From the NCBI RefSeq assembly GCF_003667545.1, contig NZ_RCUV01000013.1, positions 1-64,000 of the forward strand: a DNA stretch of 64,000 nucleotides. Direction: 5' to 3'. The notes under the pieces were generated by a model, which had not been told where the DNA came from, searched no databases, and saw nothing but the letters and a program-made list of their open reading frames with translations. The position numbers and the translations under genes are program-made. Numbering within the stretch: position 1 is the first letter of the stretch; each line of letters begins with the position of its first letter. The DNA is from Mycetocola manganoxydans (GTDB lineage Bacteria > Actinomycetota > Actinomycetes > Actinomycetales > Microbacteriaceae). Positions 1-64,000 of the stretch are shown here, piece after piece.

Positions 1-263
1 ACCGGAGGTCCTCACCTCATTCGCAGCAACTACAGCGAGTCGTCACACCGATTCAACCAACCTCCCTGGGCAGTACAACTAGTTGATGGTGTATCGCTTC
101 GGACGGTTCGTCGATCTAGGACTGTGCGAGTTCCGCGTCGAGATCCTGTCGATAGTTACGGCAGTTCGGGGGTGGGGGCTGCGTTGCCAGGAACGGCTGC
201 TCCGCGGCGAGTGGTCCAGCCATGTGGGGCCGAGCAACGGTTGGCGCGCGGCGTCGCAGGGCA

Positions 264-974
264 CTACGGGGCCGGGCGCTCTTCGAGCATCGACTCCATG
301 AGGTCGATCTCGGACTGCTGGGCCTTGACGACATTCGTCGCGAAGGCACGCACCGTCGTGTTCGTGCTGCGGTCGAGCACGGCCTTGGCCATCTCGATCG
401 CACCCTGGTGGTGGGCGACCATCAGCTCGAGGAACATGCGCTCGGCGGCGACGCCCTCGAGCGTCTTCAGTTCTACGATCTGCTCGGGGGTCGCGAGCCC
501 GGGCATCGGGTCTCCTGGCTTGTGTGCATTGTCTCCGCTCCCGTGACCATGACCTTCCCCCTCGAGCGTCGGCCGGGTCATCCACGTCATCGACTGTTCA
601 GACGAGGCCTGCTTCAAACCCCACGCCGCGAGCCACCCACGCATCATTCCTGACTGTGCGCCCTGCGTCGTTGCGATGTCGTATGCCATCAGCCTGACCT
701 CGTCATCGTCCGTCAGATCACGGGTGATGAACGCGAGTTCGACACCTTGGTTGTGGTGGGTCTGCATGTCGCGCGAGAAGCCGGCCTCGGCGCTGTTCGC
801 CGTCGGCGTCGGATTTTGCAGGGTCGACAGCCGACCGCCCGAGAACGCCACGACACCGACGACAACGATCGCGACGGCCGCCAGCAGGATCAGTACGACC
901 GGGGACCGGCGCCGGGACTCGTCGGCCGGTACTCCCGCGGACGCCGCGGCATCCGTCTCGAAACCGGCCGTCAC
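264..974 (-). CDS. DUF305 family membrane-anchored protein
   Basis: About 236 residues. A single hydrophobic segment lies at roughly residues 25-43, and the rest is probably outside the membrane. Two copies of the DUF305 signature are visible: MQTHHNQG near residue 70 and MVAHHQGAIEMA near residue 187. DUF305 proteins are four-helix, ferritin-like proteins often found near copper or other metal-resistance genes; the biochemical role is not established. I use the GTG at 974, one base past the stop of the upstream DUF3105 gene, which implies translational coupling. A longer reading to 1004 would overlap that gene. The MerR unit nearby suggests metal stress, by inference. Confidence 0.82.
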   Translation of the reverse strand: MTAGFETDAAASAGVPADESRRRSPVVLILLAAVAIVVVGVVAFSGGRLSTLQNPTPTANSAEAGFSRDMQTHHNQGVELAFITRDLTDDDEVRLMAYDIATTQGAQSGMMRGWLAAWGLKQASSEQSMTWMTRPTLEGEGHGHGSGDNAHKPGDPMPGLATPEQIVELKTLEGVAAERMFLELMVAHHQGAIEMAKAVLDRSTNTTVRAFATNVVKAQQSEIDLMESMLEERPAP

Positions 975-975
975 G

Positions 976-1671
976 CTACGCCTTGCCCGGTCCGTCGAGA
1001 GCACCGGTGCACGGCGCCGTCGGCTCTGGTGCGTCCTCGCTCTGCCAGTACTCCTCGATGAACGCAGGGATGCGCTCGTCGCTGGCCTTGTCGACCTGCA
1101 GCTGAACGTTCCAACCGCTCAGCACAATCTTTGAAGGGAGATCCTCGAACGGCGAGAGGATCACGTACGTGGAGGGCAACGTCGACCTCAGAGTCGTGAG
1201 CTCCTCCTCCGAGATGGACGGGTCGTAGGTGACCCAGATCGCGCCGTGCTCGAGTGAGTGAACGGCGTTCTCATTCGTCTGCGGTTCGCTGTAGATGCCG
1301 CAGTTCAGCCATGCGGGGTTGTGTTCGCCTCCGGCTGGTGGCGTCTGGGCGTACTCGACGGCGCCTTCGACGTGGTTGGCAGTGTTCTCAAAGCTCTCCA
1401 CGCCTTCGACATCAGCCCCCGACCCACCGGCCGAGTAGGTCGGATTCTTCGGCATCGTGAGCACCAGTGAGGTCACGAGGAGGGCCACGATTGCCACGCC
1501 ACCGATGATTGCCGAGATGATGCCGATCTTCTTATTGCGGGCCTTCCTGGCGCGCTCCTTCTTGTACGACTCCACCTTCGCTGCACGCTGCTCGGCGCGC
1601 TGCTCCTTGATGGTCAACTGCCGAGCGGGGTTGCCACTCCTGGTGCTGGAGGAATCGCTTCGGGGGGTCAC
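976..1671 (-). CDS. DUF3105 family membrane protein
   Basis: 231 residues. The N-terminus is rich in Lys and Arg (residues 20-47, probably cytoplasmic), then one transmembrane segment at about 48-72, then an exported domain. The conserved DUF3105 core is visible as HSLEHGAIWVTYDP near residue 140, together with the downstream ILSPF segment. Function is unknown; in Actinobacteria it is commonly paired with DUF305, as here. The start is GTG at 1671 with GAGAGG just upstream. It is the first gene of a two-gene operon with the DUF305 gene, separated by one base. Confidence 0.82.
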   Translation of the reverse strand: MTPRSDSSSTRSGNPARQLTIKEQRAEQRAAKVESYKKERARKARNKKIGIISAIIGGVAIVALLVTSLVLTMPKNPTYSAGGSGADVEGVESFENTANHVEGAVEYAQTPPAGGEHNPAWLNCGIYSEPQTNENAVHSLEHGAIWVTYDPSISEEELTTLRSTLPSTYVILSPFEDLPSKIVLSGWNVQLQVDKASDERIPAFIEEYWQSEDAPEPTAPCTGALDGPGKA

Positions 1672-2105
1672 AGGGGCCTCTCATCTCTGGGGATGCTCCC
1701 AGCAAACCTCTATGCGCACGCATATGCCGGAGTCCTTCCAGTTTATGGGCCGCCGCCACGGTTGTCTGGGAGCATGCGGTGAACGCTCGCCTGCACAGCG
1801 GCAAGCGGTCGACCATGCCGTCGCCTGTGACAGACGGATGCCAGCGGCTGGGTGTATTGAGTCAGGACGCTGGTGACTGAATCGCACTGGGTTCGTCGTC
1901 CACGGTTCGACCCCCACGCATTCGCGCGGAGCAGCGACACGATCTACAGCCTCTCCAAGGAGGGAACCTTCAGCGGCCAATCCGGAAACGAGTCGCTATC
2001 CAGAACGCGCACCGTCGACAGATATAGGTGCCGCTCCCACTGAGCGCATGAACTTTTCGTCGGGACCGGTCCCGCCCGCAACAGGAGCATAAGACGGTTG
2101 GTTCA
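1672..2105. other. Intergenic, no convincing gene
   Basis: This 434-base gap separates the DUF3105 start from the merR stop. Short open frames exist on both strands, but none has a good ribosome-binding site, a recognisable motif or a natural amino-acid composition. It may hold the promoter of the DUF3105-DUF305 operon near its left end. I see no hairpin terminator or repeat. Confidence 0.4.
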
Positions 2106-2555
2106 CTAGCCACGATCCTCGATCGCCTCCAACAGCTGGGCTGCCTTCGGAGCACCGGTGGAAGTAGCGATGATGTGACAGATATTTGCGTCGACGCAGT
2201 CAGTTGGATCGAGGTTCTGACTGGTATCGATGACTTGCTCAAGTTCCGCGGCGAGGGCGGCAAGCTCGCGTTGACGCGCCCGGACGTCGTCGAGCTTTCG
2301 GTGAAGGAGGAGTGAGACGTGCGCGCAGGGAGTCTCCCCGACATCGCGAAGGCGGAGGATGCCGGCAATCTCGGCCAGAGTGAGGCCGGCAGCTTGGGCG
2401 GCTCGAACGAATTGCAACCGACTGATCACAACGCTGTCGTACCTTCGGTATCCGTTAGGTTCGCGCTGCGGGGCCGGTAACAGGCCCTGACGTTCGTAGA
2501 ATCGGATGGTTTGACTGTCTACGCCGGTCATAGCGGCAACTTCTCCGATGAGCAC
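2106..2555 (-). CDS. MerR family metal-responsive regulator
   Basis: 149 residues, the usual size for metal-sensing MerR proteins. The N-terminal winged helix-turn-helix is clear (residues 1-70, with SQTIRFYERQGLLP and GYRRYD). A long dimerisation helix follows at about 83-115. Cys77, Cys120 and Cys126 sit where metal-binding cysteines lie in MerR-type sensors, but the last two are only six apart, so the metal cannot be read from sequence. It is divergent from a thioredoxin-like gene and a flavin reductase, with a MerR-type operator between them. It probably represses, and with metal activates, that unit. The start ATG is at 2555. Confidence 0.88.
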   Translation of the reverse strand: MLIGEVAAMTGVDSQTIRFYERQGLLPAPQREPNGYRRYDSVVISRLQFVRAAQAAGLTLAEIAGILRLRDVGETPCAHVSLLLHRKLDDVRARQRELAALAAELEQVIDTSQNLDPTDCVDANICHIIATSTGAPKAAQLLEAIEDRG

Positions 2556-2570
2556 GGTTTCACTTTACCC

Positions 2571-2602
2571 TTGACCTTGTATCACGCTGCAAGGTTTACG
2601 GT
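2571..2602 (+). promoter_or_regulatory. MerR-type operator-promoter
   Basis: The -35 box TTGACC (2571-2576) and a -10-like TACGGT (2597-2602) are 20 bp apart, the over-long spacing typical of MerR-regulated promoters. Inside the spacer is the inverted repeat ACCTTG-N10-CAAGGT (2574-2595), 22 bp overall. This is the geometry on which MerR proteins untwist DNA to activate transcription. It points at the thioredoxin-like gene whose ATG is at 2610, leaving a very short leader. Confidence 0.75.
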
Positions 2603-2609
2603 CGACTGT

Positions 2610-2909
2610 ATGGATATCACGCTGCAATACTTCGACGGCTGCCCCAACTGGAAGATCGCTGATGAGCGGCTCATGCTGCTCGCTGCGGAACGACTCGACA
2701 TTGCCCTGACGCGTCAGAGGGTCGACACGGTAGAAGAGGCCGAGCGAGTAGGATTCCGCGGTTCTCCCAGCATCCTGATTGATGGAGTCGATGTGTTCGC
2801 TAATGCGTCCCCGCCGGTCGGCCTGGCGTGCCGCAGGTACATGACTGACGACGGACCCGCCGGCGCTCCCACCATCGAGCAGATCAGGGCGGCTCTGCCC
2901 TCCTCGTGA
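2610..2909 (+). CDS. Small thioredoxin-fold protein of the mer-like unit
   Basis: 99 residues. The N-terminus reads MDITLQYFDGCPNW, a beta strand followed by a CPxW motif in the thioredoxin active-site position with only the first cysteine kept. GFRGSPSILIDGVDVF (about residues 49-64) contains the cis-proline region of a thioredoxin fold. Such proteins occur in actinobacterial mercury operons, often loosely labelled alkylmercury lyase; nothing here shows lyase activity. I chose the ATG at 2610 because it follows directly on the MerR promoter and starts the first strand. It is probably co-transcribed with the reductase 112 bases downstream. Confidence 0.72.
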   Translation: MDITLQYFDGCPNWKIADERLMLLAAERLDIALTRQRVDTVEEAERVGFRGSPSILIDGVDVFANASPPVGLACRRYMTDDGPAGAPTIEQIRAALPSS

Positions 2910-3021
2910 TGCCGGCCGCCGGATGTCGGCGAACAGTTCGACTGCCGTTCAGCGCCAGTCCTCCCTGCAAGCAAAACCAACAAGCCCCACCGGATGACAT
3001 GAGTGAGAGAAAGCTTTTGAG

Positions 3022-4374
3022 ATGACTGATGACTATGACCTGCTGGTAATCGGTGCCGGGATGGCGGGAATCGCTGCGGCAACCAAATGCTCCTCGCAAG
3101 GCTGGCGTGTCGCGATCGTCGACGAACTTCCCTACGGCGGCACGTGCGCTCTGCGCGGATGTGACCCGAAGAAGATCCTGCGCCGCGGCGCTGAAGTAGT
3201 AGAAAGTGCTCGGCTCATGCGCGACAAGGGAGTCGATAACGGGACGCTAGCCATCAACTGGGGCGAGCTGATGAAACATAAACACGGATTCACTGATCCC
3301 GTCCCACACAGCATGGAAGAGAACCTTAACGCGCGCGGCGTGAACACTCTCCACGGGACGGCTACTTTCACCGGTCCCACACACATCGACATCTCGGGGA
3401 CCACCCACAAAGCCTCGAAGATCCTCATCGCCTCCGGCGCCACGCCCAGTCCCCTCGACTTCCCTGGTCAGGAGTACCTGATTGACAGCACCGACTTTTT
3501 GAACTTAGAGAAACTTCCTTCCCGGATCGTCTTCGTTGGCGGCGGTTTCGTCTCATTCGAGTTCGCCCATATCGCCGCCCGCGCAGGAAGCGTCCCGACC
3601 ATCATCGATCGTGGTGCACGGCCGCTGAAGGCTTTCGACGCGGACCTTGTCGAGCTGCTGATCAACCGCGGCTCCGACGTCGGCATCGAAGTACAGCGCC
3701 GAACGAGCATCACTCGAGTCGAGCAAACCGGTAGCGGGTATCGGGTACACGTAGACGGCGCCGGCGGCCCAGCAACCATAGACGCGGATCTCGTCGTCCA
3801 CGGTGCCGGACGGACCCCGGACCTGTCCCGCTTGAATCTGGAGACCGGCGGAGTGGCGTACAACGGACATGGTGTCGACGTCGCCGGCCATCTGCAAAGC
3901 ACCACGAATGCTGATGTCTACGCAGCCGGCGATTCCGCGGACACCGCGGGCATGCCACTGACCCCGGTGGCCGTGATCGAAGCGAAAGTTGCAGCGTCCA
4001 ACATGCTGAAATCCGACTCCATGGCTCCGGACTACGCCGCCATTCCGACAGCAGTCTTCACGATTCCCGAGCTCGTCCGCCTCGGCATGCTCGAACACGA
4101 GGCAAGAGACAGCGGCCTCGACGTGGACGTTCGATACACCGATACCAGCCAGTGGTACTCGAACTATCGGATCGGCGAAACCTCCGGCGCGACCAAGATC
4201 CTGGTAGATAGATCAAATGACCGTATAGTCGGCGCGCACCTTTTCGGAGCCGGATACGCCGAACTCGCGAACACCATCAGCATGGCCATGAAACACGGCC
4301 TAACCACCCGTCAAATGAAATCGACGACCGCCACTTACCCAACAATCGGGTCAGATCTCAGCTCAATGATCTGA
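3022..4374 (+). CDS. FAD-dependent disulfide oxidoreductase (MerA-like)
   Basis: 450 residues of the pyridine nucleotide-disulfide reductase family, probably cytoplasmic and NAD(P)H-dependent. The FAD-binding GAGMAG is at residues 11-16, and the redox-active pair is Cys42/Cys47 in GGTCALRGC. The NAD(P) motif GGGFVSFE is at 173-180, and the second FAD motif YAAGD is near 300. The C-terminal dimerisation domain is present. Two features differ from mercuric reductase: there is no C-terminal Cys-Cys pair, and the usual catalytic His of glutathione reductase is replaced by Tyr in TYPTIGSD. The MerR context suggests metal or thiol stress, but true mercuric reductase activity is doubtful. ATG at 3022 follows GAGAGAAAG. 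Confidence 0.82.
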   Translation: MTDDYDLLVIGAGMAGIAAATKCSSQGWRVAIVDELPYGGTCALRGCDPKKILRRGAEVVESARLMRDKGVDNGTLAINWGELMKHKHGFTDPVPHSMEENLNARGVNTLHGTATFTGPTHIDISGTTHKASKILIASGATPSPLDFPGQEYLIDSTDFLNLEKLPSRIVFVGGGFVSFEFAHIAARAGSVPTIIDRGARPLKAFDADLVELLINRGSDVGIEVQRRTSITRVEQTGSGYRVHVDGAGGPATIDADLVVHGAGRTPDLSRLNLETGGVAYNGHGVDVAGHLQSTTNADVYAAGDSADTAGMPLTPVAVIEAKVAASNMLKSDSMAPDYAAIPTAVFTIPELVRLGMLEHEARDSGLDVDVRYTDTSQWYSNYRIGETSGATKILVDRSNDRIVGAHLFGAGYAELANTISMAMKHGLTTRQMKSTTATYPTIGSDLSSMI

Positions 4375-4651
4375 CACTGACAAGAAGGGCGCCCATCCCG
4401 GGTGCCCAAAAAGTCGCCACGATCGGCAATCCCTTGAGCCGGACGCTCAGCCGGTCTCCCTGCTAGATAGAGCAGCCTCGTCGAGGAACCCTCAACGCGA
4501 CATCGTCCCAAGAGGCGATGAGACTATGTCGTTCTCTCACTGGGTGACGCGTGGCATCGAGGGACCGCCACGGTCCGGTTTCAAATCGTGAGCGCGATGC
4601 GTTTCGAGCTATCAGCGGAAGAGACGGCAGCCCATGGGAGACTTAGGACCC

Positions 4652-5089
4652 ATGGGCATCAACGTGATTGGCATCGGCTATGAAGGACTCGATATCCAAG
4701 GGTTGCTCGCGCGGCTTCGCCTTCGAGAGGTTCTTACAGTGGTAGACGTGCGCCTCAATCCCATTTCTCGAAAGCGAGGGATGTCGAAGAACGCATTGAG
4801 GGAAACTCTAGCCACGGCAGGAATCGGTTACGAGCACATTCCGGCGCTGGGTAACCCTCGAGATAACCGTGACGGCTTCGCCGATGGCGACGCACAATCC
4901 GGTCGTGACGCGCGCATGCGCTTCGAAGAGATCTTGGAATCCACGCCGGCGCAGGCTGGACTTGACCGCGTCTTGCACCTCGCCGGAGACGGGCTTGTAG
5001 CGCTTTTGTGTTTTGAAGCAGACCAGTCCACATGTCATCGCGAAATCGTTCTTGCGGCCGCATCAACTCGCGAGCTGGCCAAGGCCTAG
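4652..5089 (+). CDS. DUF488 family protein
   Basis: 145 residues. The DUF488 core is plain: VDVRLNPISRKRGMSKNAL (residues 33-51), GYEHIPALGNP, and near the C-terminus ALLCFEADQSTCHRE, whose Cys-His pair is typical. The family has a small alpha/beta fold and no settled function. I take the ATG at 4652, preceded by GGGAG, over the ATG at 4634. The stop codon overlaps that of the convergent neighbour: the four bases CTAG at 5086-5089 end both genes. The two may form a functional unit, though they are read on opposite strands. Confidence 0.78.
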   Translation: MGINVIGIGYEGLDIQGLLARLRLREVLTVVDVRLNPISRKRGMSKNALRETLATAGIGYEHIPALGNPRDNRDGFADGDAQSGRDARMRFEEILESTPAQAGLDRVLHLAGDGLVALLCFEADQSTCHREIVLAAASTRELAKA

Positions 5090-5907
5090 AACAAAGTAGA
5101 TCCCCAATCGGATTCGCGTGGCGGCTTGTAAACACCAAGCACGGAGTAACTCCGCCGTTTAGCGATGTCAGCGAAATTCCCCACAAAGAAATAGGTCCGC
5201 ACTTTCGCGTTCCACATTTCGTCGTAAAACTTCGTCGAGATCAGAGATCGCAAATCGGCGTCGCTAGCATGGCGGTTGTGATGTTGTAGCGCGTTCAACT
5301 CCCAGTCCAAGATGCGTTGCTCATGCCAATTCGAACATGCAGCTGAAGCACATTTATATTTGTACTTGACCTTGTACCGCGGCGGCACCAGCTCAGGCGA
5401 GTCGTCGACTTCTCCAAAGAGTTCAGGCTGACTCATGAAGCTGGTCATGGCCTGCACTTGCTTCGGAGTCCACGGCCCGTGCTTCTCAAATATAAGCGGC
5501 CGCATCTCCGCTACCTCTACTAACCCGAGCGACTGAGCGGTCAAGTCTTGCTCGACTCCCTTGCGGAGATCACACATGGTCGGCCCGATGAGCTGTTCCA
5601 GGATCGGCCCACGTGCTTTCGTGGTGAGGGGTTTAGCACTTTGTCTCCGAAGCGTTTCCCAATTTGGCCTGTAGCTCTCATGACGGGTATCAGAGGGCGA
5701 CCGCGTCAGGTCCACCTCGATCACCTCGTACTTCCTGAATTGTTGTTCACTTTGCAGATGCCGAAAGGCGACCGGGTAGATCCGAACCCATTCAGGACTG
5801 CCGTCGCGAAGCCACACGCCCGCCACACAAACCGTGTCCCCATAAGTCTTCGACGGCTCCGGTGACGCCTTCACAGTGATCATCACATGCGCTCGCGGCT
5901 TGAGCAT
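5086..5907 (-). CDS. Uncharacterised protein with Cys/His-Trp motif
   Basis: 273 residues, family not recognised. The N-terminal half looks like a beta-rich fold (TVCVAGVWLRDGSPEWVRIYP near residue 25). A probable zinc-binding segment, KCASAACSNWHE, lies near residue 185 and is followed by ILDWEL. I have seen this kind of Cys/His followed by DWE in uncharacterised bacterial proteins, but I cannot name a function. ATG at 5907 has a strong GGAGG site. It converges on the DUF488 gene with overlapping stops. Base composition is lower in GC than the flanking chromosome, consistent with acquired DNA. Confidence 0.7.
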   Translation of the reverse strand: MLKPRAHVMITVKASPEPSKTYGDTVCVAGVWLRDGSPEWVRIYPVAFRHLQSEQQFRKYEVIEVDLTRSPSDTRHESYRPNWETLRRQSAKPLTTKARGPILEQLIGPTMCDLRKGVEQDLTAQSLGLVEVAEMRPLIFEKHGPWTPKQVQAMTSFMSQPELFGEVDDSPELVPPRYKVKYKYKCASAACSNWHEQRILDWELNALQHHNRHASDADLRSLISTKFYDEMWNAKVRTYFFVGNFADIAKRRSYSVLGVYKPPRESDWGSTLF

Positions 5908-6124
5908 CTTGAACCTCCAGGGTCACATCACTTTACAAATCACCAGCTTTTGGGGATGGGAGCCGCTCCGACACAAATGAAACGCGAGATGAGTCGAGTC
6001 TTCAGGAGCCGTTCTAAGGGTCAGAAGAGCAAGGGGAAGCGAGGTCGCTAATCACGGATGGTCCGGACGATTGAAAGAGGCGGATATGAAGATCTAGTCA
6101 ACAGCTGACTGGCATGAGCTGGCG

Positions 6125-6835
6125 CTAGACGATTTGACCGAACGCCCCGCGCACTGGTGCACCAAATACGCCGATTTGTGCTGTGACGATGGCGGGCAGT
6201 GATGCCCTCAATTCCGAATCGTTGCGAGCTAGCTCCGCAAGGCGGCGCGCTGCGTCGAGCACTGGCTTCGTTGTATTCACGACGAATGTGAAAGTTTCTA
6301 CCTTTTCTGGCCGCAGAGCGATGTAAGCGAGTCGACTCCAGCGCGGATCATCGTCGGGGCTGTCCGCCTTGATCGGTACATCCGCACCATTTTGGGTCCA
6401 CCCGAGGCCCGTGCGCTCAGGCAAGACCGTCCATCCGAGCCCGCTATAAAACGTCTCGAGGTGAGCCGGAACGTGTGCAAGTATGAGGTTGCTTCCTCGG
6501 CCCCGAACGTCTGCCTCAACCCACCGAACGAGCTGGGAACCGATCCCTTGATTCTGTTGCTCGCGAGCTACTGCAACGTAACTCAGTATGAAATCTGTGT
6601 ATAGGTCGCGCGGAAAGTTCCTGGGTGCCCAGGGCTGGGCGAACGCGAATCCCGCTACTTGGCTATCTACCGATGCAACGGGGGCAGACGCCTTTCGCTG
6701 AGCGAGAAGAGGGTCAACGGCGGGGCCGTCGAATACAAAGCCCCCGTCTGCGCCTGCTTCAGGAAAAAACTCTTGTTCCAGCGGTAAGAGGCTTTCACGA
6801 TGACCCGGTGATGCGGCAACTATGGAAGCTGTCAT
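6125..6835 (-). CDS. GNAT family N-acetyltransferase
   Basis: About 236 residues. The GNAT acetyl-CoA-binding loop appears as REQQNQGIGSQLV near residue 96, followed by AHVPAHLETFYSGLGW, the beta5-alpha4 part of the fold. The substrate is unknown. The C-terminal 80 residues have no motif I recognise and may be a second small domain. Two starts are possible, ATG at 6847 (inside a 35-bp tandem repeat) and ATG at 6835; neither has a clear ribosome-binding site. I prefer 6835, which begins right before the first strand. Confidence 0.7.
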   Translation of the reverse strand: MTASIVAASPGHRESLLPLEQEFFPEAGADGGFVFDGPAVDPLLAQRKASAPVASVDSQVAGFAFAQPWAPRNFPRDLYTDFILSYVAVAREQQNQGIGSQLVRWVEADVRGRGSNLILAHVPAHLETFYSGLGWTVLPERTGLGWTQNGADVPIKADSPDDDPRWSRLAYIALRPEKVETFTFVVNTTKPVLDAARRLAELARNDSELRASLPAIVTAQIGVFGAPVRGAFGQIV

Positions 6836-6843
6836 GAGCGAAA

Positions 6844-6917
6844 GCATAGAGCTAGATGGCTGCGTCCGTGCGGTTTCGGCATAGAGCTAGATGGCTGCGT
6901 CCGTGCGGTTTCGGCAT
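6844..6917. repeat. Tandem 35-bp direct repeat, two copies
   Basis: Bases 6844-6878 and 6879-6913 are identical, and the first four bases recur at 6914-6917. The unit begins GCATAGAGCTAGATGG. The repeat lies at the 5' end of the acetyltransferase gene, in its likely promoter region, and supplies duplicated start-like codons. It may be a recent slippage duplication or an assembly artefact. Confidence 0.9.
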
Positions 6918-7285
6918 GGAGGCGTGCGAGGCACCGCTGTGCGGCGGAACGCAGCAAGGGGGGAAGCACGTCCGGCGCGTTCCATGCACGATCCGGATTT
7001 TGTGTTTAGCGCTGCACGGCGGACTATCGGACCTACTCCACTCGAGCGTCTGCGGGACAGAAGGGTGCTCGGGTCATGGCGCCAGAGTACTTAAGTCCTC
7101 CGACGCTCCTTGCGGTGAACACAATCAGCGGGACCTCCGAGGACTCGGAAGCGGGGCCATGCCGACGGATCGCTCGAAAAGACACTCTGGGACAACGGAC
7201 CGCGCGAACTGGGGACATTTGCACAAGCGTCGGCCTGCCCCCTCGGCGATATCGTGGCGTAAGCGCCCTTTCAAGGAGGAAATAG
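6918..7285. other. Intergenic region before the HEPN unit
   Basis: About 370 bases with no convincing gene. Frames that run through it have implausible composition and no ribosome-binding site. It must contain the promoter of the downstream two-gene unit, which is preceded at 7275 by a strong AAGGAGG site. I see no clear -35/-10 pair. Confidence 0.35.
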
Positions 7286-8071
7286 ATGGTTCCCGTCAAG
7301 ACCTCGGTCGAAGATATCCAGAAGCTGCTCGGCTATCTCGGCAAACAGATCGGATGGGTCGAACAGTCGAAGATTGAGAAGGCGCTCGGGTCGCTCGATG
7401 ACCGGAAGGTCGGCGCGATAGTGGAGTTCGGCCTCATCCTCCGCGATGGAGGGAATCTTCGAGCCACGGAACGGGGGCAGCTGTTCAATAGCGATCCTCA
7501 GGCGGCTCTTCGAGAGGTACTTGATTCGGTAGAGCTGTACCGTGCCACGCTGGAGTGGGTGCATTACGGAAGCAGGTCGGAAGCGACAGCGGCCGAGATT
7601 GGTCAGTACTGGGAGGCGTCTCACGCTGACACCCTCGGCGCCCGGCAGGGTTCGACGCTCAAGGATGGAGCGGTCTGCTTTGGGCGGATCGTCGACGGCG
7701 CGGGACTCGGCTCCTTCACCGTGGGACGCGGCGGCAAGGAGACTCGGGTCTCGTTCGCAGCAAGTGGTGTCGATTCACTCGTCAACGGTGTGACAGCACC
7801 CTCGGCGACAGACGACGCCGAGGATGAGCCGGACAGTCCCGCTCCTGCGACCCCTGAAGCACCCACGCGGGCATCGAGTATCCAGACCGTCCTTCCATCG
7901 GCCGAGGCTTTCGCTCCCACCCCCTCGCTCTCCGTCTCGACGAGCCCCAGCGTTCACGTGAATGTCGAGATTCATATCGCCGCAGATGCGACCTCCGACA
8001 CCGTTCGCGAAATCTTCAAGAACATGGCTCGCTACGTACTAGACAAGCCCATCGCAGATGACGGCGAGTGA
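7286..8071 (+). CDS. DUF5343-like winged-helix protein
   Basis: 261 residues. The first 165 resemble DUF5343: a helical winged-helix-like region in which a short domain (KVGAIVEFGLILRDGG) leads into ATERGQLF. Residues 180-220 are a Pro/Ala/Ser-rich linker. The C-terminus, VHVNVEIHIAADATSDTV, matches the short alternating IHI-type strand plus helix common at the end of such proteins, probably an oligomerisation element. Function unknown. The ribosome-binding site is strong (AAGGAGG, 7 bases before ATG). It overlaps the next gene, a HEPN protein, by 14 bases, so the two are almost certainly translated together. It could be the sensor or antidote of that protein; this is inference. Confidence 0.65.
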   Translation: MVPVKTSVEDIQKLLGYLGKQIGWVEQSKIEKALGSLDDRKVGAIVEFGLILRDGGNLRATERGQLFNSDPQAALREVLDSVELYRATLEWVHYGSRSEATAAEIGQYWEASHADTLGARQGSTLKDGAVCFGRIVDGAGLGSFTVGRGGKETRVSFAASGVDSLVNGVTAPSATDDAEDEPDSPAPATPEAPTRASSIQTVLPSAEAFAPTPSLSVSTSPSVHVNVEIHIAADATSDTVREIFKNMARYVLDKPIADDGE

Positions 8072-8624
8072 GGACTGGGTCTATAACCTCGAACGGCTCC
8101 GGGAATTCCAAGAGGCGTACCGTCTTCCTGTTTCGGATATCGCACGCCAAGCACCCGCGCAGGCCCTCCACTCGCTCCGGGAGTCCGCGGCGAACGCTCC
8201 AGGCAACTACCGGCAGTATCTTGAAGAAGCCATCGATTGTTACGAGGCAAGTGCATATCGCGGGGCTGTACTCATGGTTTGGGCCGCAACGATCGAGCAT
8301 ATCTACTCGGTGATTGAGGGCCATCAATCCGGTTTCAAGCTCATCGAGGTTGAGAACTTCAAGAGGTTTGAGAAGTCCAACGGTTACCGAAAGATCAGTA
8401 AGAAGAACGACCTGCTTTACGTCAATGACAAGAACTTCTTCCTGATATGCGAAGACGCAGGCGTATTCAACAAGAATGCTCGAAGTATCTTGGACGATGC
8501 ACTGAACACCCGAAACCGGTGCGGCCACCCCACCGGCTACGCGGTCGGTCGCGAGGAGGTTGTGATCTTCATCGAACGCTTGATTAACAATTTCATCAGC
8601 GGCGCGATGATCGACTGGGACTAG
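8058..8624 (+). CDS. HEPN-domain protein, putative RNase
   Basis: 188 residues, all-helical. Arg152-Asn-Arg-Cys-Gly-His157 fits the HEPN catalytic motif R-x4-H, in its usual place before the last helix (EEVVIFIERLINNFI). An upstream helix (YEASAYRGAVLMVWAATIEHIYSVI, split here only by the linker at 84) matches helix 1-2 of HEPN proteins, which often carry the same aromatic and Glu-His residues. HEPN proteins with this motif are typically metal-independent RNases in toxin-antitoxin and phage-defence systems. It overlaps the DUF5343-like gene by 14 bases, suggesting a two-protein system. Activity is inferred from motif only. Confidence 0.68.
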   Translation: MTASEDWVYNLERLREFQEAYRLPVSDIARQAPAQALHSLRESAANAPGNYRQYLEEAIDCYEASAYRGAVLMVWAATIEHIYSVIEGHQSGFKLIEVENFKRFEKSNGYRKISKKNDLLYVNDKNFFLICEDAGVFNKNARSILDDALNTRNRCGHPTGYAVGREEVVIFIERLINNFISGAMIDWD

Positions 8625-8780
8625 GAGCGCTAGGAGTCGCGATCAAATCCCCAGCTGTTCGCAAACCGGACCCTGAGCAGGGCACGCCCCAAGCGGCACG
8701 GACCTGACGATTCTCCCCCGTCTGGGAGTCGCAGATGACCCGCCCGCATGAGAATCTCACTCAGGTATCTTTCACGGACG

Positions 8781-8830
8781 TGTCATTTTCCGAAGTCGTC
8801 TGCACTGGATGTCAGAAGTCCTCTGCACAA
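8781..8830 (+). mobile_element. Tn402/Tn5053-type transposon end
   Basis: Bases 8781-8805 match 22 of 25 positions of the terminal repeat I remember for Tn402/class 1 integrons: TGTCATTTTC, then GAAG, then CTGCAC, with three differences. A second partial copy, GTCAGAAGTCCTCTGCAC, follows at 8811-8828, as expected for the repeated transposase-binding sites just inside such ends. The outer TGTCA faces left, so the transposon would extend rightward, over the resolvase gene. I could not find the opposite end or tniA, tniB or tniQ, so this is probably a remnant. Confidence 0.7.
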
Positions 8831-9000
8831 CTTGCAGCGTTGAGCCACTCCAAGGGCAGCGTCTCAGTTCCTTGGTAATGGGACGCCCCGCTTAGGTCCT
8901 TGAATTTTTGCGCTGGGCTGCCTTTTGGTATTCCAGAAATCGGGTTCAAGAGGGTGTTTCTTTAGCCGGGTACGAATGTGACTTCCGGTACGTTCGGGTG

Positions 9001-9624
9001 ATGGACATCGGCTACGCGCGCGTCTCGACGGCGAAACAAGATCTCGATCGTCAGCTCGACGCCCTGGGCGCGATCGGAATCCCGTCGGGTCGAATTTATG
9101 TCGACAAGAAATCCGGTGCGACGACGAATCGCCCTGGGCTCACTGCCGCGCTCGACTACGCCCGCGACGGGGACGTCATCGTTGTGCACACCCTGGACCG
9201 GCTGGGCCGTACCGTGCGTGACACCCTGAACTTGATCTACGAGCTGAAGGAGCGCGGTGTCGGGGTTCGGAACTTAGCCGATCCGATCCGAGTGGACTCG
9301 GCCAATCCGGAGGATCCTATGTCCCAACTCGCGGTCGTAATGCTCGCGTTGTTCGGTCAAATGGAGCGCACCTACGCGATCGAACGCGCCGCTCATGCCC
9401 GCGCCGTCGCCGTGAGCAAAGGCCGACAGGTTGGCCGGCCCTCGGTGGTCGACCCGGCCAAGCTCGCCTATGCGGCGCACTTGCGGGACACCGGTTTGAC
9501 AATGCCCGAGATCGTGGCCAAATCTGGCATCACCCGGTCCAGCCTGTACCGGCATCTGCCCCCGCGACCGGTTGACCAGCTGACGGCCGGGGCCGACCAG
9601 GTCGGTGCGGAACGCGATGGCTGA
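9001..9624 (+). CDS. tniR: Serine resolvase of Tn5053-family type
   Basis: 207 residues, a small serine recombinase. The N-terminal catalytic domain starts MDIGYARVSTAKQ with the nucleophile Ser9, and the typical LDRLGRTVRD and FGQMERTYAIERA segments follow. The C-terminal helix-turn-helix (MPEIVAKSGITRSSLYRHLP) binds the res site. It closely resembles TniR/TniC resolvases of Tn402/Tn5053-family transposons as I recall them, which resolve cointegrates. It lies 170 bases inside a matching terminal repeat. I chose the ATG at 9001; an upstream in-frame extension to 8908 has no coding character. It overlaps the next gene by 8 bases. Confidence 0.85.
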   Translation: MDIGYARVSTAKQDLDRQLDALGAIGIPSGRIYVDKKSGATTNRPGLTAALDYARDGDVIVVHTLDRLGRTVRDTLNLIYELKERGVGVRNLADPIRVDSANPEDPMSQLAVVMLALFGQMERTYAIERAAHARAVAVSKGRQVGRPSVVDPAKLAYAAHLRDTGLTMPEIVAKSGITRSSLYRHLPPRPVDQLTAGADQVGAERDG

Positions 9625-10879
9625 GGCGTCGCAGAGAATAGAGAACATGGCCATCGATGCTGCTCTTGCCCTTCCGAACGGATATGCCGAGTTCCTCGGT
9701 GCGTTGAAGACTCGTGTCCGGGACGCGCAGGTCAGGGCGCAGCGTGTGGTCAACACTGAACTGATTGAGCTGTATTGGGAACTCGGGAACGAGATTCTTG
9801 ACCAGCAGGGTCAGGCAGGGTGGGGGAGCGGGGTGATCCGCCGTATGGCCGAAGATCTTCGCGTGGAGTTCCCTCAGATGAAGGGGTTTTCGGCGTCTAA
9901 TCTTCAGTACATGCGAGCATTCGCCGTCGCATGGCCGGGACCAGCTCCAATTTCCCAGCAGGCTGCTGGGAAATTGCCCTGGGGCCATGTCATGGTCCTG
10001 ATCGACAAACTTGATGACCCCGCGACGCGCGACTGGTATGCCGCGGCCGCCGTCCAACACGGGTGGTCCCGGAACGTGCTGATGAACCAGATCATGAACC
10101 GCACTCACGACCGGATCGGATCGGGTCCTTCCAACTTCACCAGGCAGCTCCCTGCTGCCGAGTCGGAACTCGCGCAGCAGATCGCGAGGGATCCCTATGT
10201 CTTCGACTTTCTCGAGCTGACCGACCATGCCGCCGAGCGGGATCTGGAACAGTCACTGATGGATCGTATTGTCGAAACACTGCGGGAGCTCGGCGCCGGC
10301 TTCGCGTTCGTCGGTCGCCAGGTGCACTTCGACGTGGGTGGCGATGACTTCTACCTCGACCTATTGTTCTTCCACGTCGTCCAGCTCCGCTATGTCGTCG
10401 TCGAGCTTAAGACGGGAAAGTTCCAACCTGAGTACGCCGGCAAACTCGGCTTCTATATCGCCGTCGTCGACGACAAGCTCCGTCTCGCTACCCACAATCC
10501 AACGGTCGGGAAGAGTGGCTTGGCGGCCCCAGTTCGTTTTGATCGACGGACGAGTAGAGAGAAGAAGGTTCAGTACGTAGCCCCAATCTGCCCCCGGTGT
10601 CAGATCGTTCAGGGTGACGGTCATGTGAAGACCGAGGCAGGACGCTGGACCGAATACTCAATCCCGTATCGGGCAGTTTTCCCATTCGAGGAGAAGTCCC
10701 TAGCTGGCCAACATCTATGCCTGGATCGAGGGAACGGGTTATGCGATCAGATGCCGAGGGTACATCCGGTTTCATTCCCTGGAGAGACGCGCTTTTGGCT
10801 CCGGAGTCCTAAGTACGACCGCGGGGACCCCTTGCCGCCACGGCGCCCGTTCCGGGGCAAATCTTCACGAAGTTCCTGA
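9617..10879 (+). CDS. DUF1016 (YhcG-type) nuclease with unrelated C-terminus
   Basis: 420 residues from ATG 9617. Residues 12-165 are the N-terminal DUF1016 domain (VVNTELIELYWELGNEI, FSASNLQYMRAFA, LPWGHVMVLIDKL). Residues 195-300 are the PD-(D/E)XK nuclease domain, with FYLDLLFFH and VVVELKTGKFQPEYAGKL giving Asp and Glu-x-Lys. Family proteins then continue with a conserved ILLC-type strand; here homology stops right after HNPTVG, near 10,510, and the remaining 120 residues look non-native. The gene was probably cut by a rearrangement and fused to other DNA, so it may be inactive. It is translationally coupled to tniR. Confidence 0.75.
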   Translation: MAEASQRIENMAIDAALALPNGYAEFLGALKTRVRDAQVRAQRVVNTELIELYWELGNEILDQQGQAGWGSGVIRRMAEDLRVEFPQMKGFSASNLQYMRAFAVAWPGPAPISQQAAGKLPWGHVMVLIDKLDDPATRDWYAAAAVQHGWSRNVLMNQIMNRTHDRIGSGPSNFTRQLPAAESELAQQIARDPYVFDFLELTDHAAERDLEQSLMDRIVETLRELGAGFAFVGRQVHFDVGGDDFYLDLLFFHVVQLRYVVVELKTGKFQPEYAGKLGFYIAVVDDKLRLATHNPTVGKSGLAAPVRFDRRTSREKKVQYVAPICPRCQIVQGDGHVKTEAGRWTEYSIPYRAVFPFEEKSLAGQHLCLDRGNGLCDQMPRVHPVSFPGETRFWLRSPKYDRGDPLPPRRPFRGKSSRSS

Positions 10880-11103
10880 GCGTCGCGGATCGCGCGTACT
10901 CCCGGTTCTGAAGTGTTACAGCCGGTGGATCTCGGAGTCGAGGGTAGTCATCCAATCCTCCGCCAGGGACCGAATCGCTGGTCGGCTCGTCGTCGTACTC
11001 ACCGTCGCCTAGCTTGGTCACTCTGGCCATTTTCTGAGGCTAGCGGCCGCACGCAGAGCGAAGGCCTGTATCCACAGGGGAAGGTTCGGAGCATTGAGCA
11101 ACA

Positions 11104-11137
11104 AGAAGGGCCGGCAGTCGGAAGTGCCGGCCCTTCT
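11104..11137 (-). terminator. Strong hairpin after the 69-residue gene
   Basis: A perfect 13-bp stem, AGAAGGGCCGGCA paired with TGCCGGCCCTTCT, with an 8-base loop. It lies 11 bases past the stop of the small gene at 11149-11358. On the minus strand it is followed by TGTTGCT, only a weak U-tract, so efficiency is uncertain. Confidence 0.65.
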
Positions 11138-11148
11138 CGCTCACCCTG

Positions 11149-11358
11149 CTAGACGCGCTGGGTGATTGTGCCTCCCGGGTTGTTCTTGGCGGTGCGAGCC
11201 GTTACGAACTTTCCCGTCGACGCGGAGCGGTTCACAGCGCGAGCATTGCTCGTGCCCTTCCCGACGCGTTCAGTTGTTGTTTTGGCTGGCGAACGCTTAG
11301 CGGTCGCCTTGGATACGAACTTTCCAGTTCTTGCGCTGCGATTGACAGTGCGTCCCAT
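11149..11358 (-). CDS. Small basic protein with internal duplication
   Basis: 69 residues, strongly basic. It consists of two 28-residue repeats (5-32 and 42-69) sharing VNRS-A-TGKFV and ending in T-RV. Proteins built of this RSA-TGKFV unit occur widely in Actinobacteria without known function. The start is supported by GAAGGAG upstream. It follows a 28-codon gene on the same strand 52 bases away and is followed by a hairpin terminator. It sits in a cluster of tiny basic genes next to a sigma-factor-like gene. Confidence 0.72.
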   Translation of the reverse strand: MGRTVNRSARTGKFVSKATAKRSPAKTTTERVGKGTSNARAVNRSASTGKFVTARTAKNNPGGTITQRV

Positions 11359-11410
11359 GATTGGGCTCCTTCGGAGTTATGGGGAGGTCCAGGTAGGACC
11401 TCCCCGGCTG

Positions 11411-11497
11411 TTACTTGATACGGCGAGTGGTCGTGGTGACCGTGACTCGGACAATGACGGGCTTGGTGCGGATGCGCACGCGGCGGATGTTTGCCAT
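11411..11497 (-). CDS. 28-residue highly basic microprotein
   Basis: A 28-codon frame with an excellent ribosome-binding site (AAGGAGG at 11505-11511, 7 bases before ATG). The product starts MANIRRVRIRTKP and ends in TRRIK, with nine Arg/Lys residues and no acidic ones, and alternates hydrophobic and polar residues like a beta strand. I know no family. It precedes the 69-residue repeat protein on the same strand. It could be an RNA-binding or antimicrobial peptide, or simply a ribosome-associated microprotein; no evidence decides. Confidence 0.6.
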   Translation of the reverse strand: MANIRRVRIRTKPVIVRVTVTTTTRRIK

Positions 11498-11511
11498 GTC
11501 TAAACCTCCTT

Positions 11512-11532
11512 CCTCAGGGGTTTTGCCTGAGG
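11512..11532 (-). promoter_or_regulatory. Leader hairpin before the microprotein
   Basis: A 7-bp stem, CCTCAGG paired with CCTGAGG, with a 7-base loop, lies directly against the ribosome-binding site of the 28-codon gene. It could control access to that site or be part of a small attenuator. No ligand or regulator can be inferred. Confidence 0.4.
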
Positions 11533-11578
11533 AGGAGAGCTATTCCGTAACAGCTGGGGACTCCGGTATAGTCAGTCT

Positions 11579-11646
11579 TCGTCACAAGGACTGTCTAATC
11601 TCAGGACTTGCAGGTCGACCCGTTACAGCGGGTCGGCCTTTTTTTA
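11579..11646 (+). ncRNA. Candidate small RNA
   Basis: There is no reading frame here, yet a strong intrinsic terminator ends the segment and a -10-like TATAGT lies at 11567-11572. A weak -35-like TTCCGT is about 18 bases upstream. The predicted transcript of about 68 bases would run between convergent and divergent small genes. The terminator is clear; the promoter is weak, so the RNA itself is speculative. Confidence 0.3.
11613..11646 (+). terminator. Intrinsic terminator
   Basis: A 10-bp stem, GGTCGACCCG paired with CGGGTCGGCC (one G-U pair), with a 6-base loop TTACAG, is followed by seven T. It has the form of a strong rho-independent terminator on the plus strand, although no plus-strand gene precedes it. 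Confidence 0.8.
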
Positions 11647-11702
11647 TTTGTAGTTGTACACACTCGCTAATGCGCTTGCGACTAGCTATATGTGCTCGAC
11701 TT

Positions 11703-11873
11703 TCATTTCCCCCCAAGTTTTTTGGGGGGATTTTTGCGGACAGTAATTTGGCCCGAAGTATTGGCCTTCTTCACGATCTCGGCAGCGGTTCTCGTGCTCA
11801 CGGTGCGGCGAGCAGCTTGGCTCATAGGGGTGCCGATGGAGGATTGCTCAACTCGCGCTTTGAAACTCGTCAT
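11703..11873 (-). CDS. Small basic protein coupled to the sigma-like gene
   Basis: 56 residues, rich in Lys, Arg, Thr and Ala, ending KNPPKKLGGK. The ATG overlaps the sigma-like gene's stop as ATGA, and AAAAGGAGAA lies 7 bases upstream, so translation is very likely. No known motif; the region MSQAARRTVSTRTAAEIVKK is probably helical. Its final codons run through the G6/C6 hairpin at 11709-11729. Its tight coupling to the sigma-like gene suggests a partner or regulator role, which is inference. Confidence 0.62.
   Translation of the reverse strand: MTSFKARVEQSSIGTPMSQAARRTVSTRTAAEIVKKANTSGQITVRKNPPKKLGGK
11709..11735 (+). terminator. Hairpin with U-tract
   Basis: CCCCCCAA pairs with TTGGGGGG over a short T-rich loop, followed by ATTTTT on the plus strand. 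It overlaps the 3' end of the minus-strand 56-residue gene. It looks like a terminator for plus-strand transcripts, perhaps a second stop after the candidate small RNA. Confidence 0.5.
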
Positions 11874-12679
11874 GCCAGTTCTCCTTTTTGTCTCCGTTTT
11901 GAACGTTCGTAATGAAGCATCCGCTCAACAGCTTTCGGTGTCATCTCCAGGTGCTGGCCGATCTCTTCGTGAGTGTGCCCTGCGGCCGCCAGCACGTAGG
12001 CCTTTTTTGCTCGCGGGTCTTTGACCGCCTCCAGTGCACGATCGATCTCCGATTGGATGGTCACCGTGACCGCAACATCTTCGCCGTTGGCGAGCAGATC
12101 CTCGTCAAAGTTCTCGTCATCATTGATGCTCTCAGCTCGCATGCTGGCTTGGTCGTAAGTCTCGGTATGCCACTTGCGGTAGATGTTGGGGAACTGCATC
12201 AGACACTGGCCGATGAAGAAAGTCTTGATTGATGCGCCCTTCGAGGGATCCCACTTGCCTGGAATCAGTACTCTCTCGCGGAAGGCACGAAGTGAGATAG
12301 CGACCACTTCCCCTGCCAAAGACTCAGCGGTTTGGTGATCTCTCAGCGCGTCGTCTATGGGTTGCGGCAGGCCACCAAATGAGTACTTCTTCACTCGATC
12401 AAAGATGAGACCGCGCATGGTCCAACCTGTGAGCACCGCCAATCCATATTTCGCAAGCTCGGTGGCGTAGTAGTTCCAGTGGAGGCCTGAAAAATTCTGG
12501 GCACGGAGCTCCTCGACCAGCTGACGGTCGGTATCGAGCCGAGCCAGGTTCTCGGCCGGCGAAAGCTTCTCGAATTGAGTCAGCCATCCGGGTTCAGCCG
12601 GTGCTGCCTCCCCCTGTTCTACGGGCACGCTGGAAAACCCGACGCGCTGGGCGTCCTGGTTATTTCCAGCGGTATCCAT
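11870..12679 (-). CDS. Sigma-70-like RNA polymerase sigma factor
   Basis: 269 residues from ATG 12679 (GGGATCG upstream); a longer reading to 12760 has no ribosome-binding site. Residues 125-180 resemble region 2 (FRERVLIPGKWDPSKGASIKT leads into an IGQ/Y-R-K-W segment). The C-terminal region 4 helix-turn-helix is clear: AYVLAAAGHTHEEIGQHL followed by TPKAVERMLHYERSKRR. The long N-terminal part (1-110) is not typical of ECF sigma factors. It overlaps a 56-codon gene by ATGA. It may switch on the adjacent small basic genes or element functions; this is inference from position. Confidence 0.68.
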   Translation of the reverse strand: MDTAGNNQDAQRVGFSSVPVEQGEAAPAEPGWLTQFEKLSPAENLARLDTDRQLVEELRAQNFSGLHWNYYATELAKYGLAVLTGWTMRGLIFDRVKKYSFGGLPQPIDDALRDHQTAESLAGEVVAISLRAFRERVLIPGKWDPSKGASIKTFFIGQCLMQFPNIYRKWHTETYDQASMRAESINDDENFDEDLLANGEDVAVTVTIQSEIDRALEAVKDPRAKKAYVLAAAGHTHEEIGQHLEMTPKAVERMLHYERSKRRQKGELA

Positions 12680-13032
12680 CCGATCCCTTTCGGTTATTGA
12701 GGGGCTGCAGAACTTTGTTCGGCGTCCCGTCTTATGTGCCGGATTCTGATTTCCCCCCAACCTCGCTCAATTTCTGGTTGGGTTACAGCGCCTTCAACCC
12801 ATTGTGGCGTCCGCATCCGACACCTAGAGGATGCTGGAAGGCCGAATTTGATTGTGAGATCGGCGTAATCACGCCGATCACGGGTCATCCTCACAGGTGA
12901 TAAGAGTGCTTCGGCTCGATGGTGTCAGGACAGAATTACGACCACTACGGAACGTTGGCAATCAATACGTGGATGGAGCTGTATCCACAGGTCGAATTCG
13001 GTGGTGACAGACCCACTCTGATTCGTCCTGAG
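12680..13032. other. Intergenic region upstream of the sigma-like gene
   Basis: About 350 bases. A plus-strand frame starting at 12919 gives about 40 plausible residues (HYGTLAINTWMELYP) before running antisense into the nuclease gene, so it could be the remnant of a gene, but I cannot name it. Nothing else is convincing; the sigma-like gene's promoter should lie near the left end. Confidence 0.3.
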
Positions 13033-13611
13033 CTACGCCGCCGGCAGTGTGATCTCCTCTACGTCGAGCATCGCATCGACAAACGAATACTCAGGCGCGC
13101 CGTCGACGTTGAGCGCGATCTCAATCGCTTCAGCCATGGCAGCGAAGCTTAGGAGGGTCGCGCGCTCTGGGAGGTCGTACACGGTGCGCCAGGCGCGCTC
13201 GTTCTTGCGGATCACCTGGCTAGGAGCGACGACGATGATTGGCAGGCCACCGTGTGCCATATGCGCGAATTGGTAGAGCGTCTTCCCACATTGTTGCGGG
13301 CAGGACCTTCCGTGCGAGATCTGTGTTTTCTCTCCTTTGGTCTCAACGAAGCCGAGGGCGCGCCTGCTGGTCGTTGTGCATCCCGCGATATCGCCCTCAC
13401 CGTGACCACCCCGGCGCCAGAGGAGATGTAGTTCTGGATCGAGCTGGAACTGCTTCAACACGTAGCGCTGGAGGCTCGGCAGATAGGCGAGGGCGTTGTG
13501 GAGCACGGCCGTCGTGCGTGATTCCAGCTTCCCTCGAGGAGCAGCGTCGTACTTCCGAAGCGCGTTCGGGATCCGGTGCCAGGACTGGTCGCCCAGGAGG
13601 AGATTGCTCAT
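13033..13611 (-). CDS. Putative PD-(D/E)XK-type nuclease
   Basis: 192 residues from ATG 13611, which has AAAGGGAG eight bases upstream; the frame extends to 13695 but without a start signal. Asp74 in GEGDIAG and Glu90-Thr-Lys92 in LGFVETKGEKTQ have the spacing and strand context of a PD-(D/E)XK active site. The middle of the protein has a hydrophobic strand (LPIIVVAP) typical of the fold. There is no methyltransferase nearby, so a classic type II restriction enzyme is unlikely. Repair or defence nuclease are both possible. Confidence 0.5.
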   Translation of the reverse strand: MSNLLLGDQSWHRIPNALRKYDAAPRGKLESRTTAVLHNALAYLPSLQRYVLKQFQLDPELHLLWRRGGHGEGDIAGCTTTSRRALGFVETKGEKTQISHGRSCPQQCGKTLYQFAHMAHGGLPIIVVAPSQVIRKNERAWRTVYDLPERATLLSFAAMAEAIEIALNVDGAPEYSFVDAMLDVEEITLPAA

Positions 13612-13800
13612 CGGTGACTCCCTTTTCGAGGTGAGGCCGAGGCTACGCCGGACCTCCGACACCTGGCTGCGCAGCTGCCGACCAAGTTGCCGCATAGAAG
13701 AACTGCCGAGTCACCCGGAACCCTGATCAATCGCTCTCCAGCGGCGTATCAGAAAAGAGAAGGAACTCAGCAGTCCTCTGTAGCCGAACGAAAGAACCCA

Positions 13801-13980
13801 ATGGATCTCACCCCGCACGACCTCTACGAACTGATCAACCTGCTTTACGAGCTGTGGACGCTGTACCGCCGCGCTTCAGCGCGGGCCAGGATCATCATCC
13901 TGCTCAAGCGTTTCATCGAGCGGCTCCGCAAGGAACGAAACGGGGGTGACGATCAGAAACCCCGTGAGCCTCGGCGCTAG
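13801..13980 (+). CDS. Small hypothetical protein, helical and basic
   Basis: 59 residues. The sequence LYELINLLYELWTLYRRASARARIIILLKRFIERLRK is here described only by its ends: an amphipathic or partly membrane-seeking helix (residues 8-30) followed by a basic helix and a charged tail. ATG at 13801 has only a weak GAAAG upstream. No family recognised. Its stop shares the bases CTAG with the convergent gene at 13977. Confidence 0.45.
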   Translation: MDLTPHDLYELINLLYELWTLYRRASARARIIILLKRFIERLRKERNGGDDQKPREPRR

Positions 13981-14117
13981 CCGTATGCGCGGTAGGCGAT
14001 GATCTCCCAGCCTTCGGGAACCATCGCCTCCGCAGCTGCGCGGACCGAAGCATAATCGTTCCCCTCAGCCTCAAGGTGCCTAGTTTCTTCTTGACGGATA
14101 GTGACGATGACCTTCAT
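13977..14117 (-). CDS. 46-residue hypothetical protein
   Basis: The product starts MKVIVTIRQEETRHLEAEG and ends GWEIIAYRAYG. It has a strand-helix-helix-strand look (VIVTI, YASVRAAAEAM, EIIAYR), a compact alpha/beta mini-protein. ATG at 14117 is preceded by GGAGCGAGCA, a good ribosome-binding site. No known family. It converges on the 59-residue gene with overlapping stops. Similar small proteins occur on actinobacterial plasmids, as far as I recall, without function. Confidence 0.6.
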   Translation of the reverse strand: MKVIVTIRQEETRHLEAEGNDYASVRAAAEAMVPEGWEIIAYRAYG

Positions 14118-14159
14118 TGCTCGCTCCAGATGTATAGCGACTATAGAGAATCCGGTAAA

Positions 14160-14465
14160 TCAGAGCTTGTCGACGGCCGAGGCCCATACCCAGGCTCGCT
14201 GAGTCACTCCCCCGCTGTCCTCCCACTCGATCTGCACGGCCCGGGTAGTCCAGGCGATCGCCCGCCCCTCGACCCTCGCCGGTGTCTCCGGGTAGCGCGC
14301 CCAGGCACGCACCGGTATCGGCTTTTGAGCTGCGATCACCGGGTCGTGTTCAGCGTCGATCTCCGCGGCCGAGAGACTCACCGGCTTCGGCTTGATGAGC
14401 ACCTCAGTTACGCGGCGCTTCATGAGCTTGTCGTATTGAACCGCGTAACGCTTGTTGGTGCCCAT
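14160..14465 (-). CDS. Hypothetical protein of plasmid-like context
   Basis: 101 residues, starting MGTNKRYAVQYDKLMKRRV and rich in Trp toward the C-terminus (WARYPETP, AIAWTTRAVQIEWED, AWVWASAV). The pattern of evenly spaced aromatic strands suggests a small beta barrel. I do not recognise a named domain. It is on the same strand as, and downstream of, ssb and nrdH, and is likely part of the same mobile-element gene set. Confidence 0.6.
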   Translation of the reverse strand: MGTNKRYAVQYDKLMKRRVTEVLIKPKPVSLSAAEIDAEHDPVIAAQKPIPVRAWARYPETPARVEGRAIAWTTRAVQIEWEDSGGVTQRAWVWASAVDKL

Positions 14466-14511
14466 CTATCAACTAGAACATATGTTCGAATTGCTGTTTA
14501 GGACGAAGTGA

Positions 14512-14543
14512 AGCCCCCGGCCGGGAGAGGACGGCCGGGGGCT
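14512..14543 (-). terminator. Hairpin after ssb
   Basis: An 11-bp stem, AGCCCCCGGCC paired with GGCCGGGGGCT, with a 10-base loop, lies 25 bases beyond the ssb stop. There is no run of T on either side, so it may act as an RNA-stabilising structure or a weak terminator. Confidence 0.5.
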
Positions 14544-14567
14544 GGCTTGGGGGTTAGGCGGTTGGCG

Positions 14568-15158
14568 TTAGCCGCGTCCCTCGTCGGCGCGGTCGAGGTC
14601 GACGATCGCGCGGGTCCAGTAAGTGATGGCTTCGTAGTCGTTGAGGGCCTGGGCGCTGGCGAGCTGCGCACGGGCGTTTGCCAATTCGGCAGTGATATCC
14701 CCGCCGAACCCGACGAATCCGCTCGAGGCGTCATTTTCGCTCGCGCCCTGGCCGATGGGTGCGACGTTCCACTTTGGGGCACCCCCGGCGCTCTCAGCGC
14801 TTCTCGCGCCCTTTCCGGTGCGCCGCACCTGGGCGGTTGCACGGCTGAGGTCGACACCGACGTTGTCTGCTTCGATGATCCGCCCGTACTGCTTGGAGCC
14901 GTCGCTCCCCCAGCTGGTGGTGCGTTCGCGGCCGACGACGATTACCGGGTCTCCCTTGTGGAGTGTTGCTGCGACGTTCTCTCCCAACTCGAACTTCGCT
15001 TCCACAAAGTGGGTGGTGGCATCCGGGTGGGCCTGCCACTTGCCTTGGCGGTAGTCGCCGGTGTTCTCGATGATTCGGAGCTTCGTGATCTGGATATTGC
15101 CGGCCTGCACTACTTCTGGGTCGGCGGCCAGATTCCCGGTGACGGTTCGTGTGGACAT
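14568..15158 (-). CDS. ssb: Single-stranded DNA-binding protein
   Basis: 196 residues. The OB-fold occupies about residues 1-108, with RTVTGNLAADPEVVQAG, TTHFVEAKFELGENVAATLHKGD, and VIVVGRERTTSW as typical segments. The C-terminal 85 residues differ from housekeeping SSB: there is no acidic DDDIPF-like tip, which normally recruits partner proteins. It is probably the SSB of a plasmid or integrated element rather than the chromosomal one, which normally sits with ribosomal protein genes. It is downstream of nrdH by 28 bases on the same strand, so the two form an operon. Confidence 0.82.
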   Translation of the reverse strand: MSTRTVTGNLAADPEVVQAGNIQITKLRIIENTGDYRQGKWQAHPDATTHFVEAKFELGENVAATLHKGDPVIVVGRERTTSWGSDGSKQYGRIIEADNVGVDLSRATAQVRRTGKGARSAESAGGAPKWNVAPIGQGASENDASSGFVGFGGDITAELANARAQLASAQALNDYEAITYWTRAIVDLDRADEGRG

Positions 15159-15186
15159 TGCTTCTTCCCTGTCTGCGGTGCTCGGT

Positions 15187-15438
15187 CTAGGTGGTTTTCA
15201 TCGCTGCGGCCAGCGCGGCGATCTTGTCTGGGCGCAACCCCGACCAGTGGTTGTGGTCATCTACGACGACGACGGGTGCCTGTGAGTACCCGAGATCCTC
15301 GGTGACGTACTCAAGTGCGCTTGGTGTTTCGTTCAGGTCGACGACCCGGTATTCGATTCCTGCGTTGTCGAGGAAACGATAGGTCCCGGTGCACTGGACG
15401 CAGTTGGGCTTGCTGTAAACCGTGACTGTTTCACTCAT
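15187..15438 (-). CDS. nrdH: NrdH-type glutaredoxin
   Basis: 83 residues, standard size. The active site is Cys13-Val-Gln-Cys16. The NrdH signature WSGLRPDKI lies near residue 65, and the cis-Pro is in YSQAPVVVV. NrdH reduces class Ib ribonucleotide reductase with electrons from thioredoxin reductase, but no nrdI, nrdE or nrdF is nearby. The pairing with ssb suggests a plasmid or phage nucleotide-metabolism function. The ribosome-binding site is GGAGGG before the ATG. Confidence 0.85.
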   Translation of the reverse strand: MSETVTVYSKPNCVQCTGTYRFLDNAGIEYRVVDLNETPSALEYVTEDLGYSQAPVVVVDDHNHWSGLRPDKIAALAAAMKTT

Positions 15439-15781
15439 GTTCCTATCCCTCCACCAACAATTTTTTTGCCCTTCTGGCGAGAGAAATCGAAAGCGACCGA
15501 GAGTGCTGGAGTGCGCCGAATCTCGGGCGAAATAAGCCCGTAGGGCGCGTCCGAGAATCTGCGAACGCAGGCACGGTGGGAGCTACGATGACCGGCCAGA
15601 AAGGTGAAAAATGAAAAGGCTCTACTGCGCCGCACTGCGGCTCGATCAGCGGCCGGCCTCCGTGCCGGTCGGCTGCGTCCCCCTCCCCCGTCGTTCCCAA
15701 CCCGCCCGGTGCTACAGAATGCCGACCGAATGAGTGAGAAGTGCCGCGGAACATGTTGCCTTTCGCTGGAGAATTACAGAG
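15439..15781. other. Intergenic boundary of the accessory region
   Basis: About 340 bases without a supportable gene. It contains the nrdH promoter region (a run of seven T at 15463) and a G/C-rich stretch with several short inverted repeats. It seems to separate the accessory genes from ordinary chromosomal genes, but I see no tRNA, integrase or direct repeat that would define an attachment site. Confidence 0.35.
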
Positions 15782-16195
15782 TTACAGACCGACAGACTTC
15801 CGTAATCCTTGGTAGTCCGCGTACGGCGGGTATGCCTCAACGGCACGTTCCCACCACACGGCCTTCTCGTCTCCGAACACTTCACGGGCCGTGTAGTCGT
15901 GCCGCTCGGTTTCATCCTGCAGCTCGACATGCGGATGAGCGAGGATGTTGAAGTACCAGACCGGATGCTTCGGTGCGCCTCCCAGCGACGCAACGATCGC
16001 GTATTCGCCGTCGTGCTCCACCCGCATGAGTGCGGTCTTGCGGAGTTTGCCGCTCTTGGCGCCGAGCGTGGTGAGGACGATGACGGGGCGGCCGTGAAGC
16101 GTCGTCGCTCGGGTGCCGCCTGATGCCTCGTATTCTTCGACCTGATTCCTGGCCCAGGTGCTCGTGCTCGGTTCGTATTCGCCGGTCAGTGGCAT
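15782..16195 (-). CDS. Deazaflavin (F420)-dependent nitroreductase family protein
   Basis: 137 residues. It fits the Ddn/F420H2-dependent reductase family: [29 protein letters not shown] carries the TKGRKSG-like cofactor site (given in parts, residues 33-60), and [17 protein letters not shown] is the second hallmark. These small split-barrel enzymes reduce quinones or xenobiotics using F420H2; the substrate is not predictable. The gene stands alone between the accessory region and a divergent monooxygenase. Confidence 0.82.
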
Positions 16196-16290
16196 GGTTC
16201 TCTCTCCTTCCGGCGCATCCGCACCGCTCGATCAGTTTAAGTCGATCAGACTTCCTATCGCCCTTCGGCGGAGCGTGCCAGCATGGGGGT

Positions 16291-17838
16291 GTGAATGCGC
16301 CACCCGCGCGGTCGACCGACGTGCTCGTTGCAGGGGCCGGTCCGACCGGCCTCCTGCTCGCTGTCGCGCTTGCGTCGCTCGGCGTGGACGTTCTCGTGGT
16401 GGACCGCAAGCTCGGCCCGACCCGCGAGTCCCGCGCTCTCGGCATCCAGGCGCGGACCCTCGAGATTCTCGACCAGCTCGGCATCGTCGATGAGTTTCTC
16501 TCCCTCGCCACAACGGCGTCCGCCGTGAGTCCGGGGTTCGAACGCCGATCGTTCGGGACGGTGCCGATCGGCCGACTCGGCGCCGTGGTCTCGCCGTTCC
16601 CCGGCATCCATGTGCTGGAACAGTCGCGGACCGAGCGCATCCTCACCGACCGGCTGACGGCCCTTGGCGTGACCGTTCTCTGGGGTCACTCGATCACGGG
16701 CCTCGACCACAGCCGCTCGGGGATCGATGCCGTCGTCGAGGGGCCGGGGGGTCGCGAGGCAGTTCACGCCGCGTACTGTGTCGGTGCGGATGGCGCATCG
16801 TCGTTCGTACGCAAGCGGACGGGCATCCCCTTCGAGGGAATCACCAACGAGCACATCTTCTATGTGGCGGATGCACACGGCGTGAGCGGGCTCCCCGCCG
16901 ACCGCATCAACGTCCGTCTCGGCACGGAGGACTTCCTCGTCACCTTCCCGATGGGCCCTGGCGGGCATGTTCGCGTGCTCGGGACGATCCGGTTGACCGG
17001 ATCACAGGAAGCGGTGACCGAGCCGGAGGCCCGCGCGAGACTCGCTGCCGTTTTCGGGGTGGAATACGACTCGACGTCGTGGTTCTCGACCTACCGGATC
17101 TCGCATCGGGTGGCCGCAACGTTCCGTGAAGGCAGGGTGTTCCTCGCCGGCGATGCCGGGCACGTACACTCGCCGGTCGGAGCGCAGGGAATGAACACCG
17201 GACTTCAAGACGCCCACAACCTCGCGCTCAAGCTGGCAAACGTGCTGCGGCACGACTACCCGCCCGCAACCCTGAACCAGTACGACGCTGAGAGGCGACC
17301 GGTCGCGCTGCGCCTCACGTCGACGACGGACCGGGCATTCGGCGCAGTCACGAGCAGTGCTCGGAGGGCAGTGTTCATTCGCCGCCGCCTCCTGCCGCTC
17401 GTCCTCCCGGTCGCCGTGCGGCTGCTGCCGCGGCTGCCTGGAGCGCCGCGACTTTTCGAGTATGTCTCGCAGGTCCGGATTCACTACTGGATGAGCGAGG
17501 AAGCTCGGCGGACCGGACGGCGGGGCTCCGTGGTCGGCAGGCGCCTGCCGTGGACGGGGACGAACTTCGACGTGCTTCGAAGCCTCGAGTGGCAGGTTCA
17601 CGTGTACGGTCCTGTCGCCGCGCGAGACGCCATCCGGGTTCGCAGTTTCGTGTCGCTGCCGGTGCACCAGTTCGAGAGCACGGGGAACACCCGGCTCGTC
17701 CCGGGATGGTTCTATCTCATTCGGCCGGACGGCTTCGTCGCGGCGGAGGCCGCGGGCGGGGCAGCGGCCCGGAAGTTCCGCCGCGCGCTCGACGCGGCCG
17801 GGGTACCGCGACGACCCACCGAGAGAGTTCCCGGATGA
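16291..17838 (+). CDS. FAD-dependent aromatic-type monooxygenase
   Basis: 515 residues from GTG 16291 (GGGGG upstream). It belongs to the PheA/TfdB/p-hydroxybenzoate hydroxylase class. The dinucleotide-binding GAGPTGLLLA is near residue 14, the CVGADGASSFVRK (DG) motif near 170, and RVFLAGDAGHVHSPVGAQG (GD motif) near 285-303. A C-terminal thioredoxin-like domain follows. Such enzymes hydroxylate phenols, polyketides or antibiotics with NAD(P)H and O2; the substrate is unknown. Its stop overlaps the start of the acetyltransferase gene (ATGA), so the two form an operon. Confidence 0.85.
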   Translation: MNAPPARSTDVLVAGAGPTGLLLAVALASLGVDVLVVDRKLGPTRESRALGIQARTLEILDQLGIVDEFLSLATTASAVSPGFERRSFGTVPIGRLGAVVSPFPGIHVLEQSRTERILTDRLTALGVTVLWGHSITGLDHSRSGIDAVVEGPGGREAVHAAYCVGADGASSFVRKRTGIPFEGITNEHIFYVADAHGVSGLPADRINVRLGTEDFLVTFPMGPGGHVRVLGTIRLTGSQEAVTEPEARARLAAVFGVEYDSTSWFSTYRISHRVAATFREGRVFLAGDAGHVHSPVGAQGMNTGLQDAHNLALKLANVLRHDYPPATLNQYDAERRPVALRLTSTTDRAFGAVTSSARRAVFIRRRLLPLVLPVAVRLLPRLPGAPRLFEYVSQVRIHYWMSEEARRTGRRGSVVGRRLPWTGTNFDVLRSLEWQVHVYGPVAARDAIRVRSFVSLPVHQFESTGNTRLVPGWFYLIRPDGFVAAEAAGGAAARKFRRALDAAGVPRRPTERVPG

Positions 17839-18344
17839 GCGGCGTGACGATTCTCTCTCCCACCGAAGATGACTGGCACCGGGTCCGGGATCTCCGGCTC
17901 GAAATGCTCCGTGACACCCCGATCGCCTTCATGGAGACCGTCGAAGCCGCTGAACAACTGACCGAAGAGACCTGGCGGATGCGAGCCAACCGCGGCTCAA
18001 CACCAGAGAGTATTCAGTTGGTCGCCGTCGATTCGTCCGGTGCGTGGGTGGGCACCATGAGCGGGTTCGTCGATCGCATCGATGTCGGCGGCCCGCTACT
18101 CGTCGGGGTCTTCGTCTCGCCCGGCTCCCGCGGCAGGGAGGCAGGCGTGACGGATGCTCTCCTCGACGCGATCGAGGACTGGGCACGCGGGCAGGCGGAC
18201 AGCCTCACCCTCCAGGTGCACGAGGACAACTCGCGCGCGATCGCGTACTACCGACGCCGCGGATACGAGCTGACCGGGCACGCGATTCCGTACAACCTCG
18301 ACCCGACACGGAACGAACTGGAGATGCGCCGCCTGCTGCGCTGA
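17835..18344 (+). CDS. GNAT family N-acetyltransferase
   Basis: 169 residues. The acetyl-CoA loop region is VFVSPGSRGREAGVTDALLDAI (given as landmarks near 95-116), with the canonical Q/R-x-x-G-x-G/A partly altered to SRGREAG. VHEDNSRAIAYYRRRGYEL near residue 137 is the characteristic C-terminal half. The substrate is unknown. ATG 17835 overlaps the monooxygenase stop by four bases, implying joint expression and possibly a shared detoxification pathway. Confidence 0.82.
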   Translation: MSGVTILSPTEDDWHRVRDLRLEMLRDTPIAFMETVEAAEQLTEETWRMRANRGSTPESIQLVAVDSSGAWVGTMSGFVDRIDVGGPLLVGVFVSPGSRGREAGVTDALLDAIEDWARGQADSLTLQVHEDNSRAIAYYRRRGYELTGHAIPYNLDPTRNELEMRRLLR

Positions 18345-18350
18345 CCGCTG

Positions 18351-18665
18351 TCAGAGCGGACGGTCGCCCTGGCGCGGATCGGTTCCGGGATCCCCATCGG
18401 TGTCGGTGCTGGACGCTACGCCGTCACGCTCGTCCAGTTCCGCCTGCAACCGATCACGAATCTCGGCGCGATGATTGACGCGACGAATCCGGCGCTGCAT
18501 GTCGAACACGATGAGGAACACGGCCACCGCGATGAGCGCGATGATGAAGAAGCCAGCAGGACCGGGGGTCACGTCGTTGGGGTCGATCTGAAGTGACGGT
18601 GTCGGTGACGGTGTCGTCGCCAGCCGCCACGCGGCATCCGTCACGGTGTTCCAGCTGGCGCTCAT
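18351..18665 (-). CDS. Small single-pass membrane protein
   Basis: 104 residues. One transmembrane helix at about 38-54 (FFIIALIAVAVFLIVFD), followed by a basic and then acidic cytoplasmic tail with MQRRIRRVNHRAEIRDRL. Function unknown. Its start overlaps the mca stop (ATGA), so it is co-translated with mca; the same arrangement is common in Micrococcales, which suggests a link to thiol metabolism that has not been shown. Confidence 0.75.
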   Translation of the reverse strand: MSASWNTVTDAAWRLATTPSPTPSLQIDPNDVTPGPAGFFIIALIAVAVFLIVFDMQRRIRRVNHRAEIRDRLQAELDERDGVASSTDTDGDPGTDPRQGDRPL

Positions 18666-19528
18666 TCGGTGTCCTCGATTCCGGCGAACAAGTCGCTCTC
18701 GTTAGCGATGGGGGGCACGATGCTGCGCGCCCGTTCGAAGTCCTCGTACGGCCATGCGGCTCGCTGCAGGTCGTTGGACCAGAAGAAGAAACTGGAGTCG
18801 GCGGCCACCTGGCTGGCGTGCGCGCGCAGTGCTGCGTCGCGCACCTCGAAGAAGTCCCCGGCGGGTACATGAGTGGTCGAGCGATTGGGACGCTCCTTCA
18901 TCCAGGAGAGCATCTCCGACATCTGTTCCACGAGCGGAGAATCCGGCTCCTGCTTGAGCAGCTGGTCGAAGTTGGCCTGCATGCGTTCCGCGTTGAAGAT
19001 GTGGTCGTAGTACAACTTCGACACCTGCCAGGCCGGACCGGCGTCCGGGTAGGCGGATGCATCGGCGGCGGCTTCGAAGGCGGCAACGGAAACCTCATGG
19101 CATCGCACATGGTCGGGGTGCGGATACCCGCCGTTTTCGTCATAGGTGACCATGACCTGCGGCTTGTACTCGCGGATGATCCGGACGAGGGGTTCCGCAG
19201 AAACGGCGACGGGAATCGCGGCGAAACTATTCAGCGGGAGACTGCCGTCTTCCCGGCGCATTCCGGAATCGGTATATCCCAGCCAGCGGTGCTGGATGTC
19301 CATGATGCGGGCGGCCTCGGCCATCTCGCGGCGACGCAGGCCGGCGAGGTCCCGCTCCCCCATCGCCGTGGCTTCGAGTTCGGGATTGAGGATGTCGCCA
19401 CGTTCGCCGCCTGTACAGCTGACGACCATCACCTCGACGCCGCGCGAGCGGTAGTAGGCGTTCGTCGCTGCACCTTTGCTGGACTCGTCGTCCGGGTGCG
19501 CGTGGACCGAGAGCATGCGGAGGGTCAC
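18662..19528 (-). CDS. mca: Mycothiol S-conjugate amidase
   Basis: 288 residues from GTG 19528, the exact length of the mycobacterial enzyme; the frame extends upstream but without coding character. The zinc-site motif AHPDDESSKGA (His11, Asp14) opens the protein and the second motif YPHPDHVRCHEV lies near residue 139. Mca cleaves mycothiol conjugates of electrophiles to a mercapturic acid and glucosaminyl-inositol, detoxifying the cell. MshB is the close paralogue; the length and the next-door DUF4307 and greA genes favour Mca. It confirms an actinobacterial, mycothiol-using host. Confidence 0.9.
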   Translation of the reverse strand: MTLRMLSVHAHPDDESSKGAATNAYYRSRGVEVMVVSCTGGERGDILNPELEATAMGERDLAGLRRREMAEAARIMDIQHRWLGYTDSGMRREDGSLPLNSFAAIPVAVSAEPLVRIIREYKPQVMVTYDENGGYPHPDHVRCHEVSVAAFEAAADASAYPDAGPAWQVSKLYYDHIFNAERMQANFDQLLKQEPDSPLVEQMSEMLSWMKERPNRSTTHVPAGDFFEVRDAALRAHASQVAADSSFFFWSNDLQRAAWPYEDFERARSIVPPIANESDLFAGIEDTE

Positions 19529-19614
19529 GGTGATCTGGTCTTCCGGTGAGAGAGCGGAGGCTGGGAAGCGATTAGCCTTATCTGTACAGACTAACGTTCG
19601 CAGGATGAGGGTTG

Positions 19615-20034
19615 ATGGTTTCGAACACGGGGCACGACACATCCGTTCTTGACGAACGATACGGGCGGTCGTCGGACGCCAGGAAGAAGCAGCGCCGCGT
19701 GGCCTGGATCGTCGGGGGCATCTTCGCGGCGATCTTCTGCGCCTGGGTGGTGTGGGCGGCGCTCGACGCGGTCGGACCGGCCGCGCTCGACGTCCGCGAT
19801 ACCGCGCACGTTGTCGTCGACGACCGCACGGTCGAGGTGACCTTCGAGCTGTCCGTCGAGCCCGGAACGACGAGCTACTGTGCGGTCCAGGCTCTCAATG
19901 ACACCTTCGCGATCGTGGGGTGGAAAGTCGTCGAGATTCCGGGATCGGATCAGCGAACGCGCACCTTCACCGAGACCCTCACGACGACGGAACTCGCCTC
20001 GACGGGTTTGATTTATCGCTGCTGGTTGGCATAA
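19615..20034 (+). CDS. DUF4307 family membrane protein
   Basis: 139 residues from ATG 19615, with AGGATGAGGG upstream. A transmembrane helix lies at about 30-50 (AWIVGGIFAAIFCAWVVWAA), then an exported beta-rich domain with VEVTFELSVEPG and a single pair of cysteines (SYCAVQAL, YRCWLA) that may form a disulfide. Family function is unknown. It is divergent from mca and followed by greA, the standard actinobacterial order. Confidence 0.85.
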   Translation: MVSNTGHDTSVLDERYGRSSDARKKQRRVAWIVGGIFAAIFCAWVVWAALDAVGPAALDVRDTAHVVVDDRTVEVTFELSVEPGTTSYCAVQALNDTFAIVGWKVVEIPGSDQRTRTFTETLTTTELASTGLIYRCWLA

Positions 20035-20070
20035 GCTCCTCTGATACCCGAACGCCGGGTCGCTTTGATA

Positions 20071-20095
20071 CGCCCTGACGCACCTCGTCAGGGCG
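20071..20095 (+). terminator. Hairpin between DUF4307 and greA
   Basis: A 10-bp stem, CGCCCTGACG paired with CGTCAGGGCG around CACCT, is followed by TCCGTTTA. It lies between the DUF4307 stop and the greA ribosome-binding site AAGGAG. It can act as a weak terminator of DUF4307 transcripts or as a leader element for greA. Confidence 0.6.
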
Positions 20096-20118
20096 TCCGT
20101 TTATGTAAGGAGTTCGCC

Positions 20119-20610
20119 ATGGCTGTTGACACTCAGGTCACGTTCCTGACCCAGGATGCTTATGACAGACTCGCCGGCGAACTTGAGATGTTGTCCACAG
20201 TCGGGCGCGAGGAGATCGCGAAGAAGATCGAGTCGGCTCGCGAAGAGGGCGACCTCAAGGAGAACGGCGGATACCACGCTGCGAAGGACGAGCAGGGTAA
20301 GCAGGAGGCACGCATCCGCACGCTGACCCAGCTTCTCCGGGATGCCACCGTCGGTGTCGCCCCCGAAAGCCACGGGGTCGTCGAGTCCGGCACCGTCATC
20401 ACCGCGACCGTCGCCGGAGGCGAAGAGGTCTTCCTGCTCGGTAACCGGGAGATCGCCTCCAACTCCGACCTCGACGTGTACAGCGAGCAGAGCCCGCTCG
20501 GTGCAGCGATCCTCGGCCTCAAGGTTGGCGCGAGCACGAAGTACACCGCTCCGAACGGCAAGGAGATCACGGTGAAGATCACGAAGGTCGAGACCTACAC
20601 CGGTCAGTAG
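20119..20610 (+). CDS. greA: Transcription elongation factor GreA
   Basis: 163 residues from ATG 20119 with AAGGAG seven bases upstream. The N-terminal coiled coil (about 12-78) includes the conserved acidic tip, SAREEGDLKENGGYHAAKDE, which reaches into the RNA polymerase secondary channel to stimulate transcript cleavage. The C-terminal FKBP-like domain contains SPLGAAILGLKVG. All expected features are present, and an intrinsic terminator follows. Confidence 0.95.
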   Translation: MAVDTQVTFLTQDAYDRLAGELEMLSTVGREEIAKKIESAREEGDLKENGGYHAAKDEQGKQEARIRTLTQLLRDATVGVAPESHGVVESGTVITATVAGGEEVFLLGNREIASNSDLDVYSEQSPLGAAILGLKVGASTKYTAPNGKEITVKITKVETYTGQ

Positions 20611-20625
20611 ACCTCGGCAGCGAAG

Positions 20626-20659
20626 AACGGCCCGGTGAGTTTCTCGCCGGGCCGTTTTT
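20626..20659 (+). terminator. greA intrinsic terminator
   Basis: A 10-bp stem, AACGGCCCGG paired with CCGGGCCGTT, around an 11-base loop and followed by TTTTA. It lies 16 bases past the greA stop and 10 bases before the convergent ilvA stop, so it may serve both strands. Confidence 0.88.
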
Positions 20660-20668
20660 ACGAGACGC

Positions 20669-21910
20669 TCAGTCCTCGACGATGCGGGGATCGTATCCCG
20701 CCGCACGAAGAGTCTCCACGACGAGGTCGCGGTGCTCAGGCCCTCGTGTCTCGACGCTGAGTTCGAGTTCCACTTCTCCGATCTTGAGGCCGTGGCCGTG
20801 ACGGGTGTGGAGTACCTCGATGACGTTGGCGTTGGCCTGGGCGACGAGTTCTGCCGTGCGGGCCAGTTGTCCGGGACGGTCAGGCAGCGGGATACGGAGG
20901 GTGAGGTAGCGGTCGGATGCCGCGAGGCCGTGGCTGATCACGCGCTGCATCAGGAGTGGATCGATGTTGCCGCCGGAGAGGATGACCACCGTCGGGCCGC
21001 TCGGCTCGATTTCGCCAGCGAGGATCGCCGCGACGCCGACGGCGCCGGCCGGTTCGACAACGAGCTTCGCCCGTTCGAGCAGGACCAGCAGAGCCTTGGC
21101 GATGTCGTCCTCGGACACCGTGACGACGTCGTCGACGACGTCCCGGATGATTTCGAAGTTCAGGGTGCCGGGTTTGCCGACGGCTATTCCATCAGCGATG
21201 GTTGCCTGCACGGGAACCTCGGTCGCGATACCTGAGGCGAGCGAAGCCGGGTAGGCAGCGGCGTTCGCGGCCTGGACGCCGATCACCCGGATGGTGCGCC
21301 CAGCCGCGGCTGCACGCAGTTTCATGGCCGAAGCGACCCCGGCGATGAGGCCGCCACCGCCGATGGGAACGATGACCGTCTCAACGTCGGGAACGGCATC
21401 CCAGATCTCGAGTCCGAGGGTGCCCTGACCGACGATGACGTCTTCGTGATCGAACGGCGGAATGAAGATCGCACCCGTTTCTTCGGCGTACGCTGCGGCG
21501 GCAAGGAGCGGTTCGGCGACGGTGTGGCCGCGGAGCACCACCTGCGCGCCGTATGCCTTGGTCGCCTGCAGCTTGGGCAGGGGAACTCCGATGGGCATGA
21601 AGATCGTCGACGCGATCCCGAGTTCCCGTGCAGCGAAGGCCACTCCCTGTGCGTGGTTTCCTGCTGATGCGGCGACAACACCGCGCGCCCGTTCGGCGTC
21701 GGTGAGCTGAGCCATGCGGTTATACGCGCCGCGAATCTTGTATGACCCCGTCCGTTGCAGGTTCTCGCACTTGAGATAGACATCGGCGCCGAGGAGTTCT
21801 GCCAGGTAACGTGAGCTCTCGGTCGGGGTCTCCTGGGCGACTCGCGACACGACGGTCCGCGCCGTCTCGAACTGTTCCAGGGTGGGGCCCGAGGGCGCGG
21901 CATCAGTCAT
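20669..21910 (-). CDS. ilvA: Threonine ammonia-lyase with C-terminal ACT domain
   Basis: 413 residues from ATG 21910. A fold type II PLP enzyme: the PLP lysine is Lys58 in GSYKIRG, and the phosphate-binding glycine loop is GGGGLIAG near residue 185. The last 75 residues form one ACT domain (LTLRIPLPDRPGQLARTAEL), unlike the two ACT-like domains of E. coli IlvA; single-ACT versions are usual in Actinobacteria. It deaminates threonine to 2-oxobutanoate for isoleucine synthesis. It overlaps the upstream transporter gene by 8 bases. Confidence 0.9.
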   Translation of the reverse strand: MTDAAPSGPTLEQFETARTVVSRVAQETPTESSRYLAELLGADVYLKCENLQRTGSYKIRGAYNRMAQLTDAERARGVVAASAGNHAQGVAFAARELGIASTIFMPIGVPLPKLQATKAYGAQVVLRGHTVAEPLLAAAAYAEETGAIFIPPFDHEDVIVGQGTLGLEIWDAVPDVETVIVPIGGGGLIAGVASAMKLRAAAAGRTIRVIGVQAANAAAYPASLASGIATEVPVQATIADGIAVGKPGTLNFEIIRDVVDDVVTVSEDDIAKALLVLLERAKLVVEPAGAVGVAAILAGEIEPSGPTVVILSGGNIDPLLMQRVISHGLAASDRYLTLRIPLPDRPGQLARTAELVAQANANVIEVLHTRHGHGLKIGEVELELSVETRGPEHRDLVVETLRAAGYDPRIVED

Positions 21911-23171
21911 TCGGTGTTCCCTTAGGGTTGGGGCTCGGCACCGCGGGCGCTGCTCCCGCGGCCTTCCGGGTGTATCGGGCACTCGGAACTGTTCGCCAGA
22001 TCACGTCTCCGATCGCGAGCGGCGATGGTGGTGTGACAGCGCGCCAGGCGCCGGACGAGATGTAGCGGAACATCACATTGATGACAGCGGCCACCGGTAC
22101 AGCGAACAATGCTCCGGGGATGCCGGCGACGAGCGTTCCGGCGGCGACGACGAGAACGACGGCGAGAGGGTGCACCTTGACGGCGGCACCCATGAGCAGG
22201 GGCTGCAGCACATGACCCTCGAGTTGCTGGACGAGGAGGACGACGCCGAGCATCAGGAGGGCGACAACCCATCCGTTGTAGACGAGCGCGATGAACACCG
22301 CAACGATCCCGGTGACCACGGCACCGACGATCGGCACGAACGCGCCGAGGAACACGAAGACACCGATGGGAATGGCGAGCGGGACTCCGAGGAGGAACGC
22401 ACCCAGTCCGATGCCGACGGCATCGATCGACGCGACGAGGATCTGCGTGCGCGCATAGTTCGTCAGAGTGAACCAGCCCGCCTGTCCCGCTCCGTCGATC
22501 GCGGGCTGGGCCTTCTTCGGCATGAGGCGCACGAGCCAGGCCCAGATCCCGCGTCCATCGATGAGGACGAAGAGGAGGCAGAACAGCGCGAGGAACAATC
22601 CCGTTGCGACGTGTCCCAGCGTTGACCCGAGAGAGAGTGCCCCGCTGAGCAGTGCCTGCCCGTCATTCTGGACCGCGGAGACGGCATCCGCTATGAAGTC
22701 GTTGATCTGGGTTTCGGTGAGGTGAAGGGGTGACTCCAGCAGGGCAGTCTTCAGCTCTTCGAAGGAGGAGACGGTGCGGGCGCGAACCTCGGTGAAATCG
22801 CTTGTGATCTGCCAGATCGCGAGCCACAGCAGTCCACCGACGATCGCGACGGTTCCGAGGATGCCCGTGGCGATCGCCAGCCCCCGTGGCCAGCGGTGCT
22901 TGGTGAGGAAAGAGATGAACGGGGTGAGGAGCGCTGACACCAGCACCCCGATGAACAGCGGGATGACGATGAGCCGCAGTTGGACGATGAGGAAAATGAC
23001 CGCTGTGAGCGCTGCACCGATGACGAGGAGACGCCACGACCACGCCCCGGCAATACGGAGCGCTCTCGGGACATCGTCGGAAATCTGTTCCGAACTCACA
23101 TGGTCCGGCGCGCTGGACTCCGCTGAGCGGAACACCCGGCCGAACCACGTTTTCTCAGTCGATTTCGCCAC
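21903..23171 (-). CDS. AI-2E family transporter (PerM-like)
   Basis: 422 residues with the typical pattern: two or three N-terminal transmembrane helices (about 45-115), a soluble middle (120-195), and four or five C-terminal helices ending near 375. The signature region LLVQQLEGHVLQPLLMGAAVKVHPL lies near residue 325 in split form (QQLEGHVLQP, then VHPLAVVL). Members export small molecules or ions; named substrates include autoinducer-2 and sodium, but this one is not predictable. It overlaps ilvA, so the two are co-transcribed. Confidence 0.88.
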   Translation of the reverse strand: MAKSTEKTWFGRVFRSAESSAPDHVSSEQISDDVPRALRIAGAWSWRLLVIGAALTAVIFLIVQLRLIVIPLFIGVLVSALLTPFISFLTKHRWPRGLAIATGILGTVAIVGGLLWLAIWQITSDFTEVRARTVSSFEELKTALLESPLHLTETQINDFIADAVSAVQNDGQALLSGALSLGSTLGHVATGLFLALFCLLFVLIDGRGIWAWLVRLMPKKAQPAIDGAGQAGWFTLTNYARTQILVASIDAVGIGLGAFLLGVPLAIPIGVFVFLGAFVPIVGAVVTGIVAVFIALVYNGWVVALLMLGVVLLVQQLEGHVLQPLLMGAAVKVHPLAVVLVVAAGTLVAGIPGALFAVPVAAVINVMFRYISSGAWRAVTPPSPLAIGDVIWRTVPSARYTRKAAGAAPAVPSPNPKGTPND

Positions 23172-23222
23172 CGGAACAGTCTATGCCGCGAGTGTCGGCC
23201 CCTCGCGCTAACGTCTGTCGGT

Positions 23223-24461
23223 ATGACCAATAGTGTTCCCCCGGCGCTCGCGAGGCGAATCGCGCTCGCGGCGCAAGGCTTCGGCACGCCGCGGTACGAC
23301 AAGCCGGGGACTCGCCAGTTGAACGCGCTCATCGACCGGCTGGGTGTTTTGCAGATCGACTCGGTCAACGTCTTCGAGCGCAGCCACTACCTCCCCGTCT
23401 TCGCACGGCTCGGTGCGTACGACAAGGCGGCCCTCGACCAGCTCACCTTCGCGCAGTCCGGTCGGTACGTCGAATACTGGGGTCACGAGGCGACGATCAT
23501 GCCCCGCGAGAGCTGGCCGTTGTTCCGTTGGCGAATGGAGGCCTACCGGCAGAAAAGCCTGGGCGATGCCCAGAGCTGGGCGAACTCGAACGAACCGTTC
23601 CTGCAGTGGTTGCGTGAGGAGCTGGCAGCAAACGGCCCGATGCCGGCGAGCGCCATCGAGCACGACCAGAACAAGAGAGTGGGCCCGTGGTGGGGCTGGT
23701 CGGACGTCAAGATCGGGTTGGAGACGCTGTTCCGCTGGGGCGAGATCGTCTCCGCCGGCCGGTCAGGTTTCGAACGGCGCTACGCCCTGCCGGAGCAGGT
23801 GCTGCCGAGCGACGTGATCGACCGGCAGATCGCCCGCCCGGACGCTGTGCGCGAGCTGGTCCGCCGGGCTGCCGTCGCATCGGGAATCGGCACGCTCGAC
23901 GACCTGGCCGATTACTACCGGCTGTCGACCGCGGACACCGTGATCGCCGTGCGTGAGCTGGAGGACGCCGGGGAGCTTCTGCCCGTGACGGTGGACGGGT
24001 GGAAGCGCGGCTCACGGTCGAGGGAGGCGTGGATGCACCGCAACGCCCGCCGCCCGCGCCGGATCGAGGCATCCGCCCTGCTCTCCCCGTTCGACCCGGT
24101 CGTCTGGGCACGAGATCGCGCTCTTCGGCTGTTCGACTTCCACTACCGGATCGAGATCTACACCCCCAAACACAAGCGGATACACGGGTACTACGTGCTT
24201 CCGGTTCTCCTCGATGACCACCTTTCGGCGCGACTCGACCTCAAGAATGACCGGGCAGCCGACACCCTGCGGGTTCAGGCCGCGTGGCTGGAGCCGGGAG
24301 CACCCCCGGACGCTGCGGAACGGGTCGCGGGCCTCGTCCGAGAGGCTGCGGCCTGGCAGCAGAACGAGAACATTTCGATATCCGGCCGTGGGACCCTCGC
24401 GCGTGAGCTCGCCGGCGCTCTGGGAGTGATACCGGACGCCGATGGGGAGAACTACCCATAG
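23223..24461 (+). CDS. YcaQ/AlkX-type winged-helix DNA glycosylase
   Basis: 412 residues of the HTH_42 (DUF1006) family. The catalytic-type Q-phi-D motif is Gln44-Ile-Asp46 in LGVLQIDSV. Other family marks are YVEYWGHEATIMP near residue 80, RRPRRIEASALLSPFDPVVWARDR near 275-300 (given by ends), and IEIYTPKHKRIHGYYVLPVL. Members such as E. coli YcaQ unhook nitrogen-mustard interstrand crosslinks. It is monocistronic and divergent from the transporter gene. Confidence 0.88.
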   Translation: MTNSVPPALARRIALAAQGFGTPRYDKPGTRQLNALIDRLGVLQIDSVNVFERSHYLPVFARLGAYDKAALDQLTFAQSGRYVEYWGHEATIMPRESWPLFRWRMEAYRQKSLGDAQSWANSNEPFLQWLREELAANGPMPASAIEHDQNKRVGPWWGWSDVKIGLETLFRWGEIVSAGRSGFERRYALPEQVLPSDVIDRQIARPDAVRELVRRAAVASGIGTLDDLADYYRLSTADTVIAVRELEDAGELLPVTVDGWKRGSRSREAWMHRNARRPRRIEASALLSPFDPVVWARDRALRLFDFHYRIEIYTPKHKRIHGYYVLPVLLDDHLSARLDLKNDRAADTLRVQAAWLEPGAPPDAAERVAGLVREAAAWQQNENISISGRGTLARELAGALGVIPDADGENYP

Positions 24462-24553
24462 ATCCGCGCGTTTCCGGGCTTCCAGCACCCACGGACGGGG
24501 GGCGTTCGATGCTAAGTTTGCTTCGATCACGCTCGATGAAGGGGACTTTTTAC

Positions 24554-26002
24554 ATGGCCACGGACGATAAGACACCAGACCCGAACAACCCGGAGGGAAC
24601 CGTGCCTGACGCCGGTTCCGCCGAAACGGCGCAGCCGGGCTCGCCGGACCAGCAGGCGTACACCCAGGGTGCTGCATACGCACAGGGCGCGTATGTTCAG
24701 GACCCGAATGCGGCACAGCACCAGAACCCGTACGGACAGGCTCCCGCGCAGAACCCGTACAGCCAGGGCCAGCCGCAGGCGGGCGACAACCAGGGCGCCC
24801 AGGCGGCCGGCGCATACACGCAAGGTGCATACACACAGGGTGCATACACTCCCGGCGCCCAGCAGTTCGGCCACAATCAGGCGTCACAGCCCGGCGCGTA
24901 CACGCAGGGCGCGCAGCAGCAGCCGGGCGCTTACAACCAGGGTGGGCAGCCGGCTGGCTACCCTCAGGGCGCAACGCCCGCCGGTTACCCGCCTGCGGCC
25001 CCGCGGACCCCGATGGACCCGAAGAAGAAGAAGAAAATCATTCTGATCTCGGCGATCGCCGCCGGTCTGGTTCTCCTTCTCATCATCGGCTCGATCGTCA
25101 TCAACGTGGTCGGCAGCACCCAGTACGGCCCCGAGGCCAAGGTCAAGGCCTACCTCAGCGCCATCAGCAAGGGAAACGCCTCCGAGGCCAACAAGCTCGT
25201 CGAGCCAGGTGTAGGCAAGGATGGCGGCGCCCTCCTGACCAACGACGTTCTCAAGGAGTCGAAGGCTCTCATGAAGAACGCGAAGGTCACCGACGTTCAG
25301 ACCCGAGGCGACGCCGCACGCGTCGAGATTTCGTACAGCATCGACGGAACGGTGTACGACGGCGCGATCGACCTGTCGAAGGACGGCAAGCAGGCCGTCT
25401 TCTTCGACAACTGGAAGATCGACAAGCCGCTGCTCGCCGCGGTCTATGTCTACTCCAACCAGGGCACCACGGTGTCGATCAACGGCACGGATGTCGACTT
25501 CGGCAAGGAATACGAAATGGCTGCCTACCCGGCTGCCTACGAGGTCGGTGCACCGAAGAGCGACTTCTTCGAAGCCGAGGCGCAGACGTTCATCGCGGCG
25601 ACGGGTTCCAAGGCGAGCTACGAATCCGTCGAACTGGAAATGACGCCGACTGATGCCCTCACCGAGAGCATCCAGAAGCAGGTCAACGCGTTCCTCGACA
25701 CCTGCGCCAAGGAAACCACCCCGAACCCCGAGGACTGCAACCTTCGCAGCAACTACTACATCAACTTCAGCGGCGAGCCGAAGTTCGCGTACAAGGTCGT
25801 CAAGTACCCCGTGATCACCCTGAACGACACCGGCACCCGGTTCGACGCGGAAGACGGACAGGTCTCGGCGACGGCGACCGGTGAACTCTCCTACCCGGGG
25901 GGCCAGGGAACTGGCACCTACACCTGGGACGACTGGGGAATCTCCGGAAACATCGTCATCGACGGTGACAAGGCCACGGTCGAAGACCTCAGCGGTTACT
26001 AG
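24554..26002 (+). CDS. Membrane-anchored protein with Tyr-Gln-Gly repeats
   Basis: 482 residues from ATG 24554 (AAGGGGA upstream). Residues 1-150 are a disordered cytoplasmic region with repeated AYTQG/AYAQG and YGQ units, rich in Gln, Pro and Gly. KKKKKI then precedes one transmembrane helix near 160-182. The exported part (190-482) resembles DUF4878/TcaA-like envelope proteins: an AKVKAYLSAISKGNASEANKLV-type helical segment and beta-rich domains with one Cys pair near residue 390. Function unknown; perhaps linked to cell-wall stress sensing. A strong hairpin follows. Confidence 0.75.
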   Translation: MATDDKTPDPNNPEGTVPDAGSAETAQPGSPDQQAYTQGAAYAQGAYVQDPNAAQHQNPYGQAPAQNPYSQGQPQAGDNQGAQAAGAYTQGAYTQGAYTPGAQQFGHNQASQPGAYTQGAQQQPGAYNQGGQPAGYPQGATPAGYPPAAPRTPMDPKKKKKIILISAIAAGLVLLLIIGSIVINVVGSTQYGPEAKVKAYLSAISKGNASEANKLVEPGVGKDGGALLTNDVLKESKALMKNAKVTDVQTRGDAARVEISYSIDGTVYDGAIDLSKDGKQAVFFDNWKIDKPLLAAVYVYSNQGTTVSINGTDVDFGKEYEMAAYPAAYEVGAPKSDFFEAEAQTFIAATGSKASYESVELEMTPTDALTESIQKQVNAFLDTCAKETTPNPEDCNLRSNYYINFSGEPKFAYKVVKYPVITLNDTGTRFDAEDGQVSATATGELSYPGGQGTGTYTWDDWGISGNIVIDGDKATVEDLSGY

Positions 26003-26035
26003 ACCTTGACGTCCCTGCCCCATCGGCAGGACCTG

Positions 26036-26071
26036 AGAAGCGGAGTGGGCCTCACGGCCTGCTCCGCTTCT
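26036..26071 (+). terminator. Hairpin terminator
   Basis: A 10-bp stem, AGAAGCGGAG paired with CTCCGCTTCT, with internal pairing of GGGCC and GGCCT, followed by GCGTTTC. It lies between two convergent genes (24554-26002 and htpX) and may stop both. Confidence 0.7.
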
Positions 26072-26086
26072 GCGTTTCACGCCGGG

Positions 26087-26968
26087 TCAGAACCCGCCAC
26101 CGATCTTGCGGAGCCGGGCAACGCGCTCCTCGATCGGCGGGTGCGTCGCGAAGAGGCGGGCGACGGCACCCGGCTTGAGCGGATCGGCGATCCACAGGTG
26201 GGCCATCGACGAGTTCTGCCTCCGCATCGGCCGGCCGTAAGCCTGCAGTTTCAGGAGGGCGCTGGCCAGAGCATCCGGATGCCGTGTGGTCATGGCACCC
26301 GTGGCATCCGCGAGGTATTCACGCTGGCGCGAGACGGCAAGCTGAACCATGCTGGCGAGCAGAGGGGCGACCACCATTGCGACGAGACCGAAGACGAGGA
26401 TGATGGGGTTCCCGCCGTTGTTGTTGCGGTTTCCGCCACCAAACCAGGCCAGGCGGAGGAACATGTCCGCGAGGAAGCCGACCGCGACGACGAGCCCGAA
26501 GACGATCATCGACACCCGGATGTCGTAGTTGCGTACGTGACCCATCTCGTGGGCCATTACTCCCTCGAGTTCAGAGTCGGTGAGGATCTCGAGCAGTCCC
26601 GTCGTCGCGGCAACGGAGGCGTGCTGTGGGTCACGCCCTGTGGCGAACGCGTTGGGCGCCGGGTCGTCGATGAGGTAGACCTTCGGCATCGGCATGCCCG
26701 TCGTGATGGCGAGGTTCTCGACCACGCGATACAGACGTGGGTTGTCGCGTTTCTCGATCTCACGTCCGCCGCTGACGGCCAGGGTCTGGCTCGAGGCGAA
26801 GTAGTACTGGAAGATCGCGTACACGGTCGCGCCGACAATGGTGAAGATGACGATCGTCGGGCTGTTGTAGATGTACCCGGCCAGGGCTCCGAGCCCTCCG
26901 ATGATGAGCAGGAAGAACGCGATGATGAGCACCGTGTTGACTTTGTTCCTGCGGATGGCCCTGTACAT
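26087..26968 (-). CDS. htpX: HtpX-type membrane zinc metalloprotease
   Basis: 293 residues of peptidase family M48. Two N-terminal transmembrane segments (about 12-32 and 37-58), the zinc-binding HEMGH near residue 140 with the third ligand Glu in REYLADATGA near 218, and further helices at 155-175 and 185-210. HtpX degrades misfolded membrane proteins with the catalytic site in the cytosol. It is downstream of lemA on the same strand, a conserved lemA-htpX pairing. Confidence 0.92.
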   Translation of the reverse strand: MYRAIRRNKVNTVLIIAFFLLIIGGLGALAGYIYNSPTIVIFTIVGATVYAIFQYYFASSQTLAVSGGREIEKRDNPRLYRVVENLAITTGMPMPKVYLIDDPAPNAFATGRDPQHASVAATTGLLEILTDSELEGVMAHEMGHVRNYDIRVSMIVFGLVVAVGFLADMFLRLAWFGGGNRNNNGGNPIILVFGLVAMVVAPLLASMVQLAVSRQREYLADATGAMTTRHPDALASALLKLQAYGRPMRRQNSSMAHLWIADPLKPGAVARLFATHPPIEERVARLRKIGGGF

Positions 26969-26995
26969 TCAGCGTCCTTTCGGGAGAGACAGCAA

Positions 26996-27026
26996 AGGCT
27001 CGGGCGCAGCCAGCGCGCCCGAGCCT
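26996..27026 (-). terminator. Hairpin between lemA and htpX
   Basis: A 12-bp stem, AGGCTCGGGCGC paired with GCGCCCGAGCCT, with a 7-base loop, in the 70-base gap between lemA and htpX. There is no T-run on the minus strand. It probably attenuates read-through or protects the lemA mRNA end rather than separating the operon fully. Confidence 0.55.
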
Positions 27027-27038
27027 CTCACGGATGTT

Positions 27039-27605
27039 TTAGAACTGCACGCGGGGTGGTTCAGCGATCGCCGCGTTGTCGGTGACCTCGAAGAAGTCGC
27101 GCTCGCTGAAACCGAGGTTCTTCGCGATGAGGTTGTTGGGGAACACCTTGATCTTGGTGTTGAGTTCACGGACGCCACCGTTGTAGAAGCGGCGTGATGC
27201 CTGGATCTTGTCTTCGGTGTCGACGAGTTCGCCCTGCAGCTGGAGGTAGTTCTGGCTCGCCTGCAGCTGCGGGTACGCCTCGGCGACGGCGAAGATCGAC
27301 TTGAGCGCCTGCTGCATGTGGTTTTCGGCAGCTGATGCTTCAGCCGGGCCCTGTGCCCCGAGGGTTTCAGCACGCGCACGGGTCACATTCTCGAACACTG
27401 CCCGTTCGTGGGCCGCATAGCCCTTGACCGATTCGATGAGGTTCGGGATCAGGTCAGCCCGTCGTTTGAGCTGCACGGTGATGTCGCTCCACGCCTCATC
27501 CACACGCACGTTGAGCGAGACCAGGGAGTTGTACGTCACCCAGAAGTAGATACCGACGATGACCGCCAGTGCGACGATGATGAGTACCGGAATGAGCCAT
27601 TCCAT
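27039..27605 (-). CDS. lemA: LemA family membrane protein
   Basis: 188 residues. One N-terminal transmembrane helix (about 4-22) with a very short outside end, then a cytoplasmic four-helix bundle. The family signature is present: YNSLVSLNVRVDEAWSDI and RRADLIPNLIESVKGYA (residues 25-62), and QNYLQLQGELVDTEDKI near 130. LemA proteins are membrane-scaffold-like and commonly adjoin HtpX, as here. Function is not defined. Confidence 0.92.
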   Translation of the reverse strand: MEWLIPVLIIVALAVIVGIYFWVTYNSLVSLNVRVDEAWSDITVQLKRRADLIPNLIESVKGYAAHERAVFENVTRARAETLGAQGPAEASAAENHMQQALKSIFAVAEAYPQLQASQNYLQLQGELVDTEDKIQASRRFYNGGVRELNTKIKVFPNNLIAKNLGFSERDFFEVTDNAAIAEPPRVQF

Positions 27606-27717
27606 TGCGAGAGCTCCCTATGTTTGCGTGCTGTGCGTGCGGTTGAACAGATTCAGTCTACAAGTGAGCAGAGTCGACCTCCCGTGGGCCGCCGCTCTCT
27701 CAGGGCAAATCCTCGGC

Positions 27718-29031
27718 TCAGGCTCCGAGAACGCGATTCAGGTACGGATTCGTGAGCAGCCGGCGCGGGTCGAGCCGCTCGCGGGCCGCGAGGAAGTCGT
27801 CGAAGCGAGGGTACAGTCCCCCGAGCGACGCGGCATCCAGCGTGTGCATCTTGCCCCAGTGCGGCCGGCCTCCGAGGCCGAGGAGGATCTCCTCCACCGC
27901 CTGGAAGTAGCGAGCAGGGTTCTCGTGCACGTAGCGATGAACGGCGATGTATCCCGTTGCTCGCTCATACGCCGTCGAGAGCCACAGGTCATCTGCCGCG
28001 GTGAACCGGACCTCGATCGGGAAACTGATCCGCCAGCGCTTCTTCGCGATCAAAGCCTCGATCTCGCGCACGGCCGTTGCGACGTTCTCGGCTGGAAGGG
28101 CGTACTCCATCTCGCGGAAGCGAACCGTGCGTTTCGTCGTGAAGACCCGGTGGGAGATGTCCGTGAAGCTGCGGTTGCCGGTCAGCTTCTCGGCCATCCG
28201 ATTCACCGGAGGGATCAGCGGAGGCAGGAGGGTTCCGGCGAAACAGGTCGCCCGGTAAAGGCCGTTGGCGAGAAGAGTGTCGTCGACCCAGCGTTTGAGG
28301 ACGGGTAACGGTTTACGCCGCGAAGTCAGCGGCAGCCGGGTATTGGTCTTGGTGAGGGCCGTCGACGTGTGCGGGAACCAGAAGAACTCGAAATGATCGA
28401 CGGATGCCGCGCGCTCCGCCACCGTGTCGAGAACGTCCTCGAGGGGCGCGGCCCGCTCCTCCGCCTGGATCAGGAACCGGGGAACACACGCGAGGGTGAC
28501 CTCCGCGATGATCCCGAGCGCCCCGAGACCCAGCGCAACAGCAGGAAGTAGCTCGGAATTGTCGTCTTCGTCGATGCGCATCATTTCGCCGTCGCCGGTG
28601 ATCAGCGTGACACCGCGCACCTGAGTGGCCAGTCCCCCGAAGGTTGACCCAGTGCCGTGAGTGCCGGTTGAGATGGCACCAGCGATGCTCTGCCGGTCGA
28701 TGTCGCCGAGGTTCGTCATGGCGAGCCCGTATGGTGCGAGCAGCCGGGGGATCTCGTGAAGGCGGGTGCCGGCGTAGAACGACGCCCGTCCGTCCGCTGT
28801 GGGGCGGCCGATCATCCCGGAGAGATCATCGAGCGCGAGTTGCACACCGGTCGTGACGGCGATTCCGGTGAACGAATGCCCTGCACCGACCGCCTTGATC
28901 GGGATGCCGGACCCCGCGGCCGCGCGGACAGCGCGCTGAACCGCCGCCGTCGATCGTGGACGTTCAACCCTGAGCGGGGTTGCGTGCTCGGTTCGTGCCC
29001 AGTTGCGCCAGACCGCGCCGGTCGCTGTCAC
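27718..29031 (-). CDS. FAD-linked aldonolactone oxidase
   Basis: 437 residues. The N-terminal FAD_binding_4 domain includes GSGIPIKAVGAGHSFTG near residue 40; the His in GHSF is the position of covalent flavin attachment in some family members. The C-terminal D-arabinono-1,4-lactone oxidase (ALO) domain ends with HWGKMHTL-like GRPHWGKMHT near residue 398 and RLDPRRLLTNPYL. Members oxidise L-gulono-, L-galactono- or xylitol-type substrates. GTG 29031 overlaps the stop of the upstream PLP enzyme (GTGA), so the two are co-translated. Confidence 0.87.
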   Translation of the reverse strand: MTATGAVWRNWARTEHATPLRVERPRSTAAVQRAVRAAAGSGIPIKAVGAGHSFTGIAVTTGVQLALDDLSGMIGRPTADGRASFYAGTRLHEIPRLLAPYGLAMTNLGDIDRQSIAGAISTGTHGTGSTFGGLATQVRGVTLITGDGEMMRIDEDDNSELLPAVALGLGALGIIAEVTLACVPRFLIQAEERAAPLEDVLDTVAERAASVDHFEFFWFPHTSTALTKTNTRLPLTSRRKPLPVLKRWVDDTLLANGLYRATCFAGTLLPPLIPPVNRMAEKLTGNRSFTDISHRVFTTKRTVRFREMEYALPAENVATAVREIEALIAKKRWRISFPIEVRFTAADDLWLSTAYERATGYIAVHRYVHENPARYFQAVEEILLGLGGRPHWGKMHTLDAASLGGLYPRFDDFLAARERLDPRRLLTNPYLNRVLGA

Positions 29032-30278
29032 AGAAATGCCTTTCCTTCACCGCGGTAGGTGGTCAGCCGGTCGACGACACGGTCACCGTCCACCACCACG
29101 AACTCGTTGATACGTTCACTCAGTTCACCGGACTTCGCGTGTCGAAGCCAGACCCGGTCTCCCGGTCTGAGCGTTTCAGCTCCGCTTCCGTGCACCGGTG
29201 TCTGTACTTCACCCGCCATCTCGCGTCTCACGAAATGGAGGTTCGCCGGCCAAGCGAGTTGCGGCATCCGGTCGTCGCCTGGAGGTCCGGATGCGACCCA
29301 TCCCCCGCCGAGAATGACGGCCATCGTCGGTGTCGGTTTCCGAACGACGGACAGGGCGAATGATGCCGCAGGAGCGGGGTGGAACGAACGGTACAGGTCG
29401 AACAGGTGCCCACCGAGGATCCCGCTGCCTGCGGCGACCTCGGTGATCGAGTCATCCTGGGAGGTCGTCTCGAGCGAACCCGTCCCGCCGCCATTGACGA
29501 ATTCCAGTTCGGCGACGTTCCGCACGCTGGCAACCGCGAGGCCCCGGCGTTCAGTCAGTTCGGGCACCGACCGGCGTTTGATCCAGCTCTTGGACTTCGA
29601 CCAGGTTCCCGTCGGGCTGTCGCGGTCGCCGAGTCCGGCGATCTGCGCCTCATAGGCCATCATCCCGACAAGCCGGAAACCCGGCCGCCTCTCGATCGTT
29701 CGCGCGAACGCAGCAGCATCTTCCGGCGTGCGAAGTGGCGAGCGCCACACGCCGACGTGCCCGACCGGCACTCTCGAACTCCAGGAAACATCGAGTTCGA
29801 GACACGGGCGCAGCACCTCCCGCTGCTGAGGCGCGATACAGGCGTCGATGAAGTCGAGGTGCTCCAACGAGTCGACCATGAGGGTGACCCGCGCTGCGGC
29901 GACCGGATCCGACGCGAGCCGGCGGAGAGCGGCGGCATCGGCCGTCGGGTAGCCGACGACGACGTCGTCCACCGTCTCAGCGAGCCAGAGCGCCTCGGGA
30001 AGCGTGAAGGCGAGGACGCCCGCATATCCTTCGGTGGCGAGCAACGATTCGGTCAGCCCGCGGATACGGATCGATTTGCTCGCGACTCGGATCGGCTTTC
30101 CAGCCGCACGACGGACGAGGTCGTGGGTGTTGAAACGCAGGGCTCCGAGTTCGAGGACACCGAGCGGGCTCTCGAGGCCCTCGGTGGCCGTTGCGAGCGA
30201 TCCCCAGTAACGTGCCGGGTCGAGCCACGGAGCAGGAGTCTGGTCGGCAGTACCGACAGCAGAGAGCGTGACCGCCAT
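29028..30278 (-). CDS. Alanine racemase N-domain (D-threonine aldolase-like) PLP enzyme
   Basis: 416 residues from ATG 30278, supported by GAGAGGAGTT; a longer frame to 31028 is antisense to another gene. The fold type III PLP lysine is in IRVASKSIRI near residue 65. Other landmarks: ELDVSWSSRVPVGHVGVW near 165, NGGGTGSLE near 265, and the C-terminal D-serine-dehydratase-like domain with LRPGDRVWLRHAKSGELSE near 375. It likely handles a D-amino acid or a beta-hydroxy amino acid; the substrate is unclear. Coupled to the aldonolactone oxidase. Confidence 0.83.
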   Translation of the reverse strand: MAVTLSAVGTADQTPAPWLDPARYWGSLATATEGLESPLGVLELGALRFNTHDLVRRAAGKPIRVASKSIRIRGLTESLLATEGYAGVLAFTLPEALWLAETVDDVVVGYPTADAAALRRLASDPVAAARVTLMVDSLEHLDFIDACIAPQQREVLRPCLELDVSWSSRVPVGHVGVWRSPLRTPEDAAAFARTIERRPGFRLVGMMAYEAQIAGLGDRDSPTGTWSKSKSWIKRRSVPELTERRGLAVASVRNVAELEFVNGGGTGSLETTSQDDSITEVAAGSGILGGHLFDLYRSFHPAPAASFALSVVRKPTPTMAVILGGGWVASGPPGDDRMPQLAWPANLHFVRREMAGEVQTPVHGSGAETLRPGDRVWLRHAKSGELSERINEFVVVDGDRVVDRLTTYRGEGKAFL

Positions 30279-30410
30279 CGGAACTCCTCTCGTCGCTCTC
30301 CACGTTAGCGGTTCCCGCTGGCCCGAAACCGGCTCGGACGGCTGTGAAAGACCCCCAAACGGGCGTGGCGGTTTGACTTCGGTCGAGGCGCCATCGTAAA
30401 TGGAAAGACG

Positions 30411-32525
30411 GTGGGGATTCTCAGTTCTGCGCGACACATGGGGGGCCGGTCGGCGCTGCTGACCCGGCGACGCTCGCGCGCGCTCGCGGCCCTCGCCGCT
30501 GCATCCGTTGCGGTTCTGCTCTCCCTCGCCCTTCCGACCGCCGCGGACGCCGAACCGGAGACCCCTCCGCCGTCGCTTGTCGCACCGGGCCCGACGATCA
30601 CCTCCCCTGCCAGCGGCGAGTTCCTCGGTTCGGCGAGCGCCGTGATCACAGGCACCAAGTCGGCGGGATCCGAAGTGCAGGTTCTCGCGGGGGCCTCGCG
30701 CGTGAACGTCTGCACGGTGAGGGGAGAACGCACGACATTCTCGTGCTCCGTTTCCCGGCTGCCGAGCGGCCCCGGCATTCCCCTCGTTGCCGTCCAACTG
30801 CTCGACGGAGAGGACGACCTGCAGTCCGAACCGGTAATCCTCGACATTCTCGCCCCTCCCGCGATCAGCGGGAGCGACGGGATGCTGACAAACGGCTTCA
30901 TGCAGGGCCGCGGCTATCCGAATGCGACCATCACCCTGACGGTCGGGGGCTCGAGCTGGACCTTCCCCGCCGGTCCGGACGGAAACTGGGCCTACGTCAT
31001 TCCGCGTTCGATCGGCAGCGGAACCCACACCGTTTCAGCCACCCAATTCACGACGTTCAGCGCTCCGAATTCATCCGACCCCAGTGCCCCACTTCCCATT
31101 CGTCTCGACGCGGAGCCACCGAAAGCGCCGACCATGACCACTCCGCGCGGCGGAAGCACCATCCCGGCGACGGGCGCCGTGTACTCGGGTACCGGCGAGA
31201 ACGGCTCCACCGTCGAGGTGTTCGCGGTGACGTCAGCCGGGCGCGACCTTCAATTGTGCTCCACCGCTGTCTCCGGGGGCGCCTGGAGCTGCTCGGGCTC
31301 GACCCTGCCGCCTGGTTCGGCCAGGATCACGGCGTTCCAGACGGATGCTGCCGGTAACGTCGGCCCCGGCAGCGCTCCGCGCGCCCTGACAGTCACCGCG
31401 CCGCCCACCACGAGCCCCGATCCTGCTCCCTCCACGGACGCCGGCGACGGGGCAACAGCGACTCCCGCCGCCCCTGCCAATCCTCCGGCGGCGTCGCCCG
31501 AACCGAGCGAGACCACCCCGGCTGTGCCGGATGCCACCACCCCTCCCCCCGCGGCAGGTCCCTGGGAGGCCGTGACTCCGTTCACCACCGGAGTGCCATC
31601 CGCTCTCGGCGCAGGCGAGTTGTCCTGGTTGCGTGCCCTCGTGCTCGCCGTGCTTGCCGTGCTCTTACTGCTCGTTCCCGCCCGGATGCTCGCCACCACC
31701 GTCGGCGCCCGCCGTGTCGCGGCTTCGCCCCTCAGCGTCACCGGACGCAACCGCGTCGCAACGCATGACGACCCGGCTCCGATGGCGTCAGCGCCGGGAG
31801 CGGTGACCACGGCCATCCTGCTCGTCGTCATCGCAGGTGGCATCATCCTCTTCGCCAACCCGGTCCACGGCCAGCCCGAATACCTGCGGGTCTTCCTGGC
31901 TTCGGTGATCGCTGCGGCGCTTCTCAACATCACCGGAACGCTGATTCCGAGGGCCGTCGCATCCCGACTGGGAATCGGCTCGGCAGAAATCCGTTTGTTC
32001 CCGCGTTTCCTCCTGTCCATCGCCGCTGTGGCACTCCTCTCACGCGTCCTCGACCTTCAGCCCGCGCTCCTGTTCGGGGTCGTCTTCACCGTCAGCGCTC
32101 TGGCCGGCACCCGGGCTGCCCGCGGTGCTCTCGCGGGCATCCGCATCGCCACCCTCTTCGTCTTCGGCTCGGTGGGGTGGCTGGCGTCAACGCTGCTCGG
32201 CGCACCTTCCGGGTTCGTCGACACGCTCCTCACCGAGGTCGCAAACATCGCCGCGGTGGCAGGAATCGGATCGGCCGCGATCCTGCTCATTCCGCTCGGG
32301 AAGCTCGACGGCCGCGCCCTGCTTGTCTGGTCCCGACCGATCTGGTTCGCGACGGCGTTCGTCGTCCTCACCGTCTTGTTCGCTCTCCTCGCACCCGTGG
32401 TCGATGTCTGGCAGACCAATGGGGCAGTGCTCATCGGCTTCCTCATCGTCCTCGCATTCGGAGCGCTTGGGTTGTCCCTGTGGATCTGGCGCCGGGTCGT
32501 TCAGCCGTACCTCAACGCAGACTGA
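30411..32525 (+). CDS. Surface protein with Ig-like repeats and C-terminal membrane domain
   Basis: 704 residues (GTG at 30411, or ATG at 30438). A signal peptide covers about residues 12-47 (Ala/Leu-rich, then TAADAEP). Three Ig-like repeats follow (55-325), two with paired Cys residues (VCTVRG...FSCSVS, and LCSTAVSGGAWSC). Residues 330-385 are a Pro/Thr/Ala-rich linker. The rest contains about eight transmembrane helices. Such a fusion of adhesin-like repeats with a polytopic membrane domain is unusual in form; no transporter or enzyme motif is visible. Confidence 0.7.
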   Translation: MGILSSARHMGGRSALLTRRRSRALAALAAASVAVLLSLALPTAADAEPETPPPSLVAPGPTITSPASGEFLGSASAVITGTKSAGSEVQVLAGASRVNVCTVRGERTTFSCSVSRLPSGPGIPLVAVQLLDGEDDLQSEPVILDILAPPAISGSDGMLTNGFMQGRGYPNATITLTVGGSSWTFPAGPDGNWAYVIPRSIGSGTHTVSATQFTTFSAPNSSDPSAPLPIRLDAEPPKAPTMTTPRGGSTIPATGAVYSGTGENGSTVEVFAVTSAGRDLQLCSTAVSGGAWSCSGSTLPPGSARITAFQTDAAGNVGPGSAPRALTVTAPPTTSPDPAPSTDAGDGATATPAAPANPPAASPEPSETTPAVPDATTPPPAAGPWEAVTPFTTGVPSALGAGELSWLRALVLAVLAVLLLLVPARMLATTVGARRVAASPLSVTGRNRVATHDDPAPMASAPGAVTTAILLVVIAGGIILFANPVHGQPEYLRVFLASVIAAALLNITGTLIPRAVASRLGIGSAEIRLFPRFLLSIAAVALLSRVLDLQPALLFGVVFTVSALAGTRAARGALAGIRIATLFVFGSVGWLASTLLGAPSGFVDTLLTEVANIAAVAGIGSAAILLIPLGKLDGRALLVWSRPIWFATAFVVLTVLFALLAPVVDVWQTNGAVLIGFLIVLAFGALGLSLWIWRRVVQPYLNAD

Positions 32526-32570
32526 GTCCACCGGTCAGCCGGTGTCGGTAGTTGCCGGAAGAATGGTGGG

Positions 32571-34235
32571 GTGTTCATCGTCCTCACCGGCTCGCCCCGC
32601 ACCCGGGTAACCTTCACCGAGGTACGGTCGAACGGGGTGGCCTCGGAACCCGTCGTCCTCCGTCCTGACGATTTCGTACAGGCCGTGGCCGAGCGCGAAA
32701 CGTCACGCCCGCGCTGGGTCTGGGCAGACACGACGCTGTGGTATCCGGTGCTTCTCGAGTCCGGGGTACGGATCGAACGATCCCACGACCTGCGCCTCGC
32801 GCACCGGATTCTCCGGCTGTCGGATGCCACGCGCGGAACCACCCTCCGCGACGCGGTACCCAACGCATGGGATGAGGCACCGGTTCCGGCCGCCGACAAC
32901 ACCAACACCCTGTTCGACGATCACAGTCTCGACGCCGGGGCCGATGCCGTTGCCGAATTCCTGCTGCAGCGACAGACCCTCGACGAGGTGGCCGCGACAG
33001 ATTCCGCACGTGCGTCCCGGCTGCAGCTCCTGCTCGCTGCCGAATCCTGCGGTGCCCTCATCGCCGAAGAGATGCGGTTCGCGGGCATGCCCTGGCGGGC
33101 GGACGTGCACTCGGCGAAACTCGCCGAACTGCTGGGGCCCCGGCCGCAATTCGGCGGAAGACCGGCACGGCTCGAGGCTCTCGCCGGACACATCCGTGCG
33201 GCGCTCGACGCCCCTGACCTCAACCCGGACTCTCAACCGGATCTCCTCCGGGCGCTACGGCGAGCGGGCCTGCCCGTCAACGGAACGAGCAAATGGGAAT
33301 TGCGCGAGCTGCGGCATCCCGCGATCGACCCTCTCCTCGCCTACAAGAAGGGCGCCAGGCTGCTCTCCGCGAACGGCTGGGCCTGGATGGACGCGTGGGT
33401 GCGCAACGGCCGGTTCCATCCCGAATACGTCGTCGGCGGGGTCGTCACCGGACGCTGGGCGACGCGGGGCGGAGGCGCCCTGCAGTTGCCGTCCGAGATC
33501 CGTGGCGCGGTGATGGCCGATGACGGGTGGACTCTCGTGGTGGCGGATGCCGCGCAACTGGAACCACGGATCATCGCGGCGACGTCACGCGATGAAGCGA
33601 TGGCTGAGGCCGGCCGGAAGAAAGATCTGTACCAGGGACTTGTCGACGCCGGCGTCGTTGATACTCGAGCGCACGCGAAGATGGCCATGCTCGGTGCGCT
33701 CTACGGTGCGACGAGCGGCGAGAGCGCCCGGCTGATGCCCCGGCTGACCCGGGCCTTTCCCCGCGCCATCGGTCTGGTTGAAGCGGCTGCCCGCGCGGGT
33801 GAACGTGGCGAGCAGGTCAGCACCTGGCTCGGCAGGAGTTCTCCCCTTCCCGGCGACGACTGGCAGGGTGCCGATGCGGTGCCGTCAACGGATGCCCCGG
33901 CGACGGATGGCCGGGTGGCCAGGCAGGCAGCACGCGACTGGGGGCGGTTCACCCGCAACTTCGTCGCGCAGGGCACCGCTGCCGAGTGGGCGATGTGCTG
34001 GATGGCGGGGCTGCGGCAGCGGCTCACCGTTCTCGGCGACGAAGGGTCACGACCACACCTCGTGCTCTTCCTTCACGACGAAGTGATGGTGCATTCACCG
34101 GCGCATCTCGCCGATGCCGTCAGCGCCGCGATCATCGATGCGGCAAATGAGGCCGGGAAGCTGCTGTTCGGCACGTTCCCCGTCGACTTCGCGCTCTCCG
34201 TCGCCGCCGTGTCCAGTTACGACCAGGCAAAATAG
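32571..34235 (+). CDS. Family A DNA polymerase lacking a 5' nuclease domain
   Basis: 554 residues, about 60 percent of the size of PolI. No 5' nuclease domain. The N-terminal third is related to the 3'-5' exonuclease region but its acidic catalytic residues are not obvious. Polymerase motif A is VVADAAQLEPRIIA (catalytic Asp conserved near residue 323), motif B spans KMAMLGALYGATSG near 365, and motif C is LHDEVMVHS near 505. Actinobacteria carry this second, short PolA-like protein; its in vivo role is not settled. GTG at 32571. Confidence 0.82.
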   Translation: MFIVLTGSPRTRVTFTEVRSNGVASEPVVLRPDDFVQAVAERETSRPRWVWADTTLWYPVLLESGVRIERSHDLRLAHRILRLSDATRGTTLRDAVPNAWDEAPVPAADNTNTLFDDHSLDAGADAVAEFLLQRQTLDEVAATDSARASRLQLLLAAESCGALIAEEMRFAGMPWRADVHSAKLAELLGPRPQFGGRPARLEALAGHIRAALDAPDLNPDSQPDLLRALRRAGLPVNGTSKWELRELRHPAIDPLLAYKKGARLLSANGWAWMDAWVRNGRFHPEYVVGGVVTGRWATRGGGALQLPSEIRGAVMADDGWTLVVADAAQLEPRIIAATSRDEAMAEAGRKKDLYQGLVDAGVVDTRAHAKMAMLGALYGATSGESARLMPRLTRAFPRAIGLVEAAARAGERGEQVSTWLGRSSPLPGDDWQGADAVPSTDAPATDGRVARQAARDWGRFTRNFVAQGTAAEWAMCWMAGLRQRLTVLGDEGSRPHLVLFLHDEVMVHSPAHLADAVSAAIIDAANEAGKLLFGTFPVDFALSVAAVSSYDQAK

Positions 34236-34256
34236 CTCGCGGGGCGCTCCACACCC

Positions 34257-35072
34257 CTACTCGAGTCGCGCAATCATCTGCACCGGTGCCAGAATCCCGG
34301 TGACCATCGCGTCACGAAGGTTTTTCATCCGGACGGGGCCATCCGGGCCGAGCACGAGGTGTAACCCCAGCGGCGGCGGCGCGCCACCTGGTCGCATGCT
34401 GGCGACGTCGGTCCCTTCCTGGCGGAGCTTCCGGGTGAGTTCGACCGAGAACCCCGCTGCCTCGAGTGCGTCCCGGTAGGCGTCCGGTGCTGCCGGGAAC
34501 GAAATGTCGACGGATGCCGCCCACGGCAGCGGGTAGGCCGGCTCCCCCTCGCCGACCTCCATGATGTCGTACACGGCCAGGATGCCGCCGGGGCGCAGAA
34601 CGCGGGCGACCTGCGCGGCAAGAGCTCCTTTGTCCGCGATGTTCATGCCGACGTGGAGAACCGTGGCGATGTCGAACTCGTCATCGGCGAAAGGCAAGGC
34701 GAGCGCACTTCCCTCGACGAATGCCACGCTCTCAGCGAGTCCTGTGCGGGCGGTAAGGCTGGTTGCCGCCTGAACGAATTCCGGCGTCAGGTCGATGCCG
34801 ACAACCGTCGCGCCGTAGTGATGCGCGAACAACCGCGCCGGCCCGCCGATCCCCGACCCGATGTCGAGCACTGAACGCCCCCGCGTGATTCCCGCTGCGA
34901 CCGCGAGGTCTCGCGTGGCTTGAGAGCCGCCCAGATGAAACTGATCCACGGGGTGGAGGGTGTCGGGATCGAGGTCCTCCGGATCATACCCGCTGTCGCG
35001 GATCGCATCGAGGATTCGCTTTTCAAGCTCCGGGCTGCCGTAGTGGTCGGCTACGGCGCCTTCAATCGTCAT
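34257..35072 (-). CDS. SAM-dependent methyltransferase (UbiE-like)
   Basis: 271 residues, class I Rossmann methyltransferase. Motif I is VLDIGSGIGGPAR near residue 69, the acidic residue after beta2 is in VVGIDLTPE, motif post-I/III spans LPFADDEFDIATVLHVGMNI, and RVLRPGGILAVYDIM is motif IV-V. The substrate is unknown; resemblance is to methyltransferases of small molecules such as quinones or sarcosine-type compounds. It is the last chromosomal gene before the integrated element. Confidence 0.82.
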   Translation of the reverse strand: MTIEGAVADHYGSPELEKRILDAIRDSGYDPEDLDPDTLHPVDQFHLGGSQATRDLAVAAGITRGRSVLDIGSGIGGPARLFAHHYGATVVGIDLTPEFVQAATSLTARTGLAESVAFVEGSALALPFADDEFDIATVLHVGMNIADKGALAAQVARVLRPGGILAVYDIMEVGEGEPAYPLPWAASVDISFPAAPDAYRDALEAAGFSVELTRKLRQEGTDVASMRPGGAPPPLGLHLVLGPDGPVRMKNLRDAMVTGILAPVQMIARLE

Positions 35073-35603
35073 GTCCGCTCCTTTGCCTGGTGCGGCGAAA
35101 GTCTACGCCGGCGACCGCCCTCGCGTCAGTGGTCGCTCCTGCCTTCCGTACCCGTTCCGCGTTGGAGTGACGGTGACCGTTTGGCCGTCCACGAGGTCGT
35201 CATCTTCGGCTGCGCCGCGGTCGCGGCGGGCTGATCCACCGCCGGTACTCGAAGCGGTGACCCGCGGTTCATCGGTCCCCTCTGTCGGCTTCCCGGGCTG
35301 AAACCCGACATCCGGGACCGATGAACCGAAAAAAGTACCCCCGGTGGGACTCGAACCCTCCTGGTGGCCTCGGGACTACACCGCGGCCCGAGCCGACATG
35401 ATGATTTCAGCTATTTAGAGTCATCCCAAGCCACTCTGACCACGACGAATTCCCTCAGGTGTTGCCAAAATGTTGCCGCTTCTTCTCAACCAGCGGGCTT
35501 TGGGACGAACCCGCTACCCGTTGATCGCAGTGGCTCGACCCAAGAACGACCTACCGCAGCCAGTTCCCTGGTGACTCTCGCCGCCAGACTGGGGACGGGC
35601 GTA
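35073..35603. other. Left junction of the element, no gene
   Basis: About 530 bases without a supportable gene. It holds the methyltransferase promoter, a large inverted repeat (35265-35279 with 35314-35328, 15 bp perfect, around a nested 6-bp stem), the left attachment repeat, and about 245 bases of the element's left end. A 35365-35395 stretch rich in GGCC-type pairs is not a tRNA. Confidence 0.6.
35335..35358. mobile_element. attL core, 24-bp direct repeat
   Basis: The 24 bases beginning GTACCCCCGGTGGGAC are identical to 44709-44732, where they form the 3' end (acceptor strand and part of the T arm) of a tRNA gene. The bases on both sides differ. This is the duplicated attachment core made by integration into the tRNA; the chromosome lies to the left. 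Confidence 0.9.
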
Positions 35604-36098
35604 TTACCCGAGTACGGGACCGGCCGGCGGACCCGGGACGAAGAACGAATAGGAGTCGATGAGTTCGTGGTCGATGTGCACACGCCATTGGTATGCCTGG
35701 GACACTGCCAGCGGCAGCCCATTGCCAAAGTTCAGCACTACCTGATTGGCCGATTCGACGGCTCCTCGAGGTATGTTCACACCCGGGATCGCTGGCTCGC
35801 GGAACTCAATGTTCTGGGCGACACGCATAGCCTGCGGCTCCCCGGCAGGCGTAGGCAACTGAACAGGATCGCCTGACGCATCTGCGAGCACTAACTCGAA
35901 TGCCCCGGCAGTCTCCGCAACTGGCATTGGACATACAAGATGAACGACGACAGAAAATGGTGCCGTTGTACCCTGTTGCGGATCGAACCCAACGAACTGA
36001 AGTCCACCGCCAATGATGTTCACTTTGCCCGACTGATCAACGTTCGCGTAATCGGCCAGAACGATGTTTGCCCGGACCCGCTCAGACAGCGCGCTCAC
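35604..36098 (-). CDS. Hypothetical cargo protein (DUF6941-like)
   Basis: 164 residues. ANIVLADYANVDQSGKVNIIGGG at the start (a DUF6941-like beta-rich domain: the phrase ADxAxVxxxGKxxIIGGG recurs in that family as I recall) and FSVVVHLVCPMP near residue 48. No transmembrane segment. Function unknown. It is the last gene of a three-gene operon in which each start overlaps the previous stop (ATGA at 36095-36098). It sits in the satellite's cargo position, next to attL. Confidence 0.6.
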   Translation of the reverse strand: MSALSERVRANIVLADYANVDQSGKVNIIGGGLQFVGFDPQQGTTAPFSVVVHLVCPMPVAETAGAFELVLADASGDPVQLPTPAGEPQAMRVAQNIEFREPAIPGVNIPRGAVESANQVVLNFGNGLPLAVSQAYQWRVHIDHELIDSYSFFVPGPPAGPVLG

Positions 36099-36403
36099 TG
36101 AGGGATCAGTTGCTTACTAGGAGCGACGACGCCTGCCGACTTTCCCGCGGTGAATCGAGGAGTAGCTGACGAACACTGCAACGTGTACAGCCGTTGCTGC
36201 GGCTTAGGTTCCCATTCCACGTCGAAAAGAACCTTCCGCGACAGTGAGTCAACCTTCGCCACCACTGCCGAATACTTCCGCTCTTCCCCTGGATCCTGGA
36301 GAATCACCTTCTCGCCGACAGCCGCGTCAGGGAACCGGCGCAAAGCGCCGACTACACGGCCACCTTTGACGCGGGAGTTCAGGTCTACTTGCACAACTCT
36401 CAT
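36095..36403 (-). CDS. Hypothetical cargo protein
   Basis: 102 residues, beta-rich, starting MRVVQVDLNSRVKGGRVVG; it contains VGEKVILQDPGEERKYSAVVAKVD, which looks like a small SH3-like barrel (described by its ends, residues 29-52). No known family. It overlaps both neighbours by ATGA, so it is translated as part of the three-gene operon at 35604-36804. Confidence 0.62.
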   Translation of the reverse strand: MRVVQVDLNSRVKGGRVVGALRRFPDAAVGEKVILQDPGEERKYSAVVAKVDSLSRKVLFDVEWEPKPQQRLYTLQCSSATPRFTAGKSAGVVAPSKQLIPQ

Positions 36404-36804
36404 GATGCGATCCTATGGCTCCTGGCTGGATTCTCGATGGGAGCAGAGAATGCTTCCACAAAGGCGATGGATTGTGATTCTTGCACAGGCGACGTGAAAA
36501 GAACATGGTGGTGATGATCGGGCTGTCCATCGGACGTGTCCGGTTCGAGCCGAAATCCCGCCTTCGTCAGGGACGCTTCCGTCGCGACTTGCACCTTGCC
36601 GTGTGGAATCTTTGCTTCACCACAAATACGGCGCACAACGTCAGCAAAGAGCTCTCCGTTGAGCGGCTTGGCGGCAAAGACCGACAAGGCAGCCAGCCCC
36701 ATTTCTTCATTATCGAGGACCAACTCGTGGAGGACAGAGGGGTCGCGGAGGGAACCTCCTCGCACCACCACGAGTTCATCCGGCCCCATCGACTGCACGT
36801 GCAC
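36400..36804 (-). CDS. Hypothetical cargo protein
   Basis: 134 residues; starts are possible at ATG 36804 or 36789. Segments ELVVVRGGSLRDPSVLHELV and GLAALSVFAAKPLNGELFADVV suggest an alpha/beta fold, and a His-rich HHHHVLF lies near residue 98. The N-terminal MGPDELVVVRGG pattern recurs in small actinobacterial defence-island proteins I have seen but cannot name. It is the first gene of the three-gene operon and is divergent from the zinc-ribbon gene. Confidence 0.6.
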   Translation of the reverse strand: MHVQSMGPDELVVVRGGSLRDPSVLHELVLDNEEMGLAALSVFAAKPLNGELFADVVRRICGEAKIPHGKVQVATEASLTKAGFRLEPDTSDGQPDHHHHVLFTSPVQESQSIAFVEAFSAPIENPARSHRIAS

Positions 36805-36968
36805 AGGTTATCCGAGGTCGCCTTAGCCCAGCGCACCGAAACTCTGCGAGACGTTCGTTAACTCCGCACTTGGTGCCTAGAACTGGGGGTATCAGCTGCC
36901 TGACCAGAGAGAGTGTTGCTACTGGAAAGGGTCTGGCGCGTAATCCATCCCAGAGAGATACTTCTGCG

Positions 36969-37133
36969 ATGGAGAGTGACGACTCAGTTTCGTTGAACAC
37001 ACCGAACTGCCCCCATTGCCTCCAACGGCTCGAGATCGCGGGCACAGAGGAACACCCTTACTGGGTTTGTCCAGATTGTCGGGCGGCATACCTGGGGCCA
37101 CTCCAACACACACAAGGTTCTGGGGGCGATTAG
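36969..37133 (+). CDS. Small zinc-ribbon protein
   Basis: 54 residues from ATG 36969. A single zinc ribbon: NCPHCLQRL near residue 13 and VCPDCRAAYLG near 35, giving CxxC-x16-18-CxxC. A short tail follows. It could bind DNA, RNA or a protein partner. An in-frame extension to 36870 looks non-coding. It precedes the 326-residue gene by 49 bases and is probably co-transcribed. Confidence 0.55.
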   Translation: MESDDSVSLNTPNCPHCLQRLEIAGTEEHPYWVCPDCRAAYLGPLQHTQGSGGD

Positions 37134-37182
37134 CGCAGGGAGGCTCCCCAACTGGGGCTATCCGGCATCAGCCGATGGCCGG

Positions 37183-38163
37183 ATGATTGGTCGGATGGAA
37201 TTTCAGACCGACCCGCTCGAATCTTGGCATGACGCGCCCATTCGGTATCTCACTCAACAGCTAAAGGAACTCTCGTCCGGGGCGACATATGACGACGCTA
37301 ACGCCGTCATGGACGATGAGAGCGCGGTATACCTGCTGTGGTCGACTTTCGATAGAACCGATCGCTTACTCGAAGTAGTCGAGGAGCAACCTGAGGCAAT
37401 GAACTATGCGGTGGCGTTGCGCGACGCCCTCGAAGAATTCCCTGTTCTAGTCTCCGCTCGGCGGTCCGAAGAATTGCTGCACCTCGCGGAGCGCATGGAC
37501 TCCATTTGCCAACAGTGGATCGACATACTTCGGATCAGCCGAAAACACGATCCGGACGTAGAAGATCTTTTGCGATCGCTGAAGCAGGAGCATGTTCAGG
37601 CCCGAATAATGCGCGAGAACCGGAATCAACAGCGGTACGCAAACGAAGAGGCTCAGGCCAACCTTTTGGTGGCAAAGGAAGCAGCGCGCGAAGCACAAAA
37701 ATCGGCCGGCATCACGGGCTCTGCAAAATTCTCAGAGTATTTCGGGAACTATGCGGACTCTGAACTCCGGACAGCCAACTATTTCCGCCTGGCAACTATC
37801 GCAGTGATCATTGGCGCAATCACGATAGCGTTCACCCGGGCGCCTGAATCCACGGACAGCCTCACTACGCTCGCATATAGGCTCGCGGTGCTCGCTGGAG
37901 TAGCCGCATTGGGTACGTACCTCGGGCGTCAGGCAGGACACCACAGGCGGTTGGGAGCTTGGGCACGAGGGCTCGAGGTTCAGACGAAGTCGTTCCCTGC
38001 TTTCATGTCCCCGGTAACAGACGATGCCACCCGGAACACCATTTACGAAACGTTCTCGCGAAGAGTGCTGTCCGCTCCCCCGGAAGCGGCCAAGAGCGCT
38101 CAAACGGATGCAAACCCGATGCTGGAGTCGGTGGTGGCCGCACTGGTCAAACGCGGGGAATAG
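37183..38163 (+). CDS. Two-transmembrane hypothetical cargo protein
   Basis: 326 residues (ATG 37183 or 37195). The first 205 residues are helical and probably cytoplasmic, with a charged coiled-coil-like stretch at about 130-175 (RQR, EAQANLLVAKEAAREA). Two transmembrane helices follow at roughly 205-222 and 235-252 with a short loop, then a cytoplasmic tail. This resembles the plan of SLATT-like or other two-helix membrane effectors of anti-phage systems, but I see no diagnostic motif. It stands with the zinc-ribbon gene at the cargo end of the satellite. Confidence 0.6.
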   Translation: MIGRMEFQTDPLESWHDAPIRYLTQQLKELSSGATYDDANAVMDDESAVYLLWSTFDRTDRLLEVVEEQPEAMNYAVALRDALEEFPVLVSARRSEELLHLAERMDSICQQWIDILRISRKHDPDVEDLLRSLKQEHVQARIMRENRNQQRYANEEAQANLLVAKEAAREAQKSAGITGSAKFSEYFGNYADSELRTANYFRLATIAVIIGAITIAFTRAPESTDSLTTLAYRLAVLAGVAALGTYLGRQAGHHRRLGAWARGLEVQTKSFPAFMSPVTDDATRNTIYETFSRRVLSAPPEAAKSAQTDANPMLESVVAALVKRGE

Positions 38164-38166
38164 GCG

Positions 38167-38628
38167 CTACAACCGTGGTCGGGACTTTCGAGGCCTCTGA
38201 AACTTAGACACGTTCTCCCCAGCCGGTATCGCAGTGCCGCTAGTCGCGCTACGGATGCCTGCGCGCATCGAGCGAAGCTCATGCTGAAGGCGCACAGCAG
38301 GCGTCCCGCCCAATTCATGTAGAACTCGCAACAATGATGCCGAAGCGCGCGACTTCTTCTCGAGCAGCGACGTGTTACCAGGCACGGACAGCAGGTCGAC
38401 CTGGGCCGCGGTCAGACGCGCGAGCTCAACAGCCGCACCGTCCGAGGTAGTCAGCCACTTCATCGCAGCTAGCGATCTCTCCACAGCGTCCTGCATCGTC
38501 GTGACAGGCTCGCCGTGCCCATCAGACGCGTCAGCAGCGGCGGCTTCGCGCCCGGCAGCCTTCCGTGCCCTGTAGGCCCGGGAATACGCTCGCTGGCGGG
38601 CTTTCCGCTCATCATCCGAGACAGTCAC
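38167..38628 (-). CDS. Small terminase-like protein
   Basis: 153 residues from GTG 38628, chosen for its AGGAGG six bases upstream; the longer frame to 38655 lacks this. The N-terminus (ERKARQRAYSRAYRARKAAG) is a basic helix; the middle (AAMKWLTTSDGAAVELARLTAAQVDLL) and the C-terminal LLRVLHELGGTPAVRLQHELRS are typical of actinophage small terminase subunits, described here by their ends. It should recognise the packaging site and direct packaging with a helper's large subunit, which is absent here. It is downstream of the capsid gene. Confidence 0.65.
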   Translation of the reverse strand: MTVSDDERKARQRAYSRAYRARKAAGREAAAADASDGHGEPVTTMQDAVERSLAAMKWLTTSDGAAVELARLTAAQVDLLSVPGNTSLLEKKSRASASLLRVLHELGGTPAVRLQHELRSMRAGIRSATSGTAIPAGENVSKFQRPRKSRPRL

Positions 38629-38993
38629 AAAGACCTCCTGAATCTCACGTCTCACGCCTGTTTTCTAAGGAAAGAACTGGGTGGGGAAGTTCACTGCCGG
38701 TGGACTGGCCTGGCATCGGGTGCTGCAGAGATTTGTACGCCCCTACCCCTGCCCAGTGCCGGGAATCGTTCGCCGGACTGGAAGCCCGGTACGGGGGTGC
38801 ACCTCTATGGTTGGGGAGTGCTGGTGGCTTCACCCCTATTCCCCCGCCAGGGGTGAGGCCACCAGCCTTGTTGCTGAGATGCTGCAGGTCGGGTTCGAAA
38901 GGAAGAAAGTCCCCCGACCCGCAGCACCTGTCACGGGCTCTCTAATTCCCGTGCTACCGTGGCCCGCTCAAAGAAGAGCCACGGGTGAGTTTG
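38629..38993. other. Structured gap between capsid and terminase genes
   Basis: 365 bases with no gene but three hairpins in a row, listed separately. This is where a packaging (cos or pac) signal would be expected in a satellite or phage. No ribosome-binding site or plausible peptide is seen. Confidence 0.55.
38822..38985. repeat. Three tandem inverted repeats
   Basis: Stem 1: 38822-38836 with 38850-38864, 15 bp with one G-T, loop 13. Stem 2: GCTGCAGGTCGGG near 38881 with CCCGACCCGCAGC near 38928, 12 pairs with one mismatch. Stem 3: CCGTGGC with GCCACGG, about 38960-38985. They lie between the capsid and small-terminase genes, and could be packaging-site, RNA or terminator structures. Confidence 0.6.
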
Positions 38994-40196
38994 TTACGGC
39001 GTGAGGTTCACAGTGATGAAGGCGGACGGCTTGTTCACTGCGAAGCCGTAGCGTCCCTCGTGTCGGAACCGGACCTGGTTCTTCGTGAAGAGGATGCCGG
39101 ATCCATCGATGTCCAGGTGGTCGTCTTCTCGGACGATCAACTCTGTCTGGTTGAAGTCACCGAGCAGCGCGGTTCCCTGGGAGATCAGCGACGATGTCAC
39201 GATGGGGTATTCACCCAACACCTTCTCGATGTCAGAGCGTCCAGATCCGAAGAGCAGGGGCCCGGTCGTTCCTCCCTCACGCATGAGCTCGAGGGCCTGC
39301 AGGTCACGGGAGTTCATCACCCACGCATTCGGTGTGACGTTCGTGTCCGTGAGCGTGTAGCGGGCGTTGCTCAGCGTCTGCAGGACGCTTGCGACGTACA
39401 CCTGCGCGAGATGTCCCGATGTTTGCAGGATTCCCTTCACGGGGTCAGCTGTCGCCGTCGGTGCGCCGGTTCCGTTGAGTATGTCGGACTCGAGGGATTC
39501 TAGGAGACCCTCGCCCAGCTGTGCTTTTAGGATCTCGATGATCTGGGCATAGTCGTCGAGGAAACGCTTGGGCATGGGGTCTGTCACCGTTGCGTACACC
39601 CGGTAGCGGTCCTCCCGGTCCTCGAAGGTGATGTCCGACACCGGCTTCTCAGCTCCGTCCGGGACACCGCGGGCGTTGAGGCTTCGAGCGGTCTGCACCA
39701 GGTACGAGAACGTGTTCCCGATGTTGCCGTTGGGGTCGGCGGTCTGGGTACGAGGGCGACGCGGAATGAGATCCAGCAGTGATGTCGGCCGGCCCGAAAT
39801 CGTGACCGGCTCACTGACGACGGAAGGAATGTCGATCGATCCGCCGATGAGTGCCTTCGCGCCATGCTCGCCAGCCCGCTTCTCGAGTTCGCTGCGAACC
39901 TTCTCGCCCCACTGCTCGCTGGCCTTCACCAGCTGGGTGGATCTGTGGGACCCGCCCATGCCCAGGTCGAGCCCGATGTCGGCGAGTTTCTGCGCGATCT
40001 CTTCGGACTTTGCGAAGTTGGAAGTGGCCAGGGTCAGTTCGGCCTTCGCATCGGCATGCGCCCTAAGGTGAGTATTCGCGCGGTCGATCTCGCTCTGTGT
40101 TAGATCACGCCCTTCGGAATCGGCCTTCGTCGCAATCACGCGAGCAGCCTTTAGTTCCGTGGCCATACGGTCTTTGAGTTCGGCAGTAGTTGCCAT
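38994..40196 (-). CDS. HK97-type major capsid protein
   Basis: 400 residues. The N-terminal 100 residues are a helical scaffold-like (delta) region. The HK97 fold follows: SLLDLIPRRPRTQ near residue 150, NTFSYLVQTA, ITFEDREDRYRVYATVTDPMPKRFLDD (E-loop and spine area, here landmarks only), NAWVMNSRDLQAL, VLGEYPIVTS and RHEGRYGFAVNKPSAFITV at the end. A separate protease gene is missing, so maturation would need a helper or no cleavage. It supports capsid formation or remodelling by a satellite. Confidence 0.85.
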   Translation of the reverse strand: MATTAELKDRMATELKAARVIATKADSEGRDLTQSEIDRANTHLRAHADAKAELTLATSNFAKSEEIAQKLADIGLDLGMGGSHRSTQLVKASEQWGEKVRSELEKRAGEHGAKALIGGSIDIPSVVSEPVTISGRPTSLLDLIPRRPRTQTADPNGNIGNTFSYLVQTARSLNARGVPDGAEKPVSDITFEDREDRYRVYATVTDPMPKRFLDDYAQIIEILKAQLGEGLLESLESDILNGTGAPTATADPVKGILQTSGHLAQVYVASVLQTLSNARYTLTDTNVTPNAWVMNSRDLQALELMREGGTTGPLLFGSGRSDIEKVLGEYPIVTSSLISQGTALLGDFNQTELIVREDDHLDIDGSGILFTKNQVRFRHEGRYGFAVNKPSAFITVNLTP

Positions 40197-40456
40197 GATG
40201 TTTCCAATCAGGAAGGGCGCCGCTCAGAGGACGCCAAGAATGAATGATTGAAACGATCCGCGGGCTCATGTGGCCACCCAACTCAGAAACGCTGGGGACG
40301 GGTTCACCGCTGCTCGTTGCTGCCGATTCGCTCAGTTCGTCGACCTTCGCCCCGAGGGGTTCATCGGCCTTCACATCGCTACGGTTCAGATCCTCGATCT
40401 TGACCCGGACGGATTGGTTACCGCTGGGGTTCATCGATCTTGTCTTACCGTTCGAC
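40197..40456. other. Gap upstream of the capsid gene
   Basis: 260 bases. A minus-strand frame starting at 40434 gives about 60 plausible residues (starting MNPSGNQSVRVKIEDLN) but then overlaps the capsid start in another frame; it could be a remnant of a head gene such as a protease. I do not annotate it as a gene. Confidence 0.3.
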
Positions 40457-40729
40457 CTACCTCAATTCTACCTGCGATCCGGCTTTTTTAACAGCAAGTG
40501 CGGCAGCTAATCCTGCCGTCATCGCCCGCGCGGTTCCCATCGTCGCGATGCGTTCCTCGAGCTCGTCGATCGTCCAGGGAATGTCATTGTCGGCCATCCA
40601 CTGGATCTGCGCTTCACGGCGTAACCATGCCACCTCATCCCGGCTCGAGATAGCTCCGTCTTTCCGCAGGTGCTCCGGGCTGCGGCGTCGAGCAGCGTAC
40701 GGATCCCGGAATTCATGAATTTCCATCAT
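40457..40729 (-). CDS. Hypothetical satellite protein
   Basis: 90 residues, starting MMEIHEFRDPYAARRRSPEH. A helical, charged protein with WLRREAQIQWMADNDIPW in the middle and an Ala-rich C-terminal helix. No family recognised. It overlaps the upstream gene by 17 bases, in the structural-gene operon on the minus strand. Confidence 0.55.
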   Translation of the reverse strand: MMEIHEFRDPYAARRRSPEHLRKDGAISSRDEVAWLRREAQIQWMADNDIPWTIDELEERIATMGTARAMTAGLAAALAVKKAGSQVELR

Positions 40730-40991
40730 CAGGCTCCTGCTCGCTCTGAGCCGCGTACCGAGCCACCAGCAGCCGGAGAAGATGTGCGGCTTTGTCCGGC
40801 CCGTGCACGTCGATCAGGAGCCCCGCGAGATCCTCCGCCATCGACCGCAGCGCATTGATGGTCGACCCCATCCCGCCGAATCCATAGTCGTCGTCGAACG
40901 TCTGCTGAACAGCCGTCGCGAACATCTCCGCGTCACCAGTGACCTCCGCGGCGACCATTCGCGCCGCTCGAGCCCGATCAACGGGCCTCAT
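40713..40991 (-). CDS. Hypothetical satellite protein
   Basis: 92 residues from ATG 40991 (a GTG at 41012 is an alternative, overlapping the WhiB-like stop). Helical, with a Met-rich segment GGMGSTINALRSMAEDLAGLL and a C-terminal LLRLLVARYAAQSEQEPDD. No family recognised. It overlaps both neighbours, suggesting continuous translation of the operon. Confidence 0.5.
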   Translation of the reverse strand: MRPVDRARAARMVAAEVTGDAEMFATAVQQTFDDDYGFGGMGSTINALRSMAEDLAGLLIDVHGPDKAAHLLRLLVARYAAQSEQEPDDGNS

Positions 40992-41004
40992 TTGGTTCAG
41001 GGAC

Positions 41005-41484
41005 TCAACCACGACGAAGACCCCGAGCGGACTCAAACGGTGACCGGAAGAGAGCGCCCCACGTCTGCACCAAGTCCTCGTCGCGCTGCATCTCCATGCG
41101 ACGCGCGACCGGCTGCCACTCACGGTGCAACTCCTGCTCCAAACGTGCAGCCTGATTGTGCTGCGGTTCCGCTCGCCAGCGGCACTTATTCTTCCTGGGC
41201 ATTGCCTCTCCTTCCTTCTGCCGTCCGCCATACCGACGACCGGCCCACATCCCGGCAGCCGGCCGTGTAGCCGCTGCGTACGCTCTGCACACCTCGAACA
41301 CCGGGCATGCTTTGCAAATCTTTCGACAGGAAACCGCGTCCTCGTTCGCGAGGCTGTCTGCCGTGAACCTGTCATCACCACGACAGCTGGGCTCCCCGTC
41401 AAGAAGAGCGGTCACGAGATCATTTGCCGCCGCTCCCGCACGCGTCCCGGCCACATCACTCCTTCGCCATCGCTGATGATCCAA
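41005..41484 (-). CDS. WhiB-like iron-sulfur protein fused to a second segment
   Basis: 159 residues. The first 90 form a WhiB domain: Cys34, Cys57, Cys60 and Cys66 (C-x22-C-x2-C-x5-C) would bind a 4Fe-4S cluster, and GMWAGRRYG matches the family's G[VI]WGG turn. The remaining 65 residues (MPRKNKCRW onward) are of a different kind and are preceded, in frame, by a strong AAGGAAGGAGAGG site and ATG at 41202, so a second protein may be made internally. WhiB proteins modulate sigma-dependent transcription; phage-encoded versions are known in actinophages. Confidence 0.65.
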   Translation of the reverse strand: MDHQRWRRSDVAGTRAGAAANDLVTALLDGEPSCRGDDRFTADSLANEDAVSCRKICKACPVFEVCRAYAAATRPAAGMWAGRRYGGRQKEGEAMPRKNKCRWRAEPQHNQAARLEQELHREWQPVARRMEMQRDEDLVQTWGALFRSPFESARGLRRG

Positions 41485-41563
41485 ATATCGGTTGCGTCGG
41501 GTTTCGAAGAAATCCGACCTGGTCTAAGTGACTGGTCAACTCACTGGTCTTAACTGGTAGTGC

Positions 41564-41685
41564 GCAGAATCTGCCGGTTCATCATGCAGAATCTGCCGGT
41601 TCATCACGCAGAATCTGCCACTGGTGATGTCGAAATTTGCCGTTGATGCGTAGACAATCCGGCAGAATTTGCCGATGGTCAGTTC
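41564..41685. repeat. Iteron array, probable replication origin
   Basis: Three near-identical 22-bp units start at 41564, 41586 and 41608 (GCAGAATCTGCC followed by GGTTCATCA in the first two). A degenerate fourth lies at 41630, and another partial copy, GCAGAATTTGCC, at 41662. A 22-bp spacing equals two turns of DNA, as in iteron origins. They directly follow the stop of the replication-initiator-like gene. Confidence 0.75.
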
Positions 41686-42023
41686 CACCGCTTCCACTCT
41701 GGATCGGTCTCCCGGTAGCTGGCCGGCACGTTGAGCACGTACACGTTGCGCAGCCACCGGCCGCGACTCGACCGTCGCTTCTCCACGCTGAACAAGTGGA
41801 GGTTCTCCAACGCGCCGAGATGGTTCTGTACGGTACGAATGCTCTGACACGTCCAGTTCGCGATTGTCTGGTGCGACGGATATGCGAAGCCCTCCTCGGC
41901 GTTCTCGAACTCCGCAAGACATAGGAGGGTCAGCTTCTCGCCGGCCTTCATCGGACGCCACTCCCCGGACGCCTCTCTTATCTGCTGGGCCTCCCATGCC
42001 CAGTTTCTGGCTGAGATCGTCAC
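41679..42023 (-). CDS. Winged-helix replication initiator-like protein
   Basis: 114 residues. A helix-turn-helix is clear: KLTLLCLAEFENAEEGFAYPSHQTIANWTCQSIRTVQNHLGALENLHL (residues 30-77), the layout of N-terminal domains of phage or plasmid RepA-like proteins. SVEKRRSSRGRWLRNVYVLN forms the wing and strand. It lacks a primase or helicase domain, so it would only mark the origin and recruit host or helper proteins. Iterons overlap its 3' end. Confidence 0.68.
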   Translation of the reverse strand: MTISARNWAWEAQQIREASGEWRPMKAGEKLTLLCLAEFENAEEGFAYPSHQTIANWTCQSIRTVQNHLGALENLHLFSVEKRRSSRGRWLRNVYVLNVPASYRETDPEWKRWN

Positions 42024-42066
42024 GCACGTGCCCCCCTCCCCGCGACGTTGTCCTTCACTGCCGTGA

Positions 42067-42360
42067 TCACTGGGACCCCTCGAGGACGTTCAGAGCCTGA
42101 GCGCGTTCCCCAGCTGCCCTAAGCTGCTCGCATAGCTCAAACGCCTCCGCCACATCCAGCTCGGCATCACCCCGTAGGACCGGCACTACTTTCCACTGAT
42201 CGGTGTTCTCTCTCGAGAGAATCACGTGGCCGCCGTGAACTTCGATGCTGATTTCGACCAGCACGTTTCCTGGTCCAGCTGGCTCGTCAGTCAACAGTTG
42301 ACCAGCCACAGCGCCCTCGAAAAGGGCCGCGGAGTCGGGGGCGCTTGGTAACATGTTCAT
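42067..42360 (-). CDS. Hypothetical satellite protein
   Basis: 97 residues from ATG 42360, with GGAGGAGAAA upstream; the frame extends to 42525 without coding character. It is acidic and beta-rich: NVLVEISIEVHGGHVILSREN and QWKVVPVLRGDAELDVAEAF. No family recognised. Position suggests an early gene of the element. Confidence 0.55.
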   Translation of the reverse strand: MNMLPSAPDSAALFEGAVAGQLLTDEPAGPGNVLVEISIEVHGGHVILSRENTDQWKVVPVLRGDAELDVAEAFELCEQLRAAGERAQALNVLEGSQ

Positions 42361-42439
42361 GATCGTTTCTCCTCCTGCTTGGTTGAGGTTGCGGTTCTCG
42401 CCCTCGTCGCCCGTCCCGGCGCCGGGGGCATTTTTGTGC

Positions 42440-42622
42440 TCATTTCTTTGCCTCGCGGATTGCGATTCGCTGCAGACTCTGCTCGAGCGCCTTCGTAAGC
42501 GTCGGCAGGACGTCGAGCAGAGCATCAGCGCTCACGGGACCACGAAACCTGATGTGGACCGGTATGCGAGTGCTCCCGCATTCGATTGACAGGCGGGCCT
42601 CCCCGATCGGAACACCGACCAT
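42440..42622 (-). CDS. Hypothetical satellite protein
   Basis: 60 residues from ATG 42622, which overlaps the excisionase-like stop as TGATG, with GGAGG upstream. It reads as two strands (EARLSIECGSTRIPVHIRF) and a helix (DALLDVLPTLTKALEQSL). A longer start at 42670 is possible. No family recognised; coupled to the DNA-binding gene, it might be its partner. Confidence 0.52.
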   Translation of the reverse strand: MVGVPIGEARLSIECGSTRIPVHIRFRGPVSADALLDVLPTLTKALEQSLQRIAIREAKK

Positions 42623-42867
42623 CAGGAGGCCTCCGGCCCGGTAATACTTCGTTCGCTGGACTCGAGCCATGCAACGACATCCGACCGACGATAGACAACT
42701 GTTCGCGGAGTGGGCTTGAGAAATTTGGGGCCGCCTCTGCCCAGGTACCGAAGCTGGCCGAGAAGGCTGCGCGTCATACCGGGGACGAGCGCGCACACCT
42801 CGTCCGGGCTCAGATACTGCTCGGCATCCAGGGTCCCAACTGTCGATTGCCCTGCGGTCTCTTTCAT
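42622..42867 (-). CDS. Excisionase-like helix-turn-helix protein
   Basis: 81 residues from ATG 42867 (AAGGGA upstream). AEQYLSPDEVCALVPGMTRSLLGQLRYLGRGGPKFLK is an excisionase/MerR-type winged helix (landmarks at residues 15-50), followed by RTVVYRRSDVVAWLESSE, the conserved end of the HTH_17/Xis family. It probably bends DNA for element excision or represses the early promoter. It is divergent from the regulator at 42983. Confidence 0.68.
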   Translation of the reverse strand: MKETAGQSTVGTLDAEQYLSPDEVCALVPGMTRSLLGQLRYLGRGGPKFLKPTPRTVVYRRSDVVAWLESSERSITGPEAS

Positions 42868-42982
42868 GCGTATTCCCTTCATGAGCTATGTATGACCTTG
42901 CTGACTCAATGGAAACAGTTTGAGCCAGCTATGTCAAGGGCCAGTCATGACAAAGCTCGTGAAATGTGTCATCATTGGCGGC
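42868..42982. promoter_or_regulatory. Divergent control region of the satellite
   Basis: This 115-base gap separates the leftward excisionase/replication operon from the rightward regulator and integrase genes. It contains several TGTCA/TGACA half-sites (near 42932, 42945, 42966), an imperfect operator-like arrangement, and a minus-strand -35-like TTGACA at 42932-42937. Binding by one of the two flanking regulators is likely; no exact operator can be set. Confidence 0.45.
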
Positions 42983-43525
42983 ATGACAAATCCGTCCTCG
43001 ATCATCGCAGTGGGGTCCGAGACCGCAGACCTCCTTGGTGGCGAAGTTCGCATCCGCACGAATGCAAACGTGATGACAACAGGCGAACTCAACGATGGCG
43101 CGACTGTGGACATCGACATCGTGTACGACCCTGACCTGGGTCGCTACGTTGCGGAGTCAGTGAATGTGCGGCGAGGCGGCAACGGAACCGAAGTCACTGC
43201 TCGATTGATCCGAGAAGTCCGCGTGCAGGACGCGATCGTCTCGATTGCAATGAGCGATCTCATCGAGGTGCTTAGCAGCGATGAGGACGAGGACTACATC
43301 ACGGTTTCCTCCGGCCACGATTGGCTCGCCAAGGTCAAACCCGTGCGCGAGCGAAGTGCTTCCGATGACGCACTTAGAGATGCGGCCGTTATCTACACGA
43401 TCGCGCGTCTCGGGAACTGGCCACCCCTTGCGACAGTGGCAAAGCATCTCGGAGTCAGCCAAAGCACGGCGACCCGGCTAGTCGCCGACGCACGCGCACG
43501 AGGGCTCTTCTTCGATCATGGGTAG
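42983..43525 (+). CDS. Winged-helix regulator next to the integrase
   Basis: 180 residues from ATG 42983; in-frame starts at 42947 and 42920 are possible. Residues 1-110 are beta-rich with no known motif. The C-terminus (ATVAKHLGVSQSTATRLVADAR, residues about 150-171) is a helix-turn-helix of the winged-helix type, as in many actinophage-element proteins. Its stop overlaps the integrase start by 8 bases, so it and the integrase are coexpressed. Role as a repressor or directionality factor is inference. Confidence 0.6.
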   Translation: MTNPSSIIAVGSETADLLGGEVRIRTNANVMTTGELNDGATVDIDIVYDPDLGRYVAESVNVRRGGNGTEVTARLIREVRVQDAIVSIAMSDLIEVLSSDEDEDYITVSSGHDWLAKVKPVRERSASDDALRDAAVIYTIARLGNWPPLATVAKHLGVSQSTATRLVADARARGLFFDHG

Positions 43526-44669
43526 CGTCCAGGCTTACGAAACCGCGGCCGGAAAGCGGTGGCGCGTCCTCTACCGGCGCCCCGACCACCAGCAAACCCA
43601 GAAGCGCGGGTTCCCGAACAAGAAGGCCGCAGAGCTCTATCTGGCGTCAGTGGAGATCTCGAAAGCAAACGGCGAATACGTCGACCCTGCGGCCGCGCGA
43701 GCCGTCGTCGGGGATCTGGGTGTCGAATGGCTCGCCAGACAAACGCACCTGAAACCATCGGCGTTCCGCTCGCTCGACAGCGCCTGGCGGGTCCACGTCG
43801 AGCCGCGATGGGGCGCCACACCGATCGCAGCCATCATGCACACCGACGTGCAGAAATGGGTGTCAGAACTCGGCACAGGAACGAAGAACGAGAAGCCGAA
43901 GGGCTCAACCACCGTAAAGCGCTCCTACGGGGTACTCGCTGCAATCCTCGACGACGCGGTTCGGGATCGTCGACTCTCGAGCAACCCTGCCCGCGGGGTC
44001 AACCTGCCCCGCAAGACCTCGAAGAAACGTGTCTACCTCACGCACGCCCAGGTGCAGTTGCTCGCTGATTCTGCCGGCGTCCAGTCCACGCTCGTCCTGT
44101 TCCTCGCCTACACGGGTCTGCGGTGGGGTGAAGCAACCGGGATGAGGGTCCAGGACCTCGACGCGCTCAGACGGCGCGTGAGCGTCCACGAGAACGCTGT
44201 GAACGTCGGCGGTCGCATTGTGGTCGGCACCCCCAAGAGCCACGCCAGCCGGTCAGTGCCGTTTCCCGATTTTCTGTCCGAGCCCCTCGCCCGCCTCTGC
44301 GAGGGTAAAGAGCGCAGCGCGCTACTGTTCGGGAATGGCCGCGATCACCTGCGCTCCCCCGACGTGCGCGACGGCTGGTACGTGTCCGCGATCCGCAAGG
44401 CGCAGAGAATCGACCCCACGTTCCCGACGCTCACCCTGCACGACCTCCGCCACACGGCAGCATCCCTGGCCATCAGTGCCGGCGCAAACGTGAAAGCCGT
44501 GCAGAGGATGCTCGGACACGCATCCGCAGCCATGACACTTGACACCTACGCCGACCTGTTCGACGACGACCTCGACGCGGTTGCGACAGCACTGAATCAC
44601 GCTAAGGCGAACTCAACTGTTGCCAAAGTGTTGCCAATTCGACCCTCGAGCGCTGCCGAGAAAAGCTGA
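43518..44669 (+). CDS. int: Tyrosine integrase
   Basis: 383 residues. An N-terminal arm-binding domain (1-60, AP2-like), a core-binding SAM-like domain (about 65-160), then the catalytic domain with Arg202, Lys240, His308, Arg311, His334 and the nucleophile Tyr344 (HDLRHTAAS and LGHASAAMTLDTYADLF). It is complete, so the element may still excise. The gene ends 38 bases from the right attachment repeat and reads toward the tRNA gene, the usual place for an integrase. Confidence 0.93.
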   Translation: MGSVQAYETAAGKRWRVLYRRPDHQQTQKRGFPNKKAAELYLASVEISKANGEYVDPAAARAVVGDLGVEWLARQTHLKPSAFRSLDSAWRVHVEPRWGATPIAAIMHTDVQKWVSELGTGTKNEKPKGSTTVKRSYGVLAAILDDAVRDRRLSSNPARGVNLPRKTSKKRVYLTHAQVQLLADSAGVQSTLVLFLAYTGLRWGEATGMRVQDLDALRRRVSVHENAVNVGGRIVVGTPKSHASRSVPFPDFLSEPLARLCEGKERSALLFGNGRDHLRSPDVRDGWYVSAIRKAQRIDPTFPTLTLHDLRHTAASLAISAGANVKAVQRMLGHASAAMTLDTYADLFDDDLDAVATALNHAKANSTVAKVLPIRPSSAAEKS

Positions 44670-44706
44670 CTGCCGCATATTTGCTGACCTGTTGCACCGC
44701 TTGAAT

Positions 44707-44782
44707 TGGTACCCCCGGTGGGACTCGAACCCACACTGGAGCGATTTTAAGTCGCCTGTCTCTGCCATTGGACTACGGGGGC
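44707..44782 (-). tRNA. tRNA-Leu(UAA), short form, integration site
   Basis: A 73-base cloverleaf plus an encoded CCA: acceptor GCCCCCG paired with CGGGGGT (one G-U), anticodon stem GGCGA/TCGCT around CTTAAAA, and T arm GTGGG-TTCGAGT-CCCAC. The anticodon is UAA, a leucine codon reader, but the variable loop is only about five bases rather than the long arm expected of tRNA-Leu. Its 3' end is the element's right attachment core. Confidence 0.85.
44709..44732. mobile_element. attR core, 24-bp direct repeat
   Basis: Identical to 35335-35358. Here it forms the 3' end of the tRNA gene, so the tRNA is intact at this junction. The integrase gene lies immediately to its left, inside the element, which therefore spans about 9.4 kb. 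Confidence 0.92.
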
Positions 44783-44856
44783 GTGCGGTTCCAGCTTATT
44801 GCGATCGTGGCAGCGACCCAGACGACTAACGGATGCTCCGGGTCGCGTTAACCGAA

Positions 44857-44885
44857 GAAGCCCGGTCCGAATCGGACCGGGCTTC
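44857..44885 (-). terminator. NADH dehydrogenase gene terminator
   Basis: A 12- to 14-bp stem, GAAGCCCGGTCCG paired with CGGACCGGGCTTC, just past the stop of the minus-strand gene at 44899. The minus strand continues TTCGGTTAA, a poor U-tract, so it is probably a moderate terminator. Confidence 0.75.
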
Positions 44886-44898
44886 TCTCGTGCACGTC

Positions 44899-46323
44899 TT
44901 ACTTCGAAGCGGTGACGGCTTCCTTCTCGACCGCAGGCTTCGCGGCCTTCTTGGTCGCCGGCTTCTTGGCCTCGACCGGCTTCGCCGACTCAGGAGCAGC
45001 CGGCGGCTTCGGACGGGAGGCGAACTCCTCGAACGCAGCGCGCGGGTTCTGCACGGCGCTCAGGCTGACGATGTCGCGACCGAGGAAGACATTGCCGACC
45101 CAGCCGGCGATGACCCGGAGCTTGCGCTCCCAGCTCGGCATGGCGAGGCCGTGGTACCCGCGGTGCGCGAACCAGGCCGGGAAGCCCTTGATCGCGATCT
45201 TGCCGGACTGGAAGACACCCACACCGATTCCGAGGCCAGCGACGGCACCCATGTTCTTGTGGAAGTACTCCTTGGGCTCTTCGCCACGGAGGACGGCGAC
45301 GATATTTTTCGCCATGAGCTTGCCCTGGCGAACAGCGTGCTGAGCGTTCGGCACGCAGAAGCCGCCGACGCCACCACCGGAGAGGTCGCGGATCGCGGTC
45401 ACGTCGCCGGCACCCCAGGCATCCGGGATGATCTCGTCATCGGTACCGACGCGGAGGTCGGGGCGAACGACGAGGCGGCCGCGCTCTTCGATCGGAAGGT
45501 CCGTGTTGCGGACGATCTGCGGGTTCGCCATCACTCCGGCGGTCCAGACGATGAGGTCGGATTCGAACGTCTCACCGGTCGACAGCTCGATCTTGCCGCC
45601 GACAGCGGACGAAAGCTGGGTGTCGAGGTGCACGAGCGCTCCACGCTCGGCAAGGTTCTTGAGAACCCAGTGGCTCGTCTTCTCGCTGACCTCGGGCATG
45701 ATCCGGCCCATGGCCTCGATCAGGTGGAACTGGATGTCGTCGAACGAGATCTGCGGGTAGTTCTTGAGCAGTGCGCTGGCGAACGAACGAAGCTCCGCGA
45801 ACACCTCGATGCCGGCGAATCCTCCGCCGACGACGACGAAGTTGAGCAGACGGTCGCGCTCAGGACCGGCTGGGAGATTGGATGCCTTGTCGAAGTTCGA
45901 GAGCACGCGATCGCGAATCGCGACGGCCTCTTCGATCGTCTTGAGGCCGATTGCCTCATCGGCGACACCCGGGATCGGGAACGTGCGGGACACTGCACCC
46001 GCGGTGACCACGACGATGTCGTAGTCGAAGTCGTATGAGTCACCGACGGGGGGAACGATCGTCGCCTTCTTCTCGGCGTGGTTCACATTGGTGACCTTGG
46101 CGGTGATGACGTTCGTCTTCTTGAGGTGACGGCGCTGGGCGACGACCGCGTGACGCGGGTCGATCGAGCCCGCGGCGACCTCGGGGAGGAACGGCTGGTA
46201 CGTCATGTACGGAAGCGGGTCGACAACGGTGACCTCGGCTTCACCGTTACGAAGCCACTTTTCGAGCTTCCATGCGGTGTAGAAACCGGCATATCCGCCG
46301 CCGACGATCAGAATTTTTGGCAC
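44899..46323 (-). CDS. ndh: Type II NADH dehydrogenase
   Basis: 474 residues from GTG 46323 (GTAGGAG upstream). FAD-binding KILIVGGGYAGFYTAWKLEK is at the start, NAD-binding FVVVGGGFAGIEV near 175, and the second FAD motif DAWGAGDVTAIRD near 310. C-terminal helix region lies near the membrane (HRGYHGLAMPSWERK). It oxidises NADH and reduces menaquinone without pumping protons. The last 45 residues are an Ala/Lys/Pro-rich tail, (AKKPATKKAAKPA), unusual in length but common in this family of hosts. Confidence 0.92.
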   Translation of the reverse strand: MPKILIVGGGYAGFYTAWKLEKWLRNGEAEVTVVDPLPYMTYQPFLPEVAAGSIDPRHAVVAQRRHLKKTNVITAKVTNVNHAEKKATIVPPVGDSYDFDYDIVVVTAGAVSRTFPIPGVADEAIGLKTIEEAVAIRDRVLSNFDKASNLPAGPERDRLLNFVVVGGGFAGIEVFAELRSFASALLKNYPQISFDDIQFHLIEAMGRIMPEVSEKTSHWVLKNLAERGALVHLDTQLSSAVGGKIELSTGETFESDLIVWTAGVMANPQIVRNTDLPIEERGRLVVRPDLRVGTDDEIIPDAWGAGDVTAIRDLSGGGVGGFCVPNAQHAVRQGKLMAKNIVAVLRGEEPKEYFHKNMGAVAGLGIGVGVFQSGKIAIKGFPAWFAHRGYHGLAMPSWERKLRVIAGWVGNVFLGRDIVSLSAVQNPRAAFEEFASRPKPPAAPESAKPVEAKKPATKKAAKPAVEKEAVTASK

Positions 46324-46369
46324 GGTGAGAATTCTCCTACTGGGGGGTCGCAAGGACTCAAACAGGCTA

Positions 46370-47641
46370 CTACCTGCGAGCCACCCGCTTGAGATGCCGG
46401 GTGGCGCCGATGGCACCGAGCAATACTAGGGTACCAGTTCCCAGGAACAGGGCGAGCGGGAGGCTGATATACAGCAATGTCTCCCGGGTGGGCAGGAACG
46501 GGTTGGGCGCGGGAGGCGCTGCGTCGAGCGGCGGCACATCGGGCACCGAACCGGTGTCCTGCGGCACTGATTCCGGCGTCGCGTCTGCCTTGCGGTGCTG
46601 GGTGATCCAGGCGGCGAGGTCACCCATCGGGTTCTCCTCGACAGGAGCGACCTCTGCCGTGAGGGCGGCGGCGGCGTTCAGGTAGCCGTATCCGTAGACA
46701 GCGTTGGGCAGCGACTCACCTTCGACGGGACGGGCCGTACGGATGATCCGGTTGATGACGTTCGCGGCATCCATCGAGGGGTATCGGGACCGCACGAGGG
46801 CGGCGACTCCGGCGACGATGGGTGACGCGCCGCTCGTGCCCGCCCACTGGACGTAGCTTCCATCCGGCGAGACACCGACGAGTTCCTCGCTGGGAGCCGC
46901 AACCGACAGCGTGATTCCCTGGCTGGAAGCGTCGTAGCTGGCTTTCCCGGCGGGGTCGACGCCGGCGACGACGAGCACACCGGGGATGGTCGCCGGTGCG
47001 CCGACCTCTTCGGTGCCGCTCCCGCGGTTGCCTGCGGCAGCCACGACGATGACGTCTTTCTCGTAGGCGTAGGTGAAGGCTTCGTCCCAGCTCTCCGGCC
47101 AGTCCTTCGTGTTCGTCGTGAGCGACATGTTGATGACGTCTGCGCCGTTGTCGACGGCGAATCGGATGGCGTCGGCGATCTGGTCGGCGAACGGGATCGT
47201 CGAGCCGCTCGAGCCGAAGCCCACCGAGATGGAGATCAGATCGGCACCGGGCGCGGCACCGATGACACCGTTCCCCGAGCCGTTACCGCGACCGGCGGCG
47301 AGGGATGCCACCCAGCTGCCGTGCGGGTTCTCATCAGCGCTGCCGACCGGTGTCCGCCCGTTTGCGCTACCCACTCCGGACGCGTCGTGCCCGGCGATGA
47401 CTGCACCGGAGAACTCGGCGGGCCCCTCGGCGATGCCGGTGTCGATGACCGCGATCGTCGCACCTTCCCCGGTGCTGTAGCCCCAGGCATCCGCTATCCC
47501 GTAGTCGGCGAGCCAGTACTGCGCGTCGCGCACCGGGTCAGCGGCGGCAGGAACCGTTCCAGCGGCGACCGTGCCGAGCACGATGATGGCCGTGAGGCCT
47601 CCAGCAAAAATCCCCCGTCGTTTCTGCATACGCAGTGTCAC
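46370..47641 (-). CDS. Mycosin-like secreted subtilase
   Basis: 423 residues from GTG 47641. A signal peptide (about 1-34, ending PAAADP), then a peptidase S8 domain with Asp67 (VIDTGI), His107 (NPHGSW) and Ser near 275 (GTSGASP). A Pro/Asp-rich linker and one C-terminal transmembrane helix follow, leaving basic residues inside. This is the membrane-anchored mycosin plan; mycosins process type VII secretion substrates, but no ESX genes are nearby. GTGA overlaps the DUF501 stop, so it is coupled to that gene. Confidence 0.88.
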   Translation of the reverse strand: MTLRMQKRRGIFAGGLTAIIVLGTVAAGTVPAAADPVRDAQYWLADYGIADAWGYSTGEGATIAVIDTGIAEGPAEFSGAVIAGHDASGVGSANGRTPVGSADENPHGSWVASLAAGRGNGSGNGVIGAAPGADLISISVGFGSSGSTIPFADQIADAIRFAVDNGADVINMSLTTNTKDWPESWDEAFTYAYEKDVIVVAAAGNRGSGTEEVGAPATIPGVLVVAGVDPAGKASYDASSQGITLSVAAPSEELVGVSPDGSYVQWAGTSGASPIVAGVAALVRSRYPSMDAANVINRIIRTARPVEGESLPNAVYGYGYLNAAAALTAEVAPVEENPMGDLAAWITQHRKADATPESVPQDTGSVPDVPPLDAAPPAPNPFLPTRETLLYISLPLALFLGTGTLVLLGAIGATRHLKRVARR

Positions 47642-48165
47642 TCCCCCGTCGGATCGGGCTGTTCGGCGATGCACTGGCACACCGTCGGTGACCAGTCCGC
47701 CCGCGCGAGTGCGCGGTCACCGATCGGGTTCACTCCCGGGCCGGCAGCGAGGGCGTGGCCGACGAGAGCGTGCAGGCATTTCACGCGTACCGGCATCCCG
47801 CCTGCGGAGATGTTCGCCAGCTCGGGAACGACGGCGACGCTCTCCCTGTCAGCGAGGTACGCGTCGTGCGCCGAAGCGTACGCAGCGCGGAGTCCCTCAT
47901 CCGCCGCGAGGTCGTCGTTGTACTCGTTCATCACCTTGGTGGCCTCGAGGGTCGAGACAGCGGCAGTGGCCGCAGGGTGGGTGAGGTAATAGAAGGTGGG
48001 GAACGGCGTTCCATCATCGAGCCGGGGTGCCGTGGAGACAACGGTCGGGGCTCCGCAGACACACCGCGCCGCAATGCCGACGACGTTCCGAGCCGGTCGG
48101 CCGAGTTGGGCGGAGACCGCCCGGATGTCGTCGGCCGTCACAGGATCGAAGGGCGGTGTCGTCAT
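47638..48165 (-). CDS. DUF501 family protein
   Basis: 175 residues. The family is recognised by SAQLGRPARNVVGIAARCVCGAPTVV near the start (quoted in parts), FPTFYYLTHPAATAAVSTLEA in the middle, and CLHALVGHALAAGPGVNPIGD near 150. DUF501 proteins are confined to Actinobacteria and lie between ftsB and a protease or exopolyphosphatase gene; function unknown. Confidence 0.92.
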   Translation of the reverse strand: MTTPPFDPVTADDIRAVSAQLGRPARNVVGIAARCVCGAPTVVSTAPRLDDGTPFPTFYYLTHPAATAAVSTLEATKVMNEYNDDLAADEGLRAAYASAHDAYLADRESVAVVPELANISAGGMPVRVKCLHALVGHALAAGPGVNPIGDRALARADWSPTVCQCIAEQPDPTGE

Positions 48166-48182
48166 GCGTCCATTATCCCTGC

Positions 48183-48722
48183 TCAGGGTGTGGGCGCCGG
48201 CGTCGGAGTCTCGCTGGGCGAAGGCGCGGTCGACACATCGGCAAGTCCGGCACTGATCAGGGACGCGAGCATGGATTCGGCCCAGTTGACCCGGGTCGAT
48301 GTCAGCTCGGTGCTCACCGGACCCTCGTCCTCGCCGAACAGCGCCGCGTCGACGTCGTTGAGCACGATGAAACTCACCTCGCCCGGATTGACGTAGAAGA
48401 GACGGTCGCGCGCCTGGGTCTTCACATAGGTGCTGTCGTTCCAGCGCTCGCGCTCGGCACTCAACCGGTCGATTTCCTTCTCAGCGGCGTCGACGGATGC
48501 CTGCAATTGCGCGATCTGTTGCCGCTGCTCCACGTAGGCCTTGAGATTGGGGGCGATCACGATGATCCCGAGCACGAGAAGGCTCATCATCAGCAACCCG
48601 AATCCTGAGAAACGGATGCCGCGGATCCAGCTGCCCGCCTCGACCTCGGCCGGGGCGGCCTCCCGCGCTGCAGCGCGCCAGACTGTCGACGCCGCTTCCG
48701 TGCGTCCCGGTCGTCTCTTCAC
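48183..48722 (-). CDS. ftsB: FtsB/DivIC-type septum formation initiator
   Basis: 179 residues (GTG start). A short basic cytoplasmic N-terminus, one transmembrane helix (about 35-60), then a periplasmic-side coiled coil (QQIAQLQASVDAAEKEIDRLSAERERW, described by landmarks 68-94), and the RDRLFYVNPGEVSF segment typical of the family. It joins FtsL and FtsQ in the divisome. The position between eno and DUF501 is standard in Actinobacteria. Confidence 0.9.
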   Translation of the reverse strand: MKRRPGRTEAASTVWRAAAREAAPAEVEAGSWIRGIRFSGFGLLMMSLLVLGIIVIAPNLKAYVEQRQQIAQLQASVDAAEKEIDRLSAERERWNDSTYVKTQARDRLFYVNPGEVSFIVLNDVDAALFGEDEGPVSTELTSTRVNWAESMLASLISAGLADVSTAPSPSETPTPAPTP

Positions 48723-48770
48723 GCGCCGTTCCCCTCTGTGATCTCGGCTGTTCGGGCCTGACGGTTAAGC

Positions 48771-48812
48771 ACAACTCCCGGCAAGCGTCTGTCGACGCGT
48801 ACCGGGAGTTGT
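48771..48812 (-). terminator. eno terminator
   Basis: An 11-bp stem, ACAACTCCCGG paired with CCGGGAGTTGT, with a nested GCGTC/GACGC. It lies 11 bases past the eno stop and before ftsB, so ftsB probably has its own promoter or relies on read-through. Confidence 0.75.
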
Positions 48813-48822
48813 TCGAAACGGT

Positions 48823-50570
<1,748 letters not shown>

Positions 50571-52694
50571 GTGAGCAGCAGTTCCCAACACGGCCAGTCC
50601 CCCGTTCTCGCGTGGAAGATCGCCACGATCTTCCTGAGCATCCTCATGATCGCCGCGATCGCCTTCTTCTTCTTCTTCACCCAGAAGATCAGCGATGGAG
50701 CGCAGCGACTCGATGATGGCGCATCCCTGGCCGCTGCGGGATCGGGCGAGCTCAGCGACGGTGCGACGGCCGTCGACGAAGGCGCTGGCACGCTCGCCGA
50801 AGGAGCAGAAAGTGCCGCCGCCGGCGCCGAGAAGCTGGAAACGGGAGCCGTCAGCGCAGCCGCGGGCGGCGACAAGGTGGCCACGGGCGCGCGCAGTGCA
50901 GCGGACGGCGCTCTGACGCTGTCCAACGGAGCCACGAGCGCTGCCGCAGGAGCACAGAAGCTCGCAGCGGGCGCTGAGAAGGCGGCGACCGGCGGAACAA
51001 CCCTCGCCAACGGTGCCGCTACTGCTTCGTCGGGCGCGGGACGCGTCGCGGCAGGATCGTCGGACCTCTCCGCTGGAGCCTCCTCGCTCTACTCGGGCCT
51101 CAACGGCAAGGTCGCTCCGGGAGCAACCCAGGTGTCCGACGGCGTCGACAAGATCAAGGCAGCCGTCGAAGGCAAGCTCGCTCCAGGTGCCGCCCAGGTG
51201 TCCGGGGGCGTTGACAAGATCAAGGCGGCCGTTGAAGAGAAGCTCTCCCCCGGTGCCAGCCAGGTCGCCGACGGGGTCCAGAAGATCACTGTTGCGGTAC
51301 AGACGAAGCTCTCTCCCGGTGCCACCCAGCTGGCACAGGGAGCCGCGAGCGTGCACTCCGGAGTCGTCGCATTGAGCGACGGGGCCAACACTCTTGCCGC
51401 TGGTACGGGTCAGCTCGCTCCCGCCGCTGCCGCGCTCAACGCAAACCTTCCCACCATCACGACGGGAGCAGGCAACGTTGCAGATGGCGCGACAACGGTC
51501 GCTACCTCTCTGGACACCCTCATCGCGGGCCTGAAGCTTCAGGGCGCCAGCCCTTCCCTCATCGGCACGCTCGAGCAGATCTCCGATGGAGCTGACAAGG
51601 TCGCGGCCGGTTCCGGCCAGGTCTCCGGCGGACTGACCCAGCTCGCCCCGGCAGCCAAGGGAATGGCGAGCTTCGCTGCGGTGAACACCGGAGCACAGAG
51701 TCTCGCCGCCGGCCTCGGAGCAACCGCCCCCATCGAGGGCGCCCTGCCGAACGGCGGACTGCTGTACGCCTCGAACGTCCCTGCTCTCGCAACCGGTGCC
51801 GGTCAGCTCGCTGCAGGTCTCGGGACGACCGCACCGACCGCAGGGCTCGAATCCGGCGGACTGCTGTACGCGGCGAACCTTCCGGCCCTCACCGCCGGCT
51901 CAGGCCAGGTGGCAGCAGGACTCGGAACGACCGCACCGATCGCAGACGTACTCCCAACGGGTGGTCTGCTCTACGCGGCCAACCTCCCCACCCTGAGCGC
52001 GGGCGCGGGTCAGGTCGCAGCCGGCCTCGGAGCGACAGCGCCGATCAAGGATGTCCTCCCAACGGGTGGTCTGCTCTACGCCGCCAACCTCCCGGCACTC
52101 TCCGACGGTGCAGCGCAGCTGGACAGCGGCATCCGCACCGAACTTCTCCCCGGATCGGTTCTCCTTCGCAACGGCGCGGCAACCCTCGCAACCGGTGCAG
52201 GAGACCTCTCCACCGGTGTCAACAAGTTGTTCGCCGGGTCCACCAGCCTCAACGCCGGACTCAGCACGCTCCTCACCGGATCACAGAGCCTCTCTGAGGG
52301 AAACACCAAACTCGCGGTCGGCGCCTCGACGCTCTCCACGGGAACAGAGACGCTGGCTGAGGGCTCTGCGACGCTCAACGCCGGACTGGCAACTCTCTCC
52401 GCCGGATCCACCGCGCTCGCCGAGGGAACCACGGAACTGGCCGAGGGCGCTGGAACGCTCAGCGAGGGGACGACCACCCTCTCCGACGGAGCGGCAACTC
52501 TCGCCGCCGGTAACACGGAGATCAGCGACGGAACCACCGAACTCCACAGCGGCGCAGCAGCATTCAGCTTCGCAGAGCTCACCAGCTCTCCGATGCTCTG
52601 GGTGATCCTCCTGCTGGTGGTTCTCGCGGTGGCGGGTCTCCTCATCCGCCGGATGATCGTGACCACCCGCCAGGAGGCCACAGACGCCGTCTGA
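50571..52694 (+). CDS. Large repetitive YhgE-like membrane protein
   Basis: 707 residues from GTG 50571 (CAGGAGAG upstream). An N-terminal transmembrane helix (about 20-42, Phe-rich) and another near the C-terminus (675-695) frame some 600 residues of low-complexity helical repeats, in which Leu/Ala and Gly-Ala recur about every 7 or 11 residues (LSDGATAVDEGAGTL). Four copies of a 39-41-residue unit (APIxxxLPxGGLLYAANLPAL) lie near 385-510. This is the YhgE/Pip-type central region, which in other bacteria also lies between transmembrane ends. It may span the cell envelope; its function is unknown. Confidence 0.7.
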   Translation: MSSSSQHGQSPVLAWKIATIFLSILMIAAIAFFFFFTQKISDGAQRLDDGASLAAAGSGELSDGATAVDEGAGTLAEGAESAAAGAEKLETGAVSAAAGGDKVATGARSAADGALTLSNGATSAAAGAQKLAAGAEKAATGGTTLANGAATASSGAGRVAAGSSDLSAGASSLYSGLNGKVAPGATQVSDGVDKIKAAVEGKLAPGAAQVSGGVDKIKAAVEEKLSPGASQVADGVQKITVAVQTKLSPGATQLAQGAASVHSGVVALSDGANTLAAGTGQLAPAAAALNANLPTITTGAGNVADGATTVATSLDTLIAGLKLQGASPSLIGTLEQISDGADKVAAGSGQVSGGLTQLAPAAKGMASFAAVNTGAQSLAAGLGATAPIEGALPNGGLLYASNVPALATGAGQLAAGLGTTAPTAGLESGGLLYAANLPALTAGSGQVAAGLGTTAPIADVLPTGGLLYAANLPTLSAGAGQVAAGLGATAPIKDVLPTGGLLYAANLPALSDGAAQLDSGIRTELLPGSVLLRNGAATLATGAGDLSTGVNKLFAGSTSLNAGLSTLLTGSQSLSEGNTKLAVGASTLSTGTETLAEGSATLNAGLATLSAGSTALAEGTTELAEGAGTLSEGTTTLSDGAATLAAGNTEISDGTTELHSGAAAFSFAELTSSPMLWVILLLVVLAVAGLLIRRMIVTTRQEATDAV

Positions 52695-52708
52695 TCAGAC
52701 TGACAGGA

Positions 52709-52744
52709 ACGGACCGCGGATGCCGAGAGGCATCCGCGGTCCGT
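52709..52744. terminator. Bidirectional terminator
   Basis: A perfect 16-bp stem, ACGGACCGCGGATGCC paired with GGCATCCGCGGTCCGT, with a GAGA loop and TTTCTTGTTT after it on the plus strand. It lies between the convergent repetitive gene and hisS and probably terminates both. Confidence 0.88.
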
Positions 52745-52800
52745 TTCTTGTTTGGCGTGATCACGCGGTCACGGCGGCAGAAGCTCAAGCCCGCAAGAGG

Positions 52801-54093
52801 TCAGCCGAGTGGCTTGACCTCCAGGTCGGAGACGGATGCCGTCTCGCCGGTCACGAAGGCGAACGCGCGGAATCCTTCACCGGTGACGCGGTCCAGCAGA
52901 ACCTTGAGGTTCTTCGTCCGCTTCTCCAGCCGAACCCGTTTGCCTGTCGCCACGAGGGCGGACTTCAGCGCGATGAGGGCGCCCGGTGTGACATCGCGGT
53001 CGTACACGAGGGCAATCGACTCGCTCGCGGCATCCTCCGGCAGTTCGAGCAGGTCTACGATGCGTTCGAAACCGATCGAGAAACCGGTGGCGGGAACGTC
53101 CTGGCCGAGGAAACGACCGATCATGCCGTCGTAGCGGCCGCCGCCTCCGAGCGAGTAGCCGAGGTCCGGGTGCTCGATCTCGAAGATCGGGCCGGTGTAG
53201 TAACCCATGCCGCGAACGAGGAACGGGTCGAAGATGACGGGTGTGGTCGTGCCGCTCCCCGACTCGGCCGCTGCGGTGCCGATCGCCGCGAGTTCGGTGA
53301 TGACGTCGTCGCTGACCCCGGCTGGGAGCTGCGAGCGGATCTGTGCCTCGCCGAACGGCTGGTCCTCCGGTTTCGGTCGCTCGAAGAACGCCTCGAGGCG
53401 GTCCACGGCGGCAGCAGTTGCTCCCCGCTCGCGCAGTTCAGCGAGGACCCCGGACGTGCCCACCTTGTCGAGCTTGTCGACGGTGATGAGAACGCTCGCG
53501 TGCTCGGCTTCCGCGAATCCGAAGGCGTCGAGCATCCCTACGAGGAGGCGCCTGTCGTTGATCCGGACGCGGCAGCCGGTGAGCCCGAGCTCGAAGAGGA
53601 CGGCGGAGGTGGCTGTGATCAGCTCGATCTCGGCGATGGGGCCTGCCTCGCCGATGATGTCGATGTCGCACTGGACGAACTGGCGGTACCGTCCCTTTTG
53701 CGGACGTTCGGCGCGCCACACCGGAGCGATCTGGATGGCGCGGAACACCGGAGGCAGCTCGGCCCGGTGCGTGGCATAGAACCGGGCAAGCGGAACGGTG
53801 AGGTCGAAGCGGAGCCCGAGGTCCGCGAGGGAGTCAAGGCTTCCCTTCCCGGCCGCCGTGACGGCATCCTCGGGGGTCAGTCCCCGCTTGAGGACGTTGA
53901 AGGCAAGTTTTTCGTTGTCGCCACCGAGTCCGGAATGCAGCCGCGCGAAGTCCTCGACAACGGGGGTTTCGATCTCATCGAACCCGAACGACGAGTACAC
54001 GCTGCGGATGACACCGAGCGCGTGTTCCCGCCTGGCCTTGTCCCGGGGAAGAAAATCGCGCATGCCACGGGGCGGAGTTACAGGAGAGGCCAT
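52801..54093 (-). CDS. hisS: Histidine-tRNA ligase
   Basis: 430 residues, class II synthetase. Motif 1 around GVIRSVYSSFGFDEIETPVVE, motif 2 FRAIQIAPVWRAERPQKGRYRQFVQCDIDIIG (landmarks at 114-145), the histidine-binding GGGGRYDGMIG near 312 and motif 3 FSIGFERIV near 330; the C-terminal anticodon-binding domain follows. It charges tRNA-His in the cytoplasm. Confidence 0.96.
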   Translation of the reverse strand: MASPVTPPRGMRDFLPRDKARREHALGVIRSVYSSFGFDEIETPVVEDFARLHSGLGGDNEKLAFNVLKRGLTPEDAVTAAGKGSLDSLADLGLRFDLTVPLARFYATHRAELPPVFRAIQIAPVWRAERPQKGRYRQFVQCDIDIIGEAGPIAEIELITATSAVLFELGLTGCRVRINDRRLLVGMLDAFGFAEAEHASVLITVDKLDKVGTSGVLAELRERGATAAAVDRLEAFFERPKPEDQPFGEAQIRSQLPAGVSDDVITELAAIGTAAAESGSGTTTPVIFDPFLVRGMGYYTGPIFEIEHPDLGYSLGGGGRYDGMIGRFLGQDVPATGFSIGFERIVDLLELPEDAASESIALVYDRDVTPGALIALKSALVATGKRVRLEKRTKNLKVLLDRVTGEGFRAFAFVTGETASVSDLEVKPLG

Positions 54094-54129
54094 ACCTCAA
54101 TTCTGGCACGGCCTCCCCTGCCGCCCGGT

Positions 54130-54816
54130 TCAGCCCGGCGCTCCCCCGCGTTCCTGCTCGCGGATGCCGTCCTGCAGGTCGCGGAGGGCGGTGCGGAGCG
54201 CTCGTTCCGCGTCGAGGCCCTGGGCGCGGGCGGTGGCGGAGATGTCGAGGAGCACCTGACCGAGTTCGTGCTCGTCGGTGAACCGTGGGCCTTCGGTGCC
54301 GCGGATGCGCGGGTCGGGAAGACCGGCCCGCTCCGCCCGAGTGAGGACCTTCTCGGCAAGAGCGAGGGCTGGCATGCTCTGCGGGATGCCATCGAGCGCG
54401 CTGGTTCGCGTCGATTTCTCGGCTGCTTTTGCTGCGCTCCACACGCGCCACACGTCCTCGACGGTGTGCGCGGTCTCGTCGCCGAAGACATGCGGATGCC
54501 TCCGGATCATCTTCTCGTTCGCGGCACGTGCGATGTCGTCGAGGGAGAACCGCTCGGCAGGCGTCCTTCGCGCGATCTCGGCGTGGAAGACGACCTGAAG
54601 CAACACGTCGCCAAGCTCCTCGAGCATGACGTCACGATCCTCCGCCTCGACGGCGTCGATGAGTTCGTAACTCTCCTCGATCAGGTAGGTGACGAGCGAA
54701 GCATGTGTCATCGTCTGGCTCCACACGCAGGTGTCGAGCACGACACTCATCGACGCGGCGAGCGCGTCCATGTTGGGGAGCGAGTCCGGCCGGACCGGGT
54801 CGACGGCATCCGTCAT
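54130..54816 (-). CDS. mazG: MazG nucleotide pyrophosphohydrolase
   Basis: 228 residues from ATG 54816; the frame extends to 55512 only as antisense of the next gene. The MazG helix motif EESYELIDAVEAED and the EELGDVLLQVVFHAEIA Mg2+-binding helix (Glu, Glu, Asp) are at residues 47-82. MazG hydrolyses (d)NTPs and may lower (p)ppGpp. It overlaps the aldehyde dehydrogenase stop by ATGA, an operon of unrelated functions typical of this neighbourhood. Confidence 0.93.
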   Translation of the reverse strand: MTDAVDPVRPDSLPNMDALAASMSVVLDTCVWSQTMTHASLVTYLIEESYELIDAVEAEDRDVMLEELGDVLLQVVFHAEIARRTPAERFSLDDIARAANEKMIRRHPHVFGDETAHTVEDVWRVWSAAKAAEKSTRTSALDGIPQSMPALALAEKVLTRAERAGLPDPRIRGTEGPRFTDEHELGQVLLDISATARAQGLDAERALRTALRDLQDGIREQERGGAPG

Positions 54817-56243
54817 CGTGTGCGGCGCCAGGTTCTGGCAATCACCGTGCGGATGAGCAGGTCGCGGAGTTGCCCGTGGGGCGGGTAGATGAGCCGGAGA
54901 GTGTCCGGGTTGATCGGCTTGGAAAGCACGGCCTTGTGGTGACTGAAGGTGTCGATGGAATATTTGCCGTGGTACTGCCCGTTGCCGCTCGGCCCGACAC
55001 CACCGAATGGGAGGCCGGGAACCAGCAGGTGGGCGGCGGGGATGCCAAGCCCGACAGCCCCGGAAGACGTCTCGCGCAGGAACCGTCGCTCCACCGACCG
55101 GTTCCTGCTGAAGACATAGAGGGCGAGCGGTTTGTCGCGTGCGGTGATGAAACGAATGGCCTCGCTCACCCCGCTGACATGCACGATGGGGAGCAGAGGT
55201 CCAAAAATCTCGTCGGCCATGATCGGCGAATCCGGGTCGACCCCGTTGAGAACGGTCGGCGCGATGTATTTCGCTGCCCTCTCCACGCCGCCGCCGATCG
55301 CGGGTGTGGTCCCGTCCAGGAGCTCCGACAGCCGGTCGACGTTGTGCTCGTTGACGATGCGCGCGTAGTCCCGGCTCTCCCGCGGCTCGCTGCCGTACAG
55401 CTCGGCGATCGCAGATTCGAGGTGTGGGATGAGCGCGGATGCGGTTTTCGGTGTGGCGAGGACGTAGTCCGGTGCGACACAGGTCTGCCCGGCGTTCAGG
55501 AACTTGCCCCACGCGATCCGCCTGGCTGCCACGGCGAGGTCGACACCGTCGTCGACGAAGGCAGGGGATTTTCCACCGAGCTCGAGGGTCACAGGAGTGA
55601 GGTGCTCGGCCGCTGCGCGTGCGACGATCCGGCCGACACGGCCGTTGCCGGTGAAGAAGATGTGGTCGAACCGCTCAGCCAGGAGCTCCGTGGTCTCCTC
55701 GACGCCACCCTCCACGACTCGGACCGCTGCCGGGTCCAGATACTGCGGGAGCAACTCGGCCATGAGCCGCGACGATGTCGGCGCCAGTTCGCTCGGCTTG
55801 AGGAGGACGGTGTTGCCCGCTGCCAGCGCCCCGACAACGGGCACGAGCGAGAGCATGACGGGGTAGTTCCACGGCCCGATCACGAGAACGACGCCGAGGG
55901 GTTCCCGCACCACCTTCGCGCTCGCGGGCGCGAAAGCGACCGACACCGGCACCCGCCGCGGGCGAAGCCAGGAGCGGAGTCGCCGGAGCGTGTAGTCGAT
56001 CTCGCCGACGATCAGCCCGATCTCGGAGATCTGTGCCTCGGTTGGGCTCTTCGCCAGGTCGGCCGCGAGCGCGCGCTCGAACTCGTCGCCACGCTCGATG
56101 AGCATGCGCTTGAAAGCCGTCAGCTGCCGGACGCGCCAGCCGAGCGGCTTCGTCACTCCGCTGTCGAAGGTCCGGCGAAGGTCGCCGACGACCGCTGCGG
56201 CATCCGTCTGGGGTCTGGGAGTGGTCGTCTCGAGAGCGCTCAT
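54813..56243 (-). CDS. Aldehyde dehydrogenase
   Basis: 476 residues from ATG 56243. NAD(P)-binding: GVVLVIGPWNYPVMLSLVPV near residue 115 and FFTGNGRVGRIV near 195; catalytic Glu is in LELGGKSPAFVDD near 220 and Cys in FLNAGQTCVAPDYV near 252. The PW-NYP and the FGGVGPSGNG ending suggest the fatty-aldehyde (ALDH3-like) group, often membrane-linked by its C-terminus. It starts on the stop of the SDR gene (ATGA), so the two probably act on one pathway. Confidence 0.9.
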   Translation of the reverse strand: MSALETTTPRPQTDAAAVVGDLRRTFDSGVTKPLGWRVRQLTAFKRMLIERGDEFERALAADLAKSPTEAQISEIGLIVGEIDYTLRRLRSWLRPRRVPVSVAFAPASAKVVREPLGVVLVIGPWNYPVMLSLVPVVGALAAGNTVLLKPSELAPTSSRLMAELLPQYLDPAAVRVVEGGVEETTELLAERFDHIFFTGNGRVGRIVARAAAEHLTPVTLELGGKSPAFVDDGVDLAVAARRIAWGKFLNAGQTCVAPDYVLATPKTASALIPHLESAIAELYGSEPRESRDYARIVNEHNVDRLSELLDGTTPAIGGGVERAAKYIAPTVLNGVDPDSPIMADEIFGPLLPIVHVSGVSEAIRFITARDKPLALYVFSRNRSVERRFLRETSSGAVGLGIPAAHLLVPGLPFGGVGPSGNGQYHGKYSIDTFSHHKAVLSKPINPDTLRLIYPPHGQLRDLLIRTVIARTWRRTR

Positions 56244-57118
56244 GCCCGGTTCTCCGCTTCGCGTGTCTGCTCCCGCGTCGGTCCGCCATCGGCACGACCG
56301 GTGAACTCGTCCATGCTCGAGTACACATGGAACACCCGATCGGCGACGACGTCCCAGGCACGCGGCGGCAACACGCCCTTGAGGGCACGGGCGAGGCCGA
56401 CGGTCCACGGTGTCATGCGCTGCGGTTTTCCCGCGAGCATCGCCTGCCACGCGCGGGCTACGGCGATGTCCGGCAGCAGAATGGGCGTCATGAGCGGGCC
56501 GCGAACACCTTCGAACATGCCGGTGGCGACGTAGGACGGACAAAAAGTGGTGACGCGGACGTGGCTGTTGCCCGAACGTTCAAGTTCAAGGCGGACGGAG
56601 TCGCTCCAGCCGATGAGTGCCCATTTCGACGCGGCGTAGACGCTCATTCGCGGGTTAGACAGGGTTCCGGCAGCGGATGCCACGTTGAGGATCCGCTTTT
56701 CACGGGGAGCGTCGGTGATCATCGCCGGGAGGAACTCTCGAGTGATGTGCATCGGCGCGATCGCGTTGATCCGCATCGTCGGCTCGGTGTCGCGTTCGGA
56801 GTCTGTGTTCCAGAAGTAGTCGTTGCCGCGCACGATTCCCGCATTGTTGATGAGCACGTCGGGAATGCGTCCTTCATCGAGTTCGTGAGCAGCAGCAGCC
56901 CGCACGTCCTCGAGTCGCGAGACGTCGACGACGCGAGTGTGGATGATCGTGCCGTGACCGGAGAGGGCGCTCGCCGTGGCATCCAGCATGAGGGGGTCGA
57001 TGTCCCAGAGGGTGACGGATTCGGCTTGCTCCTGAACCGCCCGCTGGGCGTAGAGCCGTCCCATTCCTGAGGCTCCTCCGGTGACCAGGACTCGGGCGTG
57101 TGCGACGGTGAAAACCAC
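56240..57118 (-). CDS. Short-chain dehydrogenase/reductase
   Basis: 292 residues from GTG 57118, whose GGAGG site is ideal; the ATG at 57130 is less likely. TGGASGMGR near residue 13 is the nucleotide-binding glycine motif. NNAG is near residue 88, the catalytic Ser lies in NVASAAGTLS, and YAASK near residue 160 holds the Tyr and Lys. NAD(P)-linked alcohol or ketone substrate, probably lipid-like given its aldehyde dehydrogenase partner. Confidence 0.88.
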   Translation of the reverse strand: MVFTVAHARVLVTGGASGMGRLYAQRAVQEQAESVTLWDIDPLMLDATASALSGHGTIIHTRVVDVSRLEDVRAAAAHELDEGRIPDVLINNAGIVRGNDYFWNTDSERDTEPTMRINAIAPMHITREFLPAMITDAPREKRILNVASAAGTLSNPRMSVYAASKWALIGWSDSVRLELERSGNSHVRVTTFCPSYVATGMFEGVRGPLMTPILLPDIAVARAWQAMLAGKPQRMTPWTVGLARALKGVLPPRAWDVVADRVFHVYSSMDEFTGRADGGPTREQTREAENRA

Positions 57119-57187
57119 GGATACCTCCATTGGACGCTGTGGATTCCCACACTATTGGATGCTGCCGACGTGAGAGAACCGACAACT

Positions 57188-60100
57188 TCAGGAGGCGGCC
57201 TGTTCCTCCCGGGGCGGAAGCGGGAACAGCGCGTCGAGGAACTGACCGACCCACGTGATGAGTTCGGCGTCGGTGAGGGCCTCCCCATGCTTCTGCGGCA
57301 TCGGGACGATCAGCGCGCTCGCCTGAGCGAGGTACTTGCCGCCCGGGTACATGCGGCGCAGCCGCGCCTGCAGCGAGTCGGGGAGGTTCGCGGGAGCGGC
57401 TCGCAGGTTGCTTCCCATGGCCACGAGCTCGCTGAGGCCGACACGCTGGGCGCGTTGGCGCAGTTTCGAGATGGCGATCAGGTTCTGCACCTGCGCCGGC
57501 GGTTCACCGTACCGGTCTGTGAGTTCGTCGAGGACGAGTCCGATCTGGTCGTCGGCGGCTGCCGGACCTGATGCTGCGGAGAGCTTCTGGTACGCCTCGA
57601 GCCTCAGCCGCTCGCTGTCGACGTAATCCTCGGGGATGTGCGCGTGGACAGGCAGCTCGAGGCGCAGTTCGGTCTGCCCCTCGGCGACATCACCACGGAA
57701 GTCGGAGACGGCTTCACCGATCATGCGCAGGTACAGGTCGAATCCGACCCCGGCGATGTGGCCGGCCTGTTCGCCACCGAGGAGGTTTCCGGCACCGCGG
57801 ATCTCGAGGTCCTTGAGCGCCACCTGCATTCCGCTGCCGAGTTCGTTGTTCGCCGCGATCGTCGAGAGCCGGTCGTGCGCGGTCTCCGACAGCGGTTTGT
57901 TCTCGTCGTAGAGGAAGTAGGCGTATGCGCGCTCCCGACCGCGGCCGACCCGGCCCCGCAACTGGTGGAGCTGGCTGAGGCCGTACTTGTCGGCACGGTC
58001 GATGATGATCGTGTTGGCGTTCTGGATGTCGAGTCCGGTCTCGATGATCGTCGTGCAGACGAGAACGTCGAACTTGCGCTCCCAGAAGTCCACAACGACG
58101 CGTTCGAGCACGTTCTCGGACAGCTGCCCGTGGGCAACCGCGATCCGCGCCTCAGGAACGATTTCGGCGATCTGTGCTGCGATCCGGTTGATGCTCGACA
58201 CCCGGTTGTGCACGAAGAAGATCTGGCCTTCGCGCAAAAGCTCCCGCCGGATCGCCGCTCCGACCTGCTTCTCGTTGTACGGGCCCACGAAACTGAGAAT
58301 CGGATGCCGTTCCTCGGGTGGGGTCGCGAGAGTCGACATCTCCCGGATGCCGGTGACCGCCATCTCCAGCGTGCGGGGAATCGGCGTGGCACTCATCGCA
58401 AGGATGTCGACGTTCGTCTTGAGCTTCTTGAGCGCGTCCTTGTGTTCGACGCCGAACCGCTGTTCCTCATCGATGATGACGAGACCGAGGTCCTTGAACT
58501 TCATTCCCTCGCTCAGCAGGCGGTGCGTGCCGATGACGACGTCAATGGTTCCCCGCTCGAGCCCGTCCTTTGTCTCTTTCGCTTCCTTCGCGGTCTGGAA
58601 CCGGCTGAGGGCGCGGAGGTGCACAGGGAAACCGGCGAACCGTTCCGAGAATGTCTCGAAGTGCTGTTTGACGAGGAGTGTCGTCGGCACGAGCATGGCG
58701 ACCTGCTTGCCGTCCTGCACCGCTTTGAACGCGGCGCGGATGGCGACCTCGGTCTTACCGAAACCGACGTCTCCGGACAGCAGCCGGTCCATCGGGATCG
58801 GCCGTTCCATGTCGGCTTTGACCTCGTCGATCGTCGTGAGCTGGTCCGGGGTCTCCGCGAACGGGAATGCTTCCTCGAGCTCACGCTGCCACGGGGTGTC
58901 CTTGCTGAAGGCGAATCCCTTCGACGCCATCCGCGCCGAATACAGCTTGACGAGCTCGACGGCGATGTCGCGGACGGCCCTGCGGGCTTTGCTCTTCGCC
59001 TGCGACCAGTCGCTGCCACCCATCTTCGACAGCGCCGGCGCCTCCCCGCCGACGTAGCGGCTGAGCAGGTCGAGCTGGTCGGTGGGAACAAGCAGCTTGT
59101 CGCCGGGGTAGCCACGCTTCGACGGCGCATACTCGAGGGTCAGGTATTCGCGACGCGTCTTCGTGGGGTTCCGTCCGCCGCTGGACACCTCGCGCTGGCT
59201 GAGTTCGACGAATCGCCCGATGCCGTGTGTCTGGTGGACGACGTAGTCCCCCGCTTTGAGCTGCAGAGGGTCGACGACATTTTTTCGCCGCGACGCCAGC
59301 TTCTTCACCTGGCGCGAGTCGTAACCGATGGTTCGACCGTAGAACTCGTTCTCACTGATCAGGGCGAGCTTCGCCTCGGTCAGTTCGAATCCGCTCTCGG
59401 CGGTCGCCTGCACGAGGTAGGCGACTCCCGCTTCGGGTTCGGCCGGGAACTCGGCGACGAGCCGCGCAGGCACCTCGTGCTCGGCGAGAACATCGCGGGC
59501 ACGCTCGACAAGACCGGAGCCACGGGCGGCGATGCCCACGATCCAGCCGTCCCGGACACGCTCGGCGACGTGCGCGATTGCACCGTCGACGTTTCCCGAG
59601 AAACTGGGAACAGGGTCGGCGGCAACACGCACGGTGAGGAGCTCGTCCATCTCCCGCTCCTCGGGCAGGACGTCGTCCGGCCCCTGCTGGAAGGTACTGA
59701 ACGTCCACCACGGATGATCGGAGGCGGGCTGCCCGGGCGCCGTGAAGCGGGTCGCGTCGCGAAGGTCGCCGAGGCTGATGAACTCGCCGCTCGCGAGGTC
59801 GATCGGCGCCTGGGCTCCCGCCGTCGCAGCACTCCATGCCGCTGAGAGGAACTCCCGGTTCGTTTCGGAGAGGCTGATGGCCCGGGTGGCGACGCGTTCG
59901 GGCGACATCACGGCAACGGCGGTACCCGCCGGGAAGTAGTGACTCACCGGAACTAGTCGTTCGAGGAGAGCAGGCGCGAGGGACTCCATCCCCTCGACCG
60001 GGATTCCGTTGGCGATCTTCTCGAGCATGCCAGCCATGCTGGGGAACTCGTGCTGCATCTCGGCCGCGCGCTGGCGCACGGCGTCGTTCAGCAGCAGTTC

Positions 60101-60802
60101 GCGGCTGGGAGGAAGCGAAACCTCAGCGACAGCATCCGGGATCGAGCGCTGGTCGGCGACCGAGAACTCGCGGATCTGCTCCACCTCGTCACCGAAGAAC
60201 TCGACACGATACGGATGTTCCGCCACGGGCGGGAAGACATCGAGAATTCCGCCGCGCACCGCGAACTCTCCGCGACGGGACACCATGTCGACGCGGACGT
60301 AGGCCAGTTCGACGAGTTCCGTCGACAGCTTCTGAAGGTCGTGACCGCGTGCGCCTGCGACGAGGCGGACCGGTTCGACGTCGGTGAGGTTGTCAGCGAC
60401 GGGCTGGAGCGCTGCCCGCACCGAGGCGACGACGACGAGCGGCTTGGAACCGTCCCAGTCGGCCATCACGCGAAGAGCCGTGAGCCTCTTTCCGACGATC
60501 TCGGCGCTCGGGCTGAGCCGCTCGTGCGGGAGGGTCTCCCACGCCGGGAAGTCGATGATCGTCGCATCGGGCAGAACACTCGCGAGGGCACCGCGCAGGG
60601 ACTCGGAGTCACGGCCGGTCGGCGTGACGACGAAAAGCGCACCCGGTTTCTCCGACGCACGCCTGGCGCGGAGCAGGCCGGCGACCAGGGGTGCCCGGAG
60701 TCCGTCGGTGACGGAGAAATCCGCGTCACGAGTGGCGTAGCCGAGGGCATTGTCAAATGTGGAGGCGCGCGAAAGCGCATCGATTAAGCCCGAAAGGATC
60801 AC
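57188..60802 (-). CDS. mfd: Transcription-repair coupling factor
   Basis: 1204 residues, full length. The N-terminal UvrB-homologous region (1-350), the RNA polymerase-interacting CarD-like domain (about 485-560, YVVHQTHGIGRFVELSQ), the translocase with Walker A GDVGFGKTEVA near 660 and DEEQRFGVEHK, then the C-terminal domain with the TRCF motif. It strips stalled RNA polymerase at lesions and recruits UvrA. It runs opposite to a chain of long antisense frames that I reject as shadows. Confidence 0.97.
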   Translation of the reverse strand: MILSGLIDALSRASTFDNALGYATRDADFSVTDGLRAPLVAGLLRARRASEKPGALFVVTPTGRDSESLRGALASVLPDATIIDFPAWETLPHERLSPSAEIVGKRLTALRVMADWDGSKPLVVVASVRAALQPVADNLTDVEPVRLVAGARGHDLQKLSTELVELAYVRVDMVSRRGEFAVRGGILDVFPPVAEHPYRVEFFGDEVEQIREFSVADQRSIPDAVAEVSLPPSRELLLNDAVRQRAAEMQHEFPSMAGMLEKIANGIPVEGMESLAPALLERLVPVSHYFPAGTAVAVMSPERVATRAISLSETNREFLSAAWSAATAGAQAPIDLASGEFISLGDLRDATRFTAPGQPASDHPWWTFSTFQQGPDDVLPEEREMDELLTVRVAADPVPSFSGNVDGAIAHVAERVRDGWIVGIAARGSGLVERARDVLAEHEVPARLVAEFPAEPEAGVAYLVQATAESGFELTEAKLALISENEFYGRTIGYDSRQVKKLASRRKNVVDPLQLKAGDYVVHQTHGIGRFVELSQREVSSGGRNPTKTRREYLTLEYAPSKRGYPGDKLLVPTDQLDLLSRYVGGEAPALSKMGGSDWSQAKSKARRAVRDIAVELVKLYSARMASKGFAFSKDTPWQRELEEAFPFAETPDQLTTIDEVKADMERPIPMDRLLSGDVGFGKTEVAIRAAFKAVQDGKQVAMLVPTTLLVKQHFETFSERFAGFPVHLRALSRFQTAKEAKETKDGLERGTIDVVIGTHRLLSEGMKFKDLGLVIIDEEQRFGVEHKDALKKLKTNVDILAMSATPIPRTLEMAVTGIREMSTLATPPEERHPILSFVGPYNEKQVGAAIRRELLREGQIFFVHNRVSSINRIAAQIAEIVPEARIAVAHGQLSENVLERVVVDFWERKFDVLVCTTIIETGLDIQNANTIIIDRADKYGLSQLHQLRGRVGRGRERAYAYFLYDENKPLSETAHDRLSTIAANNELGSGMQVALKDLEIRGAGNLLGGEQAGHIAGVGFDLYLRMIGEAVSDFRGDVAEGQTELRLELPVHAHIPEDYVDSERLRLEAYQKLSAASGPAAADDQIGLVLDELTDRYGEPPAQVQNLIAISKLRQRAQRVGLSELVAMGSNLRAAPANLPDSLQARLRRMYPGGKYLAQASALIVPMPQKHGEALTDAELITWVGQFLDALFPLPPREEQAAS

Positions 60803-60855
60803 CGGGACAGTCTACGCGGCCCATCCGACAGCGAGCCGGACGGTGGAGCATCCGC

Positions 60856-61470
60856 TCAGGAGGGAGAGTGCACCTTGAGTTGCGCGGCCGAGAGCCCGCT
60901 CTCCGCGACGAGCGTGACGGCATCCGCCGCGTCGCTCAACAGGTTGGGGAGCACGTCACGCTCGGTGCCGGCGAAGTCCTTGAGGACGAAGTCGGCCGCG
61001 TCCTGACGTCCGGGAGGACGCCCGATTCCCACCCGGACCCGGACGAAGTCGGGCGTTCCTGTGGCCTTCGCGATGTCGCGCAATCCGTTGTGTCCGCCGT
61101 GCCCACCACCCTGCTTGAGCTTGAGCGTGTCGAACGGGATGTCGAGTTCGTCGTGGACGACGATGAGCCGGGAGGCATCGAGCGAGTAGAACGTGAGGAG
61201 CGCCGCGACAGGTCCCCCCGAGACATTCATGTAGCTGTTGAGCTTCGCCAGGATGAGCTTGGGGCCGCCAGCGGCCGTGAAGCCCTCGGCGACCAGAGCG
61301 GGAGTCTTGTGCTTCCGAAACCCCGCACCGATGCGGCCGGCGAGTTCGTCGACGACCATCTGTCCGACGTTGTGGCGGTTGCGCGCGTACGCGGGACCGG
61401 GATTGCCGAGGCCGACGACGAGCCAGGTGTTCTCCGCCACGATCGGCTCCTTCTTCCTGTTCCACCACAT
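60856..61470 (-). CDS. pth: Peptidyl-tRNA hydrolase
   Basis: 204 residues, slightly longer than the usual 190 because of a 14-residue N-terminal lead. [21 protein letters not shown] holds the catalytic His (NRHN) and conserved Asn; [13 protein letters not shown] and [27 protein letters not shown] are the other family motifs. It recycles peptidyl-tRNA released from ribosomes. It is downstream of the L25 gene, a conserved pairing. Confidence 0.96.
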
Positions 61471-61520
61471 ACGTGTTCCTTCAGCGATTCGGTAATGCTG
61501 CTGTTAAGGCGACGAGCCCG

Positions 61521-61552
61521 CCGGTTCGCGATTTTGGGAAATCACGAACCGG
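61521..61552 (-). terminator. Hairpin between rplY and pth
   Basis: CCGGTTCGCGATTT pairs with AAATCACGAACCGG (13 pairs, one mismatch) around TGGG, in the gap between the L25 stop and the pth start. It could cut down read-through into pth. Confidence 0.7.
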
Positions 61553-61579
61553 ACAGGCTCGACAGTCTTACGGCCGAAA

Positions 61580-62179
61580 TTACTCGGCTGCGGGTGCCGC
61601 GGCTTCTGCTTCTGCAGCGGCTTCGGCCTCTTCTTCGGTCTCTTCCGGCTCTGCGATGGCGACGACGAGGAGGTCGGGGTCGCTGAGCAGGTTGGAGCCC
61701 GAAGGCAGCTGGACATCCTTGGCGAGGATCTGAGTGCCGACCTCGAGGCCCTCGATCGACACGACGAGGTTCTCGGGGATGTGGGTGGCCTCTGCCTCGA
61801 TCGACAGGGTGGTCGCGTCACGGTTGACGACGGAACCAGGAGCGGACTCGCCCTCGATGTGGACCGGGATGTCAACGGTGACCTTCTCACCCTTGATGAC
61901 GACGATGAGGTCGAGGTGCTCGATGATGCGGAGCACGGGGTCCTTCTGCACGTCCTTGACGAGGGCGAGGCTCTGCTTGCCGTCGATCTCGAGCTCGAGA
62001 ACCGCGTTCGACTTGCGGATGATGAGGCCGATCTGGTGCGCGGGCAGCGCGAGGTGCTGCGGCTCGGTGCCACGACCGAACATGACGGCGGGGATCTTGC
62101 CGGCAGCACGGAGCTTGCGGGCTGCGCCCTTGCCGAACTTGGTACGTGTTTCTGCGACTACTTTGTTGTCGTCAGCCAT
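61580..62179 (-). CDS. rplY: Ribosomal protein bL25, long (Ctc) form
   Basis: 199 residues from ATG 62179 (AAGGAGAACACC upstream). The 5S rRNA-binding L25 domain (1-95, with KGAARKLRAAGKIPAVMFG) is followed by the TL5/Ctc beta domain (VDIPVHIEGESAPG). The acidic, Ala/Glu-rich tail of about 20 residues is a usual actinobacterial feature. It binds 5S rRNA in the large subunit; Ctc proteins are often stress-induced. Confidence 0.95.
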   Translation of the reverse strand: MADDNKVVAETRTKFGKGAARKLRAAGKIPAVMFGRGTEPQHLALPAHQIGLIIRKSNAVLELEIDGKQSLALVKDVQKDPVLRIIEHLDLIVVIKGEKVTVDIPVHIEGESAPGSVVNRDATTLSIEAEATHIPENLVVSIEGLEVGTQILAKDVQLPSGSNLLSDPDLLVVAIAEPEETEEEAEAAAEAEAAAPAAE

Positions 62180-62487
62180 GGTGTTCTCCTTGGGTGAGCC
62201 GGGGCTCTTTCGCGTGAAACCGGAGGTGAATCCGGATGGTCTGGGAGGGGCCCGGCGAACCGGACTCCAGTCAACTCGAACGCATGTCAGCGTGAGGAAA
62301 AGCCGGTTCCTGAGGGAAACCATGGGTGCCTTGCCCACCGCGTCGATCACGGATGCTGCCTGCGCCGTAACGCACAGCATCCCTCGCCGAAGTTCAGTGG
62401 CCAAGTCTACCCCATGGCTTCACCGCCTCTCTCCGCCGGCGGAAGGGACGTGGTCGACGGTCGGGTACGCCAGTGCAGAGGCGGAGG
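62180..62487. other. Gap between rplY and gntK
   Basis: About 310 bases without a gene. The rplY promoter must be here. Plus-strand frames are antisense extensions of neighbours. No repeat or clear terminator is visible, although an inverted GGTTTCCCTCAG-like region near 62310 is weak. Confidence 0.35.
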
Positions 62488-63024
62488 TCAGGCGCTCGAG
62501 GACTCCGTCAGAGCGGCAGCGGCTTCGGCGACGATGGCCGGAACGGTCTGGTCGATGTTGATGACGATGCCCGGTTCGTCGTCTCCGAGCGGCTCGAGGG
62601 TGGCGAACTGCGAGTCGAGGAGGGTGGTCGGCATGAAGTGGTCGCTGCGTCCTTCCACGCGCGTCGCGAGGACCTCGCGAGTTCCGGCGAGATGCACGAA
62701 CCGGGTTCTCGGGGCGGTCTCGAGGATGGCCTCCCGGTAGGAACGTCGCAGAGCGGAGCAGGCGATGACCATCCCTGTTCCCCGCCGACCGGCATCCGCG
62801 AGGGTTCGCCCGACCGTCGCGAGCCACGGCCAGCGGTCATCATCATTCAGCGGCTGCCCGCCCGCCATTTTCTCGATGTTCGACTGCGGGTGCAGCGAAT
62901 CACCGTCGACGAACGGAACCCCGAGGGCACCGGCGATGAGCGCCCCGATCGTGCTCTTGCCCGACCCGGACACACCCATCACGATGATCTGGATGCCCTC
63001 GGAGGTTTCGTTGTTCGTCGTCAT
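62488..63024 (-). CDS. gntK: Gluconokinase
   Basis: 178 residues from ATG 63024. P-loop GVSGSGKST (17-25), the gluconate-site region VDGDSLHPQSNIEKMAGGQPLNDDDRWPWL (landmarks 40-68), and ACSALRRSYREAIL. It phosphorylates D-gluconate with ATP to 6-phosphogluconate in the cytoplasm. It lies 17 bases downstream of the ManD-type gene, so the two probably form a sugar-acid operon. Confidence 0.93.
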   Translation of the reverse strand: MTTNNETSEGIQIIVMGVSGSGKSTIGALIAGALGVPFVDGDSLHPQSNIEKMAGGQPLNDDDRWPWLATVGRTLADAGRRGTGMVIACSALRRSYREAILETAPRTRFVHLAGTREVLATRVEGRSDHFMPTTLLDSQFATLEPLGDDEPGIVINIDQTVPAIVAEAAAALTESSSA

Positions 63025-63040
63025 GCGTCGATTCTTCCAG

Positions 63041-64000
63041 TCACCAGTCGTGAACGGTGCCGTCTGCGAGACGGTTGTACGGCAGGTAGGCGGTTTCGTA
63101 GGGGTATTTGCCTGCTTCGTCGACATTGAGTTCGACACCGATGCCCGGCTTGTTGCCCGGGTGCAGCATGCCGTCGTTCCAAGTGAAGGACTGCTCGAAG
63201 ACGCTGTTGGTCTTCTCGCCGTGCTGCATGTACTCCTGGATCCCGAAGTTGTGGATGGCCATACCGAGGTGCATCGCGGCAGCCATACCGACGGGCGAGA
63301 TGTCGGTCGGACCGTGCATGCCTGACTTGATCTGGTACTGGGCGGCGTAATCGAGCACCTTCTTCAGGTGCGAGATCCCACCGGTGTGGGTGACCGCGCT
63401 CCGCACGTAGTCGATGAGCTGTTCGCGGATGATCTGCTGGTAGTCCCATACCGTGTTGAAGATCTCACCGATCGCGAGCGGCGTCGTGGTGTGCTGGCGG
63501 ACGAGACGCAGCGCCTCGGGGTTCTCAGCGGGCGTGCAGTCCTCGAGCCAGAACAGGTCGTAGGGTTCGAGCGACTTGCCGAGCTTTGCCGCCTGGATCG
63601 GCGTCATCCGGTGGTGTCCGTCGTGAAGCAGTGGGATCTCGGGCCCGAACTCGTTGCGGACGGCTTCGAAAACAGTCGGCACGTGACGCAGGTAGCTGCG
63701 GGTGTCCCAGTCTTCTTCATTCGGGAGCGCGCCGCGCTGGGCGGGCTCGTGGTCGTAGCGGACGCCGGCATTGGCCTCGAACGTCGCGTTGGAAGCGATG
63801 CCGTAAATCGACTTCAGGCCGGGAACGCCGGTCTGGATCCGAATCGACTTGTACCCCTGCTCCTGGTGCTCGCGCACGCTGTCGAACAGTTCAGGAAGAC
63901 TCTTGCCCGACGCGTGCCCGTAGGCCATGAGACCCGTGCGTGAGGCTCCGCCGAGAAGCTGGTAGAGCGGCATCCCCGCCGCTTTGGCTTTGATGTCCCA
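63041..64000 (-). CDS. ManD-type enolase-superfamily dehydratase, partial
   Basis: The first 319 codons from the 3' side of the gene are present and open to the window edge; the N-terminus is missing. Landmarks: MPLYQLLGGASR, LLHDGHHRMTP, FWLEDCTPAENPEAL (metal Glu), IGEIFNT (Glu), SAVTHTGGISHLKKV (catalytic His) and MHGPTDISPVGMAA. Members dehydrate D-mannonate, D-gluconate or related acids; the gluconokinase neighbour favours the hexonate group. Confidence 0.9.
   Translation of the reverse strand, partial: WDIKAKAAGMPLYQLLGGASRTGLMAYGHASGKSLPELFDSVREHQEQGYKSIRIQTGVPGLKSIYGIASNATFEANAGVRYDHEPAQRGALPNEEDWDTRSYLRHVPTVFEAVRNEFGPEIPLLHDGHHRMTPIQAAKLGKSLEPYDLFWLEDCTPAENPEALRLVRQHTTTPLAIGEIFNTVWDYQQIIREQLIDYVRSAVTHTGGISHLKKVLDYAAQYQIKSGMHGPTDISPVGMAAAMHLGMAIHNFGIQEYMQHGEKTNSVFEQSFTWNDGMLHPGNKPGIGVELNVDEAGKYPYETAYLPYNRLADGTVHDW

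Follow-up and report, generated by a model that had tools for sequence, protein, structure and literature searches.

Contig NZ_RCUV01000013.1 of Mycetocola manganoxydans carries a 9,374-bp mobile element, bounded by 24-bp repeats, within the 64-kb window analysed here (the whole stretch of DNA under study). The two repeat copies are perfect, no other occurs in the window, and base composition predicts only about 3e-9 extra copies there by chance. The right-hand copy forms the 3' end of a tRNA-Leu(taa) gene, and these are the boundaries that an earlier note on this DNA had drawn for an element of about 9.4 kb. GC content is 60.3% within the element and 65.9% in each flank, and the open reading frames that we chose span 83% of it. 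From left to right, the features are as follows.

35335-35358, no strand: attL core, a 24-bp copy of the tRNA-Leu 3' end (perfect repeat)
35460-35477, plus: arm-type-like site TGTTGCCAAAATGTTGCC, near the left end (motif search)
35604-36098, minus: cargo operon gene, DUF6941 (PF22091, 3.2e-6, 28 bits against a cut-off of 27)
36095-36403, minus: cargo operon gene, 102 aa, no confident family
36400-36804, minus: cargo operon gene, 134 aa, no confident family
37183-38163, plus: cargo gene, 326-aa protein with a two-TM hairpin by eye, no significant family
38167-38655, minus: terminase small subunit (PF23931, 1.5e-16)
38656-38993, no strand: 338-bp gap in the chosen genes, small terminase on one side and capsid on the other (ORF layout)
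38994-40196, minus: HK97-fold major capsid protein, 400 aa (PF05065, 9e-24; TIGR01554, 2.9e-19)
40457-40729, minus: small ORF, 90 aa, no confident family
40713-40991, minus: small ORF upstream of the capsid gene, start chosen by eye, weakly similar to the gene in the corresponding position of the related locus L017 (E 0.002 in a single comparison, 25 columns)
41005-41484, minus: WhiB-like regulator (PF02467, 1.1e-7; phrog_9926, 1.6e-9)
41564-41673, no strand: iteron-like repeats, four GCAGAAT[C/T]TGCC sites, three of them in a 22-bp register
41679-42023, minus: replication-initiator-like HTH_36 protein, 114 aa (PF13730, 2.3e-8; phrog_1032, replication initiation, 1.3e-15)
42067-42372, minus: small ORF, about 100 aa, start chosen by eye
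42440-42622, minus: small ORF, about 60 aa, start chosen by eye
42622-42882, minus: excisionase-like HTH protein, 86 aa (HTH_17 weak in Pfam, E 0.024)
42920-43525, plus: regulator-like protein, HTH-like C-terminus by eye, divergent from the excisionase-like gene
43518-44669, plus: tyrosine integrase, 383 aa, adjoining the tRNA gene (family search)
44618-44635, plus: arm-type-like site TGTTGCCAAAGTGTTGCC, near the right end (motif search)
44707-44782, minus: tRNA-Leu(taa), the target gene, still intact (ARAGORN; Rfam)
44709-44732, no strand: attR core, inside the intact tRNA-Leu(taa) gene

Integration-site variants, whose absence the earlier note had named as a sign of a decayed full prophage, were found: all five congeners examined have the same chromosomal neighbourhood without the capsid gene. 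The arm-type-like motif matches twice in the 64-kb window, against a mean of 0.00 in 100 shuffles, and a motif of the same form lies at both ends of the relative L029; from this pattern we infer that the pair are candidate arm sites of the integrase. A scan for promoters and terminators gave one promoter-like site (2.0 expected) and 11 terminator-like sites (6.5 expected). The integrase itself is 66% identical to that of an element in Compostimonas, also at tRNA-Leu(taa); it matches 1663 records among phage proteins, the top-ranked being Gordonia phage Finkle at 48%, and so points to no particular helper.

The integrase, excisionase-like protein, regulator and replication initiator with iterons that had been read from the sequence are all present, the excisionase with its weak Pfam match but sharing 56% identity, across 62 aa, with the gene that occupies this position in L017, and the regulator with no significant match in a family search, so that its role is assigned from position only. 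In SaPI-type PICIs, the integrase has next to it a regulator and excisionase-side genes that diverge from each other, and the same layout occurs here (42622-42882 on the minus strand, 42920-43525 on the plus strand). They also carry a primase or replication gene; no primase is seen in this element, only the small HTH_36 Rep-like protein, whose gene adjoins the iteron-like repeats and which has six weak matches among phage proteins, none actinobacterial by name. The small ORF at 42067-42372 bears some resemblance, by eye, to the gene at 6716-7345 in the related locus L019.

The capsid protein is full length, with an N-terminal helical domain resembling a delta domain, and its AlphaFold model (mean pLDDT 68, pTM 0.60) matches the heads of D3 (E 5.8e-16) and HK97 (E 6.1e-13). 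An encapsulin was considered and rejected, the fold search placing both phage heads above encapsulins and the delta-like domain being present. All 255 matching phage records are below 60% identity, the top-ranked at 29%. The small terminase is 43% identical over 145 aa to its counterpart in L019, and no phage protein matches it at E 0.01; the 338-bp stretch between the two genes might, speculatively, be a packaging site. The genes lying between the small terminase and attL are cargo, and the same slot holds anti-phage-type genes in two relatives. A PADLOC match of the 326-aa cargo protein to Drt3b (E 0.003, 14 bits) was taken as chance, and the gene has no match among plasmids. The WhiB-like gene and four cargo genes did not figure in the first reading of the element.

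Beyond the HK97 capsid and small terminase, both borne out by family matches, the rest of the virion gene set was not found, as the earlier note had held. Family searches of the element's open reading frames gave nothing for portal, large terminase, protease, connector or tail. Of 11 structural proteins of Arthrobacter phage Chickaboom used in tblastn (E up to 0.1), the capsid alone matched the element, and no open frame inside it exceeds 400 aa, so that a portal or large terminase could hardly fit in intact form. Nor did these searches turn up any remnant of the large terminase, portal, protease or tail genes that a former prophage would have had. The proposed likeness to phiRv2-type elements stands for the layout and fails for the prohead protease, which phiRv2 encodes and this element lacks; the likeness is thus of layout only, not of compared sequences. 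The helper prophage that the earlier note suggested looking for is not recognisable in the genome: a resident HK97-type helper was considered and rejected for lack of any match to PF04860, PF03354, PF04586 or PF10145, a search of incomplete sensitivity in that PF03354 and PF04586 matched 7 and 8, respectively, of 11 portal-linked relatives. Any helper would therefore have to arrive from elsewhere or belong to a different kind.

Related capsids were found in 31 other genomes, and a portal gene lies less than 3 kb from the capsid match in 11 of these, which are ordinary prophages, and is absent there from the other 20, where one Pfam family (PF04860) served as the test and open reading frames were assigned only in part; 16 of the 20 have no PF04860 match anywhere in the genome. 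A protease gene (PF04586) adjoins the capsid in 8/11 portal-linked and 0/20 portal-less genomes, and a large terminase (PF03354, E up to 0.001, five of the seven matches exceeding the curated cut-off) lies within about 5 kb in 7/11 and 0/20. G113, a 3.3-kb contig, stood outside the portal, protease, terminase and tree comparisons. Att-like repeats flank the capsid at half of the 20 portal-less loci, nine of them at a tRNA gene, and none were found within 20 kb at the other half. The repeats lie 6.5-11.8 kb apart, the 11.8-kb element containing IS21-type genes that span 2.3 kb, and 6 of the 11 bounded elements, that of Mycetocola manganoxydans counted, measure 9.2-9.7 kb.

The gene order sought in relatives recurs in L017 at another tRNA gene, tRNA-Glu, with an integrase 44% and a capsid 42-44% identical to those described here. 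Of the 11 bounded elements, four have a small terminase scoring over the cut-off (the present one, L017, L019 and L110, in the last on the other side of the capsid), with a weak match in L101 (E 0.041) and none among the open reading frames scanned in L018 (seven) and L098 (nine), the scan of the remaining elements being partial; PF23931 matched 2/21 genomes. Some relatives carry AAA_25, with or without Prim-Pol, and the Compostimonas element encodes a 708-aa tape measure protein. A scan of genome contigs with one alignment (A5) recovered loci in Compostimonas suwonensis DSM 25625 and Homoserinimonas sp. OAct 916, and with another (A4) nothing; among viral contigs, the capsid sequence alone found no relative and alignment A4 found nine distant loci.

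In a capsid tree with eight named phages (8 of the 255 matching records, picked among the top-ranked; the short capsids L028-L030 left out), 13 portal-less capsids, that of Mycetocola manganoxydans included, split off at 95/93, with no phage or portal-linked capsid on their side of the branch. Four other portal-less capsids (L020, L102, L104 and L110) fall on the phage side, and some of these may be decayed prophages. The portal label changes three times on the tree against about 12 in shuffles, none of 500 being as low; in a tree without phages the 13 group at just 85/75. G042, a partial capsid match, was left out of both trees. The 13-member lineage is found under six family codes.

The candidate PICIs of Mycobacterium, proposed satellites that their authors relate to phiRv1 and phiRv2, are defined in PMC10654092 by integration machinery and a major capsid gene in one region, both of which occur here; some of them lie in tRNA genes, and some have terminase and replication genes. 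The bacterial order differs, the likeness is of layout as described there, and packaging is putative in both. The cf-PICIs described in PMC10690885 and PMC12409344 form small heads from a satellite-encoded capsid and small terminase and also encode protease, portal, connectors and both terminase subunits; our element shares the major capsid protein and small terminase but, lacking its own portal, protease and large terminase, lies outside the definition given there. SaPI-type PICIs are small integrated elements, some of which redirect helper packaging by their own small terminase, and SaPIs are described as resizing the helper shell through CpmAB, Ccm or Rcm with no whole capsid protein (PMC10690885, PMC12409344), whereas this element carries a whole capsid gene. 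The satellites MulchRoom and MiniFlayer of Streptomyces phages (14.8 and 17.4 kb), likened here by description, are actinobacterial too and have their own capsid genes; they differ in having full packaging and capsid genes and helpers thought to be virulent (PMC10690885).

As in phage satellites, we have a discrete mobile element with att repeats, an integrase and an excisionase-like gene, which carries a capsid and a packaging gene without the full virion set. We think it probable (at roughly 0.65) that this is an integrated phage satellite which would bring its own shell and DNA-recognition subunit and borrow the rest from an incoming helper; its dependence on a helper and its packaging we infer. 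On infection by a tailed phage the element would excise and replicate, and its capsid protein would assemble on the helper portal into a small shell, perhaps of T=3, to be matured by the helper protease. The satellite small terminase would then guide the helper large terminase onto satellite DNA, and the filled head would be joined to a helper tail. More tentatively, the 13 capsids may represent an old, separate satellite lineage that uses the portals of unrelated helpers to build small heads (about T=3, 9-10 kb), owning the shell and often the DNA-recognition subunit while renting portal, motor, protease and tail, some members using their own tape measure protein to set tail length.

The capsid could instead be a weapon, co-assembling with the helper capsid protein or binding the helper portal and so spoiling helper heads, while satellite DNA travels in full-size helper heads through its own small terminase or is not transferred in virions at all. 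Such a role would fit an element without portal, protease or large terminase and a capsid diverged from those of known phages, but we consider it unlikely: the capsid is retained whole, delta-like domain included, portal-less capsids of the lineage persist across six family codes, the small terminase adjoins the capsid gene, and the clustering of sizes near 9.5 kb suggests a size-limited container. That the locus is a decayed prophage, in which integrase, small terminase and capsid survive by chance, is very improbable, even though 11 of the 31 capsid relatives sit in ordinary prophage contexts, four portal-less capsids group with phages and the small terminase was not found in every relative scanned. 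Frames and att repeats are intact and free of phage remnants, and we favour a satellite because the gene order recurs in L017 at another tRNA gene, elements at different tRNA genes are of similar size, and the capsid lineage is separate. The split in the capsid tree speaks for a satellite lineage of long standing and against the recent decay of a prophage. The similar sizes of the relatives suggest that such elements are maintained in this form and are not what is left of a broken virus. Equally doubtful is a satellite spread mainly by generalised transduction or natural uptake, its capsid a relic of the whole lineage's ancestor, for although a lone related capsid annotated on the Streptomyces plasmid pWTY27 (traA/traB) means that lone capsids exist outside phages, capsid frames conserved in several families are unexpected of a relic.

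If the satellite reading is right, a lineage that brings the shell and small terminase alone would represent a third strategy. It would also be a test of how much freedom an HK97 shell has to form on the portal of a different phage, and of the sizes open to it. The relatives in Compostimonas suwonensis DSM 25625 and Homoserinimonas sp. OAct 916 make the lineage open to such testing.

The window element is, on its predicted genes, an integrated element with integration functions, a capsid and a small terminase, in which other head and tail genes were not found. It is bounded by a perfect 24-bp repeat (35335-35358 and 44709-44732), which has no other copy in the window and a chance expectation, from base composition, of about 3e-9. 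An intact tRNA-Leu(taa) gene ends in the right copy, which bears out the earlier note's claim of flanking by a repeat of the tRNA 3' end, and the 9.4 kb between the copies have a GC content of 60.3%, compared with 65.9% on either side. A second repeat pair, TGTTGCCAAA(A/G)TGTTGCC, has one member just inside either end; this motif has two matches in the window (mean of 0.00 over 100 shuffles), a motif of the same form occurs at the two ends of a relative, L029, and the pair is probably an arm-type site of the integrase. Just outside attL lies a palindromic repeat of about 60 bp (35265-35328), also present on contigs C9, C16, C27 and C28 of the same genome and resembling a REP-type intergenic repeat.

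Features of the window element
Tyrosine integrase: first gene inward from the tRNA
Regulator-like gene: upstream of the integrase, same strand
Excisionase-like HTH gene: divergent from the regulator-like gene
Two small ORFs: between the excisionase-like and HTH_36 genes
HTH_36 replication-initiator-like gene: followed by 22-bp iteron-like repeats
WhiB-like gene: after the iteron-like repeats
Two small ORFs: between the WhiB-like gene and the HK97 major capsid gene
HK97 major capsid gene: followed by the small terminase gene
Cargo segment past the small terminase: a 326-aa gene on the opposite strand, then an operon of three genes, the last being DUF6941

The gene set described in the earlier note (integrase, excisionase-like, regulator-like and replication-initiator-like genes with iterons, HK97 capsid and small terminase) is present in full. 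The lack of other virion genes that it described also stood: an ORF scan found no open frame above 400 aa inside the element, and Arthrobacter phage Chickaboom, compared through 11 of its structural proteins (the tape measure in part), matched the element only in the capsid, at 29.5% identity. An AlphaFold model built for the capsid from an 8-sequence alignment (mean pLDDT 68, pTM 0.60) matches the phage D3 and HK97 heads and has an N-terminal helical domain resembling a delta domain.

Capsid relatives were found in 16 of 299 genomes in a family search and in 18 of 396 in an order search (four-capsid profile, E up to 1e-15), the window's own genome being counted in both; 14 and 17 other genomes respectively, 31 in all, were carried onward, omitting G113, a 3.3-kb contig. 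In 11 of the 31 genomes the capsid match has a PF04860 portal less than 3 kb away (portal-linked, the ordinary prophage setting); the other 20 have none at that distance (portal-less), and 16 of these show no PF04860 match genome-wide. The PF04586 prohead protease adjoins the capsid in 8/11 portal-linked and 0/20 portal-less cases, while a PF03354 large terminase (E up to 0.001) occurs within about 5 kb in 7/11, five of these above the curated cut-off, and 0/20.

A maximum-likelihood tree of 28 genome capsids (17 portal-less, 11 portal-linked) and eight named-phage capsids, a biased sample since the phages were picked from the best matches to the window capsid, places 13 portal-less capsids, including the window's and spanning six family codes, on one side of a branch (support 95/93) and the 23 others on the opposite side. 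The portal label changes three times on this tree, as against about 12 on average in shuffles, none of 500 being as low as three. A first tree of 31 capsids, without named phages and with the short capsids of L028-L030, recovered the same 13 with weaker support, 85/75, and needed four changes (9.3 in shuffles); there the L028-L030 capsids form a portal-less group of their own, the third, on long branches. Also counting against the separation, four portal-less capsids (L020, L102, L104 and L110) are placed among phages. In L102 (9392-14627, genome G450) the capsid is followed by a 1174-aa tape-measure frame, with a WhiB-like gene upstream (by eye), and G450 has no PF04860 match anywhere; because its capsid groups with phages, L102 may be a decayed prophage.

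A direct-repeat search at all 20 portal-less loci, in stretches of up to 20 kb, found an att-like pair around the capsid in 10. The pair overlaps a tRNA gene in nine (Glu, Ser, Leu(taa), Leu(caa), Met, His, Pro, Pro and Gly); in the tenth, L095, there is no tRNA and the repeat resembles, by eye, the 3' end of a coding gene. The spacings, window included, are 6,490, 8,047, 8,061, 8,440, 9,155, 9,374, 9,529, 9,562, 9,612, 9,656 and 11,818 bp. In the largest element, 2.3 kb are taken up by an IS21-type pair, an rve/Mu-C transposase gene next to an IstB gene; without it roughly 9.5 kb would be left. Content varies (an AbiD protein in L017, a RelA/SpoT protein in L018, a tape measure protein in L019), and like size with unlike content may point to a container of fixed size. 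Actinophages with the best capsid matches, among those listed, mostly have genomes of about 37-42 kb; if T=7, which we take to be the geometry of heads holding 37-42 kb, is scaled by volume, T=3 would hold 10.4-11.8 kb and T=4 16-18 kb. A second set of att-bounded elements without a portal, L028, L029 and L030 (6.5-9.6 kb), has capsid frames of 277-292 aa, too short to contain the N-terminal domain. Two of the portal-less loci have a comM-type Mg-chelatase gene (L096, 14353-16029) and dprA (L097, 16067-17326) nearby, surroundings that are possibly another integration hot spot.

The small terminase is patchier. It was above cut-off in the window, L017, L019 and L110, in the last on the opposite side of the capsid; the L101 match was weak (E 0.041), none was present among the ORFs scanned in L018 (seven) and L098 (nine), and the scan of the remaining bounded elements covered part of their ORFs. 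PF23931 matches two of 21 genomes, the window's and that of L019. The portal-less capsid is therefore the common trait, and the small terminase is common to some.

The locus itself is a variable site. The dehydrogenase-like gene of the window site has a tRNA-Leu(taa) no more than about 1 kb from it in each of five congeners, and the genes at the other side of the element (methyltransferase-like and polymerase-like, or polymerase-like alone, as labelled by eye) start 0.8 to 8 kb away. A capsid search found none in the five, and the integration-site variants to which the earlier note had looked are thus at hand, the element being absent from the locus in 5/5. Elsewhere in the window, GC per kb falls to 55-63% at 3000-16000, below most of the rest, which suggests a second foreign region, and a tRNA-Ser(cga) lies at 21349-21440.

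A helper would rescue the element by supplying portal, protease, large terminase and tail. The window's own genome has no match to PF04860, PF04586, PF03354 or the tape measure family PF10145, so rescue would call for a phage that comes in from outside or for some other type of helper. Less probable readings make the capsid a weapon or a relic, or the element a decayed prophage. In layout, the nearest published match is the candidate PICI of Mycobacterium (PMC10654092), whose authors define it by integration machinery together with a major capsid gene and link it to phiRv1 and phiRv2. Capsid-forming PICIs are defined by a full head and packaging set (PMC10690885; PMC12409344), a set missing from the window element. 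The element is best classed as a putative variant satellite bringing shell and small terminase only, for which we infer induction and packaging. A lone HK97 capsid gene also occurs on pWTY27, a 14-kb traA/traB plasmid of Streptomyces sp. Y27 (L122, 10642-12102); it is 28% identical to the window's, and the plasmid's listed annotation names no other virion gene.

The relative L017, 9.66 kb long at a tRNA-Glu site, has its genes in the same order as the window element, including what looks by eye like an XRE-type regulator and a gene at the Rep position; its integrase is 44%, capsid 42-44% and excisionase 56% (over 62 aa) identical, and its small terminase belongs to a different Pfam family, PF05119. 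On the far side of the capsid, L017 carries an AbiD (Abi_2) cargo gene (7494-8372) and L018 a RelA/SpoT-domain cargo gene matching PADLOC PDC-S33 (7058-7759). It may be that the window element's four cargo genes are anti-phage genes not yet described. L019, in Compostimonas suwonensis DSM 25625 (Microbacteriaceae), occupies the same tRNA-Leu(taa), with an integrase 66% and a small terminase 43% identical to those of the window element. The window genome shares this strain's family code and so most likely belongs to the Microbacteriaceae. After the small terminase, within the att-bounded 9.6 kb, L019 has an open 708-aa tape measure protein (11615-13741), besides which no further tail gene was noticed in the element; a satellite fixing its own tail length would be unusual.
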